Assembly: GCA_022844345.1 (NCBI GenBank)
Contig: JALHLU010000012.1
Span: 1-64,000, forward strand
Source of the DNA: Hyphomonadaceae bacterium
GTDB lineage: Bacteria > Pseudomonadota > Alphaproteobacteria > Caulobacterales > Hyphomonadaceae
Length of the DNA stretch: 64,000 bases
Direction of reading: 5' to 3'
Shown one piece after another: positions 1-64,000 of the stretch. A model generated the notes under the pieces. The model saw only the letters and a program-made list of their open reading frames with translations. It was not told the origin of the DNA and did not search any database. The translations under genes were made by a program, and so were the position numbers. Every line of letters begins with the position of its first letter. Positions within the stretch are counted from its first letter, which is position 1.

Positions 1-205
1 CCTGCGGACGGCCATCGCGGGCGCCATCCCGCGTCCATGGCTTGTCGGTGCGCCCGGCGGCGGCTGGCCGCTCGCCATCCTCCCGCACGGGGCGATCAGG
101 CGAACGCCCGGTGCGCGGCCGATCCGGCCCGCCGCCGTGCGATCCGCCGAAACCACCTGATTTTCCGCCCTTTCCAGGGCGGTTGCGTGGTCGATCCTTC
201 GTCAC
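1..205 (-). CDS. TrmH/RlmB-type rRNA methyltransferase, N-terminal fragment
   Basis: A minus-strand frame opens at a GTG at 205 and runs off the left edge without a stop (68 codons). It encodes a low-complexity leader rich in Gly, Arg, Pro and Asp, starting MTKDRPRNRPGKGG and containing GGFGGSHGGG. Such leaders precede the catalytic SpoU domain in alphaproteobacterial 23S rRNA 2'-O-methyltransferases (RlmB/TrmH), and such a gene commonly lies next to tRNA-Tyr. A GGGAG lies about 10 bases upstream of the GTG. No catalytic domain is in the window, so the name rests on leader style and position. An unrelated basic low-complexity protein is possible. Confidence 0.5.
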   Translation of the reverse strand, partial: MTKDRPRNRPGKGGKSGGFGGSHGGGPDRPRTGRSPDRPVREDGERPAAAGRTDKPWTRDGARDGRPQ

Positions 206-286
206 TATAAGACGCGCTCCCAGATGAGACCGGCCCCGTTTCGGCTTCATCGGCGATGGCGTCAAGCTGTCGCCCCGGATGGTTAT

Positions 287-372
287 GGAAGGGTGGGAGA
301 GTGGTTAAATCCACGAGACTGTAAATCTCGCGCCTTACGGCTACACTGGTTCGAATCCAGTCCCTTCCACCA
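287..372 (+). tRNA. tRNA-Tyr (anticodon GTA)
   Basis: The acceptor stem GGAAGGG (287-293) pairs with CCCTTCC (362-368), followed by discriminator A and an encoded CCA (370-372). The anticodon stem CGAGA/TCTCG encloses the loop CTGTAAA, with GTA at 321-323. The T arm is ACTGG TTCGAAT CCAGT. A variable region of about 14 bases makes this a type II tRNA, as expected for bacterial tRNA-Tyr. It is transcribed away from the upstream methyltransferase-like gene. Confidence 0.97.
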
Positions 373-477
373 CCGCCCCCCTCAGACAGAAAGTACGGCT
401 GCGCACAGCTCCCGCCCGGGGGCGGCGCCGATGGCTTGCGCTGTGGAAGTTGCCCGTCCCCCCCGGCTTGGACTGCC

Positions 478-1764
478 TCAGTCCACCCAGTCCTTCTTGA
501 TCCTGAAGCTCGCCAGGAACAGCAGAAGCGCGGCCACGAGGTAGAAGGACAGACCGATGATGAAGGCGTACTTGATCGACTCGTCCCCAAGCGACGGCTT
601 CAGGCGCTCCGACATGAAGCCGAAGAACCATGTGCCCACGGCGATCCCGATCAGGTTGTTGATCAGCAGGAACAGCGCCGAGATCATGGTGCGCGAATTG
701 GCGGGCCCCAGATGCTGCACCGCCGTGAGGATCGGTCCCAGCCACACAAGGCCCAGCGCCTGCGGAACCAGGAACACGAAGAACGCAATGAACGGATCGG
801 TGGTCAGGACGCCCAGAACATAGAGCGGAGCCGAGATCGCGAACGCCACCGCCGGGATCAGCGGGTAATAGCGCTTCGACTTCGCCCCCAGCCGGTCGCC
901 CAGGAAACCGCCCAGCATCATGCCGGCGACGCCGCCGAAAAAGAGAATGCCGGCGAGATACCAGGAGCGATCCACCAGCCCCAGATTCATCGACCGGTCG
1001 AGGAAAGTCGGCATCCAGTACAGCAGGCCATAGCCCACCATCGAGGAGAACGCCGCGCCCAGCGACATCAACCAGAAGCTCGGCTTGGCAAACGCCAGCC
1101 GGCACGCCGGCAGGAAGCCGAGCGCCTTCGCGCCCACGGGCTGCGCGTCATACAGATTGCGCGGCGGATCCTTCACCACGATCCGGAACACCGGAGCCAG
1201 CAGCACGCCGAACAGGCCGATGGAAATGAAGGCAAAACGCCAGTCGACATACTGTGCCAGCAGGCCGCCAAACAGGATGCCCGCCGCCGACCCGACCGGA
1301 ATGCCGAACGAATAGATGGCCAGCGCCCGCGAGCGCTGCTTCGGCGGGAAATAGTCCGCGATCAGGCTGTAGGCCGGCGCAACGCCGCCCGCCTCGCCGA
1401 CGCCCACGCCCATGCGCGCAAAGAACAGCTGCACGAAATTCCCGGTGAGCCCGCACAGCGCGGTGAACGCCGACCAGATGCCCAGCGCCCACGTCATGAT
1501 CCACACGCGCGACTTGCGGTCGGCCAGCCACGCAACCGGTATCGCAAGTGTCGTGTACAGCAGCGCGAACGCCAGCCCACCCATCAACCCGAGCTGCTCA
1601 TCATTGAGCTGCAGCTCCTTGCCGATCGGATCCTTGAGGATCGAGATGATCTGCCGGTCGAGGAAGTTGAGCGTGTAGACGAGGATCAGCATCGCCAGCG
1701 CGATGTATCGCCCTTTCACCGGCGCAATCGGCGCCCCGCTCGCATCAGGACCAGAAGCTGGCAT
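478..1764 (-). CDS. MFS transporter, spinster-like
   Basis: Predicted inner-membrane major facilitator of 428 residues with about 12 hydrophobic segments. The first runs through LAMLILVYTLNFLDRQIIS, and the NFLDRQ element is typical of spinster-like MFS proteins. The loop after TM2 has the expected LADRKSR, and GVGEAGGVAPAYSLI marks TM4-5. The ATG at 1764 was chosen because AAGGAGGAG lies just upstream; an upstream in-frame ATG at 1860 would add 32 basic, non-membrane residues. It follows the TonB-dependent receptor on the same strand, 108 bases downstream with a hairpin between them. It probably moves the receptor's substrate, or a product of it, across the inner membrane. The substrate cannot be read from sequence. 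Confidence 0.88.
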   Translation of the reverse strand: MPASGPDASGAPIAPVKGRYIALAMLILVYTLNFLDRQIISILKDPIGKELQLNDEQLGLMGGLAFALLYTTLAIPVAWLADRKSRVWIMTWALGIWSAFTALCGLTGNFVQLFFARMGVGVGEAGGVAPAYSLIADYFPPKQRSRALAIYSFGIPVGSAAGILFGGLLAQYVDWRFAFISIGLFGVLLAPVFRIVVKDPPRNLYDAQPVGAKALGFLPACRLAFAKPSFWLMSLGAAFSSMVGYGLLYWMPTFLDRSMNLGLVDRSWYLAGILFFGGVAGMMLGGFLGDRLGAKSKRYYPLIPAVAFAISAPLYVLGVLTTDPFIAFFVFLVPQALGLVWLGPILTAVQHLGPANSRTMISALFLLINNLIGIAVGTWFFGFMSERLKPSLGDESIKYAFIIGLSFYLVAALLLFLASFRIKKDWVD

Positions 1765-1789
1765 CAGGCTCCTCCTTAAAGAATATGCC

Positions 1790-1812
1790 CGGACGTGGTG
1801 TTGCCACGTCCG
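1790..1812 (-). terminator. Hairpin between receptor and MFS genes
   Basis: A perfect 9-bp stem, CGGACGTGG (1790-1798) with CCACGTCCG (1804-1812), has a 5-base loop. On the minus strand it is followed by GGCATATTCTTT rather than a clean T run. It may be a weak terminator, or an mRNA 3'-end stabiliser that lets the receptor be made in excess of the transporter. Confidence 0.4.
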
Positions 1813-1872
1813 AGCCAGTTTCAGCCCGCGCTGGGGGAGAGCCCGCGCGGACCTGCGCAATCAGATCAGATA

Positions 1873-4644
1873 CTAGAACTCGTGTGCGAGGCTCACCCAC
1901 CAGGTGCGCGGGTCGCCATAGAATGCCGTCAACGTCCCTTCGCGGCCAAGCGTCGGCGTCACGACGTTGGTGGTCGGGTTGATGCTGACGAAGTTATAGC
2001 CGGCGACCTTGTAGCGCTCATCGCCCAGGTTCTTGCCGTGCACGCCAATGGACCAGCCTTCGTCGCTGCGGAAGACAGCGCTCATGTCCCACAGCGTGAA
2101 GGCGTCCTGGTCGAGCAGCGGCATCGGCGTCTCGAACTGGCTGGACTCGCCGCGATAGGACAGCGAGTTCACCAGCGTCAGGTCGCCAGGCGTGGCCACC
2201 AGCGTGAACGGCGTCGTGTAGTTGATCCGCCAGCTGGAGGTCAGTTCCGGCGTGTTCTGGAACACGCGCTGGTTGGCGACATCGGCGCCCGTCGGGCCGA
2301 TGAACTCGTCGTACTTGGCGTCGATATAGCCGACCGACACCACGGTCGACAGTTCGTCACCCGCGGTGATCCAGTCTTCGCCGAGCACGGCCGTGCCGTC
2401 GAACTCGATACCCTTCAGCGTGGCGGCGGCCGCGTTGGTCGTGGCGCCCGTGAAGGTGTCGTTGATGCCGTCATTGTTGGTGTCGACGCCGATCGAGGAG
2501 GGAACCTGCACGTCGGAGTAATCCATCCAGAACGCGGCGATGTTGGTGGTGAACCTGCCTCGCTCCCAGATCGATTTCACGCCGACTTCGTAGCTATTCA
2601 CCGTCTCCGGTTCGAACTGCATGAAGTCGAAGATCTCGTCGGCATCACGCGTGCCGCTCAGGTCCGTGTCCGGCGCGGCCGAGGTCTGGCCGCGCGGGTC
2701 GAAGCCGCCGCCCTTGAAGCCCTTGGCGTAGGTTCCATAGACGTTGTGGTCCGGCGTCGCGTCCCACGCCAGCGACACACGCGGAGAGAAGTCCGTGAAG
2801 GTGTCGTTGCCATCGAAGTTGGACGTGGTGGCGATCGGAACAGCCGTTCCGCCGAACAGCGGCGAATACCCGCCCGCGAACGTCCGGCGCAGGATCTGCG
2901 CGGTGCGCTCGTCGTTCGTGTAGCGGCCGCCAACCGACAGGTGCAGGTCGGGAGAGAAGTCGTAGGTGAAGTCCGCAAACACCGACCACGTCTTGGTGTT
3001 GACGTCGCCATAGGTCTGGGCGTTGAGGCCCGGAATGCTGATGATGGCCCCCGTCGTCGCGAGCACCACGTCGAAATAGGTCAGCGCATTGGCGTCGAGA
3101 TAGTAGACGCCAATGAGGCCATTCAGGTTGTCGCTGGTGTAGAGGAATTGCAGTTCTTCCGAGAACTGGTCGTTCTCGTAAATTGCCGGAACATCGACGT
3201 CGATCGCGGGCAGCGAGTCGAAGTCGATCGGCGTGGTCGATTCATCCTGGCGATAGGCGAGGATATTCTTGATCGTCCAGTTGTCGGAGAAGTCCCACGT
3301 CGCAACAACCGAGCCGCCATAGGCTTCCGAACGCTGGTCCGGCGTGATCAGGCCTGCGCGCGTGTCATAGACATCGCTCAGCACAGGCGCGCCAGTCTGC
3401 AGGCTGGGGATCAGGCGGTGGCCCTGTTTCGGGTCCGACTTGTCGAGCAGGTAGTCCGCCGAGAAGCGCACATCCATCGTGTCGGTGACGTCCCACTCCG
3501 CCTGCAGGCGGGCTGCGGTCACGTCCTTGCTGTAGTTCTCGACGCCAGGCTGGACGAGGTTGTCGCCATAGCCGGCACGCGTCAGCTTCGCGAGCGCGCC
3601 GCCGATACGGAAGGTCTCCGTGATCGGCGTCGAAGCGCTCAGGATGCCGTCGAGCCGCGAATAGCTGCCCGCGTTGACCGTCAGCTTCATCGACGGATCA
3701 TTGCTCAAGCCGCGCGTGACATACTTCACCGCGCCGCCGATCGTGTTGCGGCCGTAAAGCGTGCCCTGCGGTCCGCGCAGCACCTCGATGCGCTCCACAT
3801 CGAACACGTCGAGCACAGCGCCCTGCGGGCGGTTGAGATAGACGTCATCCAGATAGATGCCGACGCCAGCCTCGAAGCCGCCGACCGGATCCTGCTGGCC
3901 AACGCCGCGGATGAAGGCTGACAGCGTAGAGTTTGTGCCGCGCGAAACCTCGAGGGTCACGTTCGGCGAGAACTTTCCGACCTCGGTGAGGTCCGCCGCG
4001 CCGATGTCTTCCAGATCGTCGCCGGAGAAGGACGAAACCGACAGCGGAACTTCCTGCAGGTCCTGCTCGCGGCGCTGGGCCGTCACGACGACCACGTCGC
4101 GCACGGACGGATCTTCAGCGTCCTGCGCATAGGACGGGGCGGAGAAAGCGCCAACGATGAACGCTGATGCGCCAGAAAGAAGGGTGGCTTTGGTTTTAGG
4201 TGACACGGGATCCTCGCCTTTGTCTGTTTCTATGGGCGAGATCCTCACGACCCCGTCCCGAACCAGACCGCCGGATAGTCCCGTGTTGCGAAGAAGCGTG
4301 TTCAGCGCTTCGTCAAAGGTGTACCGACCCGATAACGGTGCAACCCGTATCTTCTCGGCCATGTCGTAAGGAAAAAGCAGCTGCACGTTTGTCTGACGCG
4401 CAAGCTCGAGCAACGCATCGGCAAGCGATGCGTCCCGGATCTGGATGTCGTAGACAGTTGAGCCCTGCTGGGCCGCCGCCTCCTGCAGTCCAGACAGCCC
4501 GCCAATGGCGAGCACGCTGCACAGCACGACCGTCCTGATCCAGCTCCGTCCCTTTCCTCCCTCATGGCGCGACTGTCGGACGTCCCTCAGGAAATCTCCG
4601 TCGGCCTTGAAGCTGACGACAGGCGCGTGACGGAAATCCTCCAT
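1873..4644 (-). CDS. TonB-dependent receptor with N-terminal STN domain
   Basis: Outer-membrane, energy-coupled uptake channel of about 923 residues. In order it has an export signal with a long basic n-region (hydrophobic core VVLCSVLAIGGLSG), an STN domain at about residues 62-135 (DASLADALLELARQTNVQLL), a second signal-peptide-like stretch at about 148-174 ending SAPSYAQ, a plug domain (VVVTAQRRE, then VLRGPQGTLYGRNTIGG) and a 22-strand-type barrel ending in Phe (SLAHEF). The STN domain is the module that talks to a FecR partner, and fecR and the sigma gene lie directly upstream. The start is uncertain: ATG 4644 is used, ATG 4695 is possible, and neither has a strong ribosome-binding site. 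The plug and barrel resemble the broad IroN/FyuA-like receptors used for many substrates, so an iron role is not implied. Confidence 0.92.
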   Translation of the reverse strand: MEDFRHAPVVSFKADGDFLRDVRQSRHEGGKGRSWIRTVVLCSVLAIGGLSGLQEAAAQQGSTVYDIQIRDASLADALLELARQTNVQLLFPYDMAEKIRVAPLSGRYTFDEALNTLLRNTGLSGGLVRDGVVRISPIETDKGEDPVSPKTKATLLSGASAFIVGAFSAPSYAQDAEDPSVRDVVVVTAQRREQDLQEVPLSVSSFSGDDLEDIGAADLTEVGKFSPNVTLEVSRGTNSTLSAFIRGVGQQDPVGGFEAGVGIYLDDVYLNRPQGAVLDVFDVERIEVLRGPQGTLYGRNTIGGAVKYVTRGLSNDPSMKLTVNAGSYSRLDGILSASTPITETFRIGGALAKLTRAGYGDNLVQPGVENYSKDVTAARLQAEWDVTDTMDVRFSADYLLDKSDPKQGHRLIPSLQTGAPVLSDVYDTRAGLITPDQRSEAYGGSVVATWDFSDNWTIKNILAYRQDESTTPIDFDSLPAIDVDVPAIYENDQFSEELQFLYTSDNLNGLIGVYYLDANALTYFDVVLATTGAIISIPGLNAQTYGDVNTKTWSVFADFTYDFSPDLHLSVGGRYTNDERTAQILRRTFAGGYSPLFGGTAVPIATTSNFDGNDTFTDFSPRVSLAWDATPDHNVYGTYAKGFKGGGFDPRGQTSAAPDTDLSGTRDADEIFDFMQFEPETVNSYEVGVKSIWERGRFTTNIAAFWMDYSDVQVPSSIGVDTNNDGINDTFTGATTNAAAATLKGIEFDGTAVLGEDWITAGDELSTVVSVGYIDAKYDEFIGPTGADVANQRVFQNTPELTSSWRINYTTPFTLVATPGDLTLVNSLSYRGESSQFETPMPLLDQDAFTLWDMSAVFRSDEGWSIGVHGKNLGDERYKVAGYNFVSINPTTNVVTPTLGREGTLTAFYGDPRTWWVSLAHEF

Positions 4645-4780
4645 CGGGAGGGAGCAAAGATCGCGAATTTCTTTTTGAGGGGAGGCAAGAGACATGCTTG
4701 CCGCAGCGTCTCGCTGGTCTTTCGCAGTTGCAGCAATGCCGGTAAGTTCACCCTGCGGGGCGCCGCAAGCTGCAATCGTC

Positions 4781-5797
4781 TCAGGGATCCTGGCTGACGA
4801 TGCGCACGAGTCTGTCGTCGATGCGTTCAACACGCACCCCGAAGTTCGTTTCGAGGGCTTCGAGCATATCGTCGACTTCACCCAGACCGAATACCCCGCC
4901 GACTCGCATGTCGGCTAGGTCTTGTGTGTCAAACTCGAAACGGATGTCGGCGTAGCGTGAGATATCGGCCACGACACTCGACAAGGCATCGCCAGAGAAG
5001 ACCAGCTTGCCGTCCGTCCAAGATAGCTTGCGATCGATTGCATCAAGGTCGATCCGGTCGATCACCACGCTTTCGCCAAACAGCGCCGTCTCGCCTGCGG
5101 CCACAAAGGCGACCGGCTCGGGCGCCGGGACATCGGCCACGCGCGAATAGGACACCTTGCCCTCGGAGACGACCACCTGGACATAACCTTGATCCAGCCG
5201 CACCGAGAACGCCGTTCCCACAGCAACCGTCACGCCGTCCCCGGCATAGACGCTGAATGGCCGGCCGGGATCATGCGCCACCTCGAAGAAGGCCTCGCCT
5301 TCCAGCAGGCGGATCGTCCGCTCCTTGTCGGTCATGCGCGCTTCAATGCGGCTGGCCGTGTTCAGCGTCACCACAGAGCCATCAGCCAGCGTGATCTTCT
5401 CCTGGTCGCCAACATCGGTCTTGTAGACGCCAAGGCCCGGCTGCTCCGCCACCTGCGTCGCAGGCGCGCCGGACCCCGAAAACTGTGTCACGCCAACGAT
5501 CACGGCGAACGCCACAGCTGCGGCCATGCCTAGTCCCGCCCACAACGCGGGGCGCATAAGCAGCGGCTTCTCGGCCGGCGTGTCGGCCAGACCGGCCAGC
5601 ACGTCGAGATCGCTCCAATGCGCAGAAAGACGTGCAAAAGCATCAGAATGTGCCGGGCCGGCCTGTTTCCAGACCTCGAACTGCGCCTGCTCGGCGGGCG
5701 TCAGCGGTCCCTCAGCATGGCGCACAACCCAGCGCGCCGCCTCGTCCTCGACGGGCGAGCGGTCCGGGAAGTTCACGATGTTGCCCGTAGGGCTCAT
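4781..5797 (-). CDS. FecR-family anti-sigma regulator
   Basis: Inner-membrane sigma regulator of 338 residues. The N-terminal DUF4880-type cytoplasmic domain includes DEAARWVVRHAEGPLTPAEQ. One membrane helix follows at about residues 83-105. The periplasmic FecR domain has the typical ITLADGSVVTLN and RTIRLLEGEAFFEVAHD elements, and the C-terminal DUF4974/STN-like domain ends the protein. Its ATG overlaps the sigma-factor stop codon (ATGA), so the two are translationally coupled and made in fixed ratio. The periplasmic half is expected to contact the STN domain of the receptor encoded next, passing on receptor occupancy. Confidence 0.93.
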   Translation of the reverse strand: MSPTGNIVNFPDRSPVEDEAARWVVRHAEGPLTPAEQAQFEVWKQAGPAHSDAFARLSAHWSDLDVLAGLADTPAEKPLLMRPALWAGLGMAAAVAFAVIVGVTQFSGSGAPATQVAEQPGLGVYKTDVGDQEKITLADGSVVTLNTASRIEARMTDKERTIRLLEGEAFFEVAHDPGRPFSVYAGDGVTVAVGTAFSVRLDQGYVQVVVSEGKVSYSRVADVPAPEPVAFVAAGETALFGESVVIDRIDLDAIDRKLSWTDGKLVFSGDALSSVVADISRYADIRFEFDTQDLADMRVGGVFGLGEVDDMLEALETNFGVRVERIDDRLVRIVSQDP

Positions 5798-6369
5798 TCC
5801 CCGTCTCCAGCTCGGAGGCGGCGTACATTATCGGCTTCCCGCAGGGAAGCGCGACCAGGGTCAAAAGGCTCCCGGCGGGCCATGAAATCCCGCGTAAGCA
5901 GCAGCGCCTTGGCGAGATGCTTCTCAACCGTGCTCTCAGCAATGCCGAGCCGGGCGGCGATCTCGCGCTGCGACAGGCCCTCGATCTTCTTCATCACGAG
6001 CACCTTCCGGCATTGGCTGGGCAGCGCGGCCACCGCTTTGGCGAACAGCGCCAACCGCTGCTTGCCATCCACGACCTGCTCCAGTCCGGGCTGGGTATTG
6101 CTCCCAATGACATCCGGCTGCTCGAAATCCTCTACCGAATCTGTTGCGGAATTCTTCCTGCGCGCGATTTCGTTGAGTGCGACATGCTTGGCCACCCGGA
6201 AAAGGTAGGCCCGCGGCATCAAGATCGGCCGCTGCGCCTCCATCGCGTAGGCGCGCACGAACACCTCCTGCAGCATGTCATCGACATCCTGCGAACGCGC
6301 GAAAAAACGGCCGAGATACCGTCTCAGGGCCGGCTTGCTCGCTTCATACTCGTTGAGGATGCCCGACAT
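5794..6369 (-). CDS. ECF sigma factor, FecI-like
   Basis: RNA polymerase sigma-70 family protein of 191 residues. Region 2 (RYLGRFFARSQDVDDMLQEV) supplies the -10 contact and core binding. Region 4 (LPSQCRKVLVMKKIEGLS, then a helix-turn-helix REIAARLGIAESTVEKHL) contacts the -35. Length and layout match FecI-type ECF factors. Gene order sigma - fecR - TonB receptor on one strand is the classical cell-surface-signalling arrangement. Likely target promoters lie before the receptor and perhaps in the gap shared with the divergent GMC gene at 6576. Confidence 0.93.
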   Translation of the reverse strand: MSGILNEYEASKPALRRYLGRFFARSQDVDDMLQEVFVRAYAMEAQRPILMPRAYLFRVAKHVALNEIARRKNSATDSVEDFEQPDVIGSNTQPGLEQVVDGKQRLALFAKAVAALPSQCRKVLVMKKIEGLSQREIAARLGIAESTVEKHLAKALLLTRDFMARREPFDPGRASLREADNVRRLRAGDGE

Positions 6370-6575
6370 GGTCTCCGCCGCTTGGGGCCGCAGACTAGTC
6401 CCGGGATCGGGCTCCTAGCAACCACCGGCGATCCGGGCCACTGCGGGTTCCCCCGCGCCAACTTGACCGTACGCGCGGTCGTGACAGGCTGCCCTCAACG
6501 TAACACGGAGCAGGTGTCCCAGCCTGACGCCCGAGCGGGCGCCAAGGCGGAGAACACTGCCGGGAGGATCGCCAC
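6370..6575. promoter_or_regulatory. Divergent control region, sigma factor / GMC cluster
   Basis: This 206-base gap is the only place from which the sigma-fecR-receptor unit and the catabolic cluster can be driven divergently. It contains a short inverted repeat GACCG-N6-CGGTC at 6465-6480, next to a TTGACC hexamer at 6463. A strong ribosome-binding site GGGAGG precedes the GMC start. No convincing -10/-35 pair could be assigned by eye. The inverted repeat is a candidate operator only. Confidence 0.35.
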
Positions 6576-8309
6576 ATGCAGGACCTGTCCCAGGGCACGC
6601 GCGAAGCGCGCACATTCGACGCCATCGTCGTCGGCAGCGGCATAGCCGGCGGCTGGGCCGCCAAGGAGCTCTGCGAGAAGGGCCTCAAGACCCTCGTCCT
6701 CGAACGCGGCCGCAAGGTCGAGCACGGCAAGGACTACAAGACCTTCGCCATGAACCCGTGGGACTTCCGCTTCCCGAACGGCCGCACGCCGCTGGACGAA
6801 GTCGAGAAGCACTACCAGAAGCAGCAGCGCACGGGCTACACGGTGAACGACCAGTGGAACCACTGGTTCGTGAAGGATGACGAACACCCGTACACCGAAG
6901 TCAGCCGCTTCGACTGGATCCGCGGCTATCACGTCGGCGGCCGCTCCATCACCTGGGGCCGCCAGAGCTATCGCTGGAGCGATCTCGACTTCGAAGCCAA
7001 CGCACGCGAAGGCGTCGGCGCCGACTGGCCGATCCGCTATGCCGACCTCGCCCCCTGGTACGATCACGTCGAACGCTGGATGGGCGTCAGCGGCACGAAT
7101 GAAGGCCTGCCACAACTGCCTGATGGCGTGTTCCAGCCCGCAATGGAATTCAACGTCGTCGAGAAGGGCTTCAAGGGGAAGGTTGAGAGCAAATTCCCCG
7201 AACGCCGCGTCACCATGGGCCGCACCGCTCACCTGACCAAACCCACCGACGAGCAGATGAAGATCGGGCGAGGCACCTGCCAGACGCGCAATCTCTGCAT
7301 GCGCGGCTGCTCCTTCGGCGCCTACTTCTCTTCCAACGGTGCAACGCTCATCGCCGCCGACCACACAGGCAACATGACGCTGCAACCGGACTCGATCGTC
7401 ACCGAGGTGATCTTCGACAAGACGGCCAACAAGGCCACCGGCGTCCGCGTGCAGGACGGCATCACGGGCAAGACCACCGAATACTACGCCAAGGTGATCT
7501 TCCTCAACGCCTCCGCGCTCGCCACCACGTGGATCATGCTCCACTCAAAGAGCGACCGCTTCCCGAACGGCTTCGGTAACGACTCGGACGAACTCGGCCG
7601 CAACGTGATGGACCACCACTTCCTCGCCGGCGCACAGGCGGAAGTGGAAGGCTACGAAGATCGTTACTACTCCGGCCGCCGCCCAACCGGCATCTATGTA
7701 CCTCGCTTCCGTAACCTCGGCACCGAGGCGACCAAGCAGAAGGACTTCACGCGCGGCTATGGCTACCAGGGCGGGGCAAGCCGCACCGGCTGGCAACGCC
7801 TCGTCGCCGAGATGGGCTTCGGCAAGGAGCTGAAGGACGAAATCTCCGAACCCGGCAACTGGACGATGGGCCTCACCGGCTTCGGCGAAATGCTGCCCTA
7901 TCGCGACAACCGCGTCTGGATAAACAACGACGTCAAGGACGTGAACGGCCTGCCGACACTGACCATGGACGTAACCATCCGCCAGAACGAACTCAACATG
8001 CGCAAGGACATGCAAGCCTCCGCCGTCGAGATGATGGAAGAGGCGGGCTTCAAGAATGTCCGCCCGTACGATCGCCCCTACGCCCCCGGCCTCGGCATCC
8101 ACGAGATGGGCACCGCCCGCATGGGCCGCGATCCGAAAACCTCCGTGCTGAACGCCTTCAACCAGGTCCACGCCTGCACCAACGTCTATGTGACGGACGG
8201 CGCGGCGATGACGTCTGCTGCCTGCGTCAACCCCTCGCTCACCTACATGGCCCTGACCGCACGCGCGGCCGACCACGCCGTCAACGCGCTCAAGCGCGGC
8301 GAACTCTAG
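6576..8309 (+). CDS. GMC-family dehydrogenase, glycoside 3-dehydrogenase-like large subunit
   Basis: FAD-dependent sugar oxidoreductase of 577 residues. The FAD-binding GSGIAG is at residues 20-25. The substrate-domain end has the GMC active-site pair His509 (in HEMGTARMG) and Asn552 (in CVNPSLT). Cys235, Cys241 and Cys245 form C-x5-C-x3-C, the spacing seen around the iron-sulfur site of FAD-dependent glucose/sorbitol dehydrogenases. There is no signal peptide. The next gene encodes a Tat-type small subunit 12 bases downstream, so export as a folded complex is likely. By family the enzyme oxidises a sugar hydroxyl, and the neighbourhood points to carbon 3 of a glycoside. No cytochrome c subunit is encoded nearby. 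Confidence 0.88.
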   Translation: MQDLSQGTREARTFDAIVVGSGIAGGWAAKELCEKGLKTLVLERGRKVEHGKDYKTFAMNPWDFRFPNGRTPLDEVEKHYQKQQRTGYTVNDQWNHWFVKDDEHPYTEVSRFDWIRGYHVGGRSITWGRQSYRWSDLDFEANAREGVGADWPIRYADLAPWYDHVERWMGVSGTNEGLPQLPDGVFQPAMEFNVVEKGFKGKVESKFPERRVTMGRTAHLTKPTDEQMKIGRGTCQTRNLCMRGCSFGAYFSSNGATLIAADHTGNMTLQPDSIVTEVIFDKTANKATGVRVQDGITGKTTEYYAKVIFLNASALATTWIMLHSKSDRFPNGFGNDSDELGRNVMDHHFLAGAQAEVEGYEDRYYSGRRPTGIYVPRFRNLGTEATKQKDFTRGYGYQGGASRTGWQRLVAEMGFGKELKDEISEPGNWTMGLTGFGEMLPYRDNRVWINNDVKDVNGLPTLTMDVTIRQNELNMRKDMQASAVEMMEEAGFKNVRPYDRPYAPGLGIHEMGTARMGRDPKTSVLNAFNQVHACTNVYVTDGAAMTSAACVNPSLTYMALTARAADHAVNALKRGEL

Positions 8310-8321
8310 GAGGCATGACCA

Positions 8322-8912
8322 ATGCTTGATCGTCGCGAACTCCTCCACCGCGCCTCGCTGCTTCTCGGCGGCGCCATCTCCGCCAGCGCCGCAAGCGGCA
8401 TCCTCGCCGGCTGCGTCGCCATGCCCGGCGCAGCAACAGGCGGAGGGCTCCTCTCTGCCGAGGAGACCGCCTCTCTGACGGCCATGGCCGACCAGATCAT
8501 CCCGAAGACCGACACCCCCGGCGCACTCGATGTCGGTGTTCCCGCCTTCATCGACCGCATGCTCGCTGGCTACTACCAGCAGCGCGAGCGCGACGTGATC
8601 CGCTCCGGACTGCAGAAAGTGAACGCAGACGCACAGGCCCTGCGCGGCGTGTCGTTCCCTTTGCTGACCGGCGACGAACAGGTCGAACTGATGAAGCGCT
8701 ACGATCGCGAACAGTACGATTACACCCGCGCCAATACGAGCACGACGCCCGCGCCGCCGCCACACTTCTTCCGCCTGGTGAAGGAACTCACCATCCTCGG
8801 CTTCTGCACGTCGGAAGCCGGCGCCACCAGGCTTATGTACTACAACCCGAACCCCGGCCCCTATCGCGGCGACCTGCCGCTGTCGGAAGTCGGCAAGGTC
8901 TCGGCGCTTTAG
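8322..8912 (+). CDS. Gluconate 2-dehydrogenase subunit 3 family protein (small subunit)
   Basis: Small subunit of the preceding GMC enzyme, 196 residues. The N-terminus has a twin-arginine start (DRRELLHRAS), a hydrophobic core and a lipobox-like LAGC, so it is probably a Tat-exported, possibly lipid-anchored protein. The family hallmark MADQIIPKTDTPGALDVGVP follows at about residues 54-73. Small subunits of this family are needed for folding and export of their GMC partner. The gene starts 12 bases after the GMC stop and is followed after 24 bases by the monooxygenase gene. Confidence 0.88.
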   Translation: MLDRRELLHRASLLLGGAISASAASGILAGCVAMPGAATGGGLLSAEETASLTAMADQIIPKTDTPGALDVGVPAFIDRMLAGYYQQRERDVIRSGLQKVNADAQALRGVSFPLLTGDEQVELMKRYDREQYDYTRANTSTTPAPPPHFFRLVKELTILGFCTSEAGATRLMYYNPNPGPYRGDLPLSEVGKVSAL

Positions 8913-8936
8913 ACCCACGCAATCGGAGAAAGCGCC

Positions 8937-10544
8937 ATGCCACAGTCCCTCGACATGGTGATCGTCGGCGCGGGCTTCTCCGGTCTGTACATGCTGCACA
9001 GGGCGAGGGGCCTCGGCCTCTCCGCCTGCGTGGTCGAAGCCGCCGATGGCGTCGGCGGCACATGGTACTGGAACCGTTATCCCGGCGCGCGCGTGGACGT
9101 GGAAAGCCACGAATACTCCTATTCGTTCTCTCCCGAACTCGAAGCCGAATGGAAGTGGAGCGAGCGCTACGCCGCCCAGCCCGAACTCCTGCGCTATCTC
9201 AACCACGTAGCAGACCGCTTCGACCTGCGCCGCGACATCCGCTTCGAAACCCGCGTCACCTCCGCCGTGTTCGACGAAGCCGCAAACCGCTGGACCGTCA
9301 CCACACATCGCGGCGACCGCATCTCCGCCCGCTACTGCGTCATGGCCACCGGCTGTCTCTCCGCGCCGAAGAAGATCGACATCCCCGGCGCCGACAGCTT
9401 CAAGGGCGAAGTCTACAACACCACCAACTGGCCCGAAGCCGGCGTCGACTTCACCGGCAAGCGCGTCGGCATCATCGGCACAGGCTCATCCGCCGTGCAG
9501 ACCATCACGGAGATCGCGCCCCACGTCGGCAGCCTCCACATCTTCCAGCGCACGCCCAGCTTCTCCGTCCCCGCCCACAACGGCCCGGCCGATCCCGAAG
9601 CCGTCCGCAACTGGCGGGAAAACCGCGAAGCCAATCGCCAGGCCGGGCGCGAGAATCCCATCGGTATCGTCGCTGCGGTCTTTTCAGACAAGCTCGCAGT
9701 GGAGACGCCTGCCGAAGAACGCAACCGCATCTACGAAGAACGCTGGGCGAAAGGCGGCTTCGCCATCGGCGGCGCCTTCGCCGACACGATGATGACGAAG
9801 GAAGCCAACGACACCCTGGCCGGCTTCGTCGCCGACAAGGTCCGCGCCGTCGTGAAGGACACCGCGATTGCCGAAAAACTGATTCCGCGAACCTACCCCA
9901 TCGGCACGAAACGATTCTGCGTCGACACCGGCTACTTCCAGGTCTTCAACCAACCCAACGTCACCCTCGTCGACATTGCCAACGCATCCGTCACCGTGAC
10001 CCCCAAGGGCGTGAAATCAGGCGACACCGAATACGAATTCGACTGCCTCATCTTCGCGCTGGGCTTCGACGCGATGACCGGCGCGCTGTCAAAGATCGAC
10101 ATACGCGGCCGCGATGGCATGGCGCTGAAAGACAAATGGGGCAGCGGCCCACGCACCTATCTCGGCCTCATGGTTTCCGGCTTCCCGAACCTCTTCCTCG
10201 TCACCGGCCCCGGCAGCCCCTCAGTGCTATCCAACATGGTCGTCTCCATCGAACAGCACATCGACTGGATCAGCGACTGCATCGCCGCCCTCGGCCAGCG
10301 CCAGATGGACGCCATCGAAGCCACACCCGAAGCCGAGCAGGGCTGGGTCGCCCACGTCAACGAAGTCGCCAACATGACGCTCTATCCCCAAGCCAACTCC
10401 TGGTACGTCGGCGCCAACGTCCCCGGCAAACCCCGCGTCTTCATGCCATACCCCGGCGGCGTCGGCATCTACCGCCAACTCTGCGATGCGGCCGCTGCGA
10501 AGGGATATGAGGGGTTTGCACTGACGTCGTCGGCGCAGCGATAA
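8937..10544 (+). CDS. Flavin-containing monooxygenase, Baeyer-Villiger-like
   Basis: NAD(P)H- and FAD-dependent monooxygenase of 535 residues, predicted cytoplasmic. The FAD motif GAGFSG is at residues 11-16, followed by GVGGTWYWNRYPGARVD, typical of Baeyer-Villiger/FMO proteins. The second Rossmann motif is GIIGTGSSAVQ. The intervening fingerprint reads F155-x-G157-x3-N161-x3-W165-P166. Type I Baeyer-Villiger enzymes have His at the Asn161 position. GGAGA lies before the ATG. Members insert oxygen next to a ketone or oxidise S/N atoms. A ketone-forming GMC enzyme lies upstream in the same run, so a keto-sugar or an aglycone ketone is a conceivable substrate. That is inference. Confidence 0.87.
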   Translation: MPQSLDMVIVGAGFSGLYMLHRARGLGLSACVVEAADGVGGTWYWNRYPGARVDVESHEYSYSFSPELEAEWKWSERYAAQPELLRYLNHVADRFDLRRDIRFETRVTSAVFDEAANRWTVTTHRGDRISARYCVMATGCLSAPKKIDIPGADSFKGEVYNTTNWPEAGVDFTGKRVGIIGTGSSAVQTITEIAPHVGSLHIFQRTPSFSVPAHNGPADPEAVRNWRENREANRQAGRENPIGIVAAVFSDKLAVETPAEERNRIYEERWAKGGFAIGGAFADTMMTKEANDTLAGFVADKVRAVVKDTAIAEKLIPRTYPIGTKRFCVDTGYFQVFNQPNVTLVDIANASVTVTPKGVKSGDTEYEFDCLIFALGFDAMTGALSKIDIRGRDGMALKDKWGSGPRTYLGLMVSGFPNLFLVTGPGSPSVLSNMVVSIEQHIDWISDCIAALGQRQMDAIEATPEAEQGWVAHVNEVANMTLYPQANSWYVGANVPGKPRVFMPYPGGVGIYRQLCDAAAAKGYEGFALTSSAQR

Positions 10545-10559
10545 GGCGTCGCACCATCC

Positions 10560-10681
10560 CCGCTCGTCCTGACGAAAGTAAGGACCCAGGGCTGACGGCG
10601 AGGCTTGTTCTGCCTTGCAGCTTCAATCCCATTGGAGGTGCGCCACCGTTCCTGGATGCTGACCTTCGTCAGCATGAGCGG
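10560..10681. repeat. Imperfect palindromic repeat, family A copy 1
   Basis: Arm 10560-10590 is the imperfect reverse complement of 10651-10681 (about 24 of 31 positions match). The core of the arm is CTGACGAAAGT. The middle contains GGCTTGTTC and AGCTTCAA, which recur in copy 2 at 16168-16290. The element fills the gap between two convergent genes and could form a long hairpin, ending transcripts from both sides. Confidence 0.75.
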
Positions 10682-10716
10682 AACTGGATCGATACGCTTT
10701 CCTCGATGCCCTCCAA

Positions 10717-11511
10717 CTACATCCGCAACACCTCAATCTTGCGAAACTCAATCGGATTTCCCTCGCTCTGCAGCGAGATCGTCCCGCCATCCAGCATCAG
10801 CTTGCCGCCCGCCGCCGCAACCAGTGGCTTCGAGTTCGCCATCTTCCCCTCGGGATCAAGCTGCACGGCGGAATAGACGATAGTCACCTCGCCATTCACC
10901 TTCTGCGTCACCGTCCCGTCTGCTGCGACTTCCACCTCGAACAGATGCCACTGGCCATTGGGCGCCGAAGGCGTCTTCGAGTTGATGCAGTGCGTCGTCT
11001 CCAGCTTGCCGTCGATCACCACATTCGTGCCGGGCGAACACATATTGCCGTTGAACCGCGTCTGCCCCGGGGCCGGCCCCAGCAGCTGCGCCTCCACCGA
11101 CACCGGAAAGCTGTCGCCTACGGCCATGCCCTTCGGGTCCTCCCCAAAGATCATCACGCCCGAATTGGCGATCGCCCACGCCGGCGTGTCCGCCGGATGC
11201 GTCTCCGAGAACCTGTATTCGAGGCGCAGTCTGTACGGACCGCGAATGGCGTCCTTGTAGAACAGGTGCCCGAACCGCTCGCCGAACTGGTCATACTTGT
11301 CATAGCTGACCGTGATGGCCCCATCGCGCACCTGGAATGTGTCGCGATAATTCTCGCCCAGCGGGAAACCGCGAATCTTCGGCGTCCACCCGTCCAGCGT
11401 CTTCCCGTCGAACAGCGACTCCCATCTCTCGCCGCTTTGCGGCATTGCGGTGCAGCCCGCCATCCCAAGCGCGATGGCCGCAACGGCAACAACCTTCAAA
11501 AGCCCCCGCAT
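10717..11511 (-). CDS. DUF1080 lipoprotein (3-keto-disaccharide hydrolase family)
   Basis: Predicted periplasmic lipoprotein of 264 residues. Signal MRGLLKVVAVAAIALG ends in lipobox MAGC. The mature protein opens with the family signature ESLFDGKTLDGWTPK and has a lectin-like beta-sandwich pattern (SGVMIFGEDPKG, then QWHLFEVEVAADGTVTQKVN). Family members cleave or hydrate 3-keto-glycosides produced by a 3-dehydrogenase. ATG 11511 was chosen for GGAGG five bases upstream; the frame extends to 11583 without support. It is the only minus-strand gene inside the cluster and is divergent from the MFS gene, so it probably has its own promoter in 11512-11647. Confidence 0.85.
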   Translation of the reverse strand: MRGLLKVVAVAAIALGMAGCTAMPQSGERWESLFDGKTLDGWTPKIRGFPLGENYRDTFQVRDGAITVSYDKYDQFGERFGHLFYKDAIRGPYRLRLEYRFSETHPADTPAWAIANSGVMIFGEDPKGMAVGDSFPVSVEAQLLGPAPGQTRFNGNMCSPGTNVVIDGKLETTHCINSKTPSAPNGQWHLFEVEVAADGTVTQKVNGEVTIVYSAVQLDPEGKMANSKPLVAAAGGKLMLDGGTISLQSEGNPIEFRKIEVLRM

Positions 11512-11647
11512 GTCGTCCTCCAAAAACCCGCACCAATGATCCCGCGTCGATCTTGTGGACAGGCGCTGCCGCGCGGGTAACACTCACCATCAGATCATGA
11601 GCCGAGCGCTGGCGCGAGACCAGAGCAGGCGCAGGGGAGAACGCCAA

Positions 11648-12934
11648 GTGATTCAGACACGCCTGTTCCTGATGATGCTGCTCCAGCTCGCCATCTGGGG
11701 CGCCTACATGCCGAAGCTGTTCCCGTACATGGGCCAGCTCGGCTTCGAGCCTTGGCAGCAGTCGCTTATCGGCAGCTCGTGGGGCGTCGCCGCCATCCTC
11801 GGCATCTTCTTTTCCAACCAGTTCGCGGACCGCAACTTCTCGGCCGAACGCTTCCTCGCTGTCAGCAACGTCATCGGCGGTGTAGCGCTACTGGGCTGCG
11901 CCTACTTCACCGACTTCTGGTCCTTCTTCGGCTGCTATCTCGTGTTCAGCCTGGTGTTCGTACCCTCGATGTCAGTCGCCAACGCACTTGCGTTTGCCAA
12001 CCTGCGCGATCCCGCTGGCCAGTTCGGCACGATCCGCATGGGTGGGACGATTGGCTGGATCCTCGTGAGCTGGCCCTTCTTCTTCCTCCTTAGCGCCGAC
12101 GCCGGCCCCGAGCAGGTACGCCTGATCTTCGTGGTCGCCGCCATCGTCTCGTTTGCCTTCGCGGCCTACAGCCTGACGCTGCCCCATACGCCGCCGAAAC
12201 GTGACGCCGGCGACACCGACCCGCTGGCCTGGCGCAAGGCGATCAAGCTTCTGGGCATCCCCTCAGTGGCAGCGCTCTTTCTCGTCACCTTCATCGACAG
12301 CACCATCCACAATGGCTACTTCATCATGATCGATCGCTTCCTTACGGAACGCGTCGGCATCAACGCCAATGTCAGCATGATCGTGCAGAGCGTCGGCCAG
12401 ATCGCCGAGATCGTGACCATGTTCGTGCTGGGCTTTGTGCTGATCCGGCTCGGCTGGAAATGGACGATGATCGTCGGCATCCTCGGCCACGCCGCTCGCT
12501 TCCTGGCGTTCGCCTTTTTCCCGGAAAGCGAGCCGACCACGATTTTCGAGTTCAGCATGGTGAGCGGCGGGGTCGAAAGCCCTGTAATTATCTCGGATCA
12601 CGTGCTGATGATTGCCGGCGTGCAGCTGCTGCACGGCATCTGCTACGCCTTCTTCTTCGCGACGGTGTATATCTTCGTCGACGCCGCTTTCCCGAAGGAT
12701 GTCCGCTCCAGCGCGCAGGGCCTGTTCAACCTGCTGATCCTCGGCATCGGCAACGTGGCGGCCAGCTTCCTCTTCCCGCCGCTGATGGCCCAATGGTCCG
12801 ATCCCGCCACGGGCGCAGTTGATTTCCGCACGCTGTTCATGGTTCCCGCCGGCATGGCGTTCGTTGCTATCCTGCTCATGGCCGTGTTCTTCCGTCCCAC
12901 CGAGCGGGCGCCGGCAAGCGTCGCAGCAGTATGA
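11648..12934 (+). CDS. MFS transporter, NupG-like nucleoside/sugar:H+ symporter
   Basis: Inner-membrane transporter of 428 residues with about 12 hydrophobic segments. The opening RLFLMMLLQLAIWGAYMPKL is typical of the nucleoside:H+ symporter family (NupG/XapB-like). The GTG at 11648 was chosen for GGGGAGA eight bases upstream; an in-frame ATG at 11597 would add 17 mostly polar residues. In carbohydrate clusters with TIM-barrel epimerases and Gfo/Idh/MocA enzymes, members of this family carry sugar derivatives, so import of a keto-sugar released in the periplasm is the likely role. The next gene starts 21 bases downstream. Confidence 0.87.
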   Translation: MIQTRLFLMMLLQLAIWGAYMPKLFPYMGQLGFEPWQQSLIGSSWGVAAILGIFFSNQFADRNFSAERFLAVSNVIGGVALLGCAYFTDFWSFFGCYLVFSLVFVPSMSVANALAFANLRDPAGQFGTIRMGGTIGWILVSWPFFFLLSADAGPEQVRLIFVVAAIVSFAFAAYSLTLPHTPPKRDAGDTDPLAWRKAIKLLGIPSVAALFLVTFIDSTIHNGYFIMIDRFLTERVGINANVSMIVQSVGQIAEIVTMFVLGFVLIRLGWKWTMIVGILGHAARFLAFAFFPESEPTTIFEFSMVSGGVESPVIISDHVLMIAGVQLLHGICYAFFFATVYIFVDAAFPKDVRSSAQGLFNLLILGIGNVAASFLFPPLMAQWSDPATGAVDFRTLFMVPAGMAFVAILLMAVFFRPTERAPASVAAV

Positions 12935-12955
12935 GTCTCTCCAATGGAGCCCATC

Positions 12956-13936
12956 ATGATGGACCTCTCCCGCCGCCGCTTCATGCAGGCCCTCGCCGCA
13001 TCCGGGGCCGCCGCGCCTCTTGCCGCCGCGTGCCAAAACTCTCAAGGAGTGGCCATGCCTAGCGGCCCCTTCTTCCAGAGCCGCTCCGAGATGATCGGCA
13101 TCCAGCTCTACACGCTGTCCGACATGCTCGCGACCAACCTCGATGGCGCCGTCGCAGGCGTTGCGAAGATCGGCTACCAGTCCGTCGAAATCCCGTCCTA
13201 CATGGGCAAGACGCCCGCCCAGCTGCGCCAGCTGTTCGACAGCCACGGCGTCAAATGCACCGCCGCCCACATCCAGATGGCGCCGGGCACAGCCGCCGCC
13301 CCCGGCCTGCGCGGCGATCTCGGCCAGCTCGCCGCCGACATGCATGTGCTGGGCGCAACGCACATCTACGCCCCCTCCATGCCGGCGCCCACAGACATCG
13401 GCCTCACGCCAAACGCAGGCGAGGGCTACGCCTTCATCGTCCGCGTCGCCGAAGCCATGGGCGCCGATCGCTGGAAGCGCTTCGCCGATGAACTCAGCGA
13501 AGTTGGAGCCAAGCTGAAAGCCAGCGGCATCGGTTTTGGCTACCACAACCACAACTACGAATTCGCGAAGGCCGGCGATCGCACCGGCTTCGACATACTC
13601 GTTCAGGAGAGCGATCCTGATGCCGTCTCCTTCGAACTCGACATCGGCTGGGCCGCCGCCGCGGGCCAGGACCCCGTCGCGCTCTTCCAGAAATACTCCG
13701 GCCGCTACACCGGCATGCACATCAAGGACATCAAGGCCACCACCCAGCCCAACATCGCCCTCAAGATGGACCCGTCAGACGTCGGCGCCGGCCGCCTCGA
13801 CTGGAAAACCATCCTCCCCGCCGCCCACAAGGCAGGCGTCCGCAACTTCTTCCTCGAACAGGAACCGCCTTTCGCAACATCGCGGATGGAAGCGGCTGAA
13901 AATGGCTATAAGTTCCTCAGCACACTGGAAGCCTGA
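12956..13936 (+). CDS. Sugar phosphate isomerase/epimerase-like TIM barrel, exported
   Basis: Xylose-isomerase-like TIM-barrel protein of 326 residues with a twin-arginine signal: SRRRFMQALAASGAAAPL, then a cysteine (AAAC) that may be lipidated. The barrel has IGIQLYTLSDM at strand 1, GYHNHNYEF at the metal-site His/Asn/Glu strand, ELDIGWA and MHIKDIKA for further ligands, and FLEQEPP near the end. These keep a divalent-metal site for enediol chemistry. ATG 12956 (or 12959) fits TGGAG upstream. Tat export places it in the periplasm with the GMC complex and DUF1080 protein, suggesting it acts on 3-keto-sugars there (isomerase, epimerase or lyase). The downstream paralogue lacks a signal. Confidence 0.88.
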   Translation: MMDLSRRRFMQALAASGAAAPLAAACQNSQGVAMPSGPFFQSRSEMIGIQLYTLSDMLATNLDGAVAGVAKIGYQSVEIPSYMGKTPAQLRQLFDSHGVKCTAAHIQMAPGTAAAPGLRGDLGQLAADMHVLGATHIYAPSMPAPTDIGLTPNAGEGYAFIVRVAEAMGADRWKRFADELSEVGAKLKASGIGFGYHNHNYEFAKAGDRTGFDILVQESDPDAVSFELDIGWAAAAGQDPVALFQKYSGRYTGMHIKDIKATTQPNIALKMDPSDVGAGRLDWKTILPAAHKAGVRNFFLEQEPPFATSRMEAAENGYKFLSTLEA

Positions 13937-13947
13937 GGACTGACGAC

Positions 13948-15006
13948 ATGAAGACCATGAAAGGCCCCGGCATCTTCCTCGCGCAATTCGTGGGGCCGGA
14001 TGCGCCGTTCAACTCGCTGCCCACCATCGCGAAATGGGCGAAGGACAAGGGCTTCATCGGCGTCCAGATCCCCACCGGCGAATCCTCCCTGTTCGACCTG
14101 CGCAAGGCCGCGGAAAGCGACGCTTACTGCGACGAGATCAAGGGCATGCTGAAAGACATGGGGATGGAGATCACCGAACTCTCCACCCACCTGCAGGGCC
14201 AACTCGTCGCCGTCCACCCGGCCTACGATACGCTGTTCGACGCCTTCGCCCCCCCGCAGGTGCGCGGCAATCCGACGGCGCGCCAGGAATGGGCCGTCGA
14301 ACAACTCATGCTCGCCGCCAAAGCCTCACGCCGCCTCGGCCTCGACGCCAGCGTGACTTTCTCCGGCTCGCTCGCCTGGCCCTATTTCTTCCCATGGCCG
14401 CAACGCCCGCCAGGCCTCTTCGAAACCGCCTTCGAAGAACTCGCCAAACGCTGGCTGCCAATCCTCAACGCCTATGACGATGCCGGCGTCGATCTCTGCT
14501 ACGAAATCCATCCGAGCGAAGACCTGTTCGACGGCACGACGTTCGAGATGTTCCTCGACCGCGTGAAGGGTCACAAGCGCTGCAACATCCTGTTCGACCC
14601 GAGCCATTTCTGTCTGCAGCAGCTCAACTATCTCGAATACATCGATCTCTATCACGAGCGGATCAAGATGTTCCACGTCAAGGACGCGGAGTTCAATCCG
14701 ACCGGCCGTCAGGGTGTTTATTCGGGCTATGCGCCGTGGCTCGAGCGCGCCGGCCGCTTCCGCTCCGTCGGCGATGGGCAGGTGGACTTCAAGGGCATCT
14801 TCTCCAAGCTCGCCGGCTACGATTACGAAGGCTGGGCCGTGCTCGAATGGGAATGCTGCATCAAGCACCCCGAAGACGGCGCGCGCGAAGGCGCACAGTT
14901 CATCCGCGATCACATCATCCGCGTCACGCCCCGCGCCTTCGACGACTTCGCCGCCAGCGGCACCGACGAGAAAGCCAACCGCCGCCTGCTGGGACTGGAC
15001 CGTTGA
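13948..15006 (+). CDS. Sugar phosphate isomerase/epimerase-like TIM barrel, cytoplasmic
   Basis: TIM-barrel protein of 352 residues without a signal peptide. Metal-ligand strands are visible: CYEIHPSEDLF (Glu, His), CNILFDPSHF (Asp, His), MFHVKDAEF (His, Asp) and VLEWE (Glu). It starts 11 bases after the exported paralogue, and its stop is overlapped by the start of the oxidoreductase gene. This family, with a Gfo/Idh/MocA partner, typically interconverts keto-sugars or inositol-like compounds in the cytoplasm. It is not closely similar to its neighbour, so the two probably catalyse different steps. Confidence 0.9.
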   Translation: MKTMKGPGIFLAQFVGPDAPFNSLPTIAKWAKDKGFIGVQIPTGESSLFDLRKAAESDAYCDEIKGMLKDMGMEITELSTHLQGQLVAVHPAYDTLFDAFAPPQVRGNPTARQEWAVEQLMLAAKASRRLGLDASVTFSGSLAWPYFFPWPQRPPGLFETAFEELAKRWLPILNAYDDAGVDLCYEIHPSEDLFDGTTFEMFLDRVKGHKRCNILFDPSHFCLQQLNYLEYIDLYHERIKMFHVKDAEFNPTGRQGVYSGYAPWLERAGRFRSVGDGQVDFKGIFSKLAGYDYEGWAVLEWECCIKHPEDGAREGAQFIRDHIIRVTPRAFDDFAASGTDEKANRRLLGLDR

Positions 15007-16142
15007 GAAGACTTCGCCTCGGCATGGTCGGCGGCGGCGAGGGCGCCTTCATCGGCGGCGTCCATCGCATGGCCGCGCGCCTCGATGGCCATTGGGATCT
15101 CGTCGCCGGCAACTTCCAGTCCGACCCTGACAAATCCATCGCCTTCGGGAAATCGATGGGCCTCGCCCCTGACCGCGCCTATGCCGACTTCCGCAGCATG
15201 GCCGCCGCCGAAGCCAAGCGCGCTGACCGCATCGACGCCGTCGCCATCGTCACGCCCAACTCCACCCATCATGCGATAGCCCGCGAATTTCTCACCGCCG
15301 GCATCCCCGTCATCTGCGACAAGCCTCTAACCATCACGCGCCGCCACGCCGATGATCTCGCCGATCTCGTCGCAACCACCGGCCTGCCATTCATCCTCAC
15401 GCACAACTATTCCGGCTACGCCATGCCGCGTCAGGCCCGCGCGATGATCGAGGCTGGCGAACTCGGAAATCTCCGTATCGTGCAGGCGGAATACGCGCAG
15501 GACTGGCTCGCCACCGAACTCTCCGGCAACAAGCAGGCAGACTGGCGCGGCGATCCAGCGCGCGCCGGCCCCGGCGGCGCACTCGGCGACATTGCCACCC
15601 ACGCCTTCCAGCTCGCCGAATTCGTCACCGGCCTGAAAACAGAAACCATCGCCGCAGACCTCGAAGCCTTCGTCCCCGGCCGCAAGATCGACGACAACGT
15701 CAACATCATGCTGCGCTTCAATGGCGGCGCGAAGGGCATGCTCTGGGCCAGCCAGGTCGCCACCGGCTCGGTCAACGGCCTCAAGCTCCGTGTCTTCGGC
15801 GACAAGGGCGGCCTCGAATGGGCGCAGGAAACGCCCGAGACGCTCCTGTTCACGCCACTGGGCGGCCAGCAACGCATCCTTCGCCGCGGCGGCGCGGGCG
15901 TCTCGGCATCAGCAACGCACGCAACAAGGGTCCCCGGCGGCCACCCCGAAGGCTATCTCGAAGGCTTCGCCCAAATTTACACCGACGCCGCCGAGCTCAT
16001 CCGCGCGCATGGAGAGAACCGCGCACCCCGCGCTTTTGGGAGGCTTGCACCGGGCCTTTCAGATGGCGTTCGCGGCGTCGCCTTCATCGAAGCGGCAATT
16101 GCGTCGAGCAATGCAAATGGTGCGTGGACGAAGATCGTGTAG
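15003..16142 (+). CDS. Gfo/Idh/MocA-family oxidoreductase
   Basis: NAD(P)-dependent sugar oxidoreductase of 379 residues. The Rossmann start LRLGMVGGGEGAFIG needs the TTG at 15003, since the first in-frame ATG (15024) would remove the first beta strand. The TTG overlaps the previous stop as TTGA, implying coupled translation. The conserved catalytic-Lys motif is CDKPLT, and the C-terminal domain carries GGALGDIATHAFQLAEF with the active-site His/Asp pattern. Family members oxidise or reduce ring hydroxyl/keto groups, and in 3-keto pathways they reduce the 3-keto sugar back to the parent sugar. It is the last gene of the plus-strand run. Confidence 0.9.
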   Translation: MRRLRLGMVGGGEGAFIGGVHRMAARLDGHWDLVAGNFQSDPDKSIAFGKSMGLAPDRAYADFRSMAAAEAKRADRIDAVAIVTPNSTHHAIAREFLTAGIPVICDKPLTITRRHADDLADLVATTGLPFILTHNYSGYAMPRQARAMIEAGELGNLRIVQAEYAQDWLATELSGNKQADWRGDPARAGPGGALGDIATHAFQLAEFVTGLKTETIAADLEAFVPGRKIDDNVNIMLRFNGGAKGMLWASQVATGSVNGLKLRVFGDKGGLEWAQETPETLLFTPLGGQQRILRRGGAGVSASATHATRVPGGHPEGYLEGFAQIYTDAAELIRAHGENRAPRAFGRLAPGLSDGVRGVAFIEAAIASSNANGAWTKIV

Positions 16143-16167
16143 GGTTCATTTGGGCTCAGCCCCATCC

Positions 16168-16290
16168 CCGCTCATCCTGACGAAAGTCAGGATCCAGCGG
16201 CAGACCTCACGGCTTGTTCCGGCTTGGAGCTTCAAGCCAGTTCACGTGGCCCAATTGTTACTGGATTTCGACTTTCGTTGGAATGAGCGG
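16168..16290. repeat. Imperfect palindromic repeat, family A copy 2
   Basis: Arm 16168-16197 (core CTGACGAAAGTCAGGATCC) is an imperfect reverse complement of 16261-16290. It shares the GGCTTGTTC and AGCTTCAA core with the copy at 10560-10681. It occupies the gap between the convergent oxidoreductase and nadK genes. The two copies bracket the DUF1080-to-oxidoreductase half of the cluster. Confidence 0.75.
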
Positions 16291-16326
16291 AACAAGGTGA
16301 AACGTCTCAGCCGAGATCAATCAACC

Positions 16327-17097
16327 CTAAAACGAAAACTGCTCCCGCAATATCCGCTCGTCCAGCCCGTGCCCCTCATCGAACAGCATGGTCAGCGGCT
16401 GCGAGCGATCCTCGCGGATCGCAACGTGCTTCACGTCGCGCACTTCCTGCGTGTCCGCCGAAGCCGACACCACGCGCCGCTCCGCCTCCAGCACCTCGAT
16501 CTCCACCCGCGCGTCGTGGCGCAACAACGCGCCCCGCCAGCGCCGCGGACGGAAAGGCGATATTGGGGTCAGGGCGAGCAGGTTGGCCCCAATCGGAAGA
16601 ATGGGTCCATGCGCCGATAGGTTGTAGGCGGTCGATCCCGCCGGCGTCGCCACCATGACGCCGTCCGCCGCCAGATCCGACAGCCGCTCGCGCCCATCCA
16701 CCATGATGCGCAGGTTCGCCGTCTGCGCCGATTGGCGCAGCAGCGACACCTCATTGATCGCCCGCAGCGTAACGACTTCCCCAGACACCCGCGTCGCCAT
16801 CATCTCCAGCGGATGGATCACCACGCGCGCCGCGGCATTCAGGCGCTCGGGCAACCCGTCCTCCTCGAAGTCGTTCATCAGAAAGCCGACCGTGCCCCGG
16901 TGCATGCCATAGACGGGGATCCTGTCGCGATAGCGCCCGCGCAGCGTCTCCAGCATCCAGCCATCGCCGCCGAGCGCGACGATCACATCCGCCTTCGCCA
17001 GCTCCGCCTGGCCATAGCGGCGAACCATAAGCTCCAGCGCCTGCCGGGCTTCCGGCTTCTGCGAGGCCGTAATGTGTATTTTCGGCTCGGCGCTCAT
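16327..17097 (-). CDS. nadK: NAD kinase
   Basis: Phosphorylates NAD to NADP, 256 residues. The GGDG motif lies in VIVALGGDGWMLETL, and the substrate-binding segment is ADGVMVATPAGSTAYNLSAHG. The latter is the conserved NAD-kinase signature. ATG 17097 was chosen for GGAG six bases upstream; the frame extends to 17151 with unlikely sequence. The length is slightly short of E. coli NadK, as in other alphaproteobacteria. Housekeeping gene, not obviously linked to the sugar cluster. Confidence 0.95.
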   Translation of the reverse strand: MSAEPKIHITASQKPEARQALELMVRRYGQAELAKADVIVALGGDGWMLETLRGRYRDRIPVYGMHRGTVGFLMNDFEEDGLPERLNAAARVVIHPLEMMATRVSGEVVTLRAINEVSLLRQSAQTANLRIMVDGRERLSDLAADGVMVATPAGSTAYNLSAHGPILPIGANLLALTPISPFRPRRWRGALLRHDARVEIEVLEAERRVVSASADTQEVRDVKHVAIREDRSQPLTMLFDEGHGLDERILREQFSF

Positions 17098-17221
17098 CGC
17101 GGCTCCAGTCTGGGGGCCAGCTATAGGCTGGAATTGTGAGGTTGACGACAAGGTGTTGACCTATCGCAAAGCTTCCATCCGGCCACCGGGCGTCATAAAG
17201 TAGGACCTGGAGCATCAAATC

Positions 17222-17992
17222 ATGGCTGACGACCTCAAATCGGTTTCGGTGAAACAGCGCTGCAGCGCCGAGGAGTGGCAGGCGCGGGTTGATCTCGCCG
17301 CCCTTTATCGTCTGGTCGCCCTGTACGGGTGGGACGACATGATCTTCACCCACATCTCGGCGCGGGTTCCCGGGCCGGAGCATCACTTCCTGATCAACCC
17401 GTATGGTTACTTCTTCAACGAGATCACGGCCTCGTCCCTCGTGAAGATCGATCTCGACGGCAACATTGTCGAGCCGACGGACTACATGATCAACCCGGCC
17501 GGCTTCACCATCCACTCGGCCGTACACGCCGCGCGCGAGGACGCGAAGTTCGTCCTCCACGTCCACACCGATGCGGGCATCGCGGTTGCCTCCACGAAGG
17601 AAGGCCTCCTGCCGCTCACGCAGCACGCGCTGATCGTCCTGCCGAACCTCGCCTATCACGACTATGAAGGCATCGCCCTCGACCTCGATGAGCGCGAGCG
17701 CCTCGTAAAAGACCTCGGCGACAAGAACGCGATGATCCTGTGGAACCACGGCACGCTCGCCGTCGGCGCCACCGCCGCCCAGTGCTGGACGCAGATCTTC
17801 TTCCTCGAACGCGCTTGCCAGATGCAGGTGATGGCCGCAGCCCACGGCCGCGATCAGATCCGCCTCGCCCCCGACCACGCCATCGCCACCGTCGCCCAGC
17901 AACAGGCCGCCGCCTCCGGGATGGGCGCCATGCTGGCCTGGCCCGGCTGCCTCCGGAAACTCGACCGCGAGTCTCCGGGCTATGACACGTGA
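17222..17992 (+). CDS. Class II aldolase/adducin family protein
   Basis: Metal-dependent aldolase-fold protein of 256 residues. The metal-binding histidines are in FVLHVHTD (HxH) and LWNHGTLAVG. The phosphate/entry loop includes DDMIFTHISARVPG. Proteins of this type with no extra domain are common in alphaproteobacteria and resemble adducin-like aldolases of unknown substrate. The start codon is ATG 17222, divergent from nadK across 124 bases. The next gene starts 21 bases downstream. Confidence 0.88.
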   Translation: MADDLKSVSVKQRCSAEEWQARVDLAALYRLVALYGWDDMIFTHISARVPGPEHHFLINPYGYFFNEITASSLVKIDLDGNIVEPTDYMINPAGFTIHSAVHAAREDAKFVLHVHTDAGIAVASTKEGLLPLTQHALIVLPNLAYHDYEGIALDLDERERLVKDLGDKNAMILWNHGTLAVGATAAQCWTQIFFLERACQMQVMAAAHGRDQIRLAPDHAIATVAQQQAAASGMGAMLAWPGCLRKLDRESPGYDT

Positions 17993-18013
17993 TGCACTGA
18001 AGGGGGATTTGGG

Positions 18014-18715
18014 TTGGGGGAACGTCACTGGAAGCTGAAGCGGGCGTTGCCGCTTGCCTGCCTTGCGCCAATCGCACATCAACCCGCCCACGCCGGCGCG
18101 TGGAGCCTTCCGCAAGGCGCGCATCAATGGCTCGCCACGATCGCGCGCGAGACCGGCGATTTCGGCGAAGCCTGGCGCGCTGACGACTTCACCGAGATCG
18201 GCATGGGCGATGGCTGGGGCGTCAACATCAAGGTCGAGAGCGAAATCCGTATCGGCACAACCTACGACGACAGGTCCGGCGCCCGCCTCGGCATCCAGAA
18301 AGCCTTCGCGCTCGGGGAGCGCGGGTCCATCGCCATCCAGGCTTCAGCCCTGCTGGGCGAGTCGCTCGACGGCATCGAATGCGAAGGCGAAGGCTACGAG
18401 GTCCGCGCCGCCATCGGCTCCTCCTTCAGCCTCTGGAGCCAGGAAGGCTTCGTCAACCTGGAGACAGGCCACCGGGCCCGCGGCGACTGCGAGCGCAATG
18501 TCACTGAAGCCGCCATCGGCTACGACTTCTCCCCTGGCTGGAACCTCACCCTCAAGGCCTGGACCGAAGGCGGGGGCGAGACCCGCGTGGCCAAGGCCGA
18601 AGCCTCCCTCATGCGCGACCTCTGGGGCATCGGCGTGGGCATAGGCTGGCGCGAGGAAATCTCAGGGAATTTCGAGGAGAAGGGCTGGGTCGTCAGCGGT
18701 CGCGTCCGCTTCTGA
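18014..18715 (+). CDS. Hypothetical outer-membrane-type beta protein
   Basis: Not recognised. It has 233 residues and starts at TTG 18014 with AGGGGGA about eight bases upstream. The N-terminus (KLKRALPLACLAPIAHQPAHA) is a plausible signal peptide with cleavage after AHA. The mature part alternates polar and hydrophobic residues with many Gly and aromatics (NIKVESEIRIGTTYDDRSG, NLTLKAWTEGGG) and ends VVSGRVRF, a terminal Phe as in outer-membrane beta barrels. An 8-10 strand barrel is inferred. It may be co-transcribed with the aldolase gene. Confidence 0.65.
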   Translation: MGERHWKLKRALPLACLAPIAHQPAHAGAWSLPQGAHQWLATIARETGDFGEAWRADDFTEIGMGDGWGVNIKVESEIRIGTTYDDRSGARLGIQKAFALGERGSIAIQASALLGESLDGIECEGEGYEVRAAIGSSFSLWSQEGFVNLETGHRARGDCERNVTEAAIGYDFSPGWNLTLKAWTEGGGETRVAKAEASLMRDLWGIGVGIGWREEISGNFEEKGWVVSGRVRF

Positions 18716-18750
18716 CGTTCGCGTCAGGCCATGTCCGCCCGTGCAGGCGT

Positions 18751-18778
18751 TTGTTAACGCTCCAGCGGTCAGTATAAT
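18751..18778 (+). promoter_or_regulatory. Sigma-70-type promoter of the Hpt gene
   Basis: TTGTTA at 18751-18756 and a consensus TATAAT at 18773-18778 are separated by 16 bases, 45 bases before the ATG. A GANTC site (GATTC, 18805-18809) lies between promoter and start. In Caulobacterales CcrM methylates GANTC, so cell-cycle control is conceivable. Confidence 0.6.
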
Positions 18779-18822
18779 CGAGGTGCGCAATTGCGACGCG
18801 TCTTGATTCTGAGGGGTGGGAC

Positions 18823-19323
18823 ATGGCTCGTGAGAAACCGATCGAGGTGATCACGCCGCCGAACGTCCTCAAGGCCAAGATCGGTGGCGCCATGCCGGCG
18901 CTTGACCAGCGGGCCATCGCGCGCGCCGAAGCCGCGCTAGACAAGATGTCCGGCCAGTTTGCCGACTGGGTCAACGAAGAACTCGCCCACCTGCTGAACG
19001 CCTGGGCCGCCTACGAGAGTGCGCCCGGCCCGGTGACCAAGGACGAACTCCACCGCCGCTCTCACGACCTCAAGGGCCTTGCGCCCACCTATGGCTATCC
19101 GCTGGTCGGCCGCATCTGCGCGACTCTCTGCAAACTCACCGGCGACGAACACGGCGAACTCAGCCCGCCTGATCGTCTGCTCAAGGCGCATGTCGACGCC
19201 GTAAAGGCAGCCGTCGTGGGCAAGATCATGGGCGCAGATCACCCGGTCGGTCTCGCGCTCGCCGCCGAGCTCGAAGCCCAGACGAAACTGCTCATCGTCC
19301 GCCAGGCGCCGCTTTCGACTTAG
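18823..19323 (+). CDS. Hpt-domain phosphotransfer protein
   Basis: Histidine-phosphotransfer protein of 166 residues, predicted cytoplasmic and helical. The phosphorylated residue is expected to be His81 in SHDLKGLAPTYGYPLVGRI, matching the Hpt signature HxxKG followed by small residues and a second helix. A GAGGGG site precedes the ATG. Alphaproteobacterial relatives act in multi-step phosphorelays between hybrid kinases and response regulators. No kinase or receiver gene is in the window, so the partner is unknown. Confidence 0.8.
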   Translation: MAREKPIEVITPPNVLKAKIGGAMPALDQRAIARAEAALDKMSGQFADWVNEELAHLLNAWAAYESAPGPVTKDELHRRSHDLKGLAPTYGYPLVGRICATLCKLTGDEHGELSPPDRLLKAHVDAVKAAVVGKIMGADHPVGLALAAELEAQTKLLIVRQAPLST

Positions 19324-19344
19324 CGGCCGCCGCTCGGCCGCACC

Positions 19345-20148
19345 TCACCCCAGCACATTCCCCATCCGCTCTTCGGTAAGCCCGTAACCGGCCTCCGCCG
19401 GGATCACGAGCACCTTGCCGTCCGCGCGCTCCACCACCTGCGGCTCCACCGTCACCACGCGGCGCGCCAGCGCAGCCGCTTCCACTTCGGCCGCATTTGC
19501 TGACCGCCCCAGCACTTCCAGGTTCAGCCGCGTCGGAAACATCAGCTTCGCCTCGCCACGGATGCGCCGCTCCAGCAAATCGGCGGGCCGCACCCATTCA
19601 TGGTCCACTGCCTCGCGCCCGTCATGCCGTGCGACCTGAACGGCCGGCGCCCGCACCAGAAAGAAGTGCGTGTCGAACCGCCTCGGCTCGAAGCTCGGCG
19701 TGATCCAGTGCGCAAACGGCGTCAGCCGATCCAGCGTCAGCCTCAATCCAGCCCCGCGCACCAACTCAAGAAACAGCTTTGGCTGCGCCTCCACATTGGC
19801 GCGATCTCCATCGAACGCCATACACGCCTCCGCTGTCAGCTCCTCGCCGCCACGCGTCGCCAGCAGCAGCCCGGATTCCTCGAACACCTCGCGCGCCGCC
19901 GCGATGCGCAGCGAGCGGGCGTAGTGGTCATAGCTTCCGTCCGAATGATCGTCCCATGCCGGCTCGGCGTCCGCCTCGGCAACCTTGCCGCCGGGAAACA
20001 CCCACGCGCTCGCGCCGAAAGCCATGCCGGCGCTGCGCCGCACCATCAACACCTCGACGCCGCCGTCCACAGCAGCCGCATCGCGGACCAGCACGACCGT
20101 CGACGCCGGCTTTGGCTTGTCGCCTGACCCAGTTCCCTGCCCCGTCAT
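19345..20148 (-). CDS. NUDIX hydrolase
   Basis: Hydrolase of nucleotide-diphosphate-linked compounds, 267 residues. The Nudix box is split by an insert: FPGGKVAEAD is followed about 20 residues later by AAAREVFEESGLLL, a layout seen in NUDT19-like members acting on CoA-type or other substrates. ATG 20148 was chosen for GAGGGG upstream. It is convergent with the Hpt gene, 21 bases apart, and divergent from the EAL-like gene. A second protein of the same layout starts at 63313. Confidence 0.88.
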   Translation of the reverse strand: MTGQGTGSGDKPKPASTVVLVRDAAAVDGGVEVLMVRRSAGMAFGASAWVFPGGKVAEADAEPAWDDHSDGSYDHYARSLRIAAAREVFEESGLLLATRGGEELTAEACMAFDGDRANVEAQPKLFLELVRGAGLRLTLDRLTPFAHWITPSFEPRRFDTHFFLVRAPAVQVARHDGREAVDHEWVRPADLLERRIRGEAKLMFPTRLNLEVLGRSANAAEVEAAALARRVVTVEPQVVERADGKVLVIPAEAGYGLTEERMGNVLG

Positions 20149-20285
20149 GTCGCCCCTCGGTAACCACTCATAAACACTCGAAATCCCTGCCAATTCGATG
20201 AAAATTGCACGAACCGGTTTGGGCCGGTCTTCAGGCCGCTCTGTTATCCATGGCGTCAACTCAGCACCTAAGCCGGAAGCCTGCA

Positions 20286-20984
20286 ATGACCCAAGCGCGC
20301 GTATCCCACCTGCGTCTTGTCGTGAACGAACCGCAGCCCGCTGCGGTGCGCCAGGCGCGCCTGCGCTTCCGTCCCGTCGTGCGCCTGTGCGACGGCTCGG
20401 CCTTCGGCATGCACGCCGAAGCCGACATTGCCTTCGAAGACACCTTCCAGCCCCGCCACCTCAGCGACATGGCTCTGCCGTCTGCCGCCGGCTGGCTCGG
20501 CGATGTGATCGAGCGCGCCTGCCGCCTTGCGCAGGACACCGGGGCAGGCCTGCGTCCGCTGTCGATCCTCGCCCCCATGGCGGCGCTGGCCGACAAGGAC
20601 GCCCCCATGGCCGCCGAAGCCGCCGTCGCCCGCGCCGGCGCGCTGGCCCAGGAAATCCGTCTCGACTTCTGCGACGCGTCCGTCTGCGCGCTGGAAGACC
20701 TTGCGCTGGATCGCGTGGACGCCTTCCGCCGCCGCGGCTTCCGTGTCGGTCTCGACGCCCGCAAGTCATGGCGCACGCCCATGGGCGCCCGCGCCCGCCT
20801 GACCTTCGAAGCCGTCCGCCTCGACCCGTCGCGCTGCGAAGCCCTCGAAATCCCGATGACCCGCATGGAAGTCGCCTCGGCCGACGGCATCGCGCTGATC
20901 GCCGAAAACGTCCGCTGGCGCGACGCCGAAAAACTCGCCGACATGGGCATCCACTTTGCCATGTCGCCGAAGGCGGATAGCTGA
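20286..20984 (+). CDS. Degenerate EAL-domain-like protein
   Basis: A 232-residue protein whose pattern follows an EAL cyclic-di-GMP phosphodiesterase domain: RLRFRPVVRLCDGSAFGMHAEA resembles the QPI...G.EAL start, and ALDRVDAFRRRGFRVGLDARKSW aligns with the LDDFGTG strand. The DDFG motif is lost (LDARKSW) and spacing is compressed, so catalysis is unlikely. It may bind c-di-GMP or a protein partner. GGAAG lies upstream of ATG 20286; in-frame ATG 20250 is an alternative start. The assignment is by eye and moderate. Confidence 0.5.
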   Translation: MTQARVSHLRLVVNEPQPAAVRQARLRFRPVVRLCDGSAFGMHAEADIAFEDTFQPRHLSDMALPSAAGWLGDVIERACRLAQDTGAGLRPLSILAPMAALADKDAPMAAEAAVARAGALAQEIRLDFCDASVCALEDLALDRVDAFRRRGFRVGLDARKSWRTPMGARARLTFEAVRLDPSRCEALEIPMTRMEVASADGIALIAENVRWRDAEKLADMGIHFAMSPKADS

Positions 20985-20993
20985 TCCGGGACC

Positions 20994-21011
20994 GCCGGGC
21001 TCCCGCCCGGC
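20994..21011 (+). terminator. GC hairpin after the EAL-like gene
   Basis: GCCGGGC (20994-21000) pairs with GCCCGGC (21005-21011) around a 4-base loop, ten bases after the stop codon. No T run follows, so any termination would be weak or Rho-assisted. Confidence 0.3.
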
Positions 21012-21041
21012 AAGACGTCGCCCTACGGCGCGTCCGCGCGA

Positions 21042-21056
21042 TTAACCTCTCGCTAA
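21042..21056 (+). promoter_or_regulatory. CtrA-like box before the transglycosylase gene
   Basis: TTAA-N7-CTAA at 21042-21056, running into CTAACCAT, is one base off the CtrA full site TTAA-N7-TTAA and includes the TAACCAT extension. It lies about 43 bases before the chosen start. CtrA is the Caulobacterales cell-cycle regulator. Binding is inferred. Confidence 0.4.
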
Positions 21057-21098
21057 CCATAACCTGACGTGCTGGCTCCCAAACACAGGAACCCGCAC

Positions 21099-21815
21099 GT
21101 GACCGATTCCATCGGCGCCCCTTCCGCCCCCGGCACACGCGCAGACGTGATGGCCGCACTGCGCTCAGCGTCCTCGGCCACCGGCGTTGACTTCGGCTTC
21201 CTTGTGAAGACCGCCCAGCGTGAAAGCAATTTCGATCCCGCCGCCAAAGCCTCCACCTCCTCCGCCGCCGGCCTCTTCCAGTTCACCAACAGCACCTGGC
21301 TCGACACTGTCGACCGCTACGGCGCGCGCCACGGCGTCAACGTTCAGGGGATGAACAAGGAAAACATCCTCGCCCTGCGCGACAATCCGGAAATCTCCGC
21401 CCGCATGGGCGCCGAACTCGCCGCTGAAAACGCGCGCATCCTTGAACAGAAGATCGGCCGCCCCGTCACGCCGGGCGAACTCTACCTCGCCCATTTCCTC
21501 GGGCCGTCCGACGCCGCGAAGCTGATTGATGCGGCCCGCGCCAACCCCGGCGCTTCCGCAACCGATCTCTTCCCCCGCGCCGCCGCCGCCAATGCGAACG
21601 TCTTCACCGGGCGCGATGGCGGATCCCTGTCCGCCGCAGGCCTCTACCAGAAACTCACCGGCTTCGACATCGCCGCCGCCGACGCCGGCAAGGCAGGCGC
21701 CTTCACCGCCGACGCGACCCACGCCAACGCCCTGCTGCAAGCCCGCCTCGGCACGGCGGCCCTCACTAGCAGCCTGATGGCCGCACTGTTCGGATTGCAG
21801 GAAGATGGGCGCTAG
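21099..21815 (+). CDS. Lytic transglycosylase-like protein (SLT fold)
   Basis: A 238-residue protein with a lysozyme-like SLT domain. The catalytic Glu is in VKTAQRESNFDPAAKASTSS, followed by AAGLFQFTNSTWLD, the GLxQ/F-type signature. No clear N-terminal signal is present, which is typical of alphaproteobacterial flagellar or cell-cycle transglycosylases. GTG 21099 was chosen for AGGA upstream; GTG 21069 is an alternative. The C-terminal 100 residues are Ala-rich and lack a recognised domain. The stop codon is shared in a CTAG palindrome with the convergent CoA-transferase gene. Confidence 0.82.
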   Translation: MTDSIGAPSAPGTRADVMAALRSASSATGVDFGFLVKTAQRESNFDPAAKASTSSAAGLFQFTNSTWLDTVDRYGARHGVNVQGMNKENILALRDNPEISARMGAELAAENARILEQKIGRPVTPGELYLAHFLGPSDAAKLIDAARANPGASATDLFPRAAAANANVFTGRDGGSLSAAGLYQKLTGFDIAAADAGKAGAFTADATHANALLQARLGTAALTSSLMAALFGLQEDGR

Positions 21816-23020
21816 CCCACCGCCTTGCTCGCATACATCGCCTCGATGTCCCCCGCCGCGTAGCCGAGCGAGGCCAGCACTTCGCGCGTATGCTGACCTA
21901 GTCCCGGCCCTGGACCCTTCGGGCCATCATCCACCCCGGCAAACCGTGCGGGCGATGCCGGCGCGGCAAAGGTCCCCACGCCGTCCTTGCCCGGCATCTG
22001 CACAATCCCGCCCGCCGCATGCACCTGCGGATCAACCGCCACATCCGCCAGCGTCTGGCACGGCGCCCACGCAATCTCCTCGCGCGTCAGCCGCTCGGCC
22101 ATCTCCGCCTTTGTGAACTTCGCGAACGCCGCGTCGAACATCGCGGTCAGCTCCGGCGAGTTATCTCGCCGCGACTTCCCGTCCGCCATGCGCGGATCGC
22201 TCTCAAGGTCCGGCATGTCGAGCGCCCGCGCCATGCGCGCAAAATCCGCCTTGCCCGCCCGCGCCACGATGCACAGCCAGTGATCGTCCTTGGTGCGGAA
22301 GAAGTTCGACAGAGGATGATACGCCTGGTTGCGGGGCCGCGTGGACGCGATGCGCCCGAAGAACAGCTGGATCGAAAGATCGGTGTGCAGCGTATACAGC
22401 CCCGTGCGCAGCAGGCTCACATCCACCAGCTGCCCCTTGCCCGTCTTCAGCGCCTGGATCAGCGCCGCATTGATCGCCGCCACTGCCGCAATGCTGGTCG
22501 TGTGATCGCCCGACGCCGTGCGCACCGGAAACAGCTCCGCCCCCTTCGGCGCCGTCAGCCGCGCAAGCCCAGAGCGCGACCAGAAGCTCGCCACATCAAA
22601 CCCCGGCGCATTCGCATCCGGCCCCTCGAGGCCGTATCCCGTCAGCGCGCAGTAGACGAGCTTCGGGTTCCGCTTCGACAGGATGTCATAGCCCAGCCCC
22701 GATCGCTCGATCCCCCCGGGCCGAACATTGGTCAGGAACACGTCCGCACTATCGGCCAGCTTCAGGATGATCTCCCGGCCTTCCTCGGTCCGGGCGTCCA
22801 CCACGATGGATTTCTTGCCCCGGTTGTCTGCGTCGAAAGAGGGGTTGTCGGTCAGGTGTTCCTTGCCCGTCCCCTTGGTCGGGAAATTGCCCCTTACCGG
22901 GTCGCCCCCCGGCGGCTCGATCTTTATGACTTCGGCTCCCCAGTCCGACAGGATGCCCCCGGCCCCCGGCGCTGCAAAATACGTAGCGTGTTCAATGACC
23001 TTGATGCCCTGGAGCAGCAA
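21812..23020 (-). CDS. CaiB/BaiF-family CoA transferase (class III)
   Basis: Class III CoA transferase of 402 residues moving CoA between carboxylic acids. The N-terminus GIKVIEHATYFAAPGAGGIL and KIEPPGGDPVRG are family hallmarks, as is the catalytic Asp region NRGKKSIVVDART. Start is TTG 23020, the only start compatible with the strong GGGAGG upstream. Its substrate is unknown. An acyl-CoA dehydrogenase on the same strand begins 2.6 kb upstream, but a plus-strand gene lies between, so no operon is implied. Confidence 0.92.
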   Translation of the reverse strand: MLLQGIKVIEHATYFAAPGAGGILSDWGAEVIKIEPPGGDPVRGNFPTKGTGKEHLTDNPSFDADNRGKKSIVVDARTEEGREIILKLADSADVFLTNVRPGGIERSGLGYDILSKRNPKLVYCALTGYGLEGPDANAPGFDVASFWSRSGLARLTAPKGAELFPVRTASGDHTTSIAAVAAINAALIQALKTGKGQLVDVSLLRTGLYTLHTDLSIQLFFGRIASTRPRNQAYHPLSNFFRTKDDHWLCIVARAGKADFARMARALDMPDLESDPRMADGKSRRDNSPELTAMFDAAFAKFTKAEMAERLTREEIAWAPCQTLADVAVDPQVHAAGGIVQMPGKDGVGTFAAPASPARFAGVDDGPKGPGPGLGQHTREVLASLGYAAGDIEAMYASKAVG

Positions 23021-23069
23021 ATCAGGCCTCCCTTTTTTCCGTGCCGGTAGCTCGGCTTTCCGGCCTCTC

Positions 23070-23084
23070 GTAAATCTCTCTTAA
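23070..23084 (+). promoter_or_regulatory. CtrA-like box before DUF2336 gene
   Basis: GTAA-N7-TTAA at 23070-23084, followed by CCC, differs by one base from TTAA-N7-TTAA. It lies about 57 bases upstream of the DUF2336 ATG, within the 120-base gap divergent to the CoA-transferase gene. Inference only. Confidence 0.4.
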
Positions 23085-23140
23085 CCCGCTGCAGCAATTG
23101 TCATTTTTCGAACGAGTTCAAGCCGTCAGCAGGCGATCCT

Positions 23141-24289
23141 ATGACCATAGCCACGATGCGCTCCTCCCTGACGCAGGACGACATCCGCCGCCTCGTGCGT
23201 GGGGACAGCCCCGAAGCGCGCGCCAACGCCGCCCACAAGATCTGCCGCCGCCTCGACACTATCGAGCTGACCGAGGCCGAAAGCGAAAGCGCCCGCCAGG
23301 TCCTCGACCTGATGTGCAACGACGCGGCCGTGCTGGTCCGCCGCGCGCTGGCCGTCACACTGCGCAACTCGCCCAAGCTGCCGCGCGACATCGCCATCAA
23401 GCTGGCCAAGGATGTCGACGCGGTCGCCATTCCCGTCCTCAAGAACTCACCCGTCATCACCGACGAAGACCTTGTCGAGATCGTCCTCTCCGGCTCGCAG
23501 GAAAAGCAGGTCGCCATCGCCCAGCGCCCCATGCTCGGCGAAGGCCTCACCGAAGTCATCGCGCTCTATGGCGCAAAGCCCGCCGTCGAAGCCTGCACGC
23601 TGAATGAAGGCGCGGCCTTCTCCGACGACGCCTATGCCGGCCTGCTCAAACGCTTCGCCAACGACAACGACATCAAGGGCGCGCTCATCAATCGGAGCTT
23701 GCTTCCTGTCCACGTCACGGAAAAGCTCGTGAACATGGTGGCGGGCGAACTCTTCGACCGCCTCGTCAACAAGCACGAACTGCCGCCGCAGCTCGCCATC
23801 GAGATCGCATCGGGCGCGCGCGAACGCGCAACGCTCGACCTCGTCGAACAGGCCGGCCTCTCAACCGATCCTGAACGCTTCGTCCAACAGCTCCATCTCA
23901 ACGGCCGCCTCACGCCGTCGCTTGTCATGCGCTCGCTCTGCCTGGGTCACATCAATTTCGTCGAATACGCCATGGCCGAACTCGCCGGCGTGCCGCGCTC
24001 CAAGGCGTGGCTGATGATGCACGACGCCGGCACGCTCGGCCTCAAGACCATTTTCGAGCGCGCGGGCCTGCCCTCGGGCATGTTCACCGCCTTCCGCCTC
24101 GCCATCGACATCTATCACAAGACCGAACTCGACGGCGGCCCCGGCGACCGCGACCGCTTCCGCCAGCGCATGGTCGAACGCGTCCTCACGCAGTTCCAGG
24201 CCATCCCCCGCGCCGACCTCGAATACCTCCTCGAGAAACTCGACGCTCTCGACACGGCCCGCGAACAGGGCGCCATCGCGGCGGCGTGA
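23141..24289 (+). CDS. DUF2336-family protein
   Basis: A 382-residue, helix-rich protein of the DUF2336 family found mainly in alphaproteobacteria. It shows HEAT-like repeats (ARANAAHKICRRLDTIELTE, then VLVRRALAVTLRNSPKLPRD) and the characteristic DVDAVAIPVLKNSPVITDEDL. There are no membrane segments. The function of the family is not established; repeats of this type usually mediate protein contacts. The CtrA-like box upstream suggests cell-cycle or motility expression. ATG 23141 is used; ATG 23156 is possible. Confidence 0.87.
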   Translation: MTIATMRSSLTQDDIRRLVRGDSPEARANAAHKICRRLDTIELTEAESESARQVLDLMCNDAAVLVRRALAVTLRNSPKLPRDIAIKLAKDVDAVAIPVLKNSPVITDEDLVEIVLSGSQEKQVAIAQRPMLGEGLTEVIALYGAKPAVEACTLNEGAAFSDDAYAGLLKRFANDNDIKGALINRSLLPVHVTEKLVNMVAGELFDRLVNKHELPPQLAIEIASGARERATLDLVEQAGLSTDPERFVQQLHLNGRLTPSLVMRSLCLGHINFVEYAMAELAGVPRSKAWLMMHDAGTLGLKTIFERAGLPSGMFTAFRLAIDIYHKTELDGGPGDRDRFRQRMVERVLTQFQAIPRADLEYLLEKLDALDTAREQGAIAAA

Positions 24290-24317
24290 GCGCATACGCG
24301 CTTTCCAAACTCTACGG

Positions 24318-24426
24318 TTGTCATCCCGGAAGCCGCGCAGCGGCTATCCGGGACCCATTGCGCCAGCCCGACAGCCTCTCGATAGATCCCGGCTCTACGT
24401 GCTTCGCACTTCGGCCGGGATGACAA
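24318..24426. repeat. Palindromic repeat with TTGTCATCCCGG ends, family B
   Basis: Perfect 12-base inverted ends, TTGTCATCCCGG at 24318-24329 and CCGGGATGACAA at 24415-24426, enclose secondary hairpins such as GAAGCCGCGCAGCGGCT. It sits between the convergent DUF2336 and acyl-CoA dehydrogenase genes. Elements with such GTCATCCCGG ends are common dispersed repeats in alphaproteobacteria. Confidence 0.8.
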
Positions 24427-24450
24427 TCGTGGTGATGGCTGGAAAGCCGC

Positions 24451-25617
24451 TCAATAACTCTTCGGCAGCCCCAGCACGCGCTCCGAGATGTAGTTCAGGA
24501 TCATCTCGCGCGACACCGGCGCAATCCGCGCGATCATTGCCTCGCGCATATAGCGCTCTACGTCGTATTCCTTCGCATAGCCCATCCCGCCATGCGCCAG
24601 CACGGCCGCCTCGCACGCGTTGAAGCCATACTCGGCGCCGAGATACTTCGCAGCGTTGGCTTCCGCCCCGCACTCGAGGCCCTGATCGTAAAGCCGCGCT
24701 GCCTTGTAGGTCAGCAGTTCGGCCGCCGACAGCTCGGCCCAGCACTTGGCTAGCGGATGCGCCACGCCCTGGTTCTGGCCGATGGGGCGGCCGAACACCA
24801 CGCGCTCTTTCGCATACGTTGTCGCGCGCTCCAGCGCACAGAAACCAAGCCCGATGGCCTCGGCCCCAAACAGCACGCGCTCCGGGTTCAAACCCTGCAG
24901 CAGGTATTTGAAACCCTGACCTTCCTCGCCGATCAGCGACTCCTTCGGGATCTCGATATTGTCGAAGTACAGCATGTTGCACTCGACAGCCTTGCGGCCC
25001 ATTTTCGGGATCGGCTTGGCGTCGACGCCCTTCATGTCCATGTAGAACAGCGACAGGCCCATATACGGCTTGGCCACCTTGTCCTGTGGCGTCGTGCGCG
25101 CGATCAGGATGATCTTGTCGGCGCGTTGCGCGCCCGTCGTCCAGATCTTGCGGCCATTGATGACATAGCCCGAGTTGGTGCGCTCGGCGCGCGTCTGCAG
25201 GCTCGACGTATCGAGGCCAGAGTTCGGCTCCGTCACGCCAAAGCACATCTTCTGTTCGCCCGAGATGATCTTCGGCAGGAATTCCTGCTTCTGCTCACTT
25301 GTGCCGAACTTCTCGATCGGCTTTGCGCCAAAGATATTGAGGTGGATCGACGAGCACCCCGTGAACCCCGCGCCCGAGCGCGCCACGGTCTGCATCATGA
25401 TCGAGGCTTCCATCAGCCCCAGGCCCGAGCCGCCCACTTCCTCCGGCATCGCGATGCCCAGCCAGCCGCCCTCGGCCATCGCCTTGGTGAACTCTTCGGG
25501 CCAAGCGCCCGTGTCGTCGCACTTGCGCCAGTACTCGGGCGTAAACTGTGCACACACGGCCGCGACAGCATCCTGGATCGACTGCTGGTCTTCCGTCATC
25601 GGCGCGATGTTGTGCAT
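24451..25617 (-). CDS. Acyl-CoA dehydrogenase family protein
   Basis: FAD-dependent acyl-CoA dehydrogenase of 388 residues. Visible are the N-terminal helical domain, the middle beta domain with CFGVTEPNSGLDTSSLQTRAER (substrate/FAD loop) and GRKIWTTGAQRADKIILIAR, and the C-terminal domain with FGRPIGQNQGVAHPLAKCWAE and MGYAKEYDVERYMREA. ATG 25617 was chosen for GGAGG upstream. It catalyses alpha,beta-dehydrogenation of an acyl-CoA; chain specificity is not readable. The next minus-strand gene upstream is 62 bases away. Confidence 0.93.
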   Translation of the reverse strand: MHNIAPMTEDQQSIQDAVAAVCAQFTPEYWRKCDDTGAWPEEFTKAMAEGGWLGIAMPEEVGGSGLGLMEASIMMQTVARSGAGFTGCSSIHLNIFGAKPIEKFGTSEQKQEFLPKIISGEQKMCFGVTEPNSGLDTSSLQTRAERTNSGYVINGRKIWTTGAQRADKIILIARTTPQDKVAKPYMGLSLFYMDMKGVDAKPIPKMGRKAVECNMLYFDNIEIPKESLIGEEGQGFKYLLQGLNPERVLFGAEAIGLGFCALERATTYAKERVVFGRPIGQNQGVAHPLAKCWAELSAAELLTYKAARLYDQGLECGAEANAAKYLGAEYGFNACEAAVLAHGGMGYAKEYDVERYMREAMIARIAPVSREMILNYISERVLGLPKSY

Positions 25618-25679
25618 TATTGTTTCCTCCCGAGAGTCGGCGGCCAACCTACCAAGCCAGCGGCACAGGGCGAGTGCGA

Positions 25680-26837
25680 CTAGTCGCCGTTCTTGTCAAA
25701 TCTCAGCGGATCGAAAGCGGCCGCCAGCGGGCTCACTTTCCCGTCAATCGCCTGCTCGGCGACAAGTTCGGCCGTCGCAGGCGCCAGCAGCACGCCATTC
25801 CTGAAATGCCCAAGCGCCGCAAACACGCCGGGAATCGCCGTCTGCCCGATCATCGGCGCATCATCCGGCGTCCCCGGCCTGATCCCGGCCCACACGGTCA
25901 GCTCCGCGGCCGTCCCTATCGCCGGCGCAACCGCCGCCCCGCGCCTGCGCAAATCCTCGATAGCCTTGCGGTCAATCTCCACATCCTGCCGCCCGCGTTC
26001 AGCTGTCGCCCCCACCAGCGTCCAGCGCGCCTTGGGCGCAATATAGACGTCGCGCGTGTGGATCACATGCCGCGGCGCGCGTGAGGCCGGCGCCAGAGCA
26101 AGCATCTGCCCCTTCACTGGCACAGACGCAGGAAGTCCGTGCGGCAGGTTTGCGCCGCGCGGACCAACAAACTCCGGCAACGCCCCCGCGCCAGTTGCCA
26201 GCACGATGCGGCTGAAGCGATCGCCATCCGGCAACCGGAAGGAAGCTCCGCCTGTAACGCGATCAATCCTGCGGCCCAGCCTGATGCCCACGCCCTGCCG
26301 CGACAGCGCAGCCCCCAGGCGCTGCAAAGCCAGCGAGGCATCCACATGCCTGTCCTCAGGCAACAGCATGCCGCCGTGAAGATCATCGGCCAGCGCCGGC
26401 TCCAGGCGCTGCATCTCCGCCGCCGTAAGCCGCTGCACCGGCAGGCCCCGCGCCTGACAGGCCGCAGCCAGCGCCTCGGCCCATTCCACCTCGCCCGCCG
26501 TGCGCGCCACCACCAGCGCGCCCTCGCTGGAAAACTCCATCCCGCCGCCCGCCAGCCGCTCCACGCGCGCTGCAAAGTCCGGCCAGATCATCCCGGCATG
26601 CCGCGCCAGCGCCGCCAGTGCGCGCTGATCCTCCTCCCCGGCCCATTCGAAGGCCGCGCCCAGCATCCCTGCCGACCGGATGGTCGCCCCCGCCCCCAGA
26701 TCCGTGCCCGAGTCGTAGACCACGACCTCCGCCCCGCGCGCCCGCAACTCGAGCGCCGTAGCAAGCCCGATAATCCCGGCCCCGATGACGGCGATGCGCA
26801 GCGTCGCGGATTTCACTGGAGAGGCAGGAGGCGGCAT
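25680..26837 (-). CDS. FAD-dependent oxidoreductase, DadA/ThiO-like amine oxidase
   Basis: D-amino-acid/glycine-oxidase-type flavoprotein of 385 residues. The FAD-binding start is IAVIGAGIIGLATALELRARG followed by a strand ending VVVYDSG. The C-terminal FAD site is AGIRPGTPDDAPMIG and ALGHFRNGVLLAPATAELVAE. Such enzymes oxidise a C-N bond, as in glycine oxidase for thiazole synthesis or D-amino-acid deamination. No thiamin genes are adjacent. ATG 26837 gives a tight N-terminus. Confidence 0.88.
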   Translation of the reverse strand: MPPPASPVKSATLRIAVIGAGIIGLATALELRARGAEVVVYDSGTDLGAGATIRSAGMLGAAFEWAGEEDQRALAALARHAGMIWPDFAARVERLAGGGMEFSSEGALVVARTAGEVEWAEALAAACQARGLPVQRLTAAEMQRLEPALADDLHGGMLLPEDRHVDASLALQRLGAALSRQGVGIRLGRRIDRVTGGASFRLPDGDRFSRIVLATGAGALPEFVGPRGANLPHGLPASVPVKGQMLALAPASRAPRHVIHTRDVYIAPKARWTLVGATAERGRQDVEIDRKAIEDLRRRGAAVAPAIGTAAELTVWAGIRPGTPDDAPMIGQTAIPGVFAALGHFRNGVLLAPATAELVAEQAIDGKVSPLAAAFDPLRFDKNGD

Positions 26838-27006
26838 GCGGTCTCTATATAGCCTCGCGCCCGCGCGGCCAGATGGCACGAGGTCCCCCCGCGATGACCT
26901 GTTCGCAGGCGCATGATTTTCACGCGCAATCTTACGCTAGCTCGCAAGTGCGAACATATCGGTATCATTTTGAACGGAAGAAGTGCGGGACCGTGCCCCT
27001 GAGGAA

Positions 27007-27402
27007 CTACGCGCTCAGCGCGCCGGCCTCAAAGCCGCGTCCACGCTGGCGCTCGACGCGCCAGAAAACGAGGAAACGAGCGGCATGATCGCGGTCCTGG
27101 AAAACCAGTTTCCGGCGCATCTCACCGCCAGCGAACTCAGTCATCATCATGATGTCCGGCGCATCGCCTGAATCAGTCGAAAGCCCTGATTCCACAGCCC
27201 ATTTTGCGAATGCATCGATCGCGTTCGATAGCAGGGACGAATCCCGGCTTTCCTCTGCACTGATCTGGACAACGACTTCAGACATTGCGCCTTCGGAGCC
27301 CCATTCATCGCCTCCCAACGCCGCTGCAGTCCAGACGTTCCCGTCAGGTCCCGCGCGCGCGAAAAGCGCCGCCACCACCCCTGCCAGCAAGACCTGCGCC
27401 AT
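27007..27402 (-). CDS. Hypothetical protein
   Basis: Not recognised. The frame is open from 27471; ATG 27402 (131 residues) and ATG 27285 (92 residues) are both possible. The C-terminal part reads like a real small alpha/beta protein (MSEVVVQISAEESRDSSLL, FAKWAVESGL, RRKLVFQDRDHAARFLVFWR). Base composition from about 26.88 to 27.5 kb looks less GC-biased at third positions than the flanks, and the overlapping plus-strand frame is Ser/Pro-rich and implausible. This may be a recently acquired or fast-evolving gene. Confidence 0.45.
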   Translation of the reverse strand: MAQVLLAGVVAALFARAGPDGNVWTAAALGGDEWGSEGAMSEVVVQISAEESRDSSLLSNAIDAFAKWAVESGLSTDSGDAPDIMMMTEFAGGEMRRKLVFQDRDHAARFLVFWRVERQRGRGFEAGALSA

Positions 27403-27530
27403 GAGTTCCGGCTTGAGGCCTCGCTGCAATGCAACAAAGCAGGACATTACCCAGCCGTCACGGAGATTCAACCCCGTGGCGTATCGTGGGAACTCGCGCG
27501 CCCGGCACGTTAGTTTTCAGCGCTTTCGCC

Positions 27531-28556
27531 TTACCGGCCAATTCTCTGGCGGGCGATCGCGTCCGCCACGCGGTTGGTCGCCTTGCCCTCGCGCTGGGCC
27601 TGGTCGAGCACTTCGCCCAGCGTCTCCATCAGGCGCTGCACCTTGCCCTCGACCCAGGCCGGGTCATAGACGCCCGAAATCTCGGCCGCGACATTGATGA
27701 TCCCGCCGCCATTGATGACATAGTCGGGCGCATAGAGGATGCCGCGCTCCTTCACCTTCTCGCCCATGTCCGGCGTCGACAGCTGGTTGTTGGCCCCGCC
27801 AGCGATCACCCTCGCCTTCAGGCGCGGCAGCGTCTCGGGATTGATGATCGCACCCAGCGCGCACGGCGAGAATATATCCGCCGCCACGTCGTAGATGTCT
27901 CCCGGCGCCACAACGCCCGCGCCGGTGTCCTTCGCGACTTGCGCCAGCGCTTCCTGGTTCACATCGGTGATCGTCAGCTTCGCGCCCGCCTTCGCCAGAT
28001 GCCCGCACACATACGCGCCCACATGCCCCACGCCCTGCACCGCAACGTGCCGGCCATTGAGATCGTCCCCGCCAAACGCACGCAGCGCCGCCGCCTTGAT
28101 GCCAAGGAATACGCCCCGCGCCGTCACCGGCGAAGGATCGCCACTCTTGCCCGGCAGGCCCGCGACGAACTTCGTCTCTTCTGCCGCATGCGCCATGTCA
28201 TGCACCGACACGCCGACGTCTTCAGCTGACCAGTACTTGCCGTTCAGCGTCGCGATCGCACGGCCCAGCGCGCGGAACAGCTCCGGCGTTTTCTCTGTTT
28301 TCGAGTTGCCCCAGATCACCGCCTTGCCCCCGCCCAGCGGCAGGTCAGCCATCGCGTTCTTGTAGCTCATGCCCTCCGACAGGCGCAGAGCATCCACGAG
28401 CGCATCGTCCGACGTCGTATAATTCCACATCCGGCATCCGCCCGCCGCCGGCCCAAGCGCGGTCGAGTGGATCGCAATGATCGCGCGCAGCCCGGTCTTG
28501 GCGTCAAAGAAATGGTGAACGCTCTCGTGGCCCGCAAAGGCCGCCTTGTCGAACAT
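27531..28556 (-). CDS. Leu/Phe/Val-type amino acid dehydrogenase
   Basis: NAD-dependent oxidative deaminase of 341 residues, Glu/Leu/Phe/Val dehydrogenase family. The catalytic-Lys motif is in LPLGGGKAVIWG. The substrate pocket has LGPAAGGCRMWNY and AEDVGVSVHDM, and the Rossmann domain HVAVQGVGHVGAYVCGHLAK. The size fits leucine/phenylalanine dehydrogenases rather than glutamate dehydrogenase (about 450). ATG 28556 is preceded by GGAG. It converts a branched or aromatic amino acid to the 2-keto acid and ammonia. The exact substrate is not resolved. Confidence 0.92.
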   Translation of the reverse strand: MFDKAAFAGHESVHHFFDAKTGLRAIIAIHSTALGPAAGGCRMWNYTTSDDALVDALRLSEGMSYKNAMADLPLGGGKAVIWGNSKTEKTPELFRALGRAIATLNGKYWSAEDVGVSVHDMAHAAEETKFVAGLPGKSGDPSPVTARGVFLGIKAAALRAFGGDDLNGRHVAVQGVGHVGAYVCGHLAKAGAKLTITDVNQEALAQVAKDTGAGVVAPGDIYDVAADIFSPCALGAIINPETLPRLKARVIAGGANNQLSTPDMGEKVKERGILYAPDYVINGGGIINVAAEISGVYDPAWVEGKVQRLMETLGEVLDQAQREGKATNRVADAIARQRIGR

Positions 28557-28708
28557 GGGAAGCTCCAACGCCCACAGGGGCAAATCATGGGGCGCCGTAT
28601 ACGCCTAACCCCCGCCCCCGTGAACCGCGCGCGACGGCATGAACGTGCGTATCGCCGTGCCTGAATCGAGGTCTCGGCAATGATCTTTCATTGCAGCCAA
28701 CCAACGCT

Positions 28709-28827
28709 TGTCATTCCCGCCGCAGCGGCGCAGCCGCGCAGCCGCGGAGAGCGGGAACCCAGGGGCCAAGCACACCGTTCTCGCAGCCCCTGGGTTCCGG
28801 CTCGCGCTACGCGCGTCCGGAATGACA
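28709..28827. repeat. Nested palindromic repeat, family C
   Basis: Outer ends TGTCATTCC (28709-28717) and GGAATGACA (28819-28827) are inverted. An inner perfect 13-base pair, GGAACCCAGGGGC (28754-28766) with GCCCCTGGGTTCC (28786-28798), forms the main stem. It lies in the gap between two minus-strand genes, downstream of the methyltransferase-like gene. Confidence 0.8.
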
Positions 28828-28862
28828 GGCTGTGGTAATCTCTGAAGAAATTCTACGAGAAA

Positions 28863-29969
28863 TCAGCCCCGATCAAACAACGCGTCCGCCGCGCCCGCAT
28901 CATCCGCGCCGACCACCTGGTCGAGCGCGATCGACAGAAGCCCCGTCTGCGCGGTCTTGTCGGCCACCCAGATGTTGACGTCGAGCGCGCCGCCCTCGAT
29001 GGCCCTCGTCCGCGCGCGCCAGCTCTGCGCTTCCCAAGCCAACTCCTGAAGGAACAACGCGCCCTCGCGGCCCGAAAGCCCACTCGTCGCCGCCTGCTCC
29101 AGCACCTGCGCAAGCTGCGCATAGCCCTGCTTGGCCGCCGCCAACACCAGCGCATTCGCCGAAACCTTGCGCACGGTCTTGAAGCCCGCGAGCATGAGCA
29201 GCTCCTCGATCTCCTGGTCCGTCGCCAGCTGCGGCTCGGCCCAGGCGGACGCGAACGCCTGCGGCGGCGTCTTCTTCGTCCGGCGCGTTGTATCGAGGAA
29301 CACCCAGCGGCCCTTGTCGTCCAGCGCGCGCAGCACGCGGCCAACAAGCCCCGCCTTGTGGTCGGCAAACGCGAACGCCTCGATCGAGACGATGGTCGGC
29401 AGCGCGCCATCCGCAAAGCCGCGCGGACGATCGACTTCGCCCATCGTCACGACCGCGTTGGGCGCGGACTCAGCCAGGCGCGCAACACATTCGCTGCGCC
29501 ATTCGGAGACCAGCGCCCGCCGCCCCGATTGACCCGCGAACGTACTCAGCAAGCCGCCATCGGCGCCGATGAAACCGATATCGCCCGGACCGTCCGCCAG
29601 CTCCAGCGCAGCGTCGATCAGGCGTGTGTCCAGCGCGAATGATCCCGGCGCCAGCCTGCCCTCGCCCCACAGCGTCTCCAGCGCGCGGATACGCACGGCG
29701 GCGCCATTGATAACCTGATTGCGATTGGGCGCCTTGGCCTCGACAACCGCTTCCGCCTCGGCGGCCTGCACGGCTTCCACAGCGGGCCTTGATTCCGGCG
29801 CGGGCGTCTTGTCTGCAGGTTGCGCCGCAGCAACCCCAGCCGGCTTGTCGCCCGCCTCGGCTCCGCCTTCCGCGCCCGCTTCGGCTGGCGCATAGTCGCG
29901 ACCATTCCACCAGGCGCCGAAACGCCCGGCGATGTCGCCGCCAGCCAGTTTTTTCACCTGCGCAAGCAT
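28863..29969 (-). CDS. Methyltransferase-fold-like hypothetical protein
   Basis: A 368-residue cytoplasmic protein. The first 80 residues are Ala/Glu-rich low complexity after a short start (MLAQVKKLAGGDIAGRFGAW). The rest follows a Rossmann methyltransferase pattern: DIGFIGADGGLLSTF in the glycine-rich loop position, RALVSEWRSECVARL, then TIVSIEAFAFADHKAGLVGRV and a GRWVFLDTTRR strand. The glycine-rich loop is non-canonical, so S-adenosylmethionine binding is uncertain. A C-terminal helical region (WEAQSWRARTRAIEGG) is typical of some small-molecule methyltransferases. Function unknown. Confidence 0.65.
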   Translation of the reverse strand: MLAQVKKLAGGDIAGRFGAWWNGRDYAPAEAGAEGGAEAGDKPAGVAAAQPADKTPAPESRPAVEAVQAAEAEAVVEAKAPNRNQVINGAAVRIRALETLWGEGRLAPGSFALDTRLIDAALELADGPGDIGFIGADGGLLSTFAGQSGRRALVSEWRSECVARLAESAPNAVVTMGEVDRPRGFADGALPTIVSIEAFAFADHKAGLVGRVLRALDDKGRWVFLDTTRRTKKTPPQAFASAWAEPQLATDQEIEELLMLAGFKTVRKVSANALVLAAAKQGYAQLAQVLEQAATSGLSGREGALFLQELAWEAQSWRARTRAIEGGALDVNIWVADKTAQTGLLSIALDQVVGADDAGAADALFDRG

Positions 29970-30059
29970 CCCGCGCGAAAGCCCTCAGACCTTGCCCCTA
30001 GCCAAGGCTCAACCTACGCGGCTTTGGTTAATTTTCGGGCATAGCCAGAGGGTTGAATT

Positions 30060-31145
30060 TCAACGGTTTGAGGCCGTCTGCGTCCCTCTGTCGGGGTTAT
30101 TCCGGGGGCCCCACGGCAACTCCGGCGCTCCCGAGGGCAGCTGATTCCCCGGCGCCCGCACGAAGGCCAGAATATCCCGCCACACTGTCTCGGCCTGAAG
30201 GTCGTTCATCAGCATGTGATACCCGTCCGCGTAATAGGCCGTGCGGATATGCTCCGGCATCTTCTCCGCCGCGCGCTTCACGCCATCGGGCAGGATCACC
30301 TCGTCTTTCGCCCCATACAACATCAGCGTCGGCACCTCGGCTGGAAGGCCGCCGATCTTGTCGTCGGCCTCCTCCATGATCGAGACGACGCCATAGACGC
30401 TGTCGATCCGGTTCGACTTCTGCACCAGCGGATTGAACCACATCTCGCGCAGCTTCTCCCGGTTGTCCGTCGTCACCACGCGCACGCCCTCGGGCGGGAC
30501 GACGACCCAGTCGGGCCGCACGTGCGAGGACACCCACAGGCTCGCGCCATAAAGCCAGGGCAGTGTCTGCCACCCGCGCAGCCCCGGCGCCGACAGGATC
30601 AGCGCATCCGCGTCGGGCGGATCGTCCTCGGCGAACGCCGTGATCGCCATCGCCCCGCCCATGCTCTCGCCCACCACCGCGATCTTCGCCTGCGGATGCC
30701 GCGCGCGCGCGACCGCCACCGCCGTATCGAGATCGCGCCGCATCACGTCATGCTGCGGCCACACCATCCACCCGGGAGACCGCCCGAACCCGCGCTGGTC
30801 GTACGCATAGACAGCCGCGCCCTGCGAGGCCCACCACGCGCCCGCGGATTTGAACGTCCCCGCATAGTCATTCATGCCGTGAACCGCGACGAGCACCACA
30901 TCCGGCTCTTCACGATAGACCGCCGCCGAAGCCGCACACGCATCGGCGCGCACCGCCACGATCCCCGCGCCCGCATCACACGGACCCAGCCCCACGCCCG
31001 CCCGCGCCCGCGGCTCATGGACATCAAGCCCCAGCCTCGCCCCATCGAACGAGGTAAACACATTCCCCGAGAACCCGGGGGGATCCGGCTGCTCAATCTG
31101 CAGCGCGCCCTGCTGCAAGGGGGCGCAGGCGGAGATGACAAGCAT
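30060..31145 (-). CDS. Alpha/beta hydrolase, monoacylglycerol-lipase-like
   Basis: Serine hydrolase of about 361 residues with the Hydrolase_4 layout. The oxyanion loop is AVHGMNDYAG, the nucleophile elbow is GESMG (VVGESMGGAM), the Asp strand is LMLYGAKDEVILP and the His is in ADGYHMLMND. It begins MLVISAC, where VISAC looks like a lipobox, but ATG 31145 leaves almost no signal. A CTG at 31178 would supply an ideal lipoprotein signal (LQRACFPLSAMLVISAC) with GGAGG from the adjacent repeat, so the true start may be non-canonical. It probably acts on lipid esters at the envelope. Confidence 0.85.
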   Translation of the reverse strand: MLVISACAPLQQGALQIEQPDPPGFSGNVFTSFDGARLGLDVHEPRARAGVGLGPCDAGAGIVAVRADACAASAAVYREEPDVVLVAVHGMNDYAGTFKSAGAWWASQGAAVYAYDQRGFGRSPGWMVWPQHDVMRRDLDTAVAVARARHPQAKIAVVGESMGGAMAITAFAEDDPPDADALILSAPGLRGWQTLPWLYGASLWVSSHVRPDWVVVPPEGVRVVTTDNREKLREMWFNPLVQKSNRIDSVYGVVSIMEEADDKIGGLPAEVPTLMLYGAKDEVILPDGVKRAAEKMPEHIRTAYYADGYHMLMNDLQAETVWRDILAFVRAPGNQLPSGAPELPWGPRNNPDRGTQTASNR

Positions 31146-31185
31146 TGCGGAGAGCGGAAAACACGCCCGCTGAAGCAGACCCCCA

Positions 31186-31291
31186 CCTGTCCTCCCCCTT
31201 TCAGGGGGAGGAACTCGAACAGCGTCACCGCTCTTGAGCGCACGGAAAGCAGGCGCAACATGGTCCCTCCCCCTGAAAGGGGGAGGACAGG
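31186..31291. repeat. 26-base perfect inverted repeat, family D
   Basis: Positions 31186-31211 and 31266-31291 are exact reverse complements over 26 bases, with core CTCCCCCTTTCAGGGGGAG that is itself nearly palindromic. The 54-base spacer has no gene. It lies in the 285-base divergent gap between the hydrolase and pirin genes. Its left arm supplies the GGAGG next to the putative CTG start of the hydrolase. Confidence 0.85.
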
Positions 31292-31430
31292 CGGGAGTCT
31301 CTCGCGTCACGCGCGGGCGCACGCGACGGCTCTCCCCCAACGTCCCGATCGCAATAGCTTCATCCATCCGCATACTTTGCCCCGAAGCCCGCGCGCGTCC
31401 ATACTGAACTGCACACGCGAAAGGTTCCCG

Positions 31431-32381
31431 ATGTCCGACCCCGTCCAACTGATGATCGAGGCGCGCGAGCGCGACATTGGCGGTTTTTCCGTGCGCCGGC
31501 TCCTGCCCCACGCGAAGCGCCGCAATGTCGGCCCCTTCGTCTTCTTCGATCATCTTGGCCCAGCCGTTTTTCCGCCCGGCAAGGGCATCGACGTGCGCTC
31601 CCATCCTCATATCGGCCTCGCCACCGTCACCTGGCTGTTCGAAGGCGCACTCGATCACCGCGACAGCCTCGGCACGCAGAAGACCATCCGTCCCGGCGCC
31701 GTGAACTGGATGACCGCCGGCCGCGGCATCGTCCACTCCGAACGCACCCCGCCCTCCGAACGCGCCGCTGGCCACACCATCGAGGCGATCCAGACCTGGG
31801 TCGCCCTGCCGCTCTCGCACGAAACGCAGGAACCAACCTTCCAGCACTATCCCGCCGACGTCCTCCCCCGCATCTCCGCAGGCCAGGCAACCGGCGTCCT
31901 GATCTCGGGCGCCGCCTATGGCCAGCGCTCGCCCGTCAAATTCCCGGCTGGCATCTGCCAGCTCACGCTCACCGCCAGCGCCGACACCGCCATTGATGTC
32001 CCGGATGTGCCGGAACTCTGCCTCTATGTCGTCTCGGGCGAAGCTCAGATCGAGGGCGACACGCTAGCCGGCGGCATGATGGCGATCCTCGCGCCGGACT
32101 TTATCGGCCCCATCAGGCTCAAGGCCGGAACCCGCATCATGCTCGCCGGCGGTGATCCGCTCGATGCGCCCCGCCATCTCGACTGGAACTTCGTCGCCTC
32201 ATCGAAGGAGCTGCTCGCCCAGGCCGCAGCAGACTGGCGCGCCTCCATCGCTGCGGGCTTCACCGGCTCGCACTTCACCCAGCCCCCCGGCGAAACCGCC
32301 TGGATCCCCCTCCCCGGCGACCCCCAGCCCCCCGGCATGGACCACATTCCGGACGACCACGACGAAGAGTGGGAGAGCTGA
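31431..32381 (+). CDS. Pirin family protein
   Basis: Bicupin protein of 316 residues. The N-terminal cupin carries the metal-binding motif in VRSHPHIGLATVTWLFEG and later GRGIVHSERTP (His, His, His, Glu). The pirin signature RDIGGFSVRRLLPHAKRRNVGPFVFFDHLGP is at the start (split here as RDIGGFSVRRLLP and GPFVFFDHLGP). The C-terminal cupin ends in a Pro/Asp-rich tail. Bacterial pirins act as quercetinase-like dioxygenases or redox regulators; the role here is unknown. AAAGG precedes ATG 31431. Confidence 0.92.
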   Translation: MSDPVQLMIEARERDIGGFSVRRLLPHAKRRNVGPFVFFDHLGPAVFPPGKGIDVRSHPHIGLATVTWLFEGALDHRDSLGTQKTIRPGAVNWMTAGRGIVHSERTPPSERAAGHTIEAIQTWVALPLSHETQEPTFQHYPADVLPRISAGQATGVLISGAAYGQRSPVKFPAGICQLTLTASADTAIDVPDVPELCLYVVSGEAQIEGDTLAGGMMAILAPDFIGPIRLKAGTRIMLAGGDPLDAPRHLDWNFVASSKELLAQAAADWRASIAAGFTGSHFTQPPGETAWIPLPGDPQPPGMDHIPDDHDEEWES

Positions 32382-32470
32382 AGCCACCGCCCCCGCCCAC
32401 CACGGGCATTTCCACCCCTTGCCCCACGGCCATGCGCGGATAATGTCCCCCGCAATCGGAGGAGTTGCGG

Positions 32471-34183
<1,713 letters not shown>

Positions 34184-34205
34184 GACTCAACACACACGAA
34201 TCGAC

Positions 34206-34238
34206 AAAGGGCGGAGCAGCAATGCTCCGCCCTTTTTT
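34206..34238 (+). terminator. Rho-independent terminator of the M28 peptidase gene
   Basis: A 13-bp perfect stem, AAAGGGCGGAGCA (34206-34218) with TGCTCCGCCCTTT (34223-34235), has a GCAA loop and runs into TTTTTT. The A-rich left side lets it work on the minus strand too, though the next minus-strand gene ends at 34424. Confidence 0.92.
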
Positions 34239-34267
34239 GTCTTGGTGGTCATCCTCCCCCTGGCGGC

Positions 34268-34387
34268 GTCATCCTCGGGCAAGCCGAAGACGCATCCCGA
34301 GGATGTCGGTTGAGTACGACGAGGGGAACAACGACGTATCCCAACGCCGCTCGCAACCGGGATCCCCGGCACAAGGCCGAGGATGAC
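34268..34387. repeat. Palindromic repeat with GTCATCCTCGG ends, family E
   Basis: GTCATCCTCGG (34268-34278) and CCGAGGATGAC (34377-34387) are inverted ends. Internal copies of ATCC/GGAT hairpins occur, for example ATCCTCGGG with CCCGAGGAT near 34296-34304. It occupies the gap between convergent genes after the M28 terminator. Confidence 0.75.
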
Positions 34388-34423
34388 CCCGCTAATGTGG
34401 CGAGGATCGCTGCGATCCGCCCC

Positions 34424-34882
34424 CTACACCGCCCGCGTCATGAACCAGCTGAACGGATCATCTCTGTAATCCCCAAACGGCCCACACATCACAAACCCCG
34501 CGCTCTCATAAAGCCGGATCGCCGGCGCGAACGCTTCCGTCGACCCGGTCTCGAGCCACAGCGCCTTCAGCCCCATCCCACGCGCCTCAGCGAGAATATG
34601 CTCCAGCATCGCCCGCCCCGCGCCGCGCCCGAGAAACGCATCCGCCACCCGCATCGACTTGATCTCACCATTGGCGCCATCAAGCACCTTCAGCGCGCCC
34701 ATGCAGGCGATCTCATCCCCCATCCACCCCGACCAGAACACCACGCCCGGTTGCCGCAGCTTGTCGAGATCGAACGCATGCACGCTGCACGCCGGAGAGT
34801 TCTCATGCATCCCCGCCAGATGCCGCTTCACGAGCGCCTGCGTGGCTTCGCCGGAAAGATCGTCGATGCGAAACTCAATCAT
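34424..34882 (-). CDS. GNAT-family N-acetyltransferase
   Basis: Acetyl-CoA-dependent acyltransferase of 152 residues. The pyrophosphate-binding motif A is MRVADAFLGRGAGRAMLEHI (R/Q-x-x-G-x-G/A). Downstream LETGSTEAFAPAIRLYESAGF is the usual motif B, resembling small-molecule or peptide acetyltransferases of the ElaA/YjaB type. Its ATG overlaps the upstream GNAT stop by one base (TGATG), so the two are translationally coupled. Confidence 0.88.
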   Translation of the reverse strand: MIEFRIDDLSGEATQALVKRHLAGMHENSPACSVHAFDLDKLRQPGVVFWSGWMGDEIACMGALKVLDGANGEIKSMRVADAFLGRGAGRAMLEHILAEARGMGLKALWLETGSTEAFAPAIRLYESAGFVMCGPFGDYRDDPFSWFMTRAV

Positions 34883-35400
34883 CAATATCCCCCACCAGAA
34901 CGCGGCAACGCATAGACATTCCGTGACAGCCCATCCGGAAACACCTCACGCGCAATGACCCGTCCGCCCAGCTTGAGCGCAAGGCTCCGCGCCGCGACGT
35001 TCTCGTCATTCATGTGCGTCTCGACCTCGTCCCAGCCAAGCTCCCGATAGGCGAAGTCCACCACCGCGCGCGAAGCTTCGAAGGCATACCCGCTGCGTCG
35101 CGCCTCGGGGATGATCCACCAGGTCAGCTCGGATCGCGGCCAGCCATGCGGCCAGAACAGGCCGGCGCCGCCCACCATCTGGCCAGAGCCCTTCACGACA
35201 ACCGCCCACATACCAAAACCGCGCAGACCCCAATGCCCCAGATCGATCGCGAGCCTGCGCCATGCCATCCCCGATGTCAGGGGGCCGCCATAGGCAGCCG
35301 ACGCTTCCGCGCCTGCATAGAACCGCTCGTAAACCGGAAAATCATCCGCGCCCAACGCCCGCAGCACAAGGCGATCCGTCTCGATACACGGCGCTTCCAT
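34882..35400 (-). CDS. GNAT-family acetyltransferase, RimJ/RimL-type
   Basis: A 172-residue protein of the RimJ/L acetyltransferase_3 group. It opens IETDRLVLRALGADDFP and has WWIIPEARRSGYAFEASRAV as the acetyl-CoA site, then HMNDENVAARSLALKLGGR, all family hallmarks. ATG 35400 was chosen for GGGGG upstream. The frame reaches 35430, abutting argS, and the two are likely co-transcribed. Substrate unknown: ribosomal-protein N-termini or small amines. Confidence 0.88.
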   Translation of the reverse strand: MEAPCIETDRLVLRALGADDFPVYERFYAGAEASAAYGGPLTSGMAWRRLAIDLGHWGLRGFGMWAVVVKGSGQMVGGAGLFWPHGWPRSELTWWIIPEARRSGYAFEASRAVVDFAYRELGWDEVETHMNDENVAARSLALKLGGRVIAREVFPDGLSRNVYALPRSGGGY

Positions 35401-35430
35401 CACGACCCCCGCCCGCTCACAGCCGCCCAC

Positions 35431-37203
35431 TCACATTCTGTCAGGCGTCTCAATCCCGATCAGCCGGAGCACGATCTCCAGCTGCCTCAGCGTCGCCAGC
35501 GCCAGCGCCAGACGCGAGCCCTGCTTCGCAGCATCGCTCTCCGCCATCACGGGCGCCGCCGCATAGAAGCTCGAGAACGCCTGCGCCAGCGCATAGGCAT
35601 GCTCGCACAGGATATGCGGCATGCGCTTGTCATACGCCCCGCGCAGCGCGTCGTTGAATGCATCCAGCTGCAACACTAGCGCCCGCTCCGCATCCAGCTC
35701 GACAGCAATTGGCCCGGCCACAACGCCCGCCGCCTCCGCCCGCCGCGCCAGCGACTTGATGCGCACCGCCGCATACAAAAGATATGGCCCTGTCTTTCCC
35801 TCGAACGACACGAAGCGATCGAGATCGAAGATGTAGTTCGTCGTCCGCACGTTCGAGAGATCGGAAAACTTGATCGCCGCCACCGCCACCTTGTGCGCAA
35901 TGTCCGCCCGCTCCGCCTCGGATGCGTCCGCGCCCAGCTCGGCCTCCGCCATGCGCGCCGCCGCCGTCGCATCCGCCTGCGCGATCAGCTCGTAAAGCTT
36001 CAGCACGCCGCCATCGCGCGTCTTGTACGGCTTGCCGTCCGCGCCGTTCACCGTGCCGAACCCCAGATGCTCCAGCGAGGTCTCCGGCATCAGCCCCGCG
36101 CGGTCGCTCGCCCGGAACACCTGCTCGAAATGCAGCGCCTGCCGCTGATCCACCACATACATGGTCAGCTGCGGATCAATGCTCTGCTTGCGATCCACGA
36201 TCGTGCCGAGGTCAGAGCCGTGATAGCCAATCGCGCCATCCCGGTTCACGAGGATGATCGGCGGCATCTCTTTCTTGTCGCTCTCCCGCGCTACGCGCAC
36301 GATCCACGCGCCCGCATCCAGCTCCGCAATCCCGCGCGCCTTCAGGTCCTCGACCAGCGCGGGGATGTACGGCTCGGCGTCGCTCTCGCCCTTCCACAGG
36401 TCGAACCGCACGCCCAGGCTCGCGCACTCGCGCTCCAGTCCCACCCGCGTCACATTGCAGAAATGCTTCCACAGCGCGCGATACCCTGGCCGCCCGCTCT
36501 GCAATTCCTGCGTCGCCTTCCGATCCTCGTCCCGCCGCGCCTCATCCGTCTTCGACTTCGCCGACGCCTGCGGATACAGCCGCCCGAGATCGTCCATCGA
36601 AACCGGGCTCTCTTTCGGATACGGCCCCGTGAACCCGGCATCGAAATACGGCAGCCCGGGCTGTTCCAGTCTCACCTCGTTGATCAGCTGCCCCATCTGC
36701 AGTCCCCAATCGCCAAGGTGCACATCGCTGGTGACACTGTCGCCCATGAACCGGAACAGCCGCTGCAGGCTGTCCCCGATCACCGTCGAGCGCAGATGCC
36801 CAATGTGCATTTCCTTGGCGACATTCCACCCGCCAAAATCGATCACCACCCGCCGCGGCTGCGCCACACGCCCCGCGCCCGAGCGCGCATCATCCGCCAC
36901 CTGCTGCGCCCGCGACGACAGAGCCGCGCCCGACAGCTTCACATTGATGAACCCCGGCCCCGCCACTTCCGCAGATGCCACGATGTCCACGCCACGCAGC
37001 GCCGCCACGACGCCATCCGCAATCTCGCGTGGATTTCTGCCCAGCTTTTTCGCCGCCGCCATCGCGCCATTGCACTGGAAGTCCGCCAGGTCCGGCCGGT
37101 CAGACCGGCGCATCGCCCCAAGCCCCGCCTCCAGCCCCAACGCCACAAACGCTTCGCCCGCCGCGAATGAGAGCAGGTCGGCAAGTTCAACTGGCTTGGT
37201 CAT
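35431..37203 (-). CDS. argS: Arginyl-tRNA synthetase
   Basis: Class I aminoacyl-tRNA synthetase of 590 residues charging tRNA-Arg. An N-terminal Add-1 domain (about 1-110) precedes the HIGH motif in NVAKEMHIGHLRSTVIGDS. The KMSK position is TRDGGVLKLYELI, the degenerate form normal for ArgRS. The C-terminal DALR anticodon-binding domain ends LRLIGIETPDRM. Length is normal. The following gene is a GNAT. It lies 39 bases after a lipoprotein gene of opposite reading direction in cell terms but the same strand. Confidence 0.96.
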   Translation of the reverse strand: MTKPVELADLLSFAAGEAFVALGLEAGLGAMRRSDRPDLADFQCNGAMAAAKKLGRNPREIADGVVAALRGVDIVASAEVAGPGFINVKLSGAALSSRAQQVADDARSGAGRVAQPRRVVIDFGGWNVAKEMHIGHLRSTVIGDSLQRLFRFMGDSVTSDVHLGDWGLQMGQLINEVRLEQPGLPYFDAGFTGPYPKESPVSMDDLGRLYPQASAKSKTDEARRDEDRKATQELQSGRPGYRALWKHFCNVTRVGLERECASLGVRFDLWKGESDAEPYIPALVEDLKARGIAELDAGAWIVRVARESDKKEMPPIILVNRDGAIGYHGSDLGTIVDRKQSIDPQLTMYVVDQRQALHFEQVFRASDRAGLMPETSLEHLGFGTVNGADGKPYKTRDGGVLKLYELIAQADATAAARMAEAELGADASEAERADIAHKVAVAAIKFSDLSNVRTTNYIFDLDRFVSFEGKTGPYLLYAAVRIKSLARRAEAAGVVAGPIAVELDAERALVLQLDAFNDALRGAYDKRMPHILCEHAYALAQAFSSFYAAAPVMAESDAAKQGSRLALALATLRQLEIVLRLIGIETPDRM

Positions 37204-37242
37204 GGCAAAGTCCGGAAGCAGAGGCTGGAAAGCCCCGCCGGA

Positions 37243-37827
37243 CTACTGCGGCGTGGCGGGCGGCGCAACGTTGATGGTGAAGCGGGTGCCGCTTCGGTTG
37301 TAGGCCAGCTGTTCCGGCGTCAGGTCGAACCCGACAATCACCTCGAAGTTCGAGCCCGAAACCGTCGCATTGGCGCGCGGGATCACGATCCCGGGCACGC
37401 TCTCGGTCACGCGCATAATGTCCTTGTCGGCCGGCCAGGTCACCGGAATGTCGAAGCGTTCCTTGGCCAGCACGCTACGGTCGCGGCGCGTCACGGTCAC
37501 GAACACCGGATAGGTGTGGGAAAGTCCCTCAGCCTTCGGCCCGCGGCCAAACGCGAAATCGATCTCGATCTCCATCGTGATCGGGTTGGTGTCGATATAC
37601 CGGCAGAAGCCGCGCACGCCCTCCACCTGCCCCGTGAAGCCGACATTCTCATGCCGCTCCGGCCCTTTCACCTCGACCACGCGGCTGGCGTCATACAGAA
37701 CGCCCGCCACGGGGCACGGCCCCACGTTCGGGCTATCGTCCAGCGCTGACAGGTCCACCCCCTGACAGCTTGAAAGCAGCAGGGCTGGCAGGGCGACAAA
37801 CGCAGGCACAAAACGCTTCACTGGCAC
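37243..37827 (-). CDS. Hypothetical lipoprotein
   Basis: A 194-residue predicted lipoprotein. Signal KRFVPAFVALPALLLSSC has lipobox LLSSC. The mature protein is beta-rich, with TNPITMEIEIDFAFGRGPK and THTYPVFVTV-like strands (actual: HTYPVFVTVTRRDRSVL) and IPVTWPADKDIMRVTE. No domain is recognised. It lies 39 bases upstream of argS on the same strand and may be co-transcribed. Conserved hypothetical lipoproteins beside argS occur in related alphaproteobacteria, but no function is known. Confidence 0.75.
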   Translation of the reverse strand: MPVKRFVPAFVALPALLLSSCQGVDLSALDDSPNVGPCPVAGVLYDASRVVEVKGPERHENVGFTGQVEGVRGFCRYIDTNPITMEIEIDFAFGRGPKAEGLSHTYPVFVTVTRRDRSVLAKERFDIPVTWPADKDIMRVTESVPGIVIPRANATVSGSNFEVIVGFDLTPEQLAYNRSGTRFTINVAPPATPQ

Positions 37828-37966
37828 ATCCTGGGGCGGGGCCGGTCCGGACCTGAATCCATCCTGGCGACATCCTTGACCGGCCGGTGATAGCCCCTAA
37901 CCGCGCCCGGGCGCAACGCTGCTAACTGCCCAAGAATCGCCGCTTTTGGGCAGCCTGCGGCCGCGA

Positions 37967-38066
37967 GGCATTAGGCAGTGGGCAATAGGCAGTAGTAATA
38001 CTGGCGCGGTAGCCCAACACTGCCTGACTGCCGCCCACCTGCCTCTTGCCTGTTGCCCCCCACTGA
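37967..38066. repeat. GGCAGT/ACTGCC-rich mosaic repeat, family F
   Basis: GGCAGTGGGCAATAGGCAGTAG at the left is mirrored by ACTGCC, CTGCC and TTGCC units at 38018-38057, giving several alternative hairpins. A separate hairpin, CTGCCCAA (37926-37933) with TTGGGCAG (37946-37953), lies just before it. The element ends 18 bases before the ispH start. Similar CTGCCTACTGCC text recurs at 39191-39205 after ispH. Confidence 0.65.
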
Positions 38067-38083
38067 CCCCACCTACGCCACTC

Positions 38084-39031
38084 ATGTCCAAGCCTCGCCT
38101 CTCCATCCTCCTTGCCGCGCCCCGGGGCTTCTGCGCCGGCGTCGACCGTGCGATCCAGATCGTGGAGCAGGCGCTGGTGAAATGGGGCGCGCCCGTCTTC
38201 GTGAGGCACGAAATCGTCCACAACGCCCACGTTGTGAAGCGCCTCGAAGCAATGGGCGCCGTCTTCGTCGAGGAACTCTCCGAATGCCCCGATGATCGCC
38301 CCGTCGTCTTCTCGGCCCACGGTGTTCCGAAAGTGGTCCCCGCCGAAGCTGCCCGCCGCGAGATGACCTTTGTCGACGCCACCTGCCCCCTCGTCTCCAA
38401 GGTCCACGCCGAAGCGCAGAACCACGCCCGCGCTGGCCACCACATTCTCCTCATCGGCCACGCAGGCCACCCCGAAGTCGTCGGCACGATGGGCCAGCTC
38501 GATCCCGGCGCGATGACGCTGATCGAAACCGTCGAAGACGCCGAAGCGTTCCAGCCCGCCAACACCACGCGCCTCGCCTACGCCACGCAGACCACGCTCT
38601 CCGTCGACGACACGAAAGACATCGTGGCTGCGCTGCGCCGCCGCTTCCCCGACATGGCCGAACCGCGCAAGGACGACATCTGCTACGCCACCACCAACCG
38701 CCAGGAAGCCGTGAAGGCGATCGCACAAGAAGCCCAGCTTGTCCTCGTCATCGGGGCCGCCAATTCCTCCAACTCGGTCCGTCTCAAGGAAGTCGCCGAA
38801 CGCTCCGGCGCCAACGCCGCCCACCTCATCGCCTCCGCCAGCAACATCGACTGGTCCTGGTTCGACAGCGTCTCGACACTGGGCCTCACCGCCGGCGCCT
38901 CCGCCCCCGAAACCCTCGTGCAAGGCGTCATCGCCGCCTGCCGTGCGAAGTTCGACGTCACCGTCCGCGAAGTCGTCACCGCCCAGGAAGACGTCGTCTT
39001 CCGCATCCCCCGCATCCTCGAAGGAGCCTAG
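38084..39031 (+). CDS. ispH: 4-hydroxy-3-methylbut-2-enyl diphosphate reductase
   Basis: Last enzyme of the MEP isoprenoid pathway, making IPP and DMAPP with a [4Fe-4S] cluster; 315 residues. The three cluster cysteines are in [13 protein letters not shown] (Cys17), [13 protein letters not shown] and [11 protein letters not shown]. IspH motifs [16 protein letters not shown] and SNSVRL are all present. ATG 38084 removes a repeat-derived extension from 37946. No clear ribosome-binding site is visible because the repeat runs up to the start. Confidence 0.96.
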
Positions 39032-39060
39032 CCTCCGGACCGCTGAACTTCACCCGGCCT

Positions 39061-39133
39061 CTTGCCTCCCTCACTTGCAACGCGACTGGGGGAGGTGGCG
39101 CGCCGCGTCTTCGCGGCGCGACGGAGGGGGTCC
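39061..39133. repeat. CTCCCCCA/GGGGGAGG mosaic hairpin repeat
   Basis: A perfect 9-bp stem, CGCGCCGCG (39099-39107) with CGCGGCGCG (39112-39120) around TCTT, is flanked by GGGGGAGG and GGAGGGGG. It lies 30 bases after ispH and may act as its terminator. Motif style (CCTCCC...GGGGGAGG) resembles the repeats at 31186 and 58085. Confidence 0.55.
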
Positions 39134-39206
39134 ATCGTTGAAGCCAGCCGCATCTACCCTAACGGCGCCCCTTGCCTCCCAAGCCTCGCCGCTGCCTACT
39201 GCCTGC

Positions 39207-40553
39207 ATGAATCGTCGCCATTTCCTCCTCGCCTCCGCCGCCACCGCAGCTCTCGCCGCCTGCGCCTCACCCCCGCTCGCAAACGCGTCCGCGCGCAAGT
39301 CCAACATCGTGCTGATCCTTGCTGACGATCTTGGCTATGGCGATCTCGGCGTCTCCGGCGCCCGCCTGATCGCCACGCCGCACATCGACCGACTCGCCGC
39401 AGAAGGTGCGCGCCTCACCAGCTTCTACGCCTCCGCCAATGTCTGCACGCCCAGCCGCGCCGGCCTCCTCACCGGCCGCTATCCCATCCGCACCGGCCTT
39501 GCCCGCGACGTGATCCGCCAGACCGACACGCACGGCCTGCCCCTCTCCGAGATCACCATCGCCGAAGCCCTCAAGCCCGATTTCGCCACCGCCATCGTCG
39601 GCAAGTGGCACCTCGGCCATGTCGCGCCCTTCTGGCCGCCAACCAACCAGGGCTTCGATCTTTTCCACGGCCTGCCCTACAGCCACGACATGCTCCCGCT
39701 TGCGATGAGCACGGCCACCTCCGCAGGCGTCGAGATCGTCGACGACACGCCCGACATGGCCCACCTCACCGAGCAGTTCTTTGCGCGCGGCCTGCAGTTC
39801 ATCGATGCCAACCACGACCGTCCCTTCTTCCTCCTGCTCACCCTCACAGCGCCCCACGTCCCGCTCGATCCGCACCCCGACCACGCCGGCCACAGCCAAG
39901 CCGCAGAATACGGCGACGTCGTGGAAGAAATCGATGCGCAGGTCGGCCAGCTGATGGCGCGCCTCGAAGGCCACGGCATCGACAACGACACGCTCGTCAT
40001 CCTCACCTCCGACAACGGCCCCTGGTTCGAAGGCTCCGCCGGCGGCCTGCGCGATCGCAAGGGCGGCGCGGGCTGGGAGGGCGGCTATCGCGTGCCCTTC
40101 ATCGCGCGACAGCCCGGGCGCATCCCCGCCGGCCTCGTCAGCGACTCCATCGCGATGAATATCGACCTGCTGCCGACACTCGCGCGATGGGCCAACGCGC
40201 CCACCCCCTCCGCCCAGCTCGACGGCGCCGACATCTCATCCCTGCTGACCCAACCGCGCGCGCCCTCGCCGCACGATGAACTCGTCCTCTTCATCAACGA
40301 GGACGTCGCCGCCATCCGCACGCAGCGTTTCAAATACGTGGTGCGCAGCCACTACCGCACCTTCCTCGCCGACCTCGACGGCGCCAACCGCACAGACTGG
40401 GCCGTGCTGATCGACATGGAGAACGACACGGAAGAATCCTACGACGTCTCGTCCCGCTATCCCGAAGTGCTGGCCGACATGCAGGCCCGGCTCGCCCGCG
40501 CCCGCGCGACGTTCGACCCGCTGCGCACGCCTACTCCAACCCCGCCACGTTGA
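39207..40553 (+). CDS. Sulfatase, type I (formylglycine-dependent)
   Basis: Sulfate-ester hydrolase of 448 residues, predicted exported. The N-terminus NRRHFLLASAATAALAAC is Tat-like with a possible lipobox. Asp40/Asp41 (LADDLGYGD) bind Ca. Cys80 in CTPSRAGLLTGRYP is the site converted to formylglycine. IVGKWHLGH and LTSDNGPWFEG complete the active site. The match to arylsulfatases is good, and the lack of a long C-terminal domain fits small bacterial members. No formylglycine-generating enzyme or carbohydrate-sulfate genes are adjacent. Its 3' end overlaps the DUF1801 remnant by 23 bases on the opposite strand. Confidence 0.92.
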   Translation: MNRRHFLLASAATAALAACASPPLANASARKSNIVLILADDLGYGDLGVSGARLIATPHIDRLAAEGARLTSFYASANVCTPSRAGLLTGRYPIRTGLARDVIRQTDTHGLPLSEITIAEALKPDFATAIVGKWHLGHVAPFWPPTNQGFDLFHGLPYSHDMLPLAMSTATSAGVEIVDDTPDMAHLTEQFFARGLQFIDANHDRPFFLLLTLTAPHVPLDPHPDHAGHSQAAEYGDVVEEIDAQVGQLMARLEGHGIDNDTLVILTSDNGPWFEGSAGGLRDRKGGAGWEGGYRVPFIARQPGRIPAGLVSDSIAMNIDLLPTLARWANAPTPSAQLDGADISSLLTQPRAPSPHDELVLFINEDVAAIRTQRFKYVVRSHYRTFLADLDGANRTDWAVLIDMENDTEESYDVSSRYPEVLADMQARLARARATFDPLRTPTPTPPR

Positions 40554-40886
40554 GCTTCACCGCCGCCTTGACCAGCGCGGCCAACGCCTTGGCATCCACC
40601 TTCGCGCCCTCGGGAAAATCAATCGCCCGCCGCGTGCCCGCATCCAGGCTCGCATTGAACAGCCCCACCGGATCCTTCAACGCCGCGCGCCGCATGAAAG
40701 TCAGCTTCACCTTGTCCTTGTAGCGCTCGCCCGTGCAGATAATCCCCCCGCGCTCCCAAACCGGCACGCCGCCCGGGTTCGATGGCTTCCGCCACTTCAC
40801 CGTCTAACGATCTGCGCATCCGCCCCCATGATGATCCCGCGCAGCTGCTCCAGCATCTCCGCGCGCCAGTCGCCCTTCGCCGCCAT
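40531..40886 (-). pseudogene. DUF1801 gene split by a frameshift
   Basis: An N-terminal frame from ATG 40886 (GGGGGA upstream) encodes MAAKGDWRAEMLEQLRGIIM and stops at TGA 40799-40797 after 29 residues. The remaining DUF1801 domain continues in another frame from a GTG at 40800 (KWRKPSNPGGVPVWERGG, then ICTGERYKDKVKLTFMRRAA) to 40531. The join reads ATCGTTAGACGGTG, where ATCGTTGAGACGGTG would restore one frame, so one base is apparently missing. The GTG could in principle still start an 89-residue product. A sequencing error is also possible. The intact neighbour at 40896 is a paralogue. Confidence 0.75.
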
Positions 40887-40895
40887 GTGGTCCCC

Positions 40896-41381
40896 CTACA
40901 TCTTCTCGCCCGGCAGCTTGCTCGCCTGTCTAACCCAGTCGGCAAACTGCTTCGCTTCGAACGCGCCCTCGCGAATATGGAGATAGCGCACGCCCTTCAC
41001 CTTCGACGTCTCCGCCGGCATCGGAGCCAGCAGCTCGCCCTTGAAGAACGTCACCTTGATGTATTTCGCGAAGACGTGAAACGCGAGAAACCACGTCCCG
41101 TCGCCAAAGCCATAAAGTGGCGTGTTCCACTTCACCGCCTTCGCGGCCTTCGGAACGACGCGCATGATGGTCGCGTCCATTTCCGCGCCAATCGCCTTCG
41201 TCCACCCCGGCATCGCCGCGATATAGGCCTGCACCGGCCCATCCCCCTCGCCCTTGGCGATCTGCGGATTCCCACCCGACAGCCGCACAACGCCATCCGC
41301 ATCCGGCTTCAGCGGCTTGCGGGTTTTGTCCATGGTGGTTTTGGCCCCATTCGACCGCGCCTTCGCACCCTTCTTCTCCAT
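40896..41381 (-). CDS. DUF1801 domain protein
   Basis: A 161-residue protein. After a Lys-rich leader it has the DUF1801 (YdhG-like) fold: AYIAAMPGWTKAIGAEMDAT, AKAVKWNTPLYGFGDGTWF, KYIKVTFFKGELLAP, then a C-terminal helix. Members are small soluble proteins of unknown function with a putative ligand pocket around KW and FxxxKxxV. It lies nine bases upstream of the frameshifted paralogue on the same strand, so the pair arose by tandem duplication or is a co-transcribed two-gene unit. Confidence 0.85.
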   Translation of the reverse strand: MEKKGAKARSNGAKTTMDKTRKPLKPDADGVVRLSGGNPQIAKGEGDGPVQAYIAAMPGWTKAIGAEMDATIMRVVPKAAKAVKWNTPLYGFGDGTWFLAFHVFAKYIKVTFFKGELLAPMPAETSKVKGVRYLHIREGAFEAKQFADWVRQASKLPGEKM

Positions 41382-41486
41382 TCGCTTGCCCCATATCTCT
41401 CATCCGAAGCGGCCAGTCTTCACGAGGTTTCAACTTGTGGCCACCGCCGCCTTGCCTCAAGCCTCCACTCTCCCTATCCAGCACCC

Positions 41487-42446
41487 ATGGCCGTCTACAC
41501 CGACATCGACGACACAACGCTCGCAGCGTTCCTGGACGCGTACGATCTCGGGCCCCCGCTCGCGTTCAAGGGCATCGCCGAGGGCGTCGAGAACTCCAAC
41601 TTCCTGCTGGAGACGCCCAGCGGCCGCTACATCCTCACCGTGTTCGAAAAACGCGCGAAGCGGGAGGACCTGCCCTTCTTCATGGGAATGATGGGCCATC
41701 TTGCCGCGAAAGACTTCCCCGCGCCGCTGCCCGTGCCCGCGCGCGATGGAAACCCGCTGCGCGAAATCCAGGGCAAGCCCGCCGTTATCTGCACCTTCCT
41801 GCAAGGCATGAGCCCGCGCCGCCCCAGCCTCGAACAATGCCGCGAGCTCGGCCAGGCGCTCGGCCGCTTCCACGTCGCGCTCGGCGATTTCCGCATGCGC
41901 CGCCCCAACGATCTCTCCATCTCCGCCTGGCCCACCCTCTGGGCCGGCCGCGCGGCGGAGGCCGACGCCCTCTCGCCCGGCCTTGCCTCGCAGGTCGATG
42001 GCGACATGGAATTCCTGAAGGCCAACTGGCCGAAGGCGCTGCCCGGTGGCGCCATCCACGCCGACCTCTTCCCCGACAACACCTTCTTCCTCGATGGCAA
42101 GCTGTCGGGCGTCATCGACTTCTATTTCGCCTGCTCCGATTTCCTCGCATACGATCTCGCCGTCTGCCTCAACGCCTGGTGCTTCGAACGGCGTGGCGAG
42201 TTCAACCTCACCAAGGGCCGCGCCCTCATCGCCGGCTACGAAACCGTCCGCCGCCTCGAACCAAGAGAGCGCTCCGCCCTCCCCATCCTCTGCCGCGGCG
42301 CCGCCATGCGCTTCTTCCTCACCCGCCTCGTCGACCTCGCCGCCACGCCAAAAGACGCCTTGGTAAAGCCCCACAATCCCCTCGACTACGCCGAACGCCT
42401 CGGCTTCCATCGCCAGGCAAAGTCGCCGGAGGACTATGGGGCGTGA
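41487..42446 (+). CDS. thrB: Homoserine kinase (aminoglycoside-kinase-like type)
   Basis: Phosphorylates homoserine in threonine synthesis, 319 residues, of the protein-kinase-fold ThrB used by alphaproteobacteria. N-lobe: GIAEGVENSNFLLETPSGRY. Catalytic loop: GGAIHADLFPDNTFF (HxDLxxxN). The metal-binding Asp is in GVIDFYFACSDFLAYDLAV. ATG 41487 gives the canonical MAVYTDI start. In related genomes thrB and rnhA are neighbours near ispH, as here. The next gene overlaps its 3' end by 11 bases. Confidence 0.93.
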   Translation: MAVYTDIDDTTLAAFLDAYDLGPPLAFKGIAEGVENSNFLLETPSGRYILTVFEKRAKREDLPFFMGMMGHLAAKDFPAPLPVPARDGNPLREIQGKPAVICTFLQGMSPRRPSLEQCRELGQALGRFHVALGDFRMRRPNDLSISAWPTLWAGRAAEADALSPGLASQVDGDMEFLKANWPKALPGGAIHADLFPDNTFFLDGKLSGVIDFYFACSDFLAYDLAVCLNAWCFERRGEFNLTKGRALIAGYETVRRLEPRERSALPILCRGAAMRFFLTRLVDLAATPKDALVKPHNPLDYAERLGFHRQAKSPEDYGA

Positions 42447-42948
42447 CAAACTTATGGACCTGATCCGCCGCACCGCCCGTACGCTCGCCAGCCTCGTCGT
42501 CGCCGCCGTCGGTGGCTGCGCGATCGTGCATGTGTTCGCGATGCTGTTCACCTATGGCGTGATGGCGGTCCAGGGCGAGCCAATGCAAATTCATCCCGGC
42601 CTGCTCGCCGGAGCCTTCTGGGTCGGCGGACTGCAGGGCCTCAGCATCCTGCCCGTCGCCGTTCCGCTGGGCGCGCTTCTTCACCTTGCACTCATGCGCA
42701 TGGGGCGCACGGGCCTGCTGCCCTATCTCGGCGCTGGCCTTCTCGTTGCCGCAGCCTCCGCCCTGTACCTCGGCCTCTTGAACGGCTTCGCGTTCAACCT
42801 TGCCTTCGCGATCATGGCCGTCGCCGCCGGCCTGATCGGCGGATGTCTCTTCTGGTCAGGCCGCCGCCCGGATCGCGACACGCCCGCCGCGCCAGTCCTT
42901 CGACAGGCTCACGTCTCTCTCGCCAAGTCGTCAGCGCCGCCTGGCTAG
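42436..42948 (+). CDS. Hypothetical membrane protein
   Basis: Not recognised; 170 residues with about four membrane segments (LASLVVAAVGGCAIVHVFAM, LLAGAFWVGGLQGLSILPVA, LLPYLGAGLLVAAASALYLG and FAIMAVAAGLIGGCLFW). Start is ATG 42436, inside the thrB end; ATG 42454 is also possible. The overlap suggests coupled expression with thrB. Its last 18 bases overlap the convergent gene at 42931. No functional hint. Confidence 0.7.
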   Translation: MGRDKLMDLIRRTARTLASLVVAAVGGCAIVHVFAMLFTYGVMAVQGEPMQIHPGLLAGAFWVGGLQGLSILPVAVPLGALLHLALMRMGRTGLLPYLGAGLLVAAASALYLGLLNGFAFNLAFAIMAVAAGLIGGCLFWSGRRPDRDTPAAPVLRQAHVSLAKSSAPPG

Positions 42949-43443
42949 CTTCCCCACAGCAGCCCGCAACAACGCCCGCGCATAGAAGGCGTGAACCGGC
43001 TGCAGCACCCTGAATCCCACAGTCTGCCGTGGGTTGCCGGACTTGTCCTTCGCGCCCGGCACAACAGCGGACCCGAAATAAAGCTGCGTCCCCGCCAACC
43101 CGTCCCGCCGCGCACCAACCATCAGCCAGCTGCGCGTCAGCTTCGCAAAATCGCAGACGAGAAGCTGTCCCTCAACCCGCGCCTCCACAGTCCACGCAGC
43201 AAAACCATCACGCGTCCCGCCGGCAAGCGCGCGAACATCCGCGTCATTGCATCCGCGCCCGATCAGCATCAGCACAAACCGCTCGCACTTGAACAATCCC
43301 GTGGTGTAGAACGCCTCGACATACTCCGCCGGACTCACCACACGCCCCACCGAAGCGGTGAAGCAATCCGTGTGCGCCCCCGCCATGTCGCGATACCGCG
43401 CGAGCAATGCGCCATCCGGCAGGGTGCACGCCTCGACCTTCAC
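42931..43443 (-). CDS. Hypothetical protein
   Basis: Not recognised; 170 residues, start GTG 43443 overlapping the upstream stop as GTGA. Visible patterns are CDFAKLTRSWLMVGARRDGL and GNPRQTVGFRVLQPVHAFY, and the protein ends in a basic tail (KLARRR). No signal or membrane segment is seen. The start [19 protein letters not shown] and the Cys residues suggest a small folded domain. It is coupled to the C-terminally anchored protein encoded just upstream, so the two probably work together. Confidence 0.68.
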   Translation of the reverse strand: MKVEACTLPDGALLARYRDMAGAHTDCFTASVGRVVSPAEYVEAFYTTGLFKCERFVLMLIGRGCNDADVRALAGGTRDGFAAWTVEARVEGQLLVCDFAKLTRSWLMVGARRDGLAGTQLYFGSAVVPGAKDKSGNPRQTVGFRVLQPVHAFYARALLRAAVGKLARRR

Positions 43444-44045
43444 GGGTTCGCCACCGCGATGAACACGCCCACAGCAATCATCGCGATGATCACGAGCACG
43501 ACCTTCCAGAGCGGCACATACGCCTTCTCCACGACGGGCGCCGGCGCTGGTTCCAGCGCGACCTTGCCCCGAAGGCGCACGATCCCCTCGGGCTCGAAAT
43601 CCGTCATCGACCGGCGCTCGCCGAGGCCGATTGTGTCGAATGCATCCATCTCCGCATCCGCAATCACACCGATATCGCGCAGCGCCGCGTTGATCGGCCC
43701 GGCGCCTCGCGCGCCCTCCGGCTCCATATTCACGCGGCCATCCACGAACGACATCGCAGATTGACCGCCCGTTCCCCCGAAATACTCCGTCTCGACATAG
43801 GCGAGCGCCCCGCCTCCCGCCGTCGCAGCCGCCAGCGCCGCCTCCAGACCGGGCGGCGAAAAATCGAGCGCCTCGGCGCGCAACGCATCCGGATGGGCCG
43901 CAACCACCGCATCGTAGAGCGCATCGTCCACAGGAATTGCCTGCCACTCGTCCTTCAACTTCACGGCGCGCGCGCCCGGCCACGCGCCCAGGAAGGCGGC
44001 AATCCCGCCCTCGCGCCCGATGATCAGTCTTACGCTGTGTCCCAT
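43440..44045 (-). CDS. Hypothetical protein with C-terminal membrane anchor
   Basis: Not recognised; 201 residues. The first 170 are soluble ([39 protein letters not shown], which resembles a small alpha/beta immunity-like fold). A single helix, [20 protein letters not shown], ends the protein four residues from the C-terminus, so it is probably tail-anchored with the N-domain in the cytoplasm. It is divergent from rnhA across 56 bases and overlaps the next gene as GTGA. Confidence 0.68.
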
Positions 44046-44101
44046 GCTTTAAGCCTATCACGAGTCTTGACGCCGCCCGCAAACGCCCCGACCTCAACCG
44101 C

Positions 44102-44548
44102 ATGACCGACAAGATTGAAATCTGGACTGATGGCGCCTGCTCGGGCAATCCCGGGCCTGGCGGCTGGGGCGCACTCATCCGCATCGATGGCGCCGAAACC
44201 GAACTCCACGGCGGCGAGCCCGCCACCACCAACAACCGCATGGAGCTGATGGCCGCCATCGCCGCGCTGGAATCCCAGCCGGCCGGCGCAAAGGTCATCC
44301 TTCACACCGACAGCAATTATGTGAAGGACGGCCTCACCAAGTGGATCATCGGCTGGAAGCGAAATGGCTGGAAGACCGCCGACAAGAAGCCCGTGAAGAA
44401 CCAGGATCTCTGGCAGCGCCTCGAAGCCGCCGCCTCCGCCCACAAGGTCGACTGGCGCTGGGTGAAAGGCCATTCCGGCCACGCCGAAAACGACCGCGCC
44501 GACGCACTGGCGCGATTGGGCTGCGACGAGAACCGGGTGAGGCGTTAG
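44102..44548 (+). CDS. rnhA: Ribonuclease HI
   Basis: Cleaves RNA in RNA-DNA hybrids; 148 residues, the standard length. The catalytic carboxylates Asp10, Glu48, Asp70 and Asp134 and His124 are all present in [16 protein letters not shown]-type context (actual [16 protein letters not shown]), [30 protein letters not shown] 44102 is the natural start. Housekeeping. Confidence 0.96.
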
Positions 44549-44601
44549 TCCTTTTGCAGCGCTGCGATCTCTGAGCTAGGGTCAGACATTCAGGGCCCGC
44601 T

Positions 44602-45444
44602 ATGCACGTCGAAATCGCCGAAGAACGCATCCTCCTGTTGCCCGACGCCGTCGGCGCCGAACAGGCGCGCACGCTTGCCTGGGCCAGGCGCTCGGAAGCC
44701 TTCGGCGCCTTCGCCCGCATTGGCGGCCTCCTCTCGCGGCCAAAGGACGAGGACTACGAGATCGTCTATCGCGAACTGCGCTGGCAGCCCTTCTGGCGCA
44801 TCACCGCGCACACCACCCACGTTTATGAGCGGCAGCGCCAGCACAAGCTGAAGGTCGCGCCGGAAGTGGAAACTGTCTCGCTGGGAGAGCAGCGTTTTCC
44901 AGCGACGAAGGGCCAGACCACGATCACCCTGATGGAACACTGCCGCGAGACCAGCCAGCGCGACTGGCTGTTCGACGGCCTCACCCGGAAGGGCGACCCC
45001 GCCCTCAAGGCCTATCTGGTCAATGAGCCCAAGCCGGTAACGCTGGACGATCTCAACGACCAGACCCGCGCCGGCGCCGTTGTCCTCCCGCCACTGGCTC
45101 GCGCCTCGATGCTGACGCGCGATGTCATCGCCCAGTCCATCCGCAAGATCGAGGCCGACCGCGTGATCGAGGAGACGATGCGTATCGACGCCATCGATCT
45201 CATCTATCGCCCCGTCTACGCCCACCGGCTCAAATGGCAGGGCAAGGAAGCTGTGGTGGAAGTCGACGCAGTGCTCGGCGAAACGAAAGCCACCGGCACA
45301 ACGTTCGAAAGCTATGTCGGCAAGGTTGTCGACCGCGATCTGCTGCTGGATGCCGGCCTTGAAGCCGCGAACATGATAATTCCGGGCGTCACGCTCGCAC
45401 GCATCATCGTCAGCCGGGCCGCAAAACTGAATGGCCGGAGCTGA
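44602..45444 (+). CDS. Conserved hypothetical protein
   Basis: Not recognised; 280 residues with no signal or membrane helix. Two related-looking segments occur, LRWQPFWRITAHTTHVYERQ and IYRPVYAHRLKWQGKEAVVE, each an aromatic-Pro-aromatic followed by beta strands. This suggests a duplicated domain. It ends VTLARIIVSRAAKLNGRS. Its stop abuts the stop of the NfeD gene (TGATCA). Possible co-function with the SPFH-NfeD membrane pair is only positional. Confidence 0.7.
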   Translation: MHVEIAEERILLLPDAVGAEQARTLAWARRSEAFGAFARIGGLLSRPKDEDYEIVYRELRWQPFWRITAHTTHVYERQRQHKLKVAPEVETVSLGEQRFPATKGQTTITLMEHCRETSQRDWLFDGLTRKGDPALKAYLVNEPKPVTLDDLNDQTRAGAVVLPPLARASMLTRDVIAQSIRKIEADRVIEETMRIDAIDLIYRPVYAHRLKWQGKEAVVEVDAVLGETKATGTTFESYVGKVVDRDLLLDAGLEAANMIIPGVTLARIIVSRAAKLNGRS

Positions 45445-45918
45445 TCAGGCCTGGCTCGCGCGCACCTTCAGGACGCCGTGTTCGGCGCCCGTCACGGTGA
45501 TGGCCTCGCCCTCGCGGATCGCGCCCTCGGCCCGTGCCATCCACACCGTGTCGCCGAGCTTCACCTTGCCATTGCCATCGGCAAAGGCCGACGTCGCCTG
45601 GCCATGCTGGCCGACCATGTTGGCCAGCCGGTCGTTGAGATTGGGATGCGAACTCGCGCGCGTCCGCAGGCCCTTGAAGACCGTCCGCCCCGAAATCACG
45701 AACGCAATCGCCACGAGACCGAAGAAGGTCAGCTGTCCCTCCCATCCCCCCGCCGGCATGGGCACAAGCAGCGCGAACAGCGCCGTCAGGAACGCGCCAA
45801 CGCTGATCCAGAGCAGATCGAACGTTCCGACCATCACCTCGATCGCCATCAGCACGATGCCAAGGCCGACCCAGTGCCAGACGTTGAGACCCGAAAGAAA
45901 CCCGACAACCGCATCCAT
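45445..45918 (-). CDS. NfeD-family membrane protein
   Basis: A 157-residue membrane protein with three hydrophobic segments (WVGLGIVLMAIEVMVGTFDL, ISVGAFLTALFALLV, FFGLVAIAFVISG) and a C-terminal NfeD OB-fold domain (NMVGQHGQATSAFADGNGKV, then GDTVWMARA). NfeD proteins pair with SPFH/stomatin proteins, and the SPFH gene lies directly upstream, 6 bases away. Together they form a membrane-microdomain or quality-control assembly. Confidence 0.9.
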   Translation of the reverse strand: MDAVVGFLSGLNVWHWVGLGIVLMAIEVMVGTFDLLWISVGAFLTALFALLVPMPAGGWEGQLTFFGLVAIAFVISGRTVFKGLRTRASSHPNLNDRLANMVGQHGQATSAFADGNGKVKLGDTVWMARAEGAIREGEAITVTGAEHGVLKVRASQA

Positions 45919-45924
45919 GGCTCG

Positions 45925-46914
45925 CTAGCTCCGCGTCGTGAAGGGACTTCCGCCCGGCGGCCGCGGCGGCGTGTCGGTCCCCGGCTGACGCTTCACATTG
46001 TCCGTCAGCGCCTTCACACCCTCGATCGCGCCAACCAGCCCCGCAAAATCAGCCGGCACGATCACCGTGCGCTGCTGCGGCGAGCTGGCGAGCTTGGCGA
46101 ACGCTTCGACATATTTCAGGCCGAGGAAGTAGTTGATCGCGTTGACGTCTCCCTTGGCGATGGCTTCGGAGACCACCTCGGTCGCCTTCGCTTCGGCCTC
46201 CGCTTCGCGCTCGCGCGCCTCGGCGTCGCGGAAGGCGGCTTCGCGGCGGCCTTCGGCTTCAAGGATCTGCGATTGCTTCTGGCCTTCCGCCTTGAGAATG
46301 GCGGACGCCCTGTCGCCTTCCGCCTCAAGGATCTGGGCGCGCTTCAGGCGCTCGGCCTTCATCTGCCGGGCCATCGCCTCGGTGATGTCCTGCGGCGGCG
46401 TCAGGTCCTTGATCTCGATCCGGGTAACCTTGATGCCCCAGGGCTGCGTCGCCGCGTCGATGACCGACAGCAGGCGCGCATTGATGTCGTCGCGATTGGA
46501 GAGAACCTGATCGAGGTCCATCGAGCCAACCACGGTCCGGATGTTGGTGAGGGCAAGGTTGGTGATTGCCTGTGTGAGGTTGTTGACCTCATAGGCGGCC
46601 GGCACCGGATCGATCACCTGCGTGAAAACCACCGCGTCGCACGATACCATGGCGTTGTCGCGCGTGATCACCATCTGCTGGGGAATGTCGAGCACGTTCT
46701 CCATCATGTTCAGCTTGTGGCCGATGCGGTCCACGAACGGCATGATGAAGGCAAGGCCCGGCGACAGCGTGCGGGTGTAGCGGCCGAACTGCTCAACCGT
46801 GTACTGAAAGCCTTGCGGCACCACTTTCACGGCGCTGAAAATGATCACCACGCCGAAGAAAACCAGCAGTAGCGGAACAAGAAGCGCTGCGTTGCTCGCG
46901 AAGTCGAAATCCAT
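45925..46914 (-). CDS. SPFH-domain protein, stomatin/QmcA-like
   Basis: A 329-residue inner-membrane protein with one N-terminal helix (LLVPLLLVFFGVVIIFSAV), an SPFH/band-7 domain (VVPQGFQYTVEQFGRYTRTL, NIRTVVGSMDLDQVLSNR), a long charged coiled coil (QILEAEGDRASAILKAEGQ) and a short Pro-rich tail. It forms oligomeric rings in the membrane. ATG 46914 was chosen because AAGGAG lies eight bases upstream; the GTG at 46923 is too close. Co-operonic with NfeD. Confidence 0.93.
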   Translation of the reverse strand: MDFDFASNAALLVPLLLVFFGVVIIFSAVKVVPQGFQYTVEQFGRYTRTLSPGLAFIMPFVDRIGHKLNMMENVLDIPQQMVITRDNAMVSCDAVVFTQVIDPVPAAYEVNNLTQAITNLALTNIRTVVGSMDLDQVLSNRDDINARLLSVIDAATQPWGIKVTRIEIKDLTPPQDITEAMARQMKAERLKRAQILEAEGDRASAILKAEGQKQSQILEAEGRREAAFRDAEAREREAEAEAKATEVVSEAIAKGDVNAINYFLGLKYVEAFAKLASSPQQRTVIVPADFAGLVGAIEGVKALTDNVKRQPGTDTPPRPPGGSPFTTRS

Positions 46915-47007
46915 CCAACCCACTCCTTATGACCGGCCGGAGGCTAGTCTCTATGAAAGATGGGAGCAATCGCGCGCCCCACAATGTTATTCCCGGCTAA
47001 CGCAAGA

Positions 47008-47034
47008 ATGCCGGGGCAAAGCCTGCCCCGGCAT
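47008..47034 (-). terminator. Terminator after the peroxiredoxin gene
   Basis: An 11-bp perfect stem, ATGCCGGGGCA (47008-47018) with TGCCCCGGCAT (47024-47034), has a 5-base loop. On the minus strand it lies 31 bases after the peroxiredoxin stop and is followed by TCTTGCGTT. The T tract is imperfect. Confidence 0.55.
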
Positions 47035-47065
47035 CCAGCTTGACGTTCAGGTAGCTTCAGCCGGC

Positions 47066-47548
47066 CTAGAGCTGGCCCAGCATGAAGTCCGCCGCGCTGA
47101 CCTTGAACTCGCCGGGGGCTTCCACGTTCAGCTGCTTCACCACGCCATCCTCGACGATCATGGAATACCGCTTGGAGCGCGAGCCCATGCCAAAGCCAGA
47201 GCCATCCATCTCGAGCCCAACCGCCTTGGCGAAAGCGCCGTTGCCGTCAGCCAGCATCACCACGTCGTCGCCAACCTGCTGTTGCTTGCCCCACGCGTCC
47301 ATGACGAACACGTCGTTCACCGAAACGCAGGCGACTGTGTCCACGCCCTTGGCGCGGAACTCGGCCGCCTTATCCTTGTAGCCCGGCAGGTGCCGCGCCG
47401 AGCAGGTGGGCGTGAATGCGCCGGGCACCGCGAACAGGGCGACCTTCTTGCCGCTGGTCAGATCGGCGATGGAGACCGGCGAGGGCTTGCCGTCCTTCAT
47501 CACAGTGAAGGTCGCCTCTGGCAGTTTGTCGCCAACCTTGATGGTCAT
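47066..47548 (-). CDS. Peroxiredoxin, Prx5-like
   Basis: Thiol peroxidase of 160 residues reducing H2O2 and organic peroxides. The peroxidatic Cys49 is in VPGAFTPTCSARHLPGY, the Prx5 PxxxTxxC motif. The C-terminal EDGVVKQLNVEAPGEFKVS is also typical. Only one further Cys is present (in VACVSV), so it is probably reduced through a separate thiol. GGAGG precedes ATG 47548. It is divergent from the AlgH gene across 153 bases that include the likely promoters. Confidence 0.94.
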   Translation of the reverse strand: MTIKVGDKLPEATFTVMKDGKPSPVSIADLTSGKKVALFAVPGAFTPTCSARHLPGYKDKAAEFRAKGVDTVACVSVNDVFVMDAWGKQQQVGDDVVMLADGNGAFAKAVGLEMDGSGFGMGSRSKRYSMIVEDGVVKQLNVEAPGEFKVSAADFMLGQL

Positions 47549-47701
47549 GAATTCGCCTCCTCGTGACGGGACAGGATTGTTCGCGCGAGAACCTTTAGTC
47601 CGTTTCGGGGGCACACGCCAATACGGCAGCGTACAACCCGAATTTCGTGACTTGCCTTGACCGGGTCGAAAGCCCAGTTTGACCCTGAAGGAGACCCGTA
47701 A

Positions 47702-48262
47702 TTGGAGGGCTCGCTGGCCGGAAAGCTGCTGATCGCCTCCCCGGCGATCGAAGACCCCCGCTTCAGCCGGGCGGTCATCCTGATCTGCACGCACAACGAG
47801 GAACATGCGATGGGCATCGTCCTCAACAAGGCCAGCGATGAAGGCCCGCTGTCGGAGCTGCTGGACCAACTCGGCGTCGACGGGGACGAGGCGCCGGAAG
47901 ATGCGCGCATCCTGGTCGGCGGCCCGGTCAGCCGCGAGCGCGGCTTCGTTCTCCACTCTGAAGATTATGACAGCGACGGCGCGACGCTGAACATCTGCGA
48001 GGGCGTTTGTCTGACGGCCACGCGCGATGTCTTGCACGCGATCACGTCCGACCAGCCGCCCGAGCGTTTTGTCCTCGCCCTTGGCTATTCTGGCTGGGGC
48101 GCGGGTCAGCTTGAAATGGAACTGGCGGAGAATGTCTGGCTGGTTGGCGAGCCGGATGTCGCCCTGGTCTTCGATCCTTCCTTCGACACCAAATGGAGCC
48201 GCGCGCTCGCCCGCATCGGCGTTTCGCCCGACCGGCTGCAGGTGTCGGGTGGCCGGGCCTGA
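47702..48262 (+). CDS. YqgE/AlgH family protein (UPF0301)
   Basis: A 186-residue cytoplasmic protein of the UPF0301 family, whose function is not settled. It starts GSLAGKLLIASPAIEDPRF and has GIVLNKAS, VGGPVSRERGFVLHS and LGYSGWGAGQLEMELAENVW, all family landmarks. Start TTG 47702 has AAGGAGA nine bases upstream; no ATG fits. The assignment is secure from motifs. Confidence 0.93.
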   Translation: MEGSLAGKLLIASPAIEDPRFSRAVILICTHNEEHAMGIVLNKASDEGPLSELLDQLGVDGDEAPEDARILVGGPVSRERGFVLHSEDYDSDGATLNICEGVCLTATRDVLHAITSDQPPERFVLALGYSGWGAGQLEMELAENVWLVGEPDVALVFDPSFDTKWSRALARIGVSPDRLQVSGGRA

Positions 48263-48360
48263 GGGCGCAATTGCCCCAACGCCATCCTGCTCACAACCGC
48301 TTCATCGGTCTTGCCAACATGCCGCTCCTGAGGCCCACTCCGCGCCAAATGGAGTCCCCC

Positions 48361-48921
48361 ATGCGCATCGTCCTGCTTGCCGCCGCCCTTCTGTTCAGCG
48401 CCCCCGCCTTCGCGCAGTCAGCCGCGCCGCTGCCGGAGAAGCTGGACCTCCCCGGCTTCCAGGCGGTCATCACCGACACAGGCTCGGTCTACGTCTCGGG
48501 CCAGCCCAGCGAAGCGGCCCTGCGAGACCTTGCCGCCAAGGGCGTCCGGACGGTCATCAGCGTGCGCACGACCGCTGAAATGAACAACCGCGCACAAGTG
48601 CCCTTCGACGAAGCCGCCGTCGCCAAGGAGTTGGGCCTCACCTTCGTCAACGTGCCGCTCGGCGGGCCGACCTCGCCCTACACGCCCGAGGCGCTCGACC
48701 AGGTGATCTCCGCCATCAAGGCGTCCGATGGCGAAGTGCTGCTTCACTGCACGGTCGGCTGGCGCGCCAGCCATGTCTGGGCGGCCTACCTCGTGAAGGA
48801 GAAGGGCCTCAGCTACGAGGAAGCCATCCGCCAGGCAGAAGCCATCAACCTCAACGGCTACACACCGCCCGGCGATGCGCCGCGCCCGGTTGACAGCCTG
48901 CTCGGCCGCGTCCCTCAGTAG
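48361..48921 (+). CDS. Exported DUF442-like phosphatase
   Basis: A 186-residue exported protein. The signal peptide is RIVLLAAALLFSAPAFAQ. The P-loop is LLHCTVGWRASHVWAAYLV: Cys130 and Arg135 in HCxxGxRA, one residue shorter than classical tyrosine phosphatases and matching the DUF442/Blh phosphatase-like group. YVSGQPSEAALRDLAAKGVR is the family's Q-P-S opening. GGAG precedes ATG 48361. Role unknown. Periplasmic location argues against signalling on cytoplasmic proteins. Confidence 0.85.
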   Translation: MRIVLLAAALLFSAPAFAQSAAPLPEKLDLPGFQAVITDTGSVYVSGQPSEAALRDLAAKGVRTVISVRTTAEMNNRAQVPFDEAAVAKELGLTFVNVPLGGPTSPYTPEALDQVISAIKASDGEVLLHCTVGWRASHVWAAYLVKEKGLSYEEAIRQAEAINLNGYTPPGDAPRPVDSLLGRVPQ

Positions 48922-48930
48922 GCGCCGGCC

Positions 48931-49731
48931 TTAGTCCCTGAAAGCCGCCATCTGCTCGCTCGTCGCCAGCAGAGCCCCCTCGGGCGACCACAGCTTCAGC
49001 TCGTGGTCGAAATAGCCGCCTTCACAGCGCCGGCAGTGAACCTCGCTGAGGATCGGTCGGGCGCCCACCACCGCGATTTCTTCAGGCGTTGCATGAAAGT
49101 GCGTCGTCATCGAAACGGTCGATGATCCCGTAACCGCCTCTCGTTTCCACATCACGCGCGGTGGCGCGAGATCGGCCATCGCGGCGAGCTGCAGGATATC
49201 AAGCGGCCGCCCTGCACGATCCTGCTGCCACACCAGCGAGCTCGCTGGCTTGCTCCGGTCGAGGTCCGGCGAGCGCGGCAGCGGCGTGATCCACCGCGAC
49301 CGGTACTGCGTGCCAAAGCCCGCCGGCGGCGTCCACTCGCCAAGCCCAGCAGTATCCGCTGGCGGGACTTCCGGCATCACTGCATCGGTGAAGCTCGTCG
49401 TCTCGCGCCGCACGCCCATGGTCACCTGCGCATGCGCGCAGCACTTGCCGCCCTGATGCAACTCCGACCGCCAGAACTGAAGCCGCGCGCCGGAGCGGAT
49501 CAGGCGCGTTGAAATCTCGTACGGGCCTTCGTTGATCGCCTCAATGAAGAGGACCGACTGAGACAACGGCCCACCCTTGGCCTCGGGCTCTATCTCGATG
49601 GCCTTCAGCAGCGCGGCTGCGGTCCATCCGCCGAACTGGCTTCCAAATCCGCGATAGGCCGGATCGACCTCGCCCGACCAGAGGTTGTTTCCGGCGGCCG
49701 CGAGAAGAATTGAATCGCTGAACGTGTTCAT
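48931..49731 (-). CDS. Acyl-CoA thioesterase, double-hotdog
   Basis: Thioesterase of 266 residues with two hotdog halves: GFGSQFGGWTAAALLKAIEI and TRLIRSGARLQFWRSELHQG in the first, SSTVSMTTHFHATPEEIAVV and GYFDHELKLWSPEGALLATS in the second. The TesB/acyl-CoA-thioesterase-like layout fits hydrolysis of acyl-CoA in the cytoplasm. It is convergent with the DUF442 gene and starts just after the terminator of the gat operon, so it is independently transcribed. Confidence 0.9.
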   Translation of the reverse strand: MNTFSDSILLAAAGNNLWSGEVDPAYRGFGSQFGGWTAAALLKAIEIEPEAKGGPLSQSVLFIEAINEGPYEISTRLIRSGARLQFWRSELHQGGKCCAHAQVTMGVRRETTSFTDAVMPEVPPADTAGLGEWTPPAGFGTQYRSRWITPLPRSPDLDRSKPASSLVWQQDRAGRPLDILQLAAMADLAPPRVMWKREAVTGSSTVSMTTHFHATPEEIAVVGARPILSEVHCRRCEGGYFDHELKLWSPEGALLATSEQMAAFRD

Positions 49732-49738
49732 GGCCGCG

Positions 49739-49764
49739 AAAAAACCCGGACCGGAGCCCGGGTC
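49739..49764 (-). terminator. Terminator of the gatCA operon
   Basis: On the minus strand ACCCGG and CCGGGT (49744-49749 with 49758-49763) form a stem followed by TTTTTT. It lies about 55 bases after the small membrane-protein gene and just upstream of the thioesterase ATG, so it closes the gat operon. Confidence 0.75.
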
Positions 49765-49817
49765 AACGCGACGGATGTGTTAGGCCTGCTCAACGAAGCG
49801 CGGCACCCACATTGATA

Positions 49818-50036
49818 TCACTTGCGCGGGTCACGATCCCGCCAGGGCACGAACACCAGCCAGAACAAGGCGCTCAGCCCCAACCCCACTCCCAGCGTCA
49901 GCAAGGGCAACCACGGCCAGTATTGCTGGCGCAGCGCGCTCTCGGGTTCCAGCGACAGGAGCCCGGCTGCAATGGCGATCGCCGGAATCGCGCCGGAGAG
50001 CGAGAGAACGAGCCGCTTCTCACGTGGCTCGCTCAC
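49818..50036 (-). CDS. Small membrane protein downstream of gatA
   Basis: Not recognised; 72 residues from GTG 50036, which directly follows the gatA stop with one base between. Two hydrophobic helices (LVLSLSGAIPAIAIAAGLLSL and WLPLLTLGVGLGLSALFWLV) are separated by a charged loop, and the protein ends DRDPRK. It is likely co-transcribed with gatA. No functional clue. Confidence 0.65.
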   Translation of the reverse strand: MSEPREKRLVLSLSGAIPAIAIAAGLLSLEPESALRQQYWPWLPLLTLGVGLGLSALFWLVFVPWRDRDPRK

Positions 50037-50037
50037 G

Positions 50038-51516
50038 CTACCACCATTTCTCCGGCCGCGCCGTGAAGGCGGCCGCATCCTCGATCGCGGCGGCGACCTT
50101 GAAGCAGGCTTCCTCGTCCAGCGCCTTGCCGATGACCTGCAAGCCAAGCGGCAGGCCCTGCGCGTCGAGCCCAGCGGGCATCGCGATCGCGGGCAGGCCG
50201 GCGAGGTTTGCCGTCACGGTGAAGATGTCGTTGAGGTACATCGCGACAGGATCGTCGCCCTTCTCGCCATAGCCGAACGCGGCCGACGGCGTCGCAGGCG
50301 TGAGCAGCGCATCGCACTGCTTGAAAGCCTCCTCGAAGTCCTGGAGGATTTTCGTCCGCACCTTCTGGGCGCGAAGATAGTACGCGTCGTAATACCCGGC
50401 GCTGAGCACGTAAGTGCCGATCAGCAGACGGCGTTGCACTTCGGCGCCGAACCCGGTCGCGCGTGTCGTCTCGTACGTGGACGTGAGCGAGCCATCGCCC
50501 GACTGGCGGGCGCCATAGCGGATGCCGTCATAGCGCGCGAGGTTGGATGACGCCTCCGCCGGGGCCACAATGTAGTAGGCCGGCAGCGCGTACTTCGTAT
50601 GCGGCAACGAGACGTCGACGATCTCGGCGCCCGCAGCCTTCACCCAGGCGATGCCCTGCTGCCAGAGCTTTTCGATCTCCTCCGGCATCCCATCGACGCG
50701 GTATTCCTTCGGCACGCCGATCTTCATGCCCTTGATCGACTTGCCGACGGACTTCGTCCACTGGGGAACCGGCAGATGCAGGCTGGTGGAATCCTTGTCG
50801 TCGCCCGAGCACATGACTTCGAGCATGAGCGCCGCGTCCTTCACCGTCCTGGCGAGCGGGCCCGCCTGATCGAGCGATGAGGCAAACGCCACCATGCCAT
50901 AGCGGCTGGCGCGGCCGTAGGTCGGCTTGATGCCCACAAGGCCGGTGAACGCCGCTGGCTGACGGATTGATCCGCCCGTGTCTGATGCCGTCGCAGCAAG
51001 ACAAAGTTCAGCCGAAACTGCCGTCGCCGAGCCACCGGACGATCCGCCGGCGGTCAGCTTCACATTGGAGTTCTTGCGCCGCCACGGGTTGGACGGCGGG
51101 CCGAAGCGCGATGTCTCGTTGGACGAGCCCATCGCGAACTCGTCCATGTTGAGCTTGCCCAGCATGACCGAGCCCGCATCCCACAGGTTCTGGGTGACCG
51201 TGCTCTCATAGGTCGGCGTGAACTCGCCGAGGATGTTGGAGCACGCGGTCGTGCGCACGCCCTTGGTGCAGAACAAGTCCTTGATGCCCAGCGGCGCGCC
51301 TTCCAGCCTTCCGCCCGCGCCCTTGGCGAGCTTTGCATCCGAGGTCTTGGCCATGTCCAATGCCTTGTCGGCCGTGACCACCACATAGGCGTTGAGCACG
51401 TCGTTCGATTGCTCGATCTGCGTCAGGAATGCTTGCGTGATTTCCTGCGAGGAGAATTTCTTCGCCTTCAGGCCATCGACCGCATCGGCAAGTGTGAGTT
51501 GGGTGAGGTTGGTCAT
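50038..51516 (-). CDS. gatA: Glutamyl-tRNA(Gln) amidotransferase subunit A
   Basis: Amidase subunit that releases ammonia from glutamine to convert Glu-tRNA(Gln), and often Asp-tRNA(Asn), into the amidated form; 492 residues. The Ser-cisSer-Lys triad is Lys79 (GAPLGIKD), Ser159 (AGGSSGGS) and Ser183 ([10 protein letters not shown]). ATG 51516 was chosen; an upstream extension to 51603 is unsupported. gatC lies upstream. gatB is not in the window, as is common in alphaproteobacteria. Confidence 0.96.
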
Positions 51517-51553
51517 CGGGCTCTGATTCGCAGTCGCTTGGTTTGCCAGAAGT

Positions 51554-52165
51554 TCAATTGGTGAGCGGAATGCCGCTGCGCATGTCGTGGCCATAGGCAG
51601 CAAACAGCTCCAGCATGCGGTCTACGCCGATGCCGTCACGCTGCTCGACCATCAGCTGGTGATTATTGTTCACGCCAGCCTGAAGGCCATGAATCAGCAG
51701 GAGCGCAGGCCCGCCGTCCGGCTGCTGGAAAGCCGAGCCCATCAGGTTGAACGAATCCGGAAAACCGCCGACGCGATTGACAAGTCGCGCCCGCACGCGC
51801 GTGTCCGGATCCAGCTTGCCCGTCTTGTAGGCGTCAATGAAGGCTTCGAAATCAGCGCGGTCCAGGCTCGCCCAGGCGGTGAACATGAAGGCCGCCGGCT
51901 CGGCGCCGCGCATCAGGAACGGCAACCGGACGCGCATGGCGAAGAATTTGCCTTGAACCACGCAGAAATTGGCCGACAGGAAATCGCCGTCGAGACGAAG
52001 GGTGTTGTCGGATTCGTACTCATCCTTGCCCGGCCAGCCGACCGGGTGATGGAGGTGGATCGGGAACAGGCCGGTATGCCGATCGCCGCACGAGCAGGTG
52101 AAGCCCTGCCTGGTGAACGTATTCCAGCGCGGATCAGCCAGCACAGACCCTGTGTTCGTTTCCAA
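51554..52165 (-). CDS. DUF2199 protein within the gat operon
   Basis: A 203-residue protein. It opens [20 protein letters not shown], the C-x-C-G-x-x-H signature of the DUF2199 family, then [17 protein letters not shown] and [14 protein letters not shown]. Start TTG 52165 has AGGAG upstream. It lies 9 bases after gatC and 37 before gatA on the same strand, so it is part of the operon. The Cys/His pattern could bind zinc. Family function unknown; proteins of this group often sit in housekeeping operons. Confidence 0.85.
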
Positions 52166-52174
52166 GACTGACTC

Positions 52175-52462
52175 CTATTCCACCACTTTGGGGACGACGA
52201 AGAAGCCGTCTTCCGACCTCGGCGCATTGGCGAGGACCTGATCCTGGATGCCGCCGTCTGTGATCACGTCCTCGCGCATCGGGAGCGTCATCGCGACCGG
52301 TGTTGTCATCGCCTCGACGCCATCGACATTGACCTCGTTCAGCTGCTCGATCCAGGCGAGGATGCCGTTCAGCTCCTTCGCCATGGGATCGAGGCGCTCC
52401 TCCGGCACGGCGATCCGCGCCAGCCGGGCAACCTTTCGCACTGTGTTCTTGTCGACGCTCAC
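52175..52462 (-). CDS. gatC: Glutamyl-tRNA(Gln) amidotransferase subunit C
   Basis: A 95-residue stabilising subunit of GatCAB. The helices KVARLARIAVPEERLD and LNGILAWIEQLNEV, and the C-terminal REDVITDGGIQDQVLANAPR, are family features. Start GTG 52462 follows GAGGG. It leads the gat operon, divergent from ruvX across 92 bases. Confidence 0.94.
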   Translation of the reverse strand: MSVDKNTVRKVARLARIAVPEERLDPMAKELNGILAWIEQLNEVNVDGVEAMTTPVAMTLPMREDVITDGGIQDQVLANAPRSEDGFFVVPKVVE

Positions 52463-52554
52463 GCTGTGACCCTCAAACGGGCAAATCTGCCTTTGCAGCC
52501 TGCCCTAGACGCCTCCGCCTTCCGCATCAAGCGGCAACCGGCTAAACCCCCGCC

Positions 52555-53013
52555 ATGCCGCTTGTTTCGCTACACGACTTGCCGCCCCGCGGGGCCTTGC
52601 TGGGCCTCGACCCCGGTTCAAAGACCATCGGCGTGGCCGGGTGCGACGCCAACCGCCTGATTTCCACTGCGCTGGAAACCATCGTCCGGGGCAAGAAACT
52701 GGCCCCGTCGCTCGACCGCATATTCGCCCTGTACGACCAGCGCCAGTCCGTCGGGCTCGTCATGGGGCTGCCCGTGAACATGGACGGGAGCGAGGGCCCG
52801 CGCGCCCAGTCGGCCCGCTCCGTTGTCGCCAACATCATCGCTCGCCGCGACATTCCCGTTGCCCTGTGGGACGAACGGCTCTCAACCGCCGGGGCGACCC
52901 GCGCCCTGCTCGAAGCCGACACCAGCCGCGCGCGGCGTGAGGAGGTCATCGACAAGGTCGCCGCCGCCTGGATCCTGCAGGGCGCCATCGACCGGCTGCA
53001 TGCCGCCAGATGA
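52555..53013 (+). CDS. ruvX: Putative Holliday junction resolvase / 16S rRNA processing nuclease
   Basis: YqgF-family nuclease of 152 residues with an RNase H-like fold. Motif 1 is GLDPGSKTIGVAGCD, motif 2 VMGLPVNMDGSEGP, and the C-terminal acidic helix is DERLSTAGATRALLEAD with EVIDKVAAAWIL. YqgF proteins finish 16S rRNA 5' processing and may act on recombination intermediates. Its stop overlaps the ATG of the AEC gene (ATGA). Confidence 0.94.
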   Translation: MPLVSLHDLPPRGALLGLDPGSKTIGVAGCDANRLISTALETIVRGKKLAPSLDRIFALYDQRQSVGLVMGLPVNMDGSEGPRAQSARSVVANIIARRDIPVALWDERLSTAGATRALLEADTSRARREEVIDKVAAAWILQGAIDRLHAAR

Positions 53014-53927
53014 CACAGGTCGCTCTGGCGCTGGCGCCCGTCTTCATCGCTATCCTTGTTGGCTGGGGCGCCCGCATCTCCAAGCTTGTGCCGGAGCCGG
53101 CCTGGGGCGGGGTGAACCGCCTCGCCTACATGGTGCTCGCGCCGGTCTTCATGTTCACCGAAATCCTGCGGGCGGACTTGTCCTTTAAGGATGTGTCGTT
53201 CGTTCTGGCGGGGGTGGCAGCGTTTGCCGTGGTGGGATTGCTCGCCTTTGCGTTGAAGCCGATCGCCGGCGGCGGCCCGTCCTTCGCCAGCGCCCACCAG
53301 GGCGCGGTTCGATGGAACACCTTTATCATCCTCGCAGCCTCGCTCTCCATGCTGGGACCGCAGGCGTCGGCGCTGGTCGCGCTGCTGATGGGGCCGGCCA
53401 TCCCGGTGGTGAACATCATCACAGTCTCTGTGCATTCGCGCTGGGGCGAGGGCCAGAACCCCAGCCTGCGCGGCATCCTGCGCAGCCTTGCCACCAACCC
53501 GCTGATCATCGCCTGCCTTGCGGGCCTCGCAGTCAACCTTTCCGGCTTCGACCTGCCCCCCGCCGCAATGGACACGCTCACCATCATCGGGCGCGGCGCA
53601 CTGGGCGTCACGCTGATGTGCGTGGGGGCGGGGCTCGACCTCAGTGCGATCTCAGCCCGGCCGGGCCTGATGGCGGCGGCCGTCGCCTTCAAGCTGATCA
53701 TCTCGCCGCTGGTCTTCATCGGGCTCGGACTGCTGATAGGCCTGCACGGCATTCACCTTGCGGCGCTGGCCATGTGCGGGGCCGCGCCATCGCCGCCGGC
53801 CGCCTACATCCTCACCCGGGAAATGGGCGGCAACCCGCGATTCATGGCCGGACACATCACGGCGACGACGCTTCTGTCGGCCCTGGCGATTCCCTCGGCC
53901 ATCTGGTTTGCCGGGCTGTTTGGTTAA
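53010..53927 (+). CDS. AEC-family transporter
   Basis: Inner-membrane auxin-efflux-carrier-like protein of 305 residues with about ten helices ([57 protein letters not shown]). The latter contains the conserved Pro/Ser-rich AEC motif before the penultimate helix. It starts in the ruvX stop codon, so it is coupled to it. Substrates of bacterial AEC proteins are often malonate or organic acids. No substrate hint here. Confidence 0.88.
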
Positions 53928-54000
53928 GGGATCCGGCCTTTCGCGCGCCCGCCCTTGCCCACCCACGCCAGCCTCGCTATCACCCCCCAAATCGCGAGAC

Positions 54001-54963
54001 ATGTTCATGGCGGACTACGCCTTTCCCCATCGACACCTTCTGGGTATCGAGGGCCTGAATCGGCTCGACATCGAGACATTGCTGGAACTGGGCGACCGCT
54101 ATGTCGATCTGAACCGCCAACGCGTGAAGCACGCTGACACGCTGGCGGGGCGCACGCTTGTCAATCTGTTCTTCGAGAATTCCACCCGCACGCAGGGATC
54201 GTTCGAGATCGCCGGCCGCCGTCTGGGCGCTGATGTGGTCACAATGCCCATCGCAACCTCCTCGGTGAAGAAGGGCGAGACGCTCATCGACACCGCGATG
54301 ACGCTGAACGCCATGCGCCCTGATCTTCTGGTGATCCGGCATGGCTCGTCTGGCGCTGTGAAGCTGCTGTCGCGTAAGGTCGACTGCGCCGTCATCAATG
54401 CTGGCGACGGCACGCACGAACATCCGACGCAGGCCCTCCTGGACGCACTCACCATTCGCCGCCGCGCCGGCGACATTGGCGGGATGCGCATCGCGATCTG
54501 CGGCGACATCCTCCATTCCCGCGTCGCCCGCTCCAACGTCGCCTGCCTCAACATGCTCGGCGCTCAGGTCCGCCTGATCGCGCCGCGAACGCTCACGCCG
54601 CCGGGCGCTGCGGATTGGGGCGCGGAAGTCTTCACCGACATGCGCAAGGGCCTCGAAGGCTGCGATGTTGTGATGATGCTGCGCCTGCAGCAGGAGCGGA
54701 TGGACGGCGCCTACCTGCCGTCCGCGCGCGAGTTCTTCCACTTCTACGGCCTCGACGCCGACAAGCTGCGCCATGCCAAGCCCGAGGCTCTGGTGATGCA
54801 CCCAGGACCGATGAACCGCGGTGTCGAGATCGAGAGCAGCATCGCCGACCACAAGACGCGCTCTCTGATTACCGAACAGGTGGAGATGGGCGTGGCCATT
54901 CGCATGGCGGTACTGGAAACGCTGGCGAAGAATGCGCCTGAGCCGGGAGCGAACAGCAAATGA
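54001..54963 (+). CDS. pyrB: Aspartate carbamoyltransferase
   Basis: Catalyses carbamoyl-phosphate plus aspartate to carbamoyl-aspartate in pyrimidine synthesis; 320 residues. Signature [43 protein letters not shown] and [12 protein letters not shown] are all intact. ATG 54001 or 54007 may be the start. The stop overlaps the start of the pseudo-dihydroorotase gene (ATGA), as in other pyrB-pyrC' operons where the two form one complex. Confidence 0.97.
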
Positions 54964-56246
54964 GCGCCCGGAGAGCCATTTACAACGCCCGCATCATCGA
55001 TCCAGCCTCCGGCATGGACGAGAAGGGCGGGGTGCTGATCGAGAATGGCGTCATCCTGGATGTGGGCCCCGGCGTGACGAAGACTACACAGGCCGACGTC
55101 AAGAACGACGCGAAGGGCAAGGCGCTTGCGCCGGGCCTCATCGATCTGCGGGTGAAGACGGGCGAACCCGGCGCGGAGAACAAGGAAACCCTGCAAACCG
55201 CCAGCGATGCGGCGGCGGCAGGCGGCGTCACAACCTTCGTGGTGATGCCGGACACTGATCCCGTCATCGACTCGGTGGCGCTGGTCGACTTCGTCAAGCG
55301 TCGCGCCGATGGCGTCGCGAAAGTGAAAGTCCACCCGGCAGCGGGCCTGACGCTGGGCCTCGACGGCGCGAAGATGTCGGAGATTGGCCTTATCCGGGAA
55401 GCGGGCGCGGCCTTCTTCTCCAACGGCGACAAGCCCGTCGAAGACGCGGGCGTGCTGCGCCGCGCGATGTCCTACGCCGCCAGCTTCGACGCCCTGGTCG
55501 CCTCGCGCCCCGACACGCCGGCGCTGTCCAAAAACACCGTCATGAATGCCGGCGCCTTTGCTGCGCGGCTCGGCCTGCGTGGCGCGCCGCCGGAAGCGGA
55601 ATGGATCGCGCTGGAGCGCGACCTGATGCTGGCGGAGACAACTGGCGTGCGGCTGCTTGTGGACTGCATCTCCACGGCCCGTTCGCTGGCGGCGGTGGAA
55701 CGTGCGCGCAAGGCGGGCGTCAAGGTCACCTGCTCGGTCGCCAGCTATTCGTTGTTCTTCAACGAGCTCGATGTCGGCGACTACCTGACCTACTGCAAGG
55801 TCCAGCCGCCCTTCCGCACCGAGGCTGATCGCATGGCTTTGATCGACGGGCTGAGGCGCGGCGTGATCGACGCGGTGGTCTCCGCGCATGATCCGCAACC
55901 GACCGAAGACAAGCGCCTGCCCATCGCCGACGCCGCCTTCGGCGCAGTTGGTCTTGAAACCCTGCTGCCTGCCTTGCTGAGCATTGCCCTGCGCGAGGAA
56001 ATCCCTCTGGCCGTGGCGCTGAAGCCGGTCACCTCGGGCCCGGCTGACCTGCTCGACCTGCCGCAGGGCCGCCTGGCCGCCGGCGCGCCAGCTGACCTCG
56101 TGCTGTTCGATCCCGCCGCGCCATGGGCATGCGATCGCGATGATCTTTCGTCCCGCTCGAAGAACTCGCCCTTCGACGGCCGCAAGCTCGAAGGCAGGGT
56201 CTTGCGCACATGGGTAAATGGCGCGACCGTGTTCGAACGGGGATAG
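54960..56246 (+). CDS. Dihydroorotase-like protein, likely inactive (PyrX/PyrC' type)
   Basis: Amidohydrolase-fold protein of 428 residues, homologous to dihydroorotase. The first metal motif HxH is replaced: [14 protein letters not shown] has Arg64 and Lys66. The later metal His site is also lost ([12 protein letters not shown] in place of the usual PHH), and the catalytic Asp loop reads SAHDPQP. This matches PyrX, the non-catalytic partner that stabilises type B aspartate carbamoyltransferase. A true pyrC must lie elsewhere. ATG overlaps the pyrB stop. Confidence 0.93.
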
Positions 56247-56255
56247 GAGCAGGCG

Positions 56256-56954
56256 ATGACGATGCCGCAAATGGCCGAAATCGTGCTGTGCTCTGTGTTC
56301 GCCGTGTTCGGCTATCTGCTGGGATCGATTCCGTTCGGGTTGGTGCTGACGAAGCTCGCCGGCCTCGGCGACATTCGCGCAATCGGCTCCGGCAATATCG
56401 GCGCGACGAATGTTCTGCGCACGGGGCGGAAGGACCTTGCTCTCGCGACGCTGCTGCTCGACGCCGGCAAGGCAGGCATCGCCTATTTCGTCGGTTGGGG
56501 CGCAACGCGATATCTCGTTCAGAACCACATCCCCCTGGGCTTCCAGGTTGATCTCTGGAACACGGCGCAGACTGTCGGGCTGGTCGCCGGCGCCTTCGCC
56601 TTCATCGGCCACTGCTTTCCAGTCTGGCTGAAGTTCAAAGGCGGCAAGGGCGTCGCCACCTTCATCGGCTTGCTGCTCGCATCAATGTGGCAGGTCGGTT
56701 TGCTGTTTGCGCTTACCTGGCTGATCATCGCTGCGTTGTTCCGCATGTCGTCTCTCGCAGCGCTCGTTGCTGCGGTCTTGGCGCCGCTGTTTATCTACCT
56801 GTTCAACTACGGCCCGGTCGCGGTCGGTATGACGTCGGCGCTGGTTGTGCTGATCTTCTGGCTTCATCGAGCCAACATCGGGCGCATCCTTGCAGGAACC
56901 GAACCGAAGATCGGCAACAAGAAGAAGGCCGCAGCGCCGCCCGGGGGCGATTGA
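56256..56954 (+). CDS. plsY: Acyl-phosphate glycerol-3-phosphate acyltransferase
   Basis: Inner-membrane enzyme of 232 residues making lysophosphatidic acid from acyl phosphate. Motif 1 is YLLGSIPFG, motif 2 IGSGNIGATNVLRTG, motif 3 GHCFPVWLKFKGGKGVAT. About six membrane segments. AGGAG precedes ATG 56256. Overlaps dprA by one base (TGATG). Confidence 0.96.
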   Translation: MTMPQMAEIVLCSVFAVFGYLLGSIPFGLVLTKLAGLGDIRAIGSGNIGATNVLRTGRKDLALATLLLDAGKAGIAYFVGWGATRYLVQNHIPLGFQVDLWNTAQTVGLVAGAFAFIGHCFPVWLKFKGGKGVATFIGLLLASMWQVGLLFALTWLIIAALFRMSSLAALVAAVLAPLFIYLFNYGPVAVGMTSALVVLIFWLHRANIGRILAGTEPKIGNKKKAAAPPGGD

Positions 56955-58057
56955 TGAAGCGACGGACGCTTACGGGGGGAGAGCGGACAGACTGGTTGAG
57001 GCTCTCGCGGACACGCGGGATCGGCCCGATCACCTTCTTTCATCTGATCGAGCGCTATGGCTCGGCGGCGGCCGCGCTCGACGACCTGCCTTCGCTGGCG
57101 AAGAAAGCCGGAGCCAAGGCCGACATCCGCACCCCATCGCGCGACGAGGCCGAGCGCGAGATCGCAGCCGCAGAAAAACTTGGCGCTGTCCATCGCGCGG
57201 CGTGCGAACCGGACTATTCGACCTGCCTTGCCGCAATCGATGCGCCGCCACCCCTCATCTGCCTGCGCGGCCGGCGCGACCTGTTGAACCGGCCAGCCAT
57301 CGCCATGGTTGGCGCGCGCGATGCCTCGGCCGCCGGCCGCCGCATGGCTCGCGACCTGGCGAAGGAGTTGGCCGAAGCAGGCTATGTCATCGTCTCAGGG
57401 ATGGCGCGTGGGGTTGATGGCGAAGCGCATGCCGCCGCCATGGAGACCGGAACGGTGGCCGTGCTCGCAGGCGGCATCGACATGATCTACCCGCCCCAGC
57501 ACGAACAGCTCTACGGCATGCTGGCCGAACGCGGCTGTCTCGTTTCCGAAGCCCCGCCGGGCTATGTCGCGCAGGCGCGTGACTTCCCGAAGCGCAACCG
57601 CATCATCTCCGGCCTATCGCTCGGAACTGTCGTGGTGGAGGCGGCGGAAAAGTCCGGCAGCCTGATCACGGCGCGCTTTGCGCTCGAACAGGGCCGCGAG
57701 GTGATGGCGGTGCCGGGCTCGCCGCTTGATCCGCGCTGCCGGGGCGCCAACCGCCTGATCAAGCAGGGCGCAGCGTTGATCGAAAGCGCTGACGACGTGC
57801 TGAACGCCATGGCCGGAATTTCGCCGCCAACCTTTGACGAACCCGGCGGTGATCGCTTCGATCAACGCGATGCGGATGTGCCCGCCGCCCTGCTGCGCGC
57901 TGTCGCCGAGGCGCTGTCGCCAACGCCAATGCCGGTCAGCGAGATCGCCCGCGTGGTGGATGCGCCGCACCGGCTGGTCGCGGCGGCTCTGGCCGAACTG
58001 GAGCTTGCCGGGACTGCGGTCACCCATGTGGGTGGGACGGCAAGCCGGGCCGTGTGA
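56954..58057 (+). CDS. dprA: DNA-processing protein DprA
   Basis: Binds incoming single-stranded DNA and loads RecA during natural transformation; 367 residues. It has an N-terminal helical domain (LRLSRTRGIGPITFFHLIER), the Rossmann core (IAMVGARDASAAGRRMARDL, VSGMARGVDGEAHAAAMETG, RNRIISGLSLGTVVVEAAEKSG) and a C-terminal winged-helix DML1-like domain (MPVSEIARVVDAPHRLV). The start at ATG 56954 couples it to plsY. Widespread even where competence is unproven. Confidence 0.95.
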   Translation: MKRRTLTGGERTDWLRLSRTRGIGPITFFHLIERYGSAAAALDDLPSLAKKAGAKADIRTPSRDEAEREIAAAEKLGAVHRAACEPDYSTCLAAIDAPPPLICLRGRRDLLNRPAIAMVGARDASAAGRRMARDLAKELAEAGYVIVSGMARGVDGEAHAAAMETGTVAVLAGGIDMIYPPQHEQLYGMLAERGCLVSEAPPGYVAQARDFPKRNRIISGLSLGTVVVEAAEKSGSLITARFALEQGREVMAVPGSPLDPRCRGANRLIKQGAALIESADDVLNAMAGISPPTFDEPGGDRFDQRDADVPAALLRAVAEALSPTPMPVSEIARVVDAPHRLVAAALAELELAGTAVTHVGGTASRAV

Positions 58058-58084
58058 GGGGGCCGTTCATCACCTGCAGATATT

Positions 58085-58104
58085 CTCCCCCCTATGGGGG
58101 GAGG
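58085..58104 (+). terminator. CTCCCCCC hairpin between dprA and topA
   Basis: CTCCCCCC (58085-58092) pairs with GGGGGGAG (58097-58104) around a 4-base loop, 27 bases after the dprA stop. No T run follows. Similar GGGGGAGG text occurs in the repeats near 31186 and 39099, so it may be a repeat remnant rather than a terminator. Confidence 0.35.
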
Positions 58105-58200
58105 CGGCGGCATCGCTTTTCCCGCGAATTGACATTCTGAGGCTTGGCCCCCAACTTCCGGCCGCATCCTCCCCCAACCGCCCTGAAAATACGAGGAAAA

Positions 58201-60885
58201 ATGCAGGTCGTCGTCGTAGAGTCCCCCGGCAAGGTCAAATCCATCAACAAGTACCTGGGCCCCGGGTACAAGGTGATGGCCTCGTACGGCCACATCCGGG
58301 ACCTGCCCTCCAAGGACGGTTCCGTGAAGCCCGACGAGGACTTCGCGATGTCGTGGGACATCGACGGAAAGTCGATCAAGCACGTAAAGGACATCGCCGA
58401 CGCCATGCGCGAGGCCGATGGCCTGATCCTGGCGACCGACCCTGATCGCGAGGGCGAAGCGATCTCGTGGCACGTGCTGGAAGCGCTCAACAACCGCAAG
58501 GTCCTGAAGGGCAAGACGATCCAGCGCGTGACGTTCAACGCCATCACCAAGCAGGCGGTGACCGAGGCGATCCAGAACCCGCGCCAGATCGACCAGCAGC
58601 TGGTGGACGCCTATCTCGCCCGCCGGGCGCTCGACTATCTCGTGGGCTTCTCGCTCTCTCCGGTTCTGTGGCGCAAGCTGCCGGGCTCGCGCTCGGCCGG
58701 ACGCGTGCAGTCCGTCGCGCTGCGCATCATCGTCGATCGCGAGATCGAGATCGAACGCTTCATCAGCCAGGAATACTGGAACGTCGTCGCCACGATGTCG
58801 GTGAACGGCTCGACCTTCGAGGCGCGCCTCACGGAACTCGACGGCCAGAAGCTGCAGAAATTCTCGCTGCCAAACGCGGAAGCCGCCGCCCGTGCGCTGG
58901 CCGCCGTGAAGGCGGGCGCCTACCGCGTTGCTTCGGTGGAAGCCAAGCCCCTCAAGCGCAACCCGCCGCCGCCCTTCACCACCTCGACGCTGCAGCAGGA
59001 AGCCGCCCGCAAGCTCGGCTTCTCCGCCAGCCGCACCATGCAGGTGGCGCAGCGCCTCTATGAGGGCGTTTCAATCAATGGCGAGAACACCGGCCTCATC
59101 ACCTACATGCGTACCGACGGCGTGCAGATGGCCGAGGAAGCCTACGCCGCCGCCCGCAGCGCCATCGGCCGCAACTATGGCAAGGAATACCTGCCGGACG
59201 TTGCGCGCCGCTATACGTCCAAAGCCAAGAACGCCCAGGAAGCGCACGAAGCCGTGCGTCCCACCGACTTCAGTCGCCGCCCCGGCGACACGTCGATGGA
59301 GCCGGACATGGCGCGCCTGTACGACCTGATCTGGAAGCGCGCTGTCGCCTCGCAGATGGAAGGCGCACAGATCGAGCGCACAACGGTCGAAATCCCATCG
59401 AGTGATGGCCGTGTCGGCCTGCGCGCGACAGGCCAGGTCATCAAGTTCGACGGCTTCCTGAAGCTATACCAGGAAGGCAAGGACGAGAGCGACGAAGAGG
59501 ATGGCGGACGCCTGCCGGCCATGGCCACGGGCGACACGCCGAAGCTCACGGAGGCGGTTCACACGCAGCATTTCACCGAGCCGCCGCCGCGCTTCTCGGA
59601 AGCCTCGCTGGTCAAGCGCCTCGAAGAACTCGGCATCGGCCGACCGTCGACATATGCATCGACCCTGTCGACGCTGATCGACCGCGATTATGTGAAGCTG
59701 GAGCAGAAGCGCTTCATTCCGGAGGACAAGGGCCGTCTGGTTACCATCTTCCTCGAGAAGTTCTTCGCGCGTTATGTGGAATACGATTTCACCGCCGCGC
59801 TGGAAGAAAAGCTCGACCTCGTTTCCGACGGCAAGCTGGCGTGGAAGGACTTCCTGCGCGAGTTCTGGACGGAATTCTCGGCCGCCATCGGCGCGACGGC
59901 AGAGCTACGCGTCTCCAACGTCATCGATGCGATCAACGATGTGCTGGGACACCACCTGTTCCCACCGCGTAACGACGCCGAAGGCAACCCTGTCGATCCG
60001 CGCCAGTGCCCGACCTGCGGCACGGGACAGCTGTCACTGAAGCTCGGCAAGTTCGGCGCTTTCGTTGGCTGCTCGAACTATCCGGAATGCCGTTTCACGC
60101 GGCCCTTTGGCGGCGACCAAGCGAACCAGAACGGCGACATCCCGCCGGACGGCAAGGTGCTGGGCAACTCGCCAGACGGCGTCCCTGTCTTCCTGAAGTC
60201 CGGACGGTTCGGCGCCTATGTGCAGCTCGGCCCTGATCCGGTCAGCAAGGACGAGAAGCCCAAGCGCTCGTCCATTCCGCGCGCCTGGCCTATCCCGGCG
60301 CTGGATCTGGAACAGGGGCTGAAACTGCTGTCGCTGCCGCGCGAAGTGGGCAAGCACCCCGAGGACGGCGAGCCGATCATGGCCAACCTCGGCCGCTACG
60401 GCCCCTACGTGCAGCACATCAAGACCTACGCGAGCCTTGCTGATGAGAACGAGCTGTTCGAAGTCGGCCTCAATCGCGCTGTCACGCTGATCGCCGAAAA
60501 GCGGGCCGGCAAAGGCGGCGGGCGTGGCCGCCAAACCGTCGCCCCGCTGAAAGAGTTGGGCAACCACACTGATGGCGAACCCATCAACCTTTATAACGGC
60601 CGCTATGGCCCCTATCTGAAACACGGGATGATCAACGCGAACATCCCGCGCGGCGCCGACCCGGCCTCGATCACGCTTGAACAGGCGATCGAGCTGGTAG
60701 ATGCCCGCGCCGCCGCCGCTCCCTCGACCAAGTCGAAGGGCAAACGGCCGGCGAAAAAGGCCCCAGCCAAGAAGGCTGCCGCCAAATCCACTGGAGAGAA
60801 GACATCACCAACGACCAAGAAGGCCGCCGCCAAAAAGGCGCCGGCCAAAACCAAGAGCGCGAAGGCCAAAAAAGAAGAGGCATGA
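58201..60885 (+). CDS. topA: DNA topoisomerase I
   Basis: Type IA topoisomerase of 894 residues relaxing negative supercoils. The Toprim domain starts VVVVESPGKVKSINKYLG with acidic residues Asp80 and Asp82 (ATDPDREGEAISWH). Catalytic Tyr302 is in GLITYMRTDGVQ. C-terminal zinc-ribbon repeats include CPTCGTGQLSLKLGKFGAF with GCSNYPEC; two later repeats lack cysteines. The tail is Lys/Ala-rich (from about residue 843). ATG 58201 with GAGGAAAA upstream; the frame reaches back to 58144. rnr starts in its stop codon. Confidence 0.97.
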   Translation: MQVVVVESPGKVKSINKYLGPGYKVMASYGHIRDLPSKDGSVKPDEDFAMSWDIDGKSIKHVKDIADAMREADGLILATDPDREGEAISWHVLEALNNRKVLKGKTIQRVTFNAITKQAVTEAIQNPRQIDQQLVDAYLARRALDYLVGFSLSPVLWRKLPGSRSAGRVQSVALRIIVDREIEIERFISQEYWNVVATMSVNGSTFEARLTELDGQKLQKFSLPNAEAAARALAAVKAGAYRVASVEAKPLKRNPPPPFTTSTLQQEAARKLGFSASRTMQVAQRLYEGVSINGENTGLITYMRTDGVQMAEEAYAAARSAIGRNYGKEYLPDVARRYTSKAKNAQEAHEAVRPTDFSRRPGDTSMEPDMARLYDLIWKRAVASQMEGAQIERTTVEIPSSDGRVGLRATGQVIKFDGFLKLYQEGKDESDEEDGGRLPAMATGDTPKLTEAVHTQHFTEPPPRFSEASLVKRLEELGIGRPSTYASTLSTLIDRDYVKLEQKRFIPEDKGRLVTIFLEKFFARYVEYDFTAALEEKLDLVSDGKLAWKDFLREFWTEFSAAIGATAELRVSNVIDAINDVLGHHLFPPRNDAEGNPVDPRQCPTCGTGQLSLKLGKFGAFVGCSNYPECRFTRPFGGDQANQNGDIPPDGKVLGNSPDGVPVFLKSGRFGAYVQLGPDPVSKDEKPKRSSIPRAWPIPALDLEQGLKLLSLPREVGKHPEDGEPIMANLGRYGPYVQHIKTYASLADENELFEVGLNRAVTLIAEKRAGKGGGRGRQTVAPLKELGNHTDGEPINLYNGRYGPYLKHGMINANIPRGADPASITLEQAIELVDARAAAAPSTKSKGKRPAKKAPAKKAAAKSTGEKTSPTTKKAAAKKAPAKTKSAKAKKEEA

Positions 60886-63260
60886 GCCGGCCACCCCGCC
60901 CCCCGAGAACTCCTACGACCGCGGGTCCGCCCACACGCGAGATGGTCCTCGACTATCTTGAGAAGAACCCCAGCCACGGCGCCAAGCGCGATATCGCGCG
61001 CGGCCTGGATGTGCCGACCGAACACAAGCCTGAACTGCGCCGTATCCTGAACGAGCTTGAAGCCGAAGGCGCTCTGGTGCGCACGGCCAAGCGGGCATTC
61101 CAGCCGGCGGAAATGCCGCCGCCGACCGGCATCGTGCGCTTCGAGCGCATCGATCGCGACGGCGAACTCATCGGCCGCGCCATGGGCAAGGACGGGCCTT
61201 TCGGGCCGGACATCATCTATGTGGGCCCGTCGGGCGCCAACCATCGCAAGGGCGGGCCGCAGCTTGCGCTGGGCGTTGGCGAGCGCGCGCTCTGCCGGAT
61301 CGAGAAAGGCCGTGACGGCATCTGGCGTGCGCGCGCGATCAAGAAGATCGACGCCACGCCAGAGACATCGCTGATCGGCGTCTTCCGCGCCAACCGTTAT
61401 GGCGGAACCGTCGAGCCGACATCTCGCAAGGAAAAATCCGAGTTCATCATCGAGCGCGGCGATGCGCGGGATGCGCGGGATGGCGACCTGGTGCGCATCC
61501 AGGCCCGCCCCGCGCGCGGCTATGGCCCTCGCCGCGCCAGCATCGCCGAAGTGCTGGGGCATATCGACGACCCACGCGCAGCCTCGCTGATTGCGATGCA
61601 TACCCACGGCGTGCCGGATGAATTCCCCGAAGCCGTGATCGAGGAAGCGAAGAAGGCCCGGCCCGCGCAGGCGCCGCGCGAGGACCTCACCCGTATCCCG
61701 CTGATCACCATCGACCCGGAAGACGCTCGCGACCATGACGACGCCGTCTATGCCGAGCCGGATGGCCACGGCGGATGGCGCGTGATCGTCGCCATTGCTG
61801 ATGTCGCCGCCTATGTGCGTGTCGGGACGGCGCTGGACCGCGAGGCCTACCGGCGCGGGAACTCGACCTACTTCCCCGATCGCGTCTCGCCAATGCTGCC
61901 GGAACATCTGTCGGCGGATCTTTGCTCGCTGAAAGAAGGCGAACTGCGCGAGACGTTCGCTATCGAGATCTTTTTCAACACTGGCGGTCACAAGACAAAG
62001 CACCGCTTCATTCGCGGGAAGATGCGCTCAGCCGCCAAGCTGTCTTACCGCCAGGCCCAGGATGCCATCGATGGCGCCCCCGACGACAAGACGCAGCCGC
62101 TGCTGGAATCTGTCCTGAAGCCGTTATGGGGCGCCTACCGCGCCGTCTCGAAAGCGCGCGATCAGCGTCACCCGCTGGACCTCGACCTGCCCGAGCGCCG
62201 CGTGCGCATCGGCGAGGATGGCAAGATCGCCTCGATCAGCCTGCGCGAACGTTTCGATGCGCATCGCCTGATCGAGGAGTTCATGATCCAGGCCAACGTC
62301 TGCGCCGCCGAAACGCTGGAAGCCAGGCGCACGCCTCTCATCTATCGCGTTCACGAAGAACCGAGTGAGGAGAAGGTCAACAACCTCTCCAATTTCCTGC
62401 CGACCATCGGCCTCAAATGGACCCGCGGCGAGACCATCACCGGCGCGCGTTTCAACAAGCTGCTGGGTGACGTGAAGGGCTCGGAGAACGAGCCGCTGGT
62501 CAACGAAATGGTCCTGCGGACGCAGGCCCAGGCGCGCTATGCTGACGAGAACCTGGGCCATTTCGGCCTCAACCTCGCGAAGTATGCGCACTTCACCTCG
62601 CCCATCCGCCGGTATTCTGACCTGATCGTACACCGCGCGCTGGTTCGCGCTCTCGACCTCGGCCCCGACGGCATGAGCGACCAGGACGCGGTGCGCCTTG
62701 AGGAGATGGCCGAACACGTCACCATGACCGAACGCCGGTCCATGGCGGCCGAGCGCGAGGCGACCGACCGCTATCTCGCCATCTACATGGCCGACCGGAT
62801 TGGCGCAGTGTTCGACGCCCGCATTGCAGGCGTGAATCGCGCGGGCCTGTTCGTGCGGCTTGCGGAAAACGGGGCGGATGGCTTCATCCCTGCCTCGCGC
62901 TTGTCGGACGAATACTGGATCCACGATGACGTCAGCGCGGCCATGGTCGCACAGCGTTCCGGCCAGCGTTACGAGATGGGCATGACCGTGCAGGTGAAGC
63001 TCATGGAAGCAACGCCCGTAACGGGCGGCCTGCTGTTCTCCATGCAATCGCCGCCACGTCCGCGACGCACGGACCTGAAGATGCCCTCGCGCGACAGCGA
63101 TGGCCGTGGCCCGCCGCGTGGGCCCCGCGAAGGCCCGGCCCGCAAGCGGCCCACAGATGGCGGCGGTCGTCCGCCAAATATCCGCCATTCGACGAAGAAG
63201 GGCCCAGGCGGAGGCGGCAAGCCCAGCTACGGCAAAAACAAGAAGAAAAAGGGCCGATAG
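60882..63260 (+). CDS. rnr: Ribonuclease R
   Basis: Processive 3'-5' exoribonuclease of 792 residues that degrades structured RNA. A winged-helix N-terminus (about 1-65) and cold-shock domains precede the RNB domain, with active-site acids in TIDPEDARDHDDAVYAEP. The RNase II-family signature HFTSPIRRYSDLIVHRAL follows, then an S1 domain (GVNRAGLFVRLAENGADGF). The tail is Arg/Lys/Gly-rich. It begins ATGA-coupled to topA, a common arrangement in this group. Confidence 0.96.
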   Translation: MSRPPRPPRTPTTAGPPTREMVLDYLEKNPSHGAKRDIARGLDVPTEHKPELRRILNELEAEGALVRTAKRAFQPAEMPPPTGIVRFERIDRDGELIGRAMGKDGPFGPDIIYVGPSGANHRKGGPQLALGVGERALCRIEKGRDGIWRARAIKKIDATPETSLIGVFRANRYGGTVEPTSRKEKSEFIIERGDARDARDGDLVRIQARPARGYGPRRASIAEVLGHIDDPRAASLIAMHTHGVPDEFPEAVIEEAKKARPAQAPREDLTRIPLITIDPEDARDHDDAVYAEPDGHGGWRVIVAIADVAAYVRVGTALDREAYRRGNSTYFPDRVSPMLPEHLSADLCSLKEGELRETFAIEIFFNTGGHKTKHRFIRGKMRSAAKLSYRQAQDAIDGAPDDKTQPLLESVLKPLWGAYRAVSKARDQRHPLDLDLPERRVRIGEDGKIASISLRERFDAHRLIEEFMIQANVCAAETLEARRTPLIYRVHEEPSEEKVNNLSNFLPTIGLKWTRGETITGARFNKLLGDVKGSENEPLVNEMVLRTQAQARYADENLGHFGLNLAKYAHFTSPIRRYSDLIVHRALVRALDLGPDGMSDQDAVRLEEMAEHVTMTERRSMAAEREATDRYLAIYMADRIGAVFDARIAGVNRAGLFVRLAENGADGFIPASRLSDEYWIHDDVSAAMVAQRSGQRYEMGMTVQVKLMEATPVTGGLLFSMQSPPRPRRTDLKMPSRDSDGRGPPRGPREGPARKRPTDGGGRPPNIRHSTKKGPGGGGKPSYGKNKKKKGR

Positions 63261-63312
63261 GCTTCCGATCTCGCCCGTTGACTGTGCCTGTCGGCGGGTC
63301 CAACTCAGCGCC

Positions 63313-64000
63313 ATGACCAGCCCGTTCGACCCGGAAGATGACCCCGCGCAGGTTGCAGCCGCCAGAGCCGCAGCCGCGAACAGCCTGAGCGAGGACGATC
63401 TGCTCCGCGAGGATCCGGCGAACCTCGTCGACAACCCCGCCGCGCCGCGTGATGCAGCAACGCTGATCCTCTACAAGCTCACGGTCGATGGCCCGCGCAT
63501 TCTCATGGGCTGCCGTTCATCCGGTCATGACTTCATGCCGGACAAGTATGTCTTTCCCGGCGGCCGGGTTGACGACGAGGATGCGATCGTCCCGGCGCTG
63601 TCCGAATTGAGCGCTGAGGAACTCCGCACGCTGGAGATAGGCGCCGCCCGCGCGCCACGCGCCTTCCCGCTGACAGCTGTGCGCGAGATGTTCGAGGAGA
63701 CCGGCCTGATTGTCGGCCGCGCCTCGTCCCGCCTTGGCGACGTGCCCCCGGCGTGGGTCGACTATTTCGGCCAGGGCGCAGCGCCTGCTCTCGGCGCTTT
63801 CCAGTTCGTCGGCCGCGCCATCACGCCGCCGATGCGCCACAAGCGCTTCGACGCCCGCTTCTTCATGGCCAACGCCGAGGAGGCGCTGATCGACGACCGG
63901 GCACCCGCCGACAGCCGCGAACTGGCGGACCTCCGCTGGTTCACGCTGGCCGAAGTGGCCGGGCTGGACCTGCCGAATGTCACGCGCTTCGTGATCTCCG
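63313..64000 (+). CDS. NUDIX hydrolase, 3' end beyond window
   Basis: Frame open from ATG 63313 to the window edge (229 codons, no stop). A leader of about 45 residues precedes TLILYKLTVDGPRILMGCRS. The Nudix box is split by a long insert: YVFPGGRVDDEDAIVPALSE is followed by TAVREMFEETGLIVGRA. The layout matches the NUDIX protein at 19345-20148, so the two are paralogues of the same subgroup. A NUDIX gene after rnr is usual in related genomes. The C-terminus is not seen. Confidence 0.9.
   Translation, partial: MTSPFDPEDDPAQVAAARAAAANSLSEDDLLREDPANLVDNPAAPRDAATLILYKLTVDGPRILMGCRSSGHDFMPDKYVFPGGRVDDEDAIVPALSELSAEELRTLEIGAARAPRAFPLTAVREMFEETGLIVGRASSRLGDVPPAWVDYFGQGAAPALGAFQFVGRAITPPMRHKRFDARFFMANAEEALIDDRAPADSRELADLRWFTLAEVAGLDLPNVTRFVIS

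Follow-up and report, generated by a model that had tools for sequence, protein, structure and literature searches.

A predicted O-glycoside oxidation-elimination cluster in a Hyphomonadaceae bacterium with a clade-restricted monooxygenase gene

The window analysed here, a stretch of 64,000 nucleotides from a Hyphomonadaceae bacterium (contig JALHLU010000012.1), carries a predicted O-glycoside catabolic cluster that would work by oxidation, elimination, hydration and reduction, a reading to which we give a probability of about 0.82 from sequence comparison. It draws on the genes present, their homology to enzymes with established activity, the active-site residues of the putative eliminase TIM1, signal-like N-termini and synteny, all directly observed. 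Protein locations were assigned from motifs and, for TIM1, also from a TAT model match. The gene families named by an earlier, sequence-only reading of this DNA were all found about where it had placed them, each with a significant family match:

478..6369, minus strand: MFS1, FecA-like TonB receptor, FecR and FecI, an adjacent, separable module
6576..8309, plus strand: GMC1, FAD-dependent GMC dehydrogenase large subunit, predicted periplasmic (PF05199, E 7.7e-20; PF00732, E 1.7e-11)
8322..8912, plus strand: SSU1, Gluconate_2-dh3 small subunit, 12 bp after GMC1 (PF13618, E 1.9e-34)
8937..10544, plus strand: Baeyer-Villiger-type flavin monooxygenase (phenylacetone monooxygenase 1w4x, E 5.9e-196)
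10717..11508, minus strand: DUF1080a, lipoprotein of the 3-keto-disaccharide hydrolase/lyase family (DUF1080/3keto-disac_hyd, PF06439, E 8e-29)
11648..12934 (start inferred), plus strand: NupG-type MFS permease, predicted to import the keto sugar once it is released (PF03825, E 2.7e-134)
12944..13936, plus strand: TIM1, AtOGE-like 3-keto-O-glycoside beta-eliminase, predicted exported (AP_endonuc_2 TIM barrel; 8bvk, E 1.9e-26)
13948..15006, plus strand: TIM2 (HYD), 2-hydroxy-3-keto-glucal hydratase homologue, predicted cytoplasmic (AP_endonuc_2; 8ro4, E 1.5e-170)
15003..16142, plus strand: Gfo/Idh/MocA oxidoreductase, predicted 3-keto-glucose reductase (PF22725, E 2.6e-30; 3v5n, E 6.4e-130)

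Conservation was assessed in 101 genomes of the family, 27 of which encode GMC1 homologues (E ≤ 1e-60), and in 15 clusters around GMC1, counted after removal of matches scoring no more than 60 bits. Relatives with a GMC identity as low as 70-77% keep the core set around GMC1, and the grouping is therefore not due to chance. Conservation of the proposed gene set in related genomes thus holds for its core, and neither the monooxygenase nor the Fec unit shares it. The genes had also been described as one block, and they are indeed co-located. The DUF1080a gene lies beside GMC1 in 15/15 genomes, on the opposite strand in all 15 clusters, which rules out a single operon that spans the block and includes DUF1080.

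The closest solved relatives of GMC1 are the large subunits of fructose and glucose dehydrogenases, and GMC enzymes paired with such a small subunit include other sugar dehydrogenases; C3 specificity, which sequence alone does not reveal, is what we infer for GMC1. By eye, the N-terminus of SSU1 shows an RR motif and a lipobox-like motif. For the third dehydrogenase component of the LacABC type, which we take to be a cytochrome c, no counterpart was found in the cluster, and it could be encoded elsewhere in the genome. GMC1, SSU1, DUF1080a and TIM1 contain no CxxCH haem motif, and a scan of the whole window for CxxCH left one ORF past a composition filter, at 23090.

The best PDB match of TIM1 is 8bvk, the Agrobacterium eliminase AtOGE, under which name 8BVK appears in PMC10628242. 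The likeness is modest, with three other solved proteins named as sugar isomerases or epimerases close behind (E 3e-22 to 3e-21). TIM1 H201, H203, D233, H259 and E305 align with the metal and catalytic residues of an AtOGE-type eliminase (His132, His134, Asp163, His189 and Glu233), and the five positions are invariant in 23/23 aligned TIM1 homologues. At its N-terminus TIM1 is extended by a Tat/lipobox-like segment (match to a TAT signal model at E 4.9e-4), whereas the AtOGE chain of 259 residues enters the alignment at its residue 7. In 22 of the 23 homologues a simple pattern search picked up at least one of two features, an RR motif and a lipobox-like motif. DUF1080a likewise bears a lipobox-like motif (GMAGC). 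TIM2 matches the solved 2-hydroxy-3-keto-glucal hydratase 8ro4 over its full length (residues 1-350).

The inferred TTG start of Gfo overlaps the stop of TIM2. The nearest solved relatives of Gfo bear only the name “oxidoreductase”, and it scores 32.4 bits against the BT_2158 family model NF058561, whose curated cut-off is 750; a terminal 3-keto-sugar reductase is more likely than a glycoside 3-dehydrogenase of the BT_2158 type. Among 80 named HYD loci, counted after removal of matches of 50 bits or less, 74 contain a Gfo match, and GMC1-like, TIM1-like and DUF1080-like genes occur in only 11, 16 and 9, respectively, so HYD and Gfo often serve alongside other enzymes. A search of open-licence PMC articles found no paper on 3-keto-glucal hydratase with glucoside.

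A rival reading, in which the GMC complex would be a conventional dehydrogenase of sugars or alcohols that supplies the respiratory chain and the TIM and Gfo genes would handle inositol-like compounds, is very unlikely. The fructose and glucose dehydrogenases nearest to GMC1 would suit such a role, and there are matches, all below the cut-offs, to the inosose dehydratase model (both TIM proteins) and to the inositol dehydrogenase model (Gfo). However, TIM2 and TIM1 match enzymes of the 3-keto pathway better, and the constant pairing of DUF1080a with GMC1 also argues against it. 

For the oxidation-elimination route, we infer the substrate and the location and direction of each step as follows. 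Carried by SSU1, the GMC subunit would be exported by the Tat system, and the GMC enzyme would oxidise the C3 hydroxyl of the sugar in the periplasm, handing the electrons to an acceptor that was not found among the cluster genes. TIM1, as a Mn-type beta-eliminase, and/or the DUF1080 lipoprotein would then cleave the 3-keto-glycoside to the aglycone and 2-hydroxy-3-keto-glucal or a 3-keto sugar. NupG may bring the sugar product into the cell, where cytoplasmic HYD would hydrate it to 3-keto-glucose and Gfo would reduce this to glucose. The predicted exported eliminase and the predicted cytoplasmic hydratase would thus lie on opposite sides of the membrane.

The glycoside 3-oxidation/elimination pathway proposed by the sequence-only reading is supported, whereas its choice of Bacteroides as best precedent is not. 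The Bacteroides 3-keto-glycan pathway BT2156-2160 reportedly comprises DUF1080 and TIM-barrel families, which the present cluster has in common with it, but the present Gfo falls far below the BT_2158 model cut-off, and the first oxidation here is probably carried out by the GMC complex. The best precedents are instead the Agrobacterium GlycDH/OGE/HYD/Gfo operon and the Caulobacter lac cluster. According to PMC10628242, the glucoside pathway of Agrobacterium tumefaciens consists of GlycDH, OGE, HYD and Gfo, with GlycDH a GMC-type dehydrogenase that was expressed together with a Rhizobium sp. GIN611 protein of the Tat pathway. The two systems share a GMC-type dehydrogenase, an AtOGE-type eliminase with the same metal and catalytic residues, a hydratase and Gfo; the present cluster includes both the GMC and the Tat-type partner families, has a Gfo family gene next to HYD, and adds DUF1080, NupG and the monooxygenase. 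The Caulobacter crescentus lac cluster, described in PMC9007349, encodes LacABC, DUF1080, a transporter, two sugar epimerases and a sugar reductase, nearly the same list when likened by gene kinds and not by sequences, and the present cluster likewise encodes a DUF1080 protein (PF06439) nearby. LacABC, a lactose 3-dehydrogenase, has three known components, whereas in the present cluster no counterpart of the third was found and the monooxygenase is present in addition. The gene set had been suggested to be an undescribed variant; the pathway is already described (PMC10628242, PMC9007349), the added oxygenase gene apart. The present cluster documents the route in another bacterial genus, with gene order well kept.

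The sequence-only reading had further noted that the window encodes no classical glycoside hydrolase, which is borne out by a Pfam scan of 54 gene-like ORFs (14 at E ≤ 1e-3, and 40 at a stricter E ≤ 1e-10, where weaker matches would not show). Its proposal that the organism uses oxidation-elimination instead of a glycosidase fails at the genome level. A genome-wide search covering GH3, GH13, GH1 and the GH2 C-terminal domain found the first three families elsewhere in the genome and no GH2 C-terminal domain; a glycosidase-free organism is thus ruled out. In one relative (G010), galK and galT precede GMC1 and the cluster includes a sulfatase gene. Its galK has matches in 6/15 cluster genomes (E ≤ 1e-20) and none in G000, and galactose as an end product in this organism is therefore weakened.

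The role of the monooxygenase is the main candidate novelty of the cluster. Although the gene had been counted in the exact gene set, it follows SSU1 immediately, in the same orientation, in 7/15 clusters and is absent from the other 8 and from all 80 named HYD loci; it is a clade-restricted addition outside the conserved set, and would have joined later in one clade. The protein shows full-length homology to phenylacetone and steroid monooxygenases (1w4x, 4aos), and no signal peptide was seen by eye. The motif (A/G)GxWxxxx(F/Y)P(G/M)xxxD is kept as GGxWxxxxYPGxxxD (GGTWYWNRYPGARVD), whereas the type I BVMO fingerprint FxGxxxHxxxW(P/D) is not, its His, present in PAMO, being replaced by Asn in 5/7, Ser in 1/7 and Thr in 1/7 cluster proteins. 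A search of open-licence PMC articles found no paper joining 3-ketoglycoside, Baeyer-Villiger and gene cluster.

We consider it an even bet that the monooxygenase is a passenger, picked up next to the operon and retained for an unrelated function. Its patchy occurrence fits this, as do homologues elsewhere that sit among unrelated genes. Around unlinked homologues (64-68% identical; four loci fetched) no cluster gene was found; in three (L185-L187) the homologue adjoins, or is one gene from, an APS kinase-type sulfate gene, in two of these it is beside a thiolase-like gene, and in the fourth (L184) it is near an AMP-binding enzyme. Against a passenger stand the constant place and orientation in seven genomes (75-92% identity) and a dN/dS of 0.085-0.139 in four comparisons, which indicates purifying selection similar to that on neighbouring genes. 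The same dN/dS values, the position directly after SSU1 and the kinship to phenylacetone and steroid monooxygenases would suit action on the aglycone, in a clade specialised in ketone glycosides (aryl ketone, steroid or terpenoid) whose freed ketone is converted to an ester. Such a role is nonetheless rather doubtful, given the unlinked loci, the missing fingerprint His and one genome inside the clade (G060) that is without the gene. Less probable still is a pathway in which a fingerprint-variant oxygenase acts on a pathway ketone, either the aglycone or a 3-keto sugar converted to a ring-expanded lactone, and an exported eliminase works beside the periplasmic DUF1080 lipoprotein. The seven clusters with and eight without the gene offer a natural contrast for testing the effect of the added oxygenase.

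The Fec-type uptake unit, also proposed as part of the gene set, proved separable. It lies just outside the block and adjoins the cluster in 3/15 genomes. Receptor matches (E ≤ 1e-120) are widespread (73/101 genomes); 58 of these 73 genomes are without a GMC1 match (E ≤ 1e-60), and 12 of the 27 GMC1 genomes are without the receptor. On these counts the unit was rejected as a pathway component, and the module probably does not belong to the pathway. An MFS1-matching permease stands beside the receptor in 10 of 11 fetched receptor loci; the eleventh (L178) has 43% G+C, and the composition-based gene caller gave no genes there. Because identity to MFS1 is 35-36% in eight loci, it is not always the same permease. 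An alpha/beta hydrolase adjoins the receptor-permease pair in 8/8 neighbouring ORFs tested, and in one locus (L065) one ORF further along encodes a GST.

By sequence, the window encodes a cluster of the same kind as the four-step pathway reported in Agrobacterium (PMC10628242), which that paper terms widespread. A sequence-only reading had proposed a glycoside 3-oxidation cluster at 6576-16142, and all the genes it named were present when the window was read and scanned with Pfam and NCBIfam models (the first entry below with Pfam):

478-6369, divergent, upstream of GMC1: FecI, FecR, FecA-like receptor and MFS permease
6576-8309, + strand: GMC dehydrogenase large subunit (GMC1)
8322-8912, + strand: Gluconate_2-dh3 small subunit (SSU1)
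8937-10544, + strand: flavin monooxygenase
10717-11508, - strand: DUF1080 lipoprotein (DUF1080a), between the monooxygenase and MFS genes
ending at 12934, + strand: NupG-type MFS transporter
12944-13936, + strand: xylose-isomerase-like TIM barrel (TIM1)
13948-15006, + strand: xylose-isomerase-like TIM barrel (TIM2)
15003-16142, + strand: Gfo/Idh/MocA oxidoreductase, whose inferred TTG start (15003) overlaps the TIM2 stop

TIM2 aligned end to end (E 1.5e-170) with 8ro4, deposited under the name 2-hydroxy-3-keto-glucal hydratase. The top solved relative of TIM1 was 8bvk (E 1.9e-26), identified in PMC10628242 as the Agrobacterium tumefaciens O-glycoside beta-eliminase AtOGE; three other solved proteins with isomerase or epimerase names came next (E 3e-22 to 3e-21). 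According to that paper, His132, Asp163 and His189 of AtOGE bind the metal, Glu233 ligates it weakly and His134 is catalytic. AtOGE His132, His134, Asp163, His189 and Glu233 align with TIM1 H201, H203, D233, H259 and E305, all invariant in 23 of 23 homologues. The closest solved relative of the Gfo protein, 3v5n (E 6.4e-130), is named merely "Oxidoreductase", and the Gfo score lay far under the cut-off of BT_2158, the Bacteroides glycoside 3-dehydrogenase model; by analogy with Agrobacterium, Gfo is predicted to catalyse the final, reductive step. There, according to the assays described in PMC10628242, oxidation and elimination were followed directly and the evidence for hydration is preliminary. 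Because its N-terminus carries an RR motif and a lipobox-like sequence, TIM1 is predicted to be exported, like SSU1 and the DUF1080 protein; inspection by eye revealed no signal in the N-termini of TIM2, Gfo or the monooxygenase. The added monooxygenase and the predicted export of the eliminase are candidate variations on the known pathway.

GMC1 matches (E<=1e-60) occurred in 27 of 101 genomes of the family, and we mapped the surroundings in the 15 (the window's own genome, G000, included) with at least 70% GMC1 identity. The usual order was GMC1-SSU1-[monooxygenase]-DUF1080a(reverse)-NupG-TIM1-HYD-Gfo-DUF1080b, HYD being the TIM2 hydratase homologue, with DUF1080a opposite to GMC1 in all 15 clusters. 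HYD and Gfo were not matched in the fetched stretch of G007, nor NupG in those of G010, G035, G039 and G007; an MFS_1-family gene occupies the NupG place in the last three, and the single ORF tested there in G010 had no family match. In G045 and G048 the cluster is cut off by the end of the contig. In seven genomes SSU2-GMC2 comes next after DUF1080b, on the other strand. In G000 DUF1080b does not adjoin Gfo; GMC2, SSU2 and DUF1080b lie on another contig (C11:173019-176193; L033:7105-10297). This GMC2 is 35% identical to GMC1 and forms a module with a small subunit of its own and a DUF1080 gene convergent to it; in seven related genomes the module is part of the main cluster. In G010 (L049:2873-5031 and 14045-15388), galactokinase and GalT genes immediately precede GMC1 and the cluster itself contains a sulfatase gene, a hint that substrates there carry galactose or sulfate groups.

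When named genomes were scanned with a hydratase alignment, at least 595 stretches were returned, and the best 80 were analysed with flanks of at most 10 kb per side, often shorter. Among these best 80 of at least 595 loci, Gfo was matched in 74, TIM1-like genes in 16, GMC1-like in 11, SSU1-like in 9, DUF1080-like in 9, NupG-like in 7, and GMC2-like and SSU2-like in 2 each; monooxygenase and Fec-unit genes were found in none of the 80. GMC, small subunit, Gfo, HYD and TIM1-like genes occurred together in Mucilaginibacter (L100, L104, L115, L122), Hufsiella (L126) and Pedobacter (L144), and the gene set is therefore not restricted to this lineage.

Over its full length the monooxygenase is related to phenylacetone monooxygenase (PAMO; E 5.9e-196). 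In 7 of the 15 clusters it lies between SSU1 and DUF1080a, and in 8 it is absent from that place, a distribution needing two changes on the GMC1 tree; a single gain by the ancestor of eight genomes plus one loss in G060 would account for it, as would two gains. Its dN/dS against G000 was 0.085 to 0.139 (four comparisons; pS 0.36 to 0.62, partly saturated), and that of its neighbour genes 0.04 to 0.26. In the FxGxxxHxxxW(P/D) Baeyer-Villiger fingerprint, as quoted in PMC6058054 and PMC10682829, PAMO has His at the histidine position; the seven cluster enzymes have Asn (five), Ser (one) or Thr (one). The enzyme looks functional, with putative Baeyer-Villiger activity. No paper joining 3-ketoglycosides, Baeyer-Villiger chemistry and a gene cluster was found in the open-licence PMC literature. 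Other homologues in the family are unlinked to the cluster. No cluster genes were found around four of them (64-68% identical; L184-L187). An APS kinase-type sulfate gene adjoins the homologue or lies one gene off in L185, L186 and L187, a thiolase-like gene is directly beside it in L186 and L187, and in L184 CorA is directly beside it, with an AMP-binding enzyme two ORFs away.

The Fec-type uptake unit, previously counted as part of the cluster, is instead a separable module. Of 101 genomes, 73 had a match to its receptor (E<=1e-120); in 58 of those 73 GMC1 was not matched, and the receptor was missing from 12 of the 27 genomes with GMC1. Across the 15 closest clusters, only three (G000, G042 and G027) have the receptor next to GMC1; it lies on a different contig in G014 and G045 and ~0.9 Mb away in G010, and had no match in the other nine genomes. 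Elsewhere the receptor is accompanied by an MFS permease and an alpha/beta hydrolase. In L173-L177 and L179-L183 a TonB receptor and an MFS permease occur together, joined by the hydrolase where tested; the adjacent regulator is FecIR in L173 and AraC-type in L175.

The cluster had also been taken to replace a glycosidase. Within the window, glycoside hydrolase families were not matched by any of 54 scanned ORFs (14 at E<=1e-3, 40 at the stricter E<=1e-10). The G000 genome lacks a GH2 C-terminal domain but has one gene place each for GH3, GH13 and GH1, and the replacement is therefore unsupported at the genome level. The window further holds a sulfatase-family protein (38739-40553) whose domain starts at residue 188. 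The stretches 10545-10716 and 16143-16326 hold two copies (76% identity across 135 bp) of a palindromic repeat that is dispersed in the genome and based on TCCTGACGAAAGTCAGGA. Its 18-base core occurs 60 times in the genome (<=2 mismatches) versus 0 for the reversed control, often in facing pairs ~90 bp apart.
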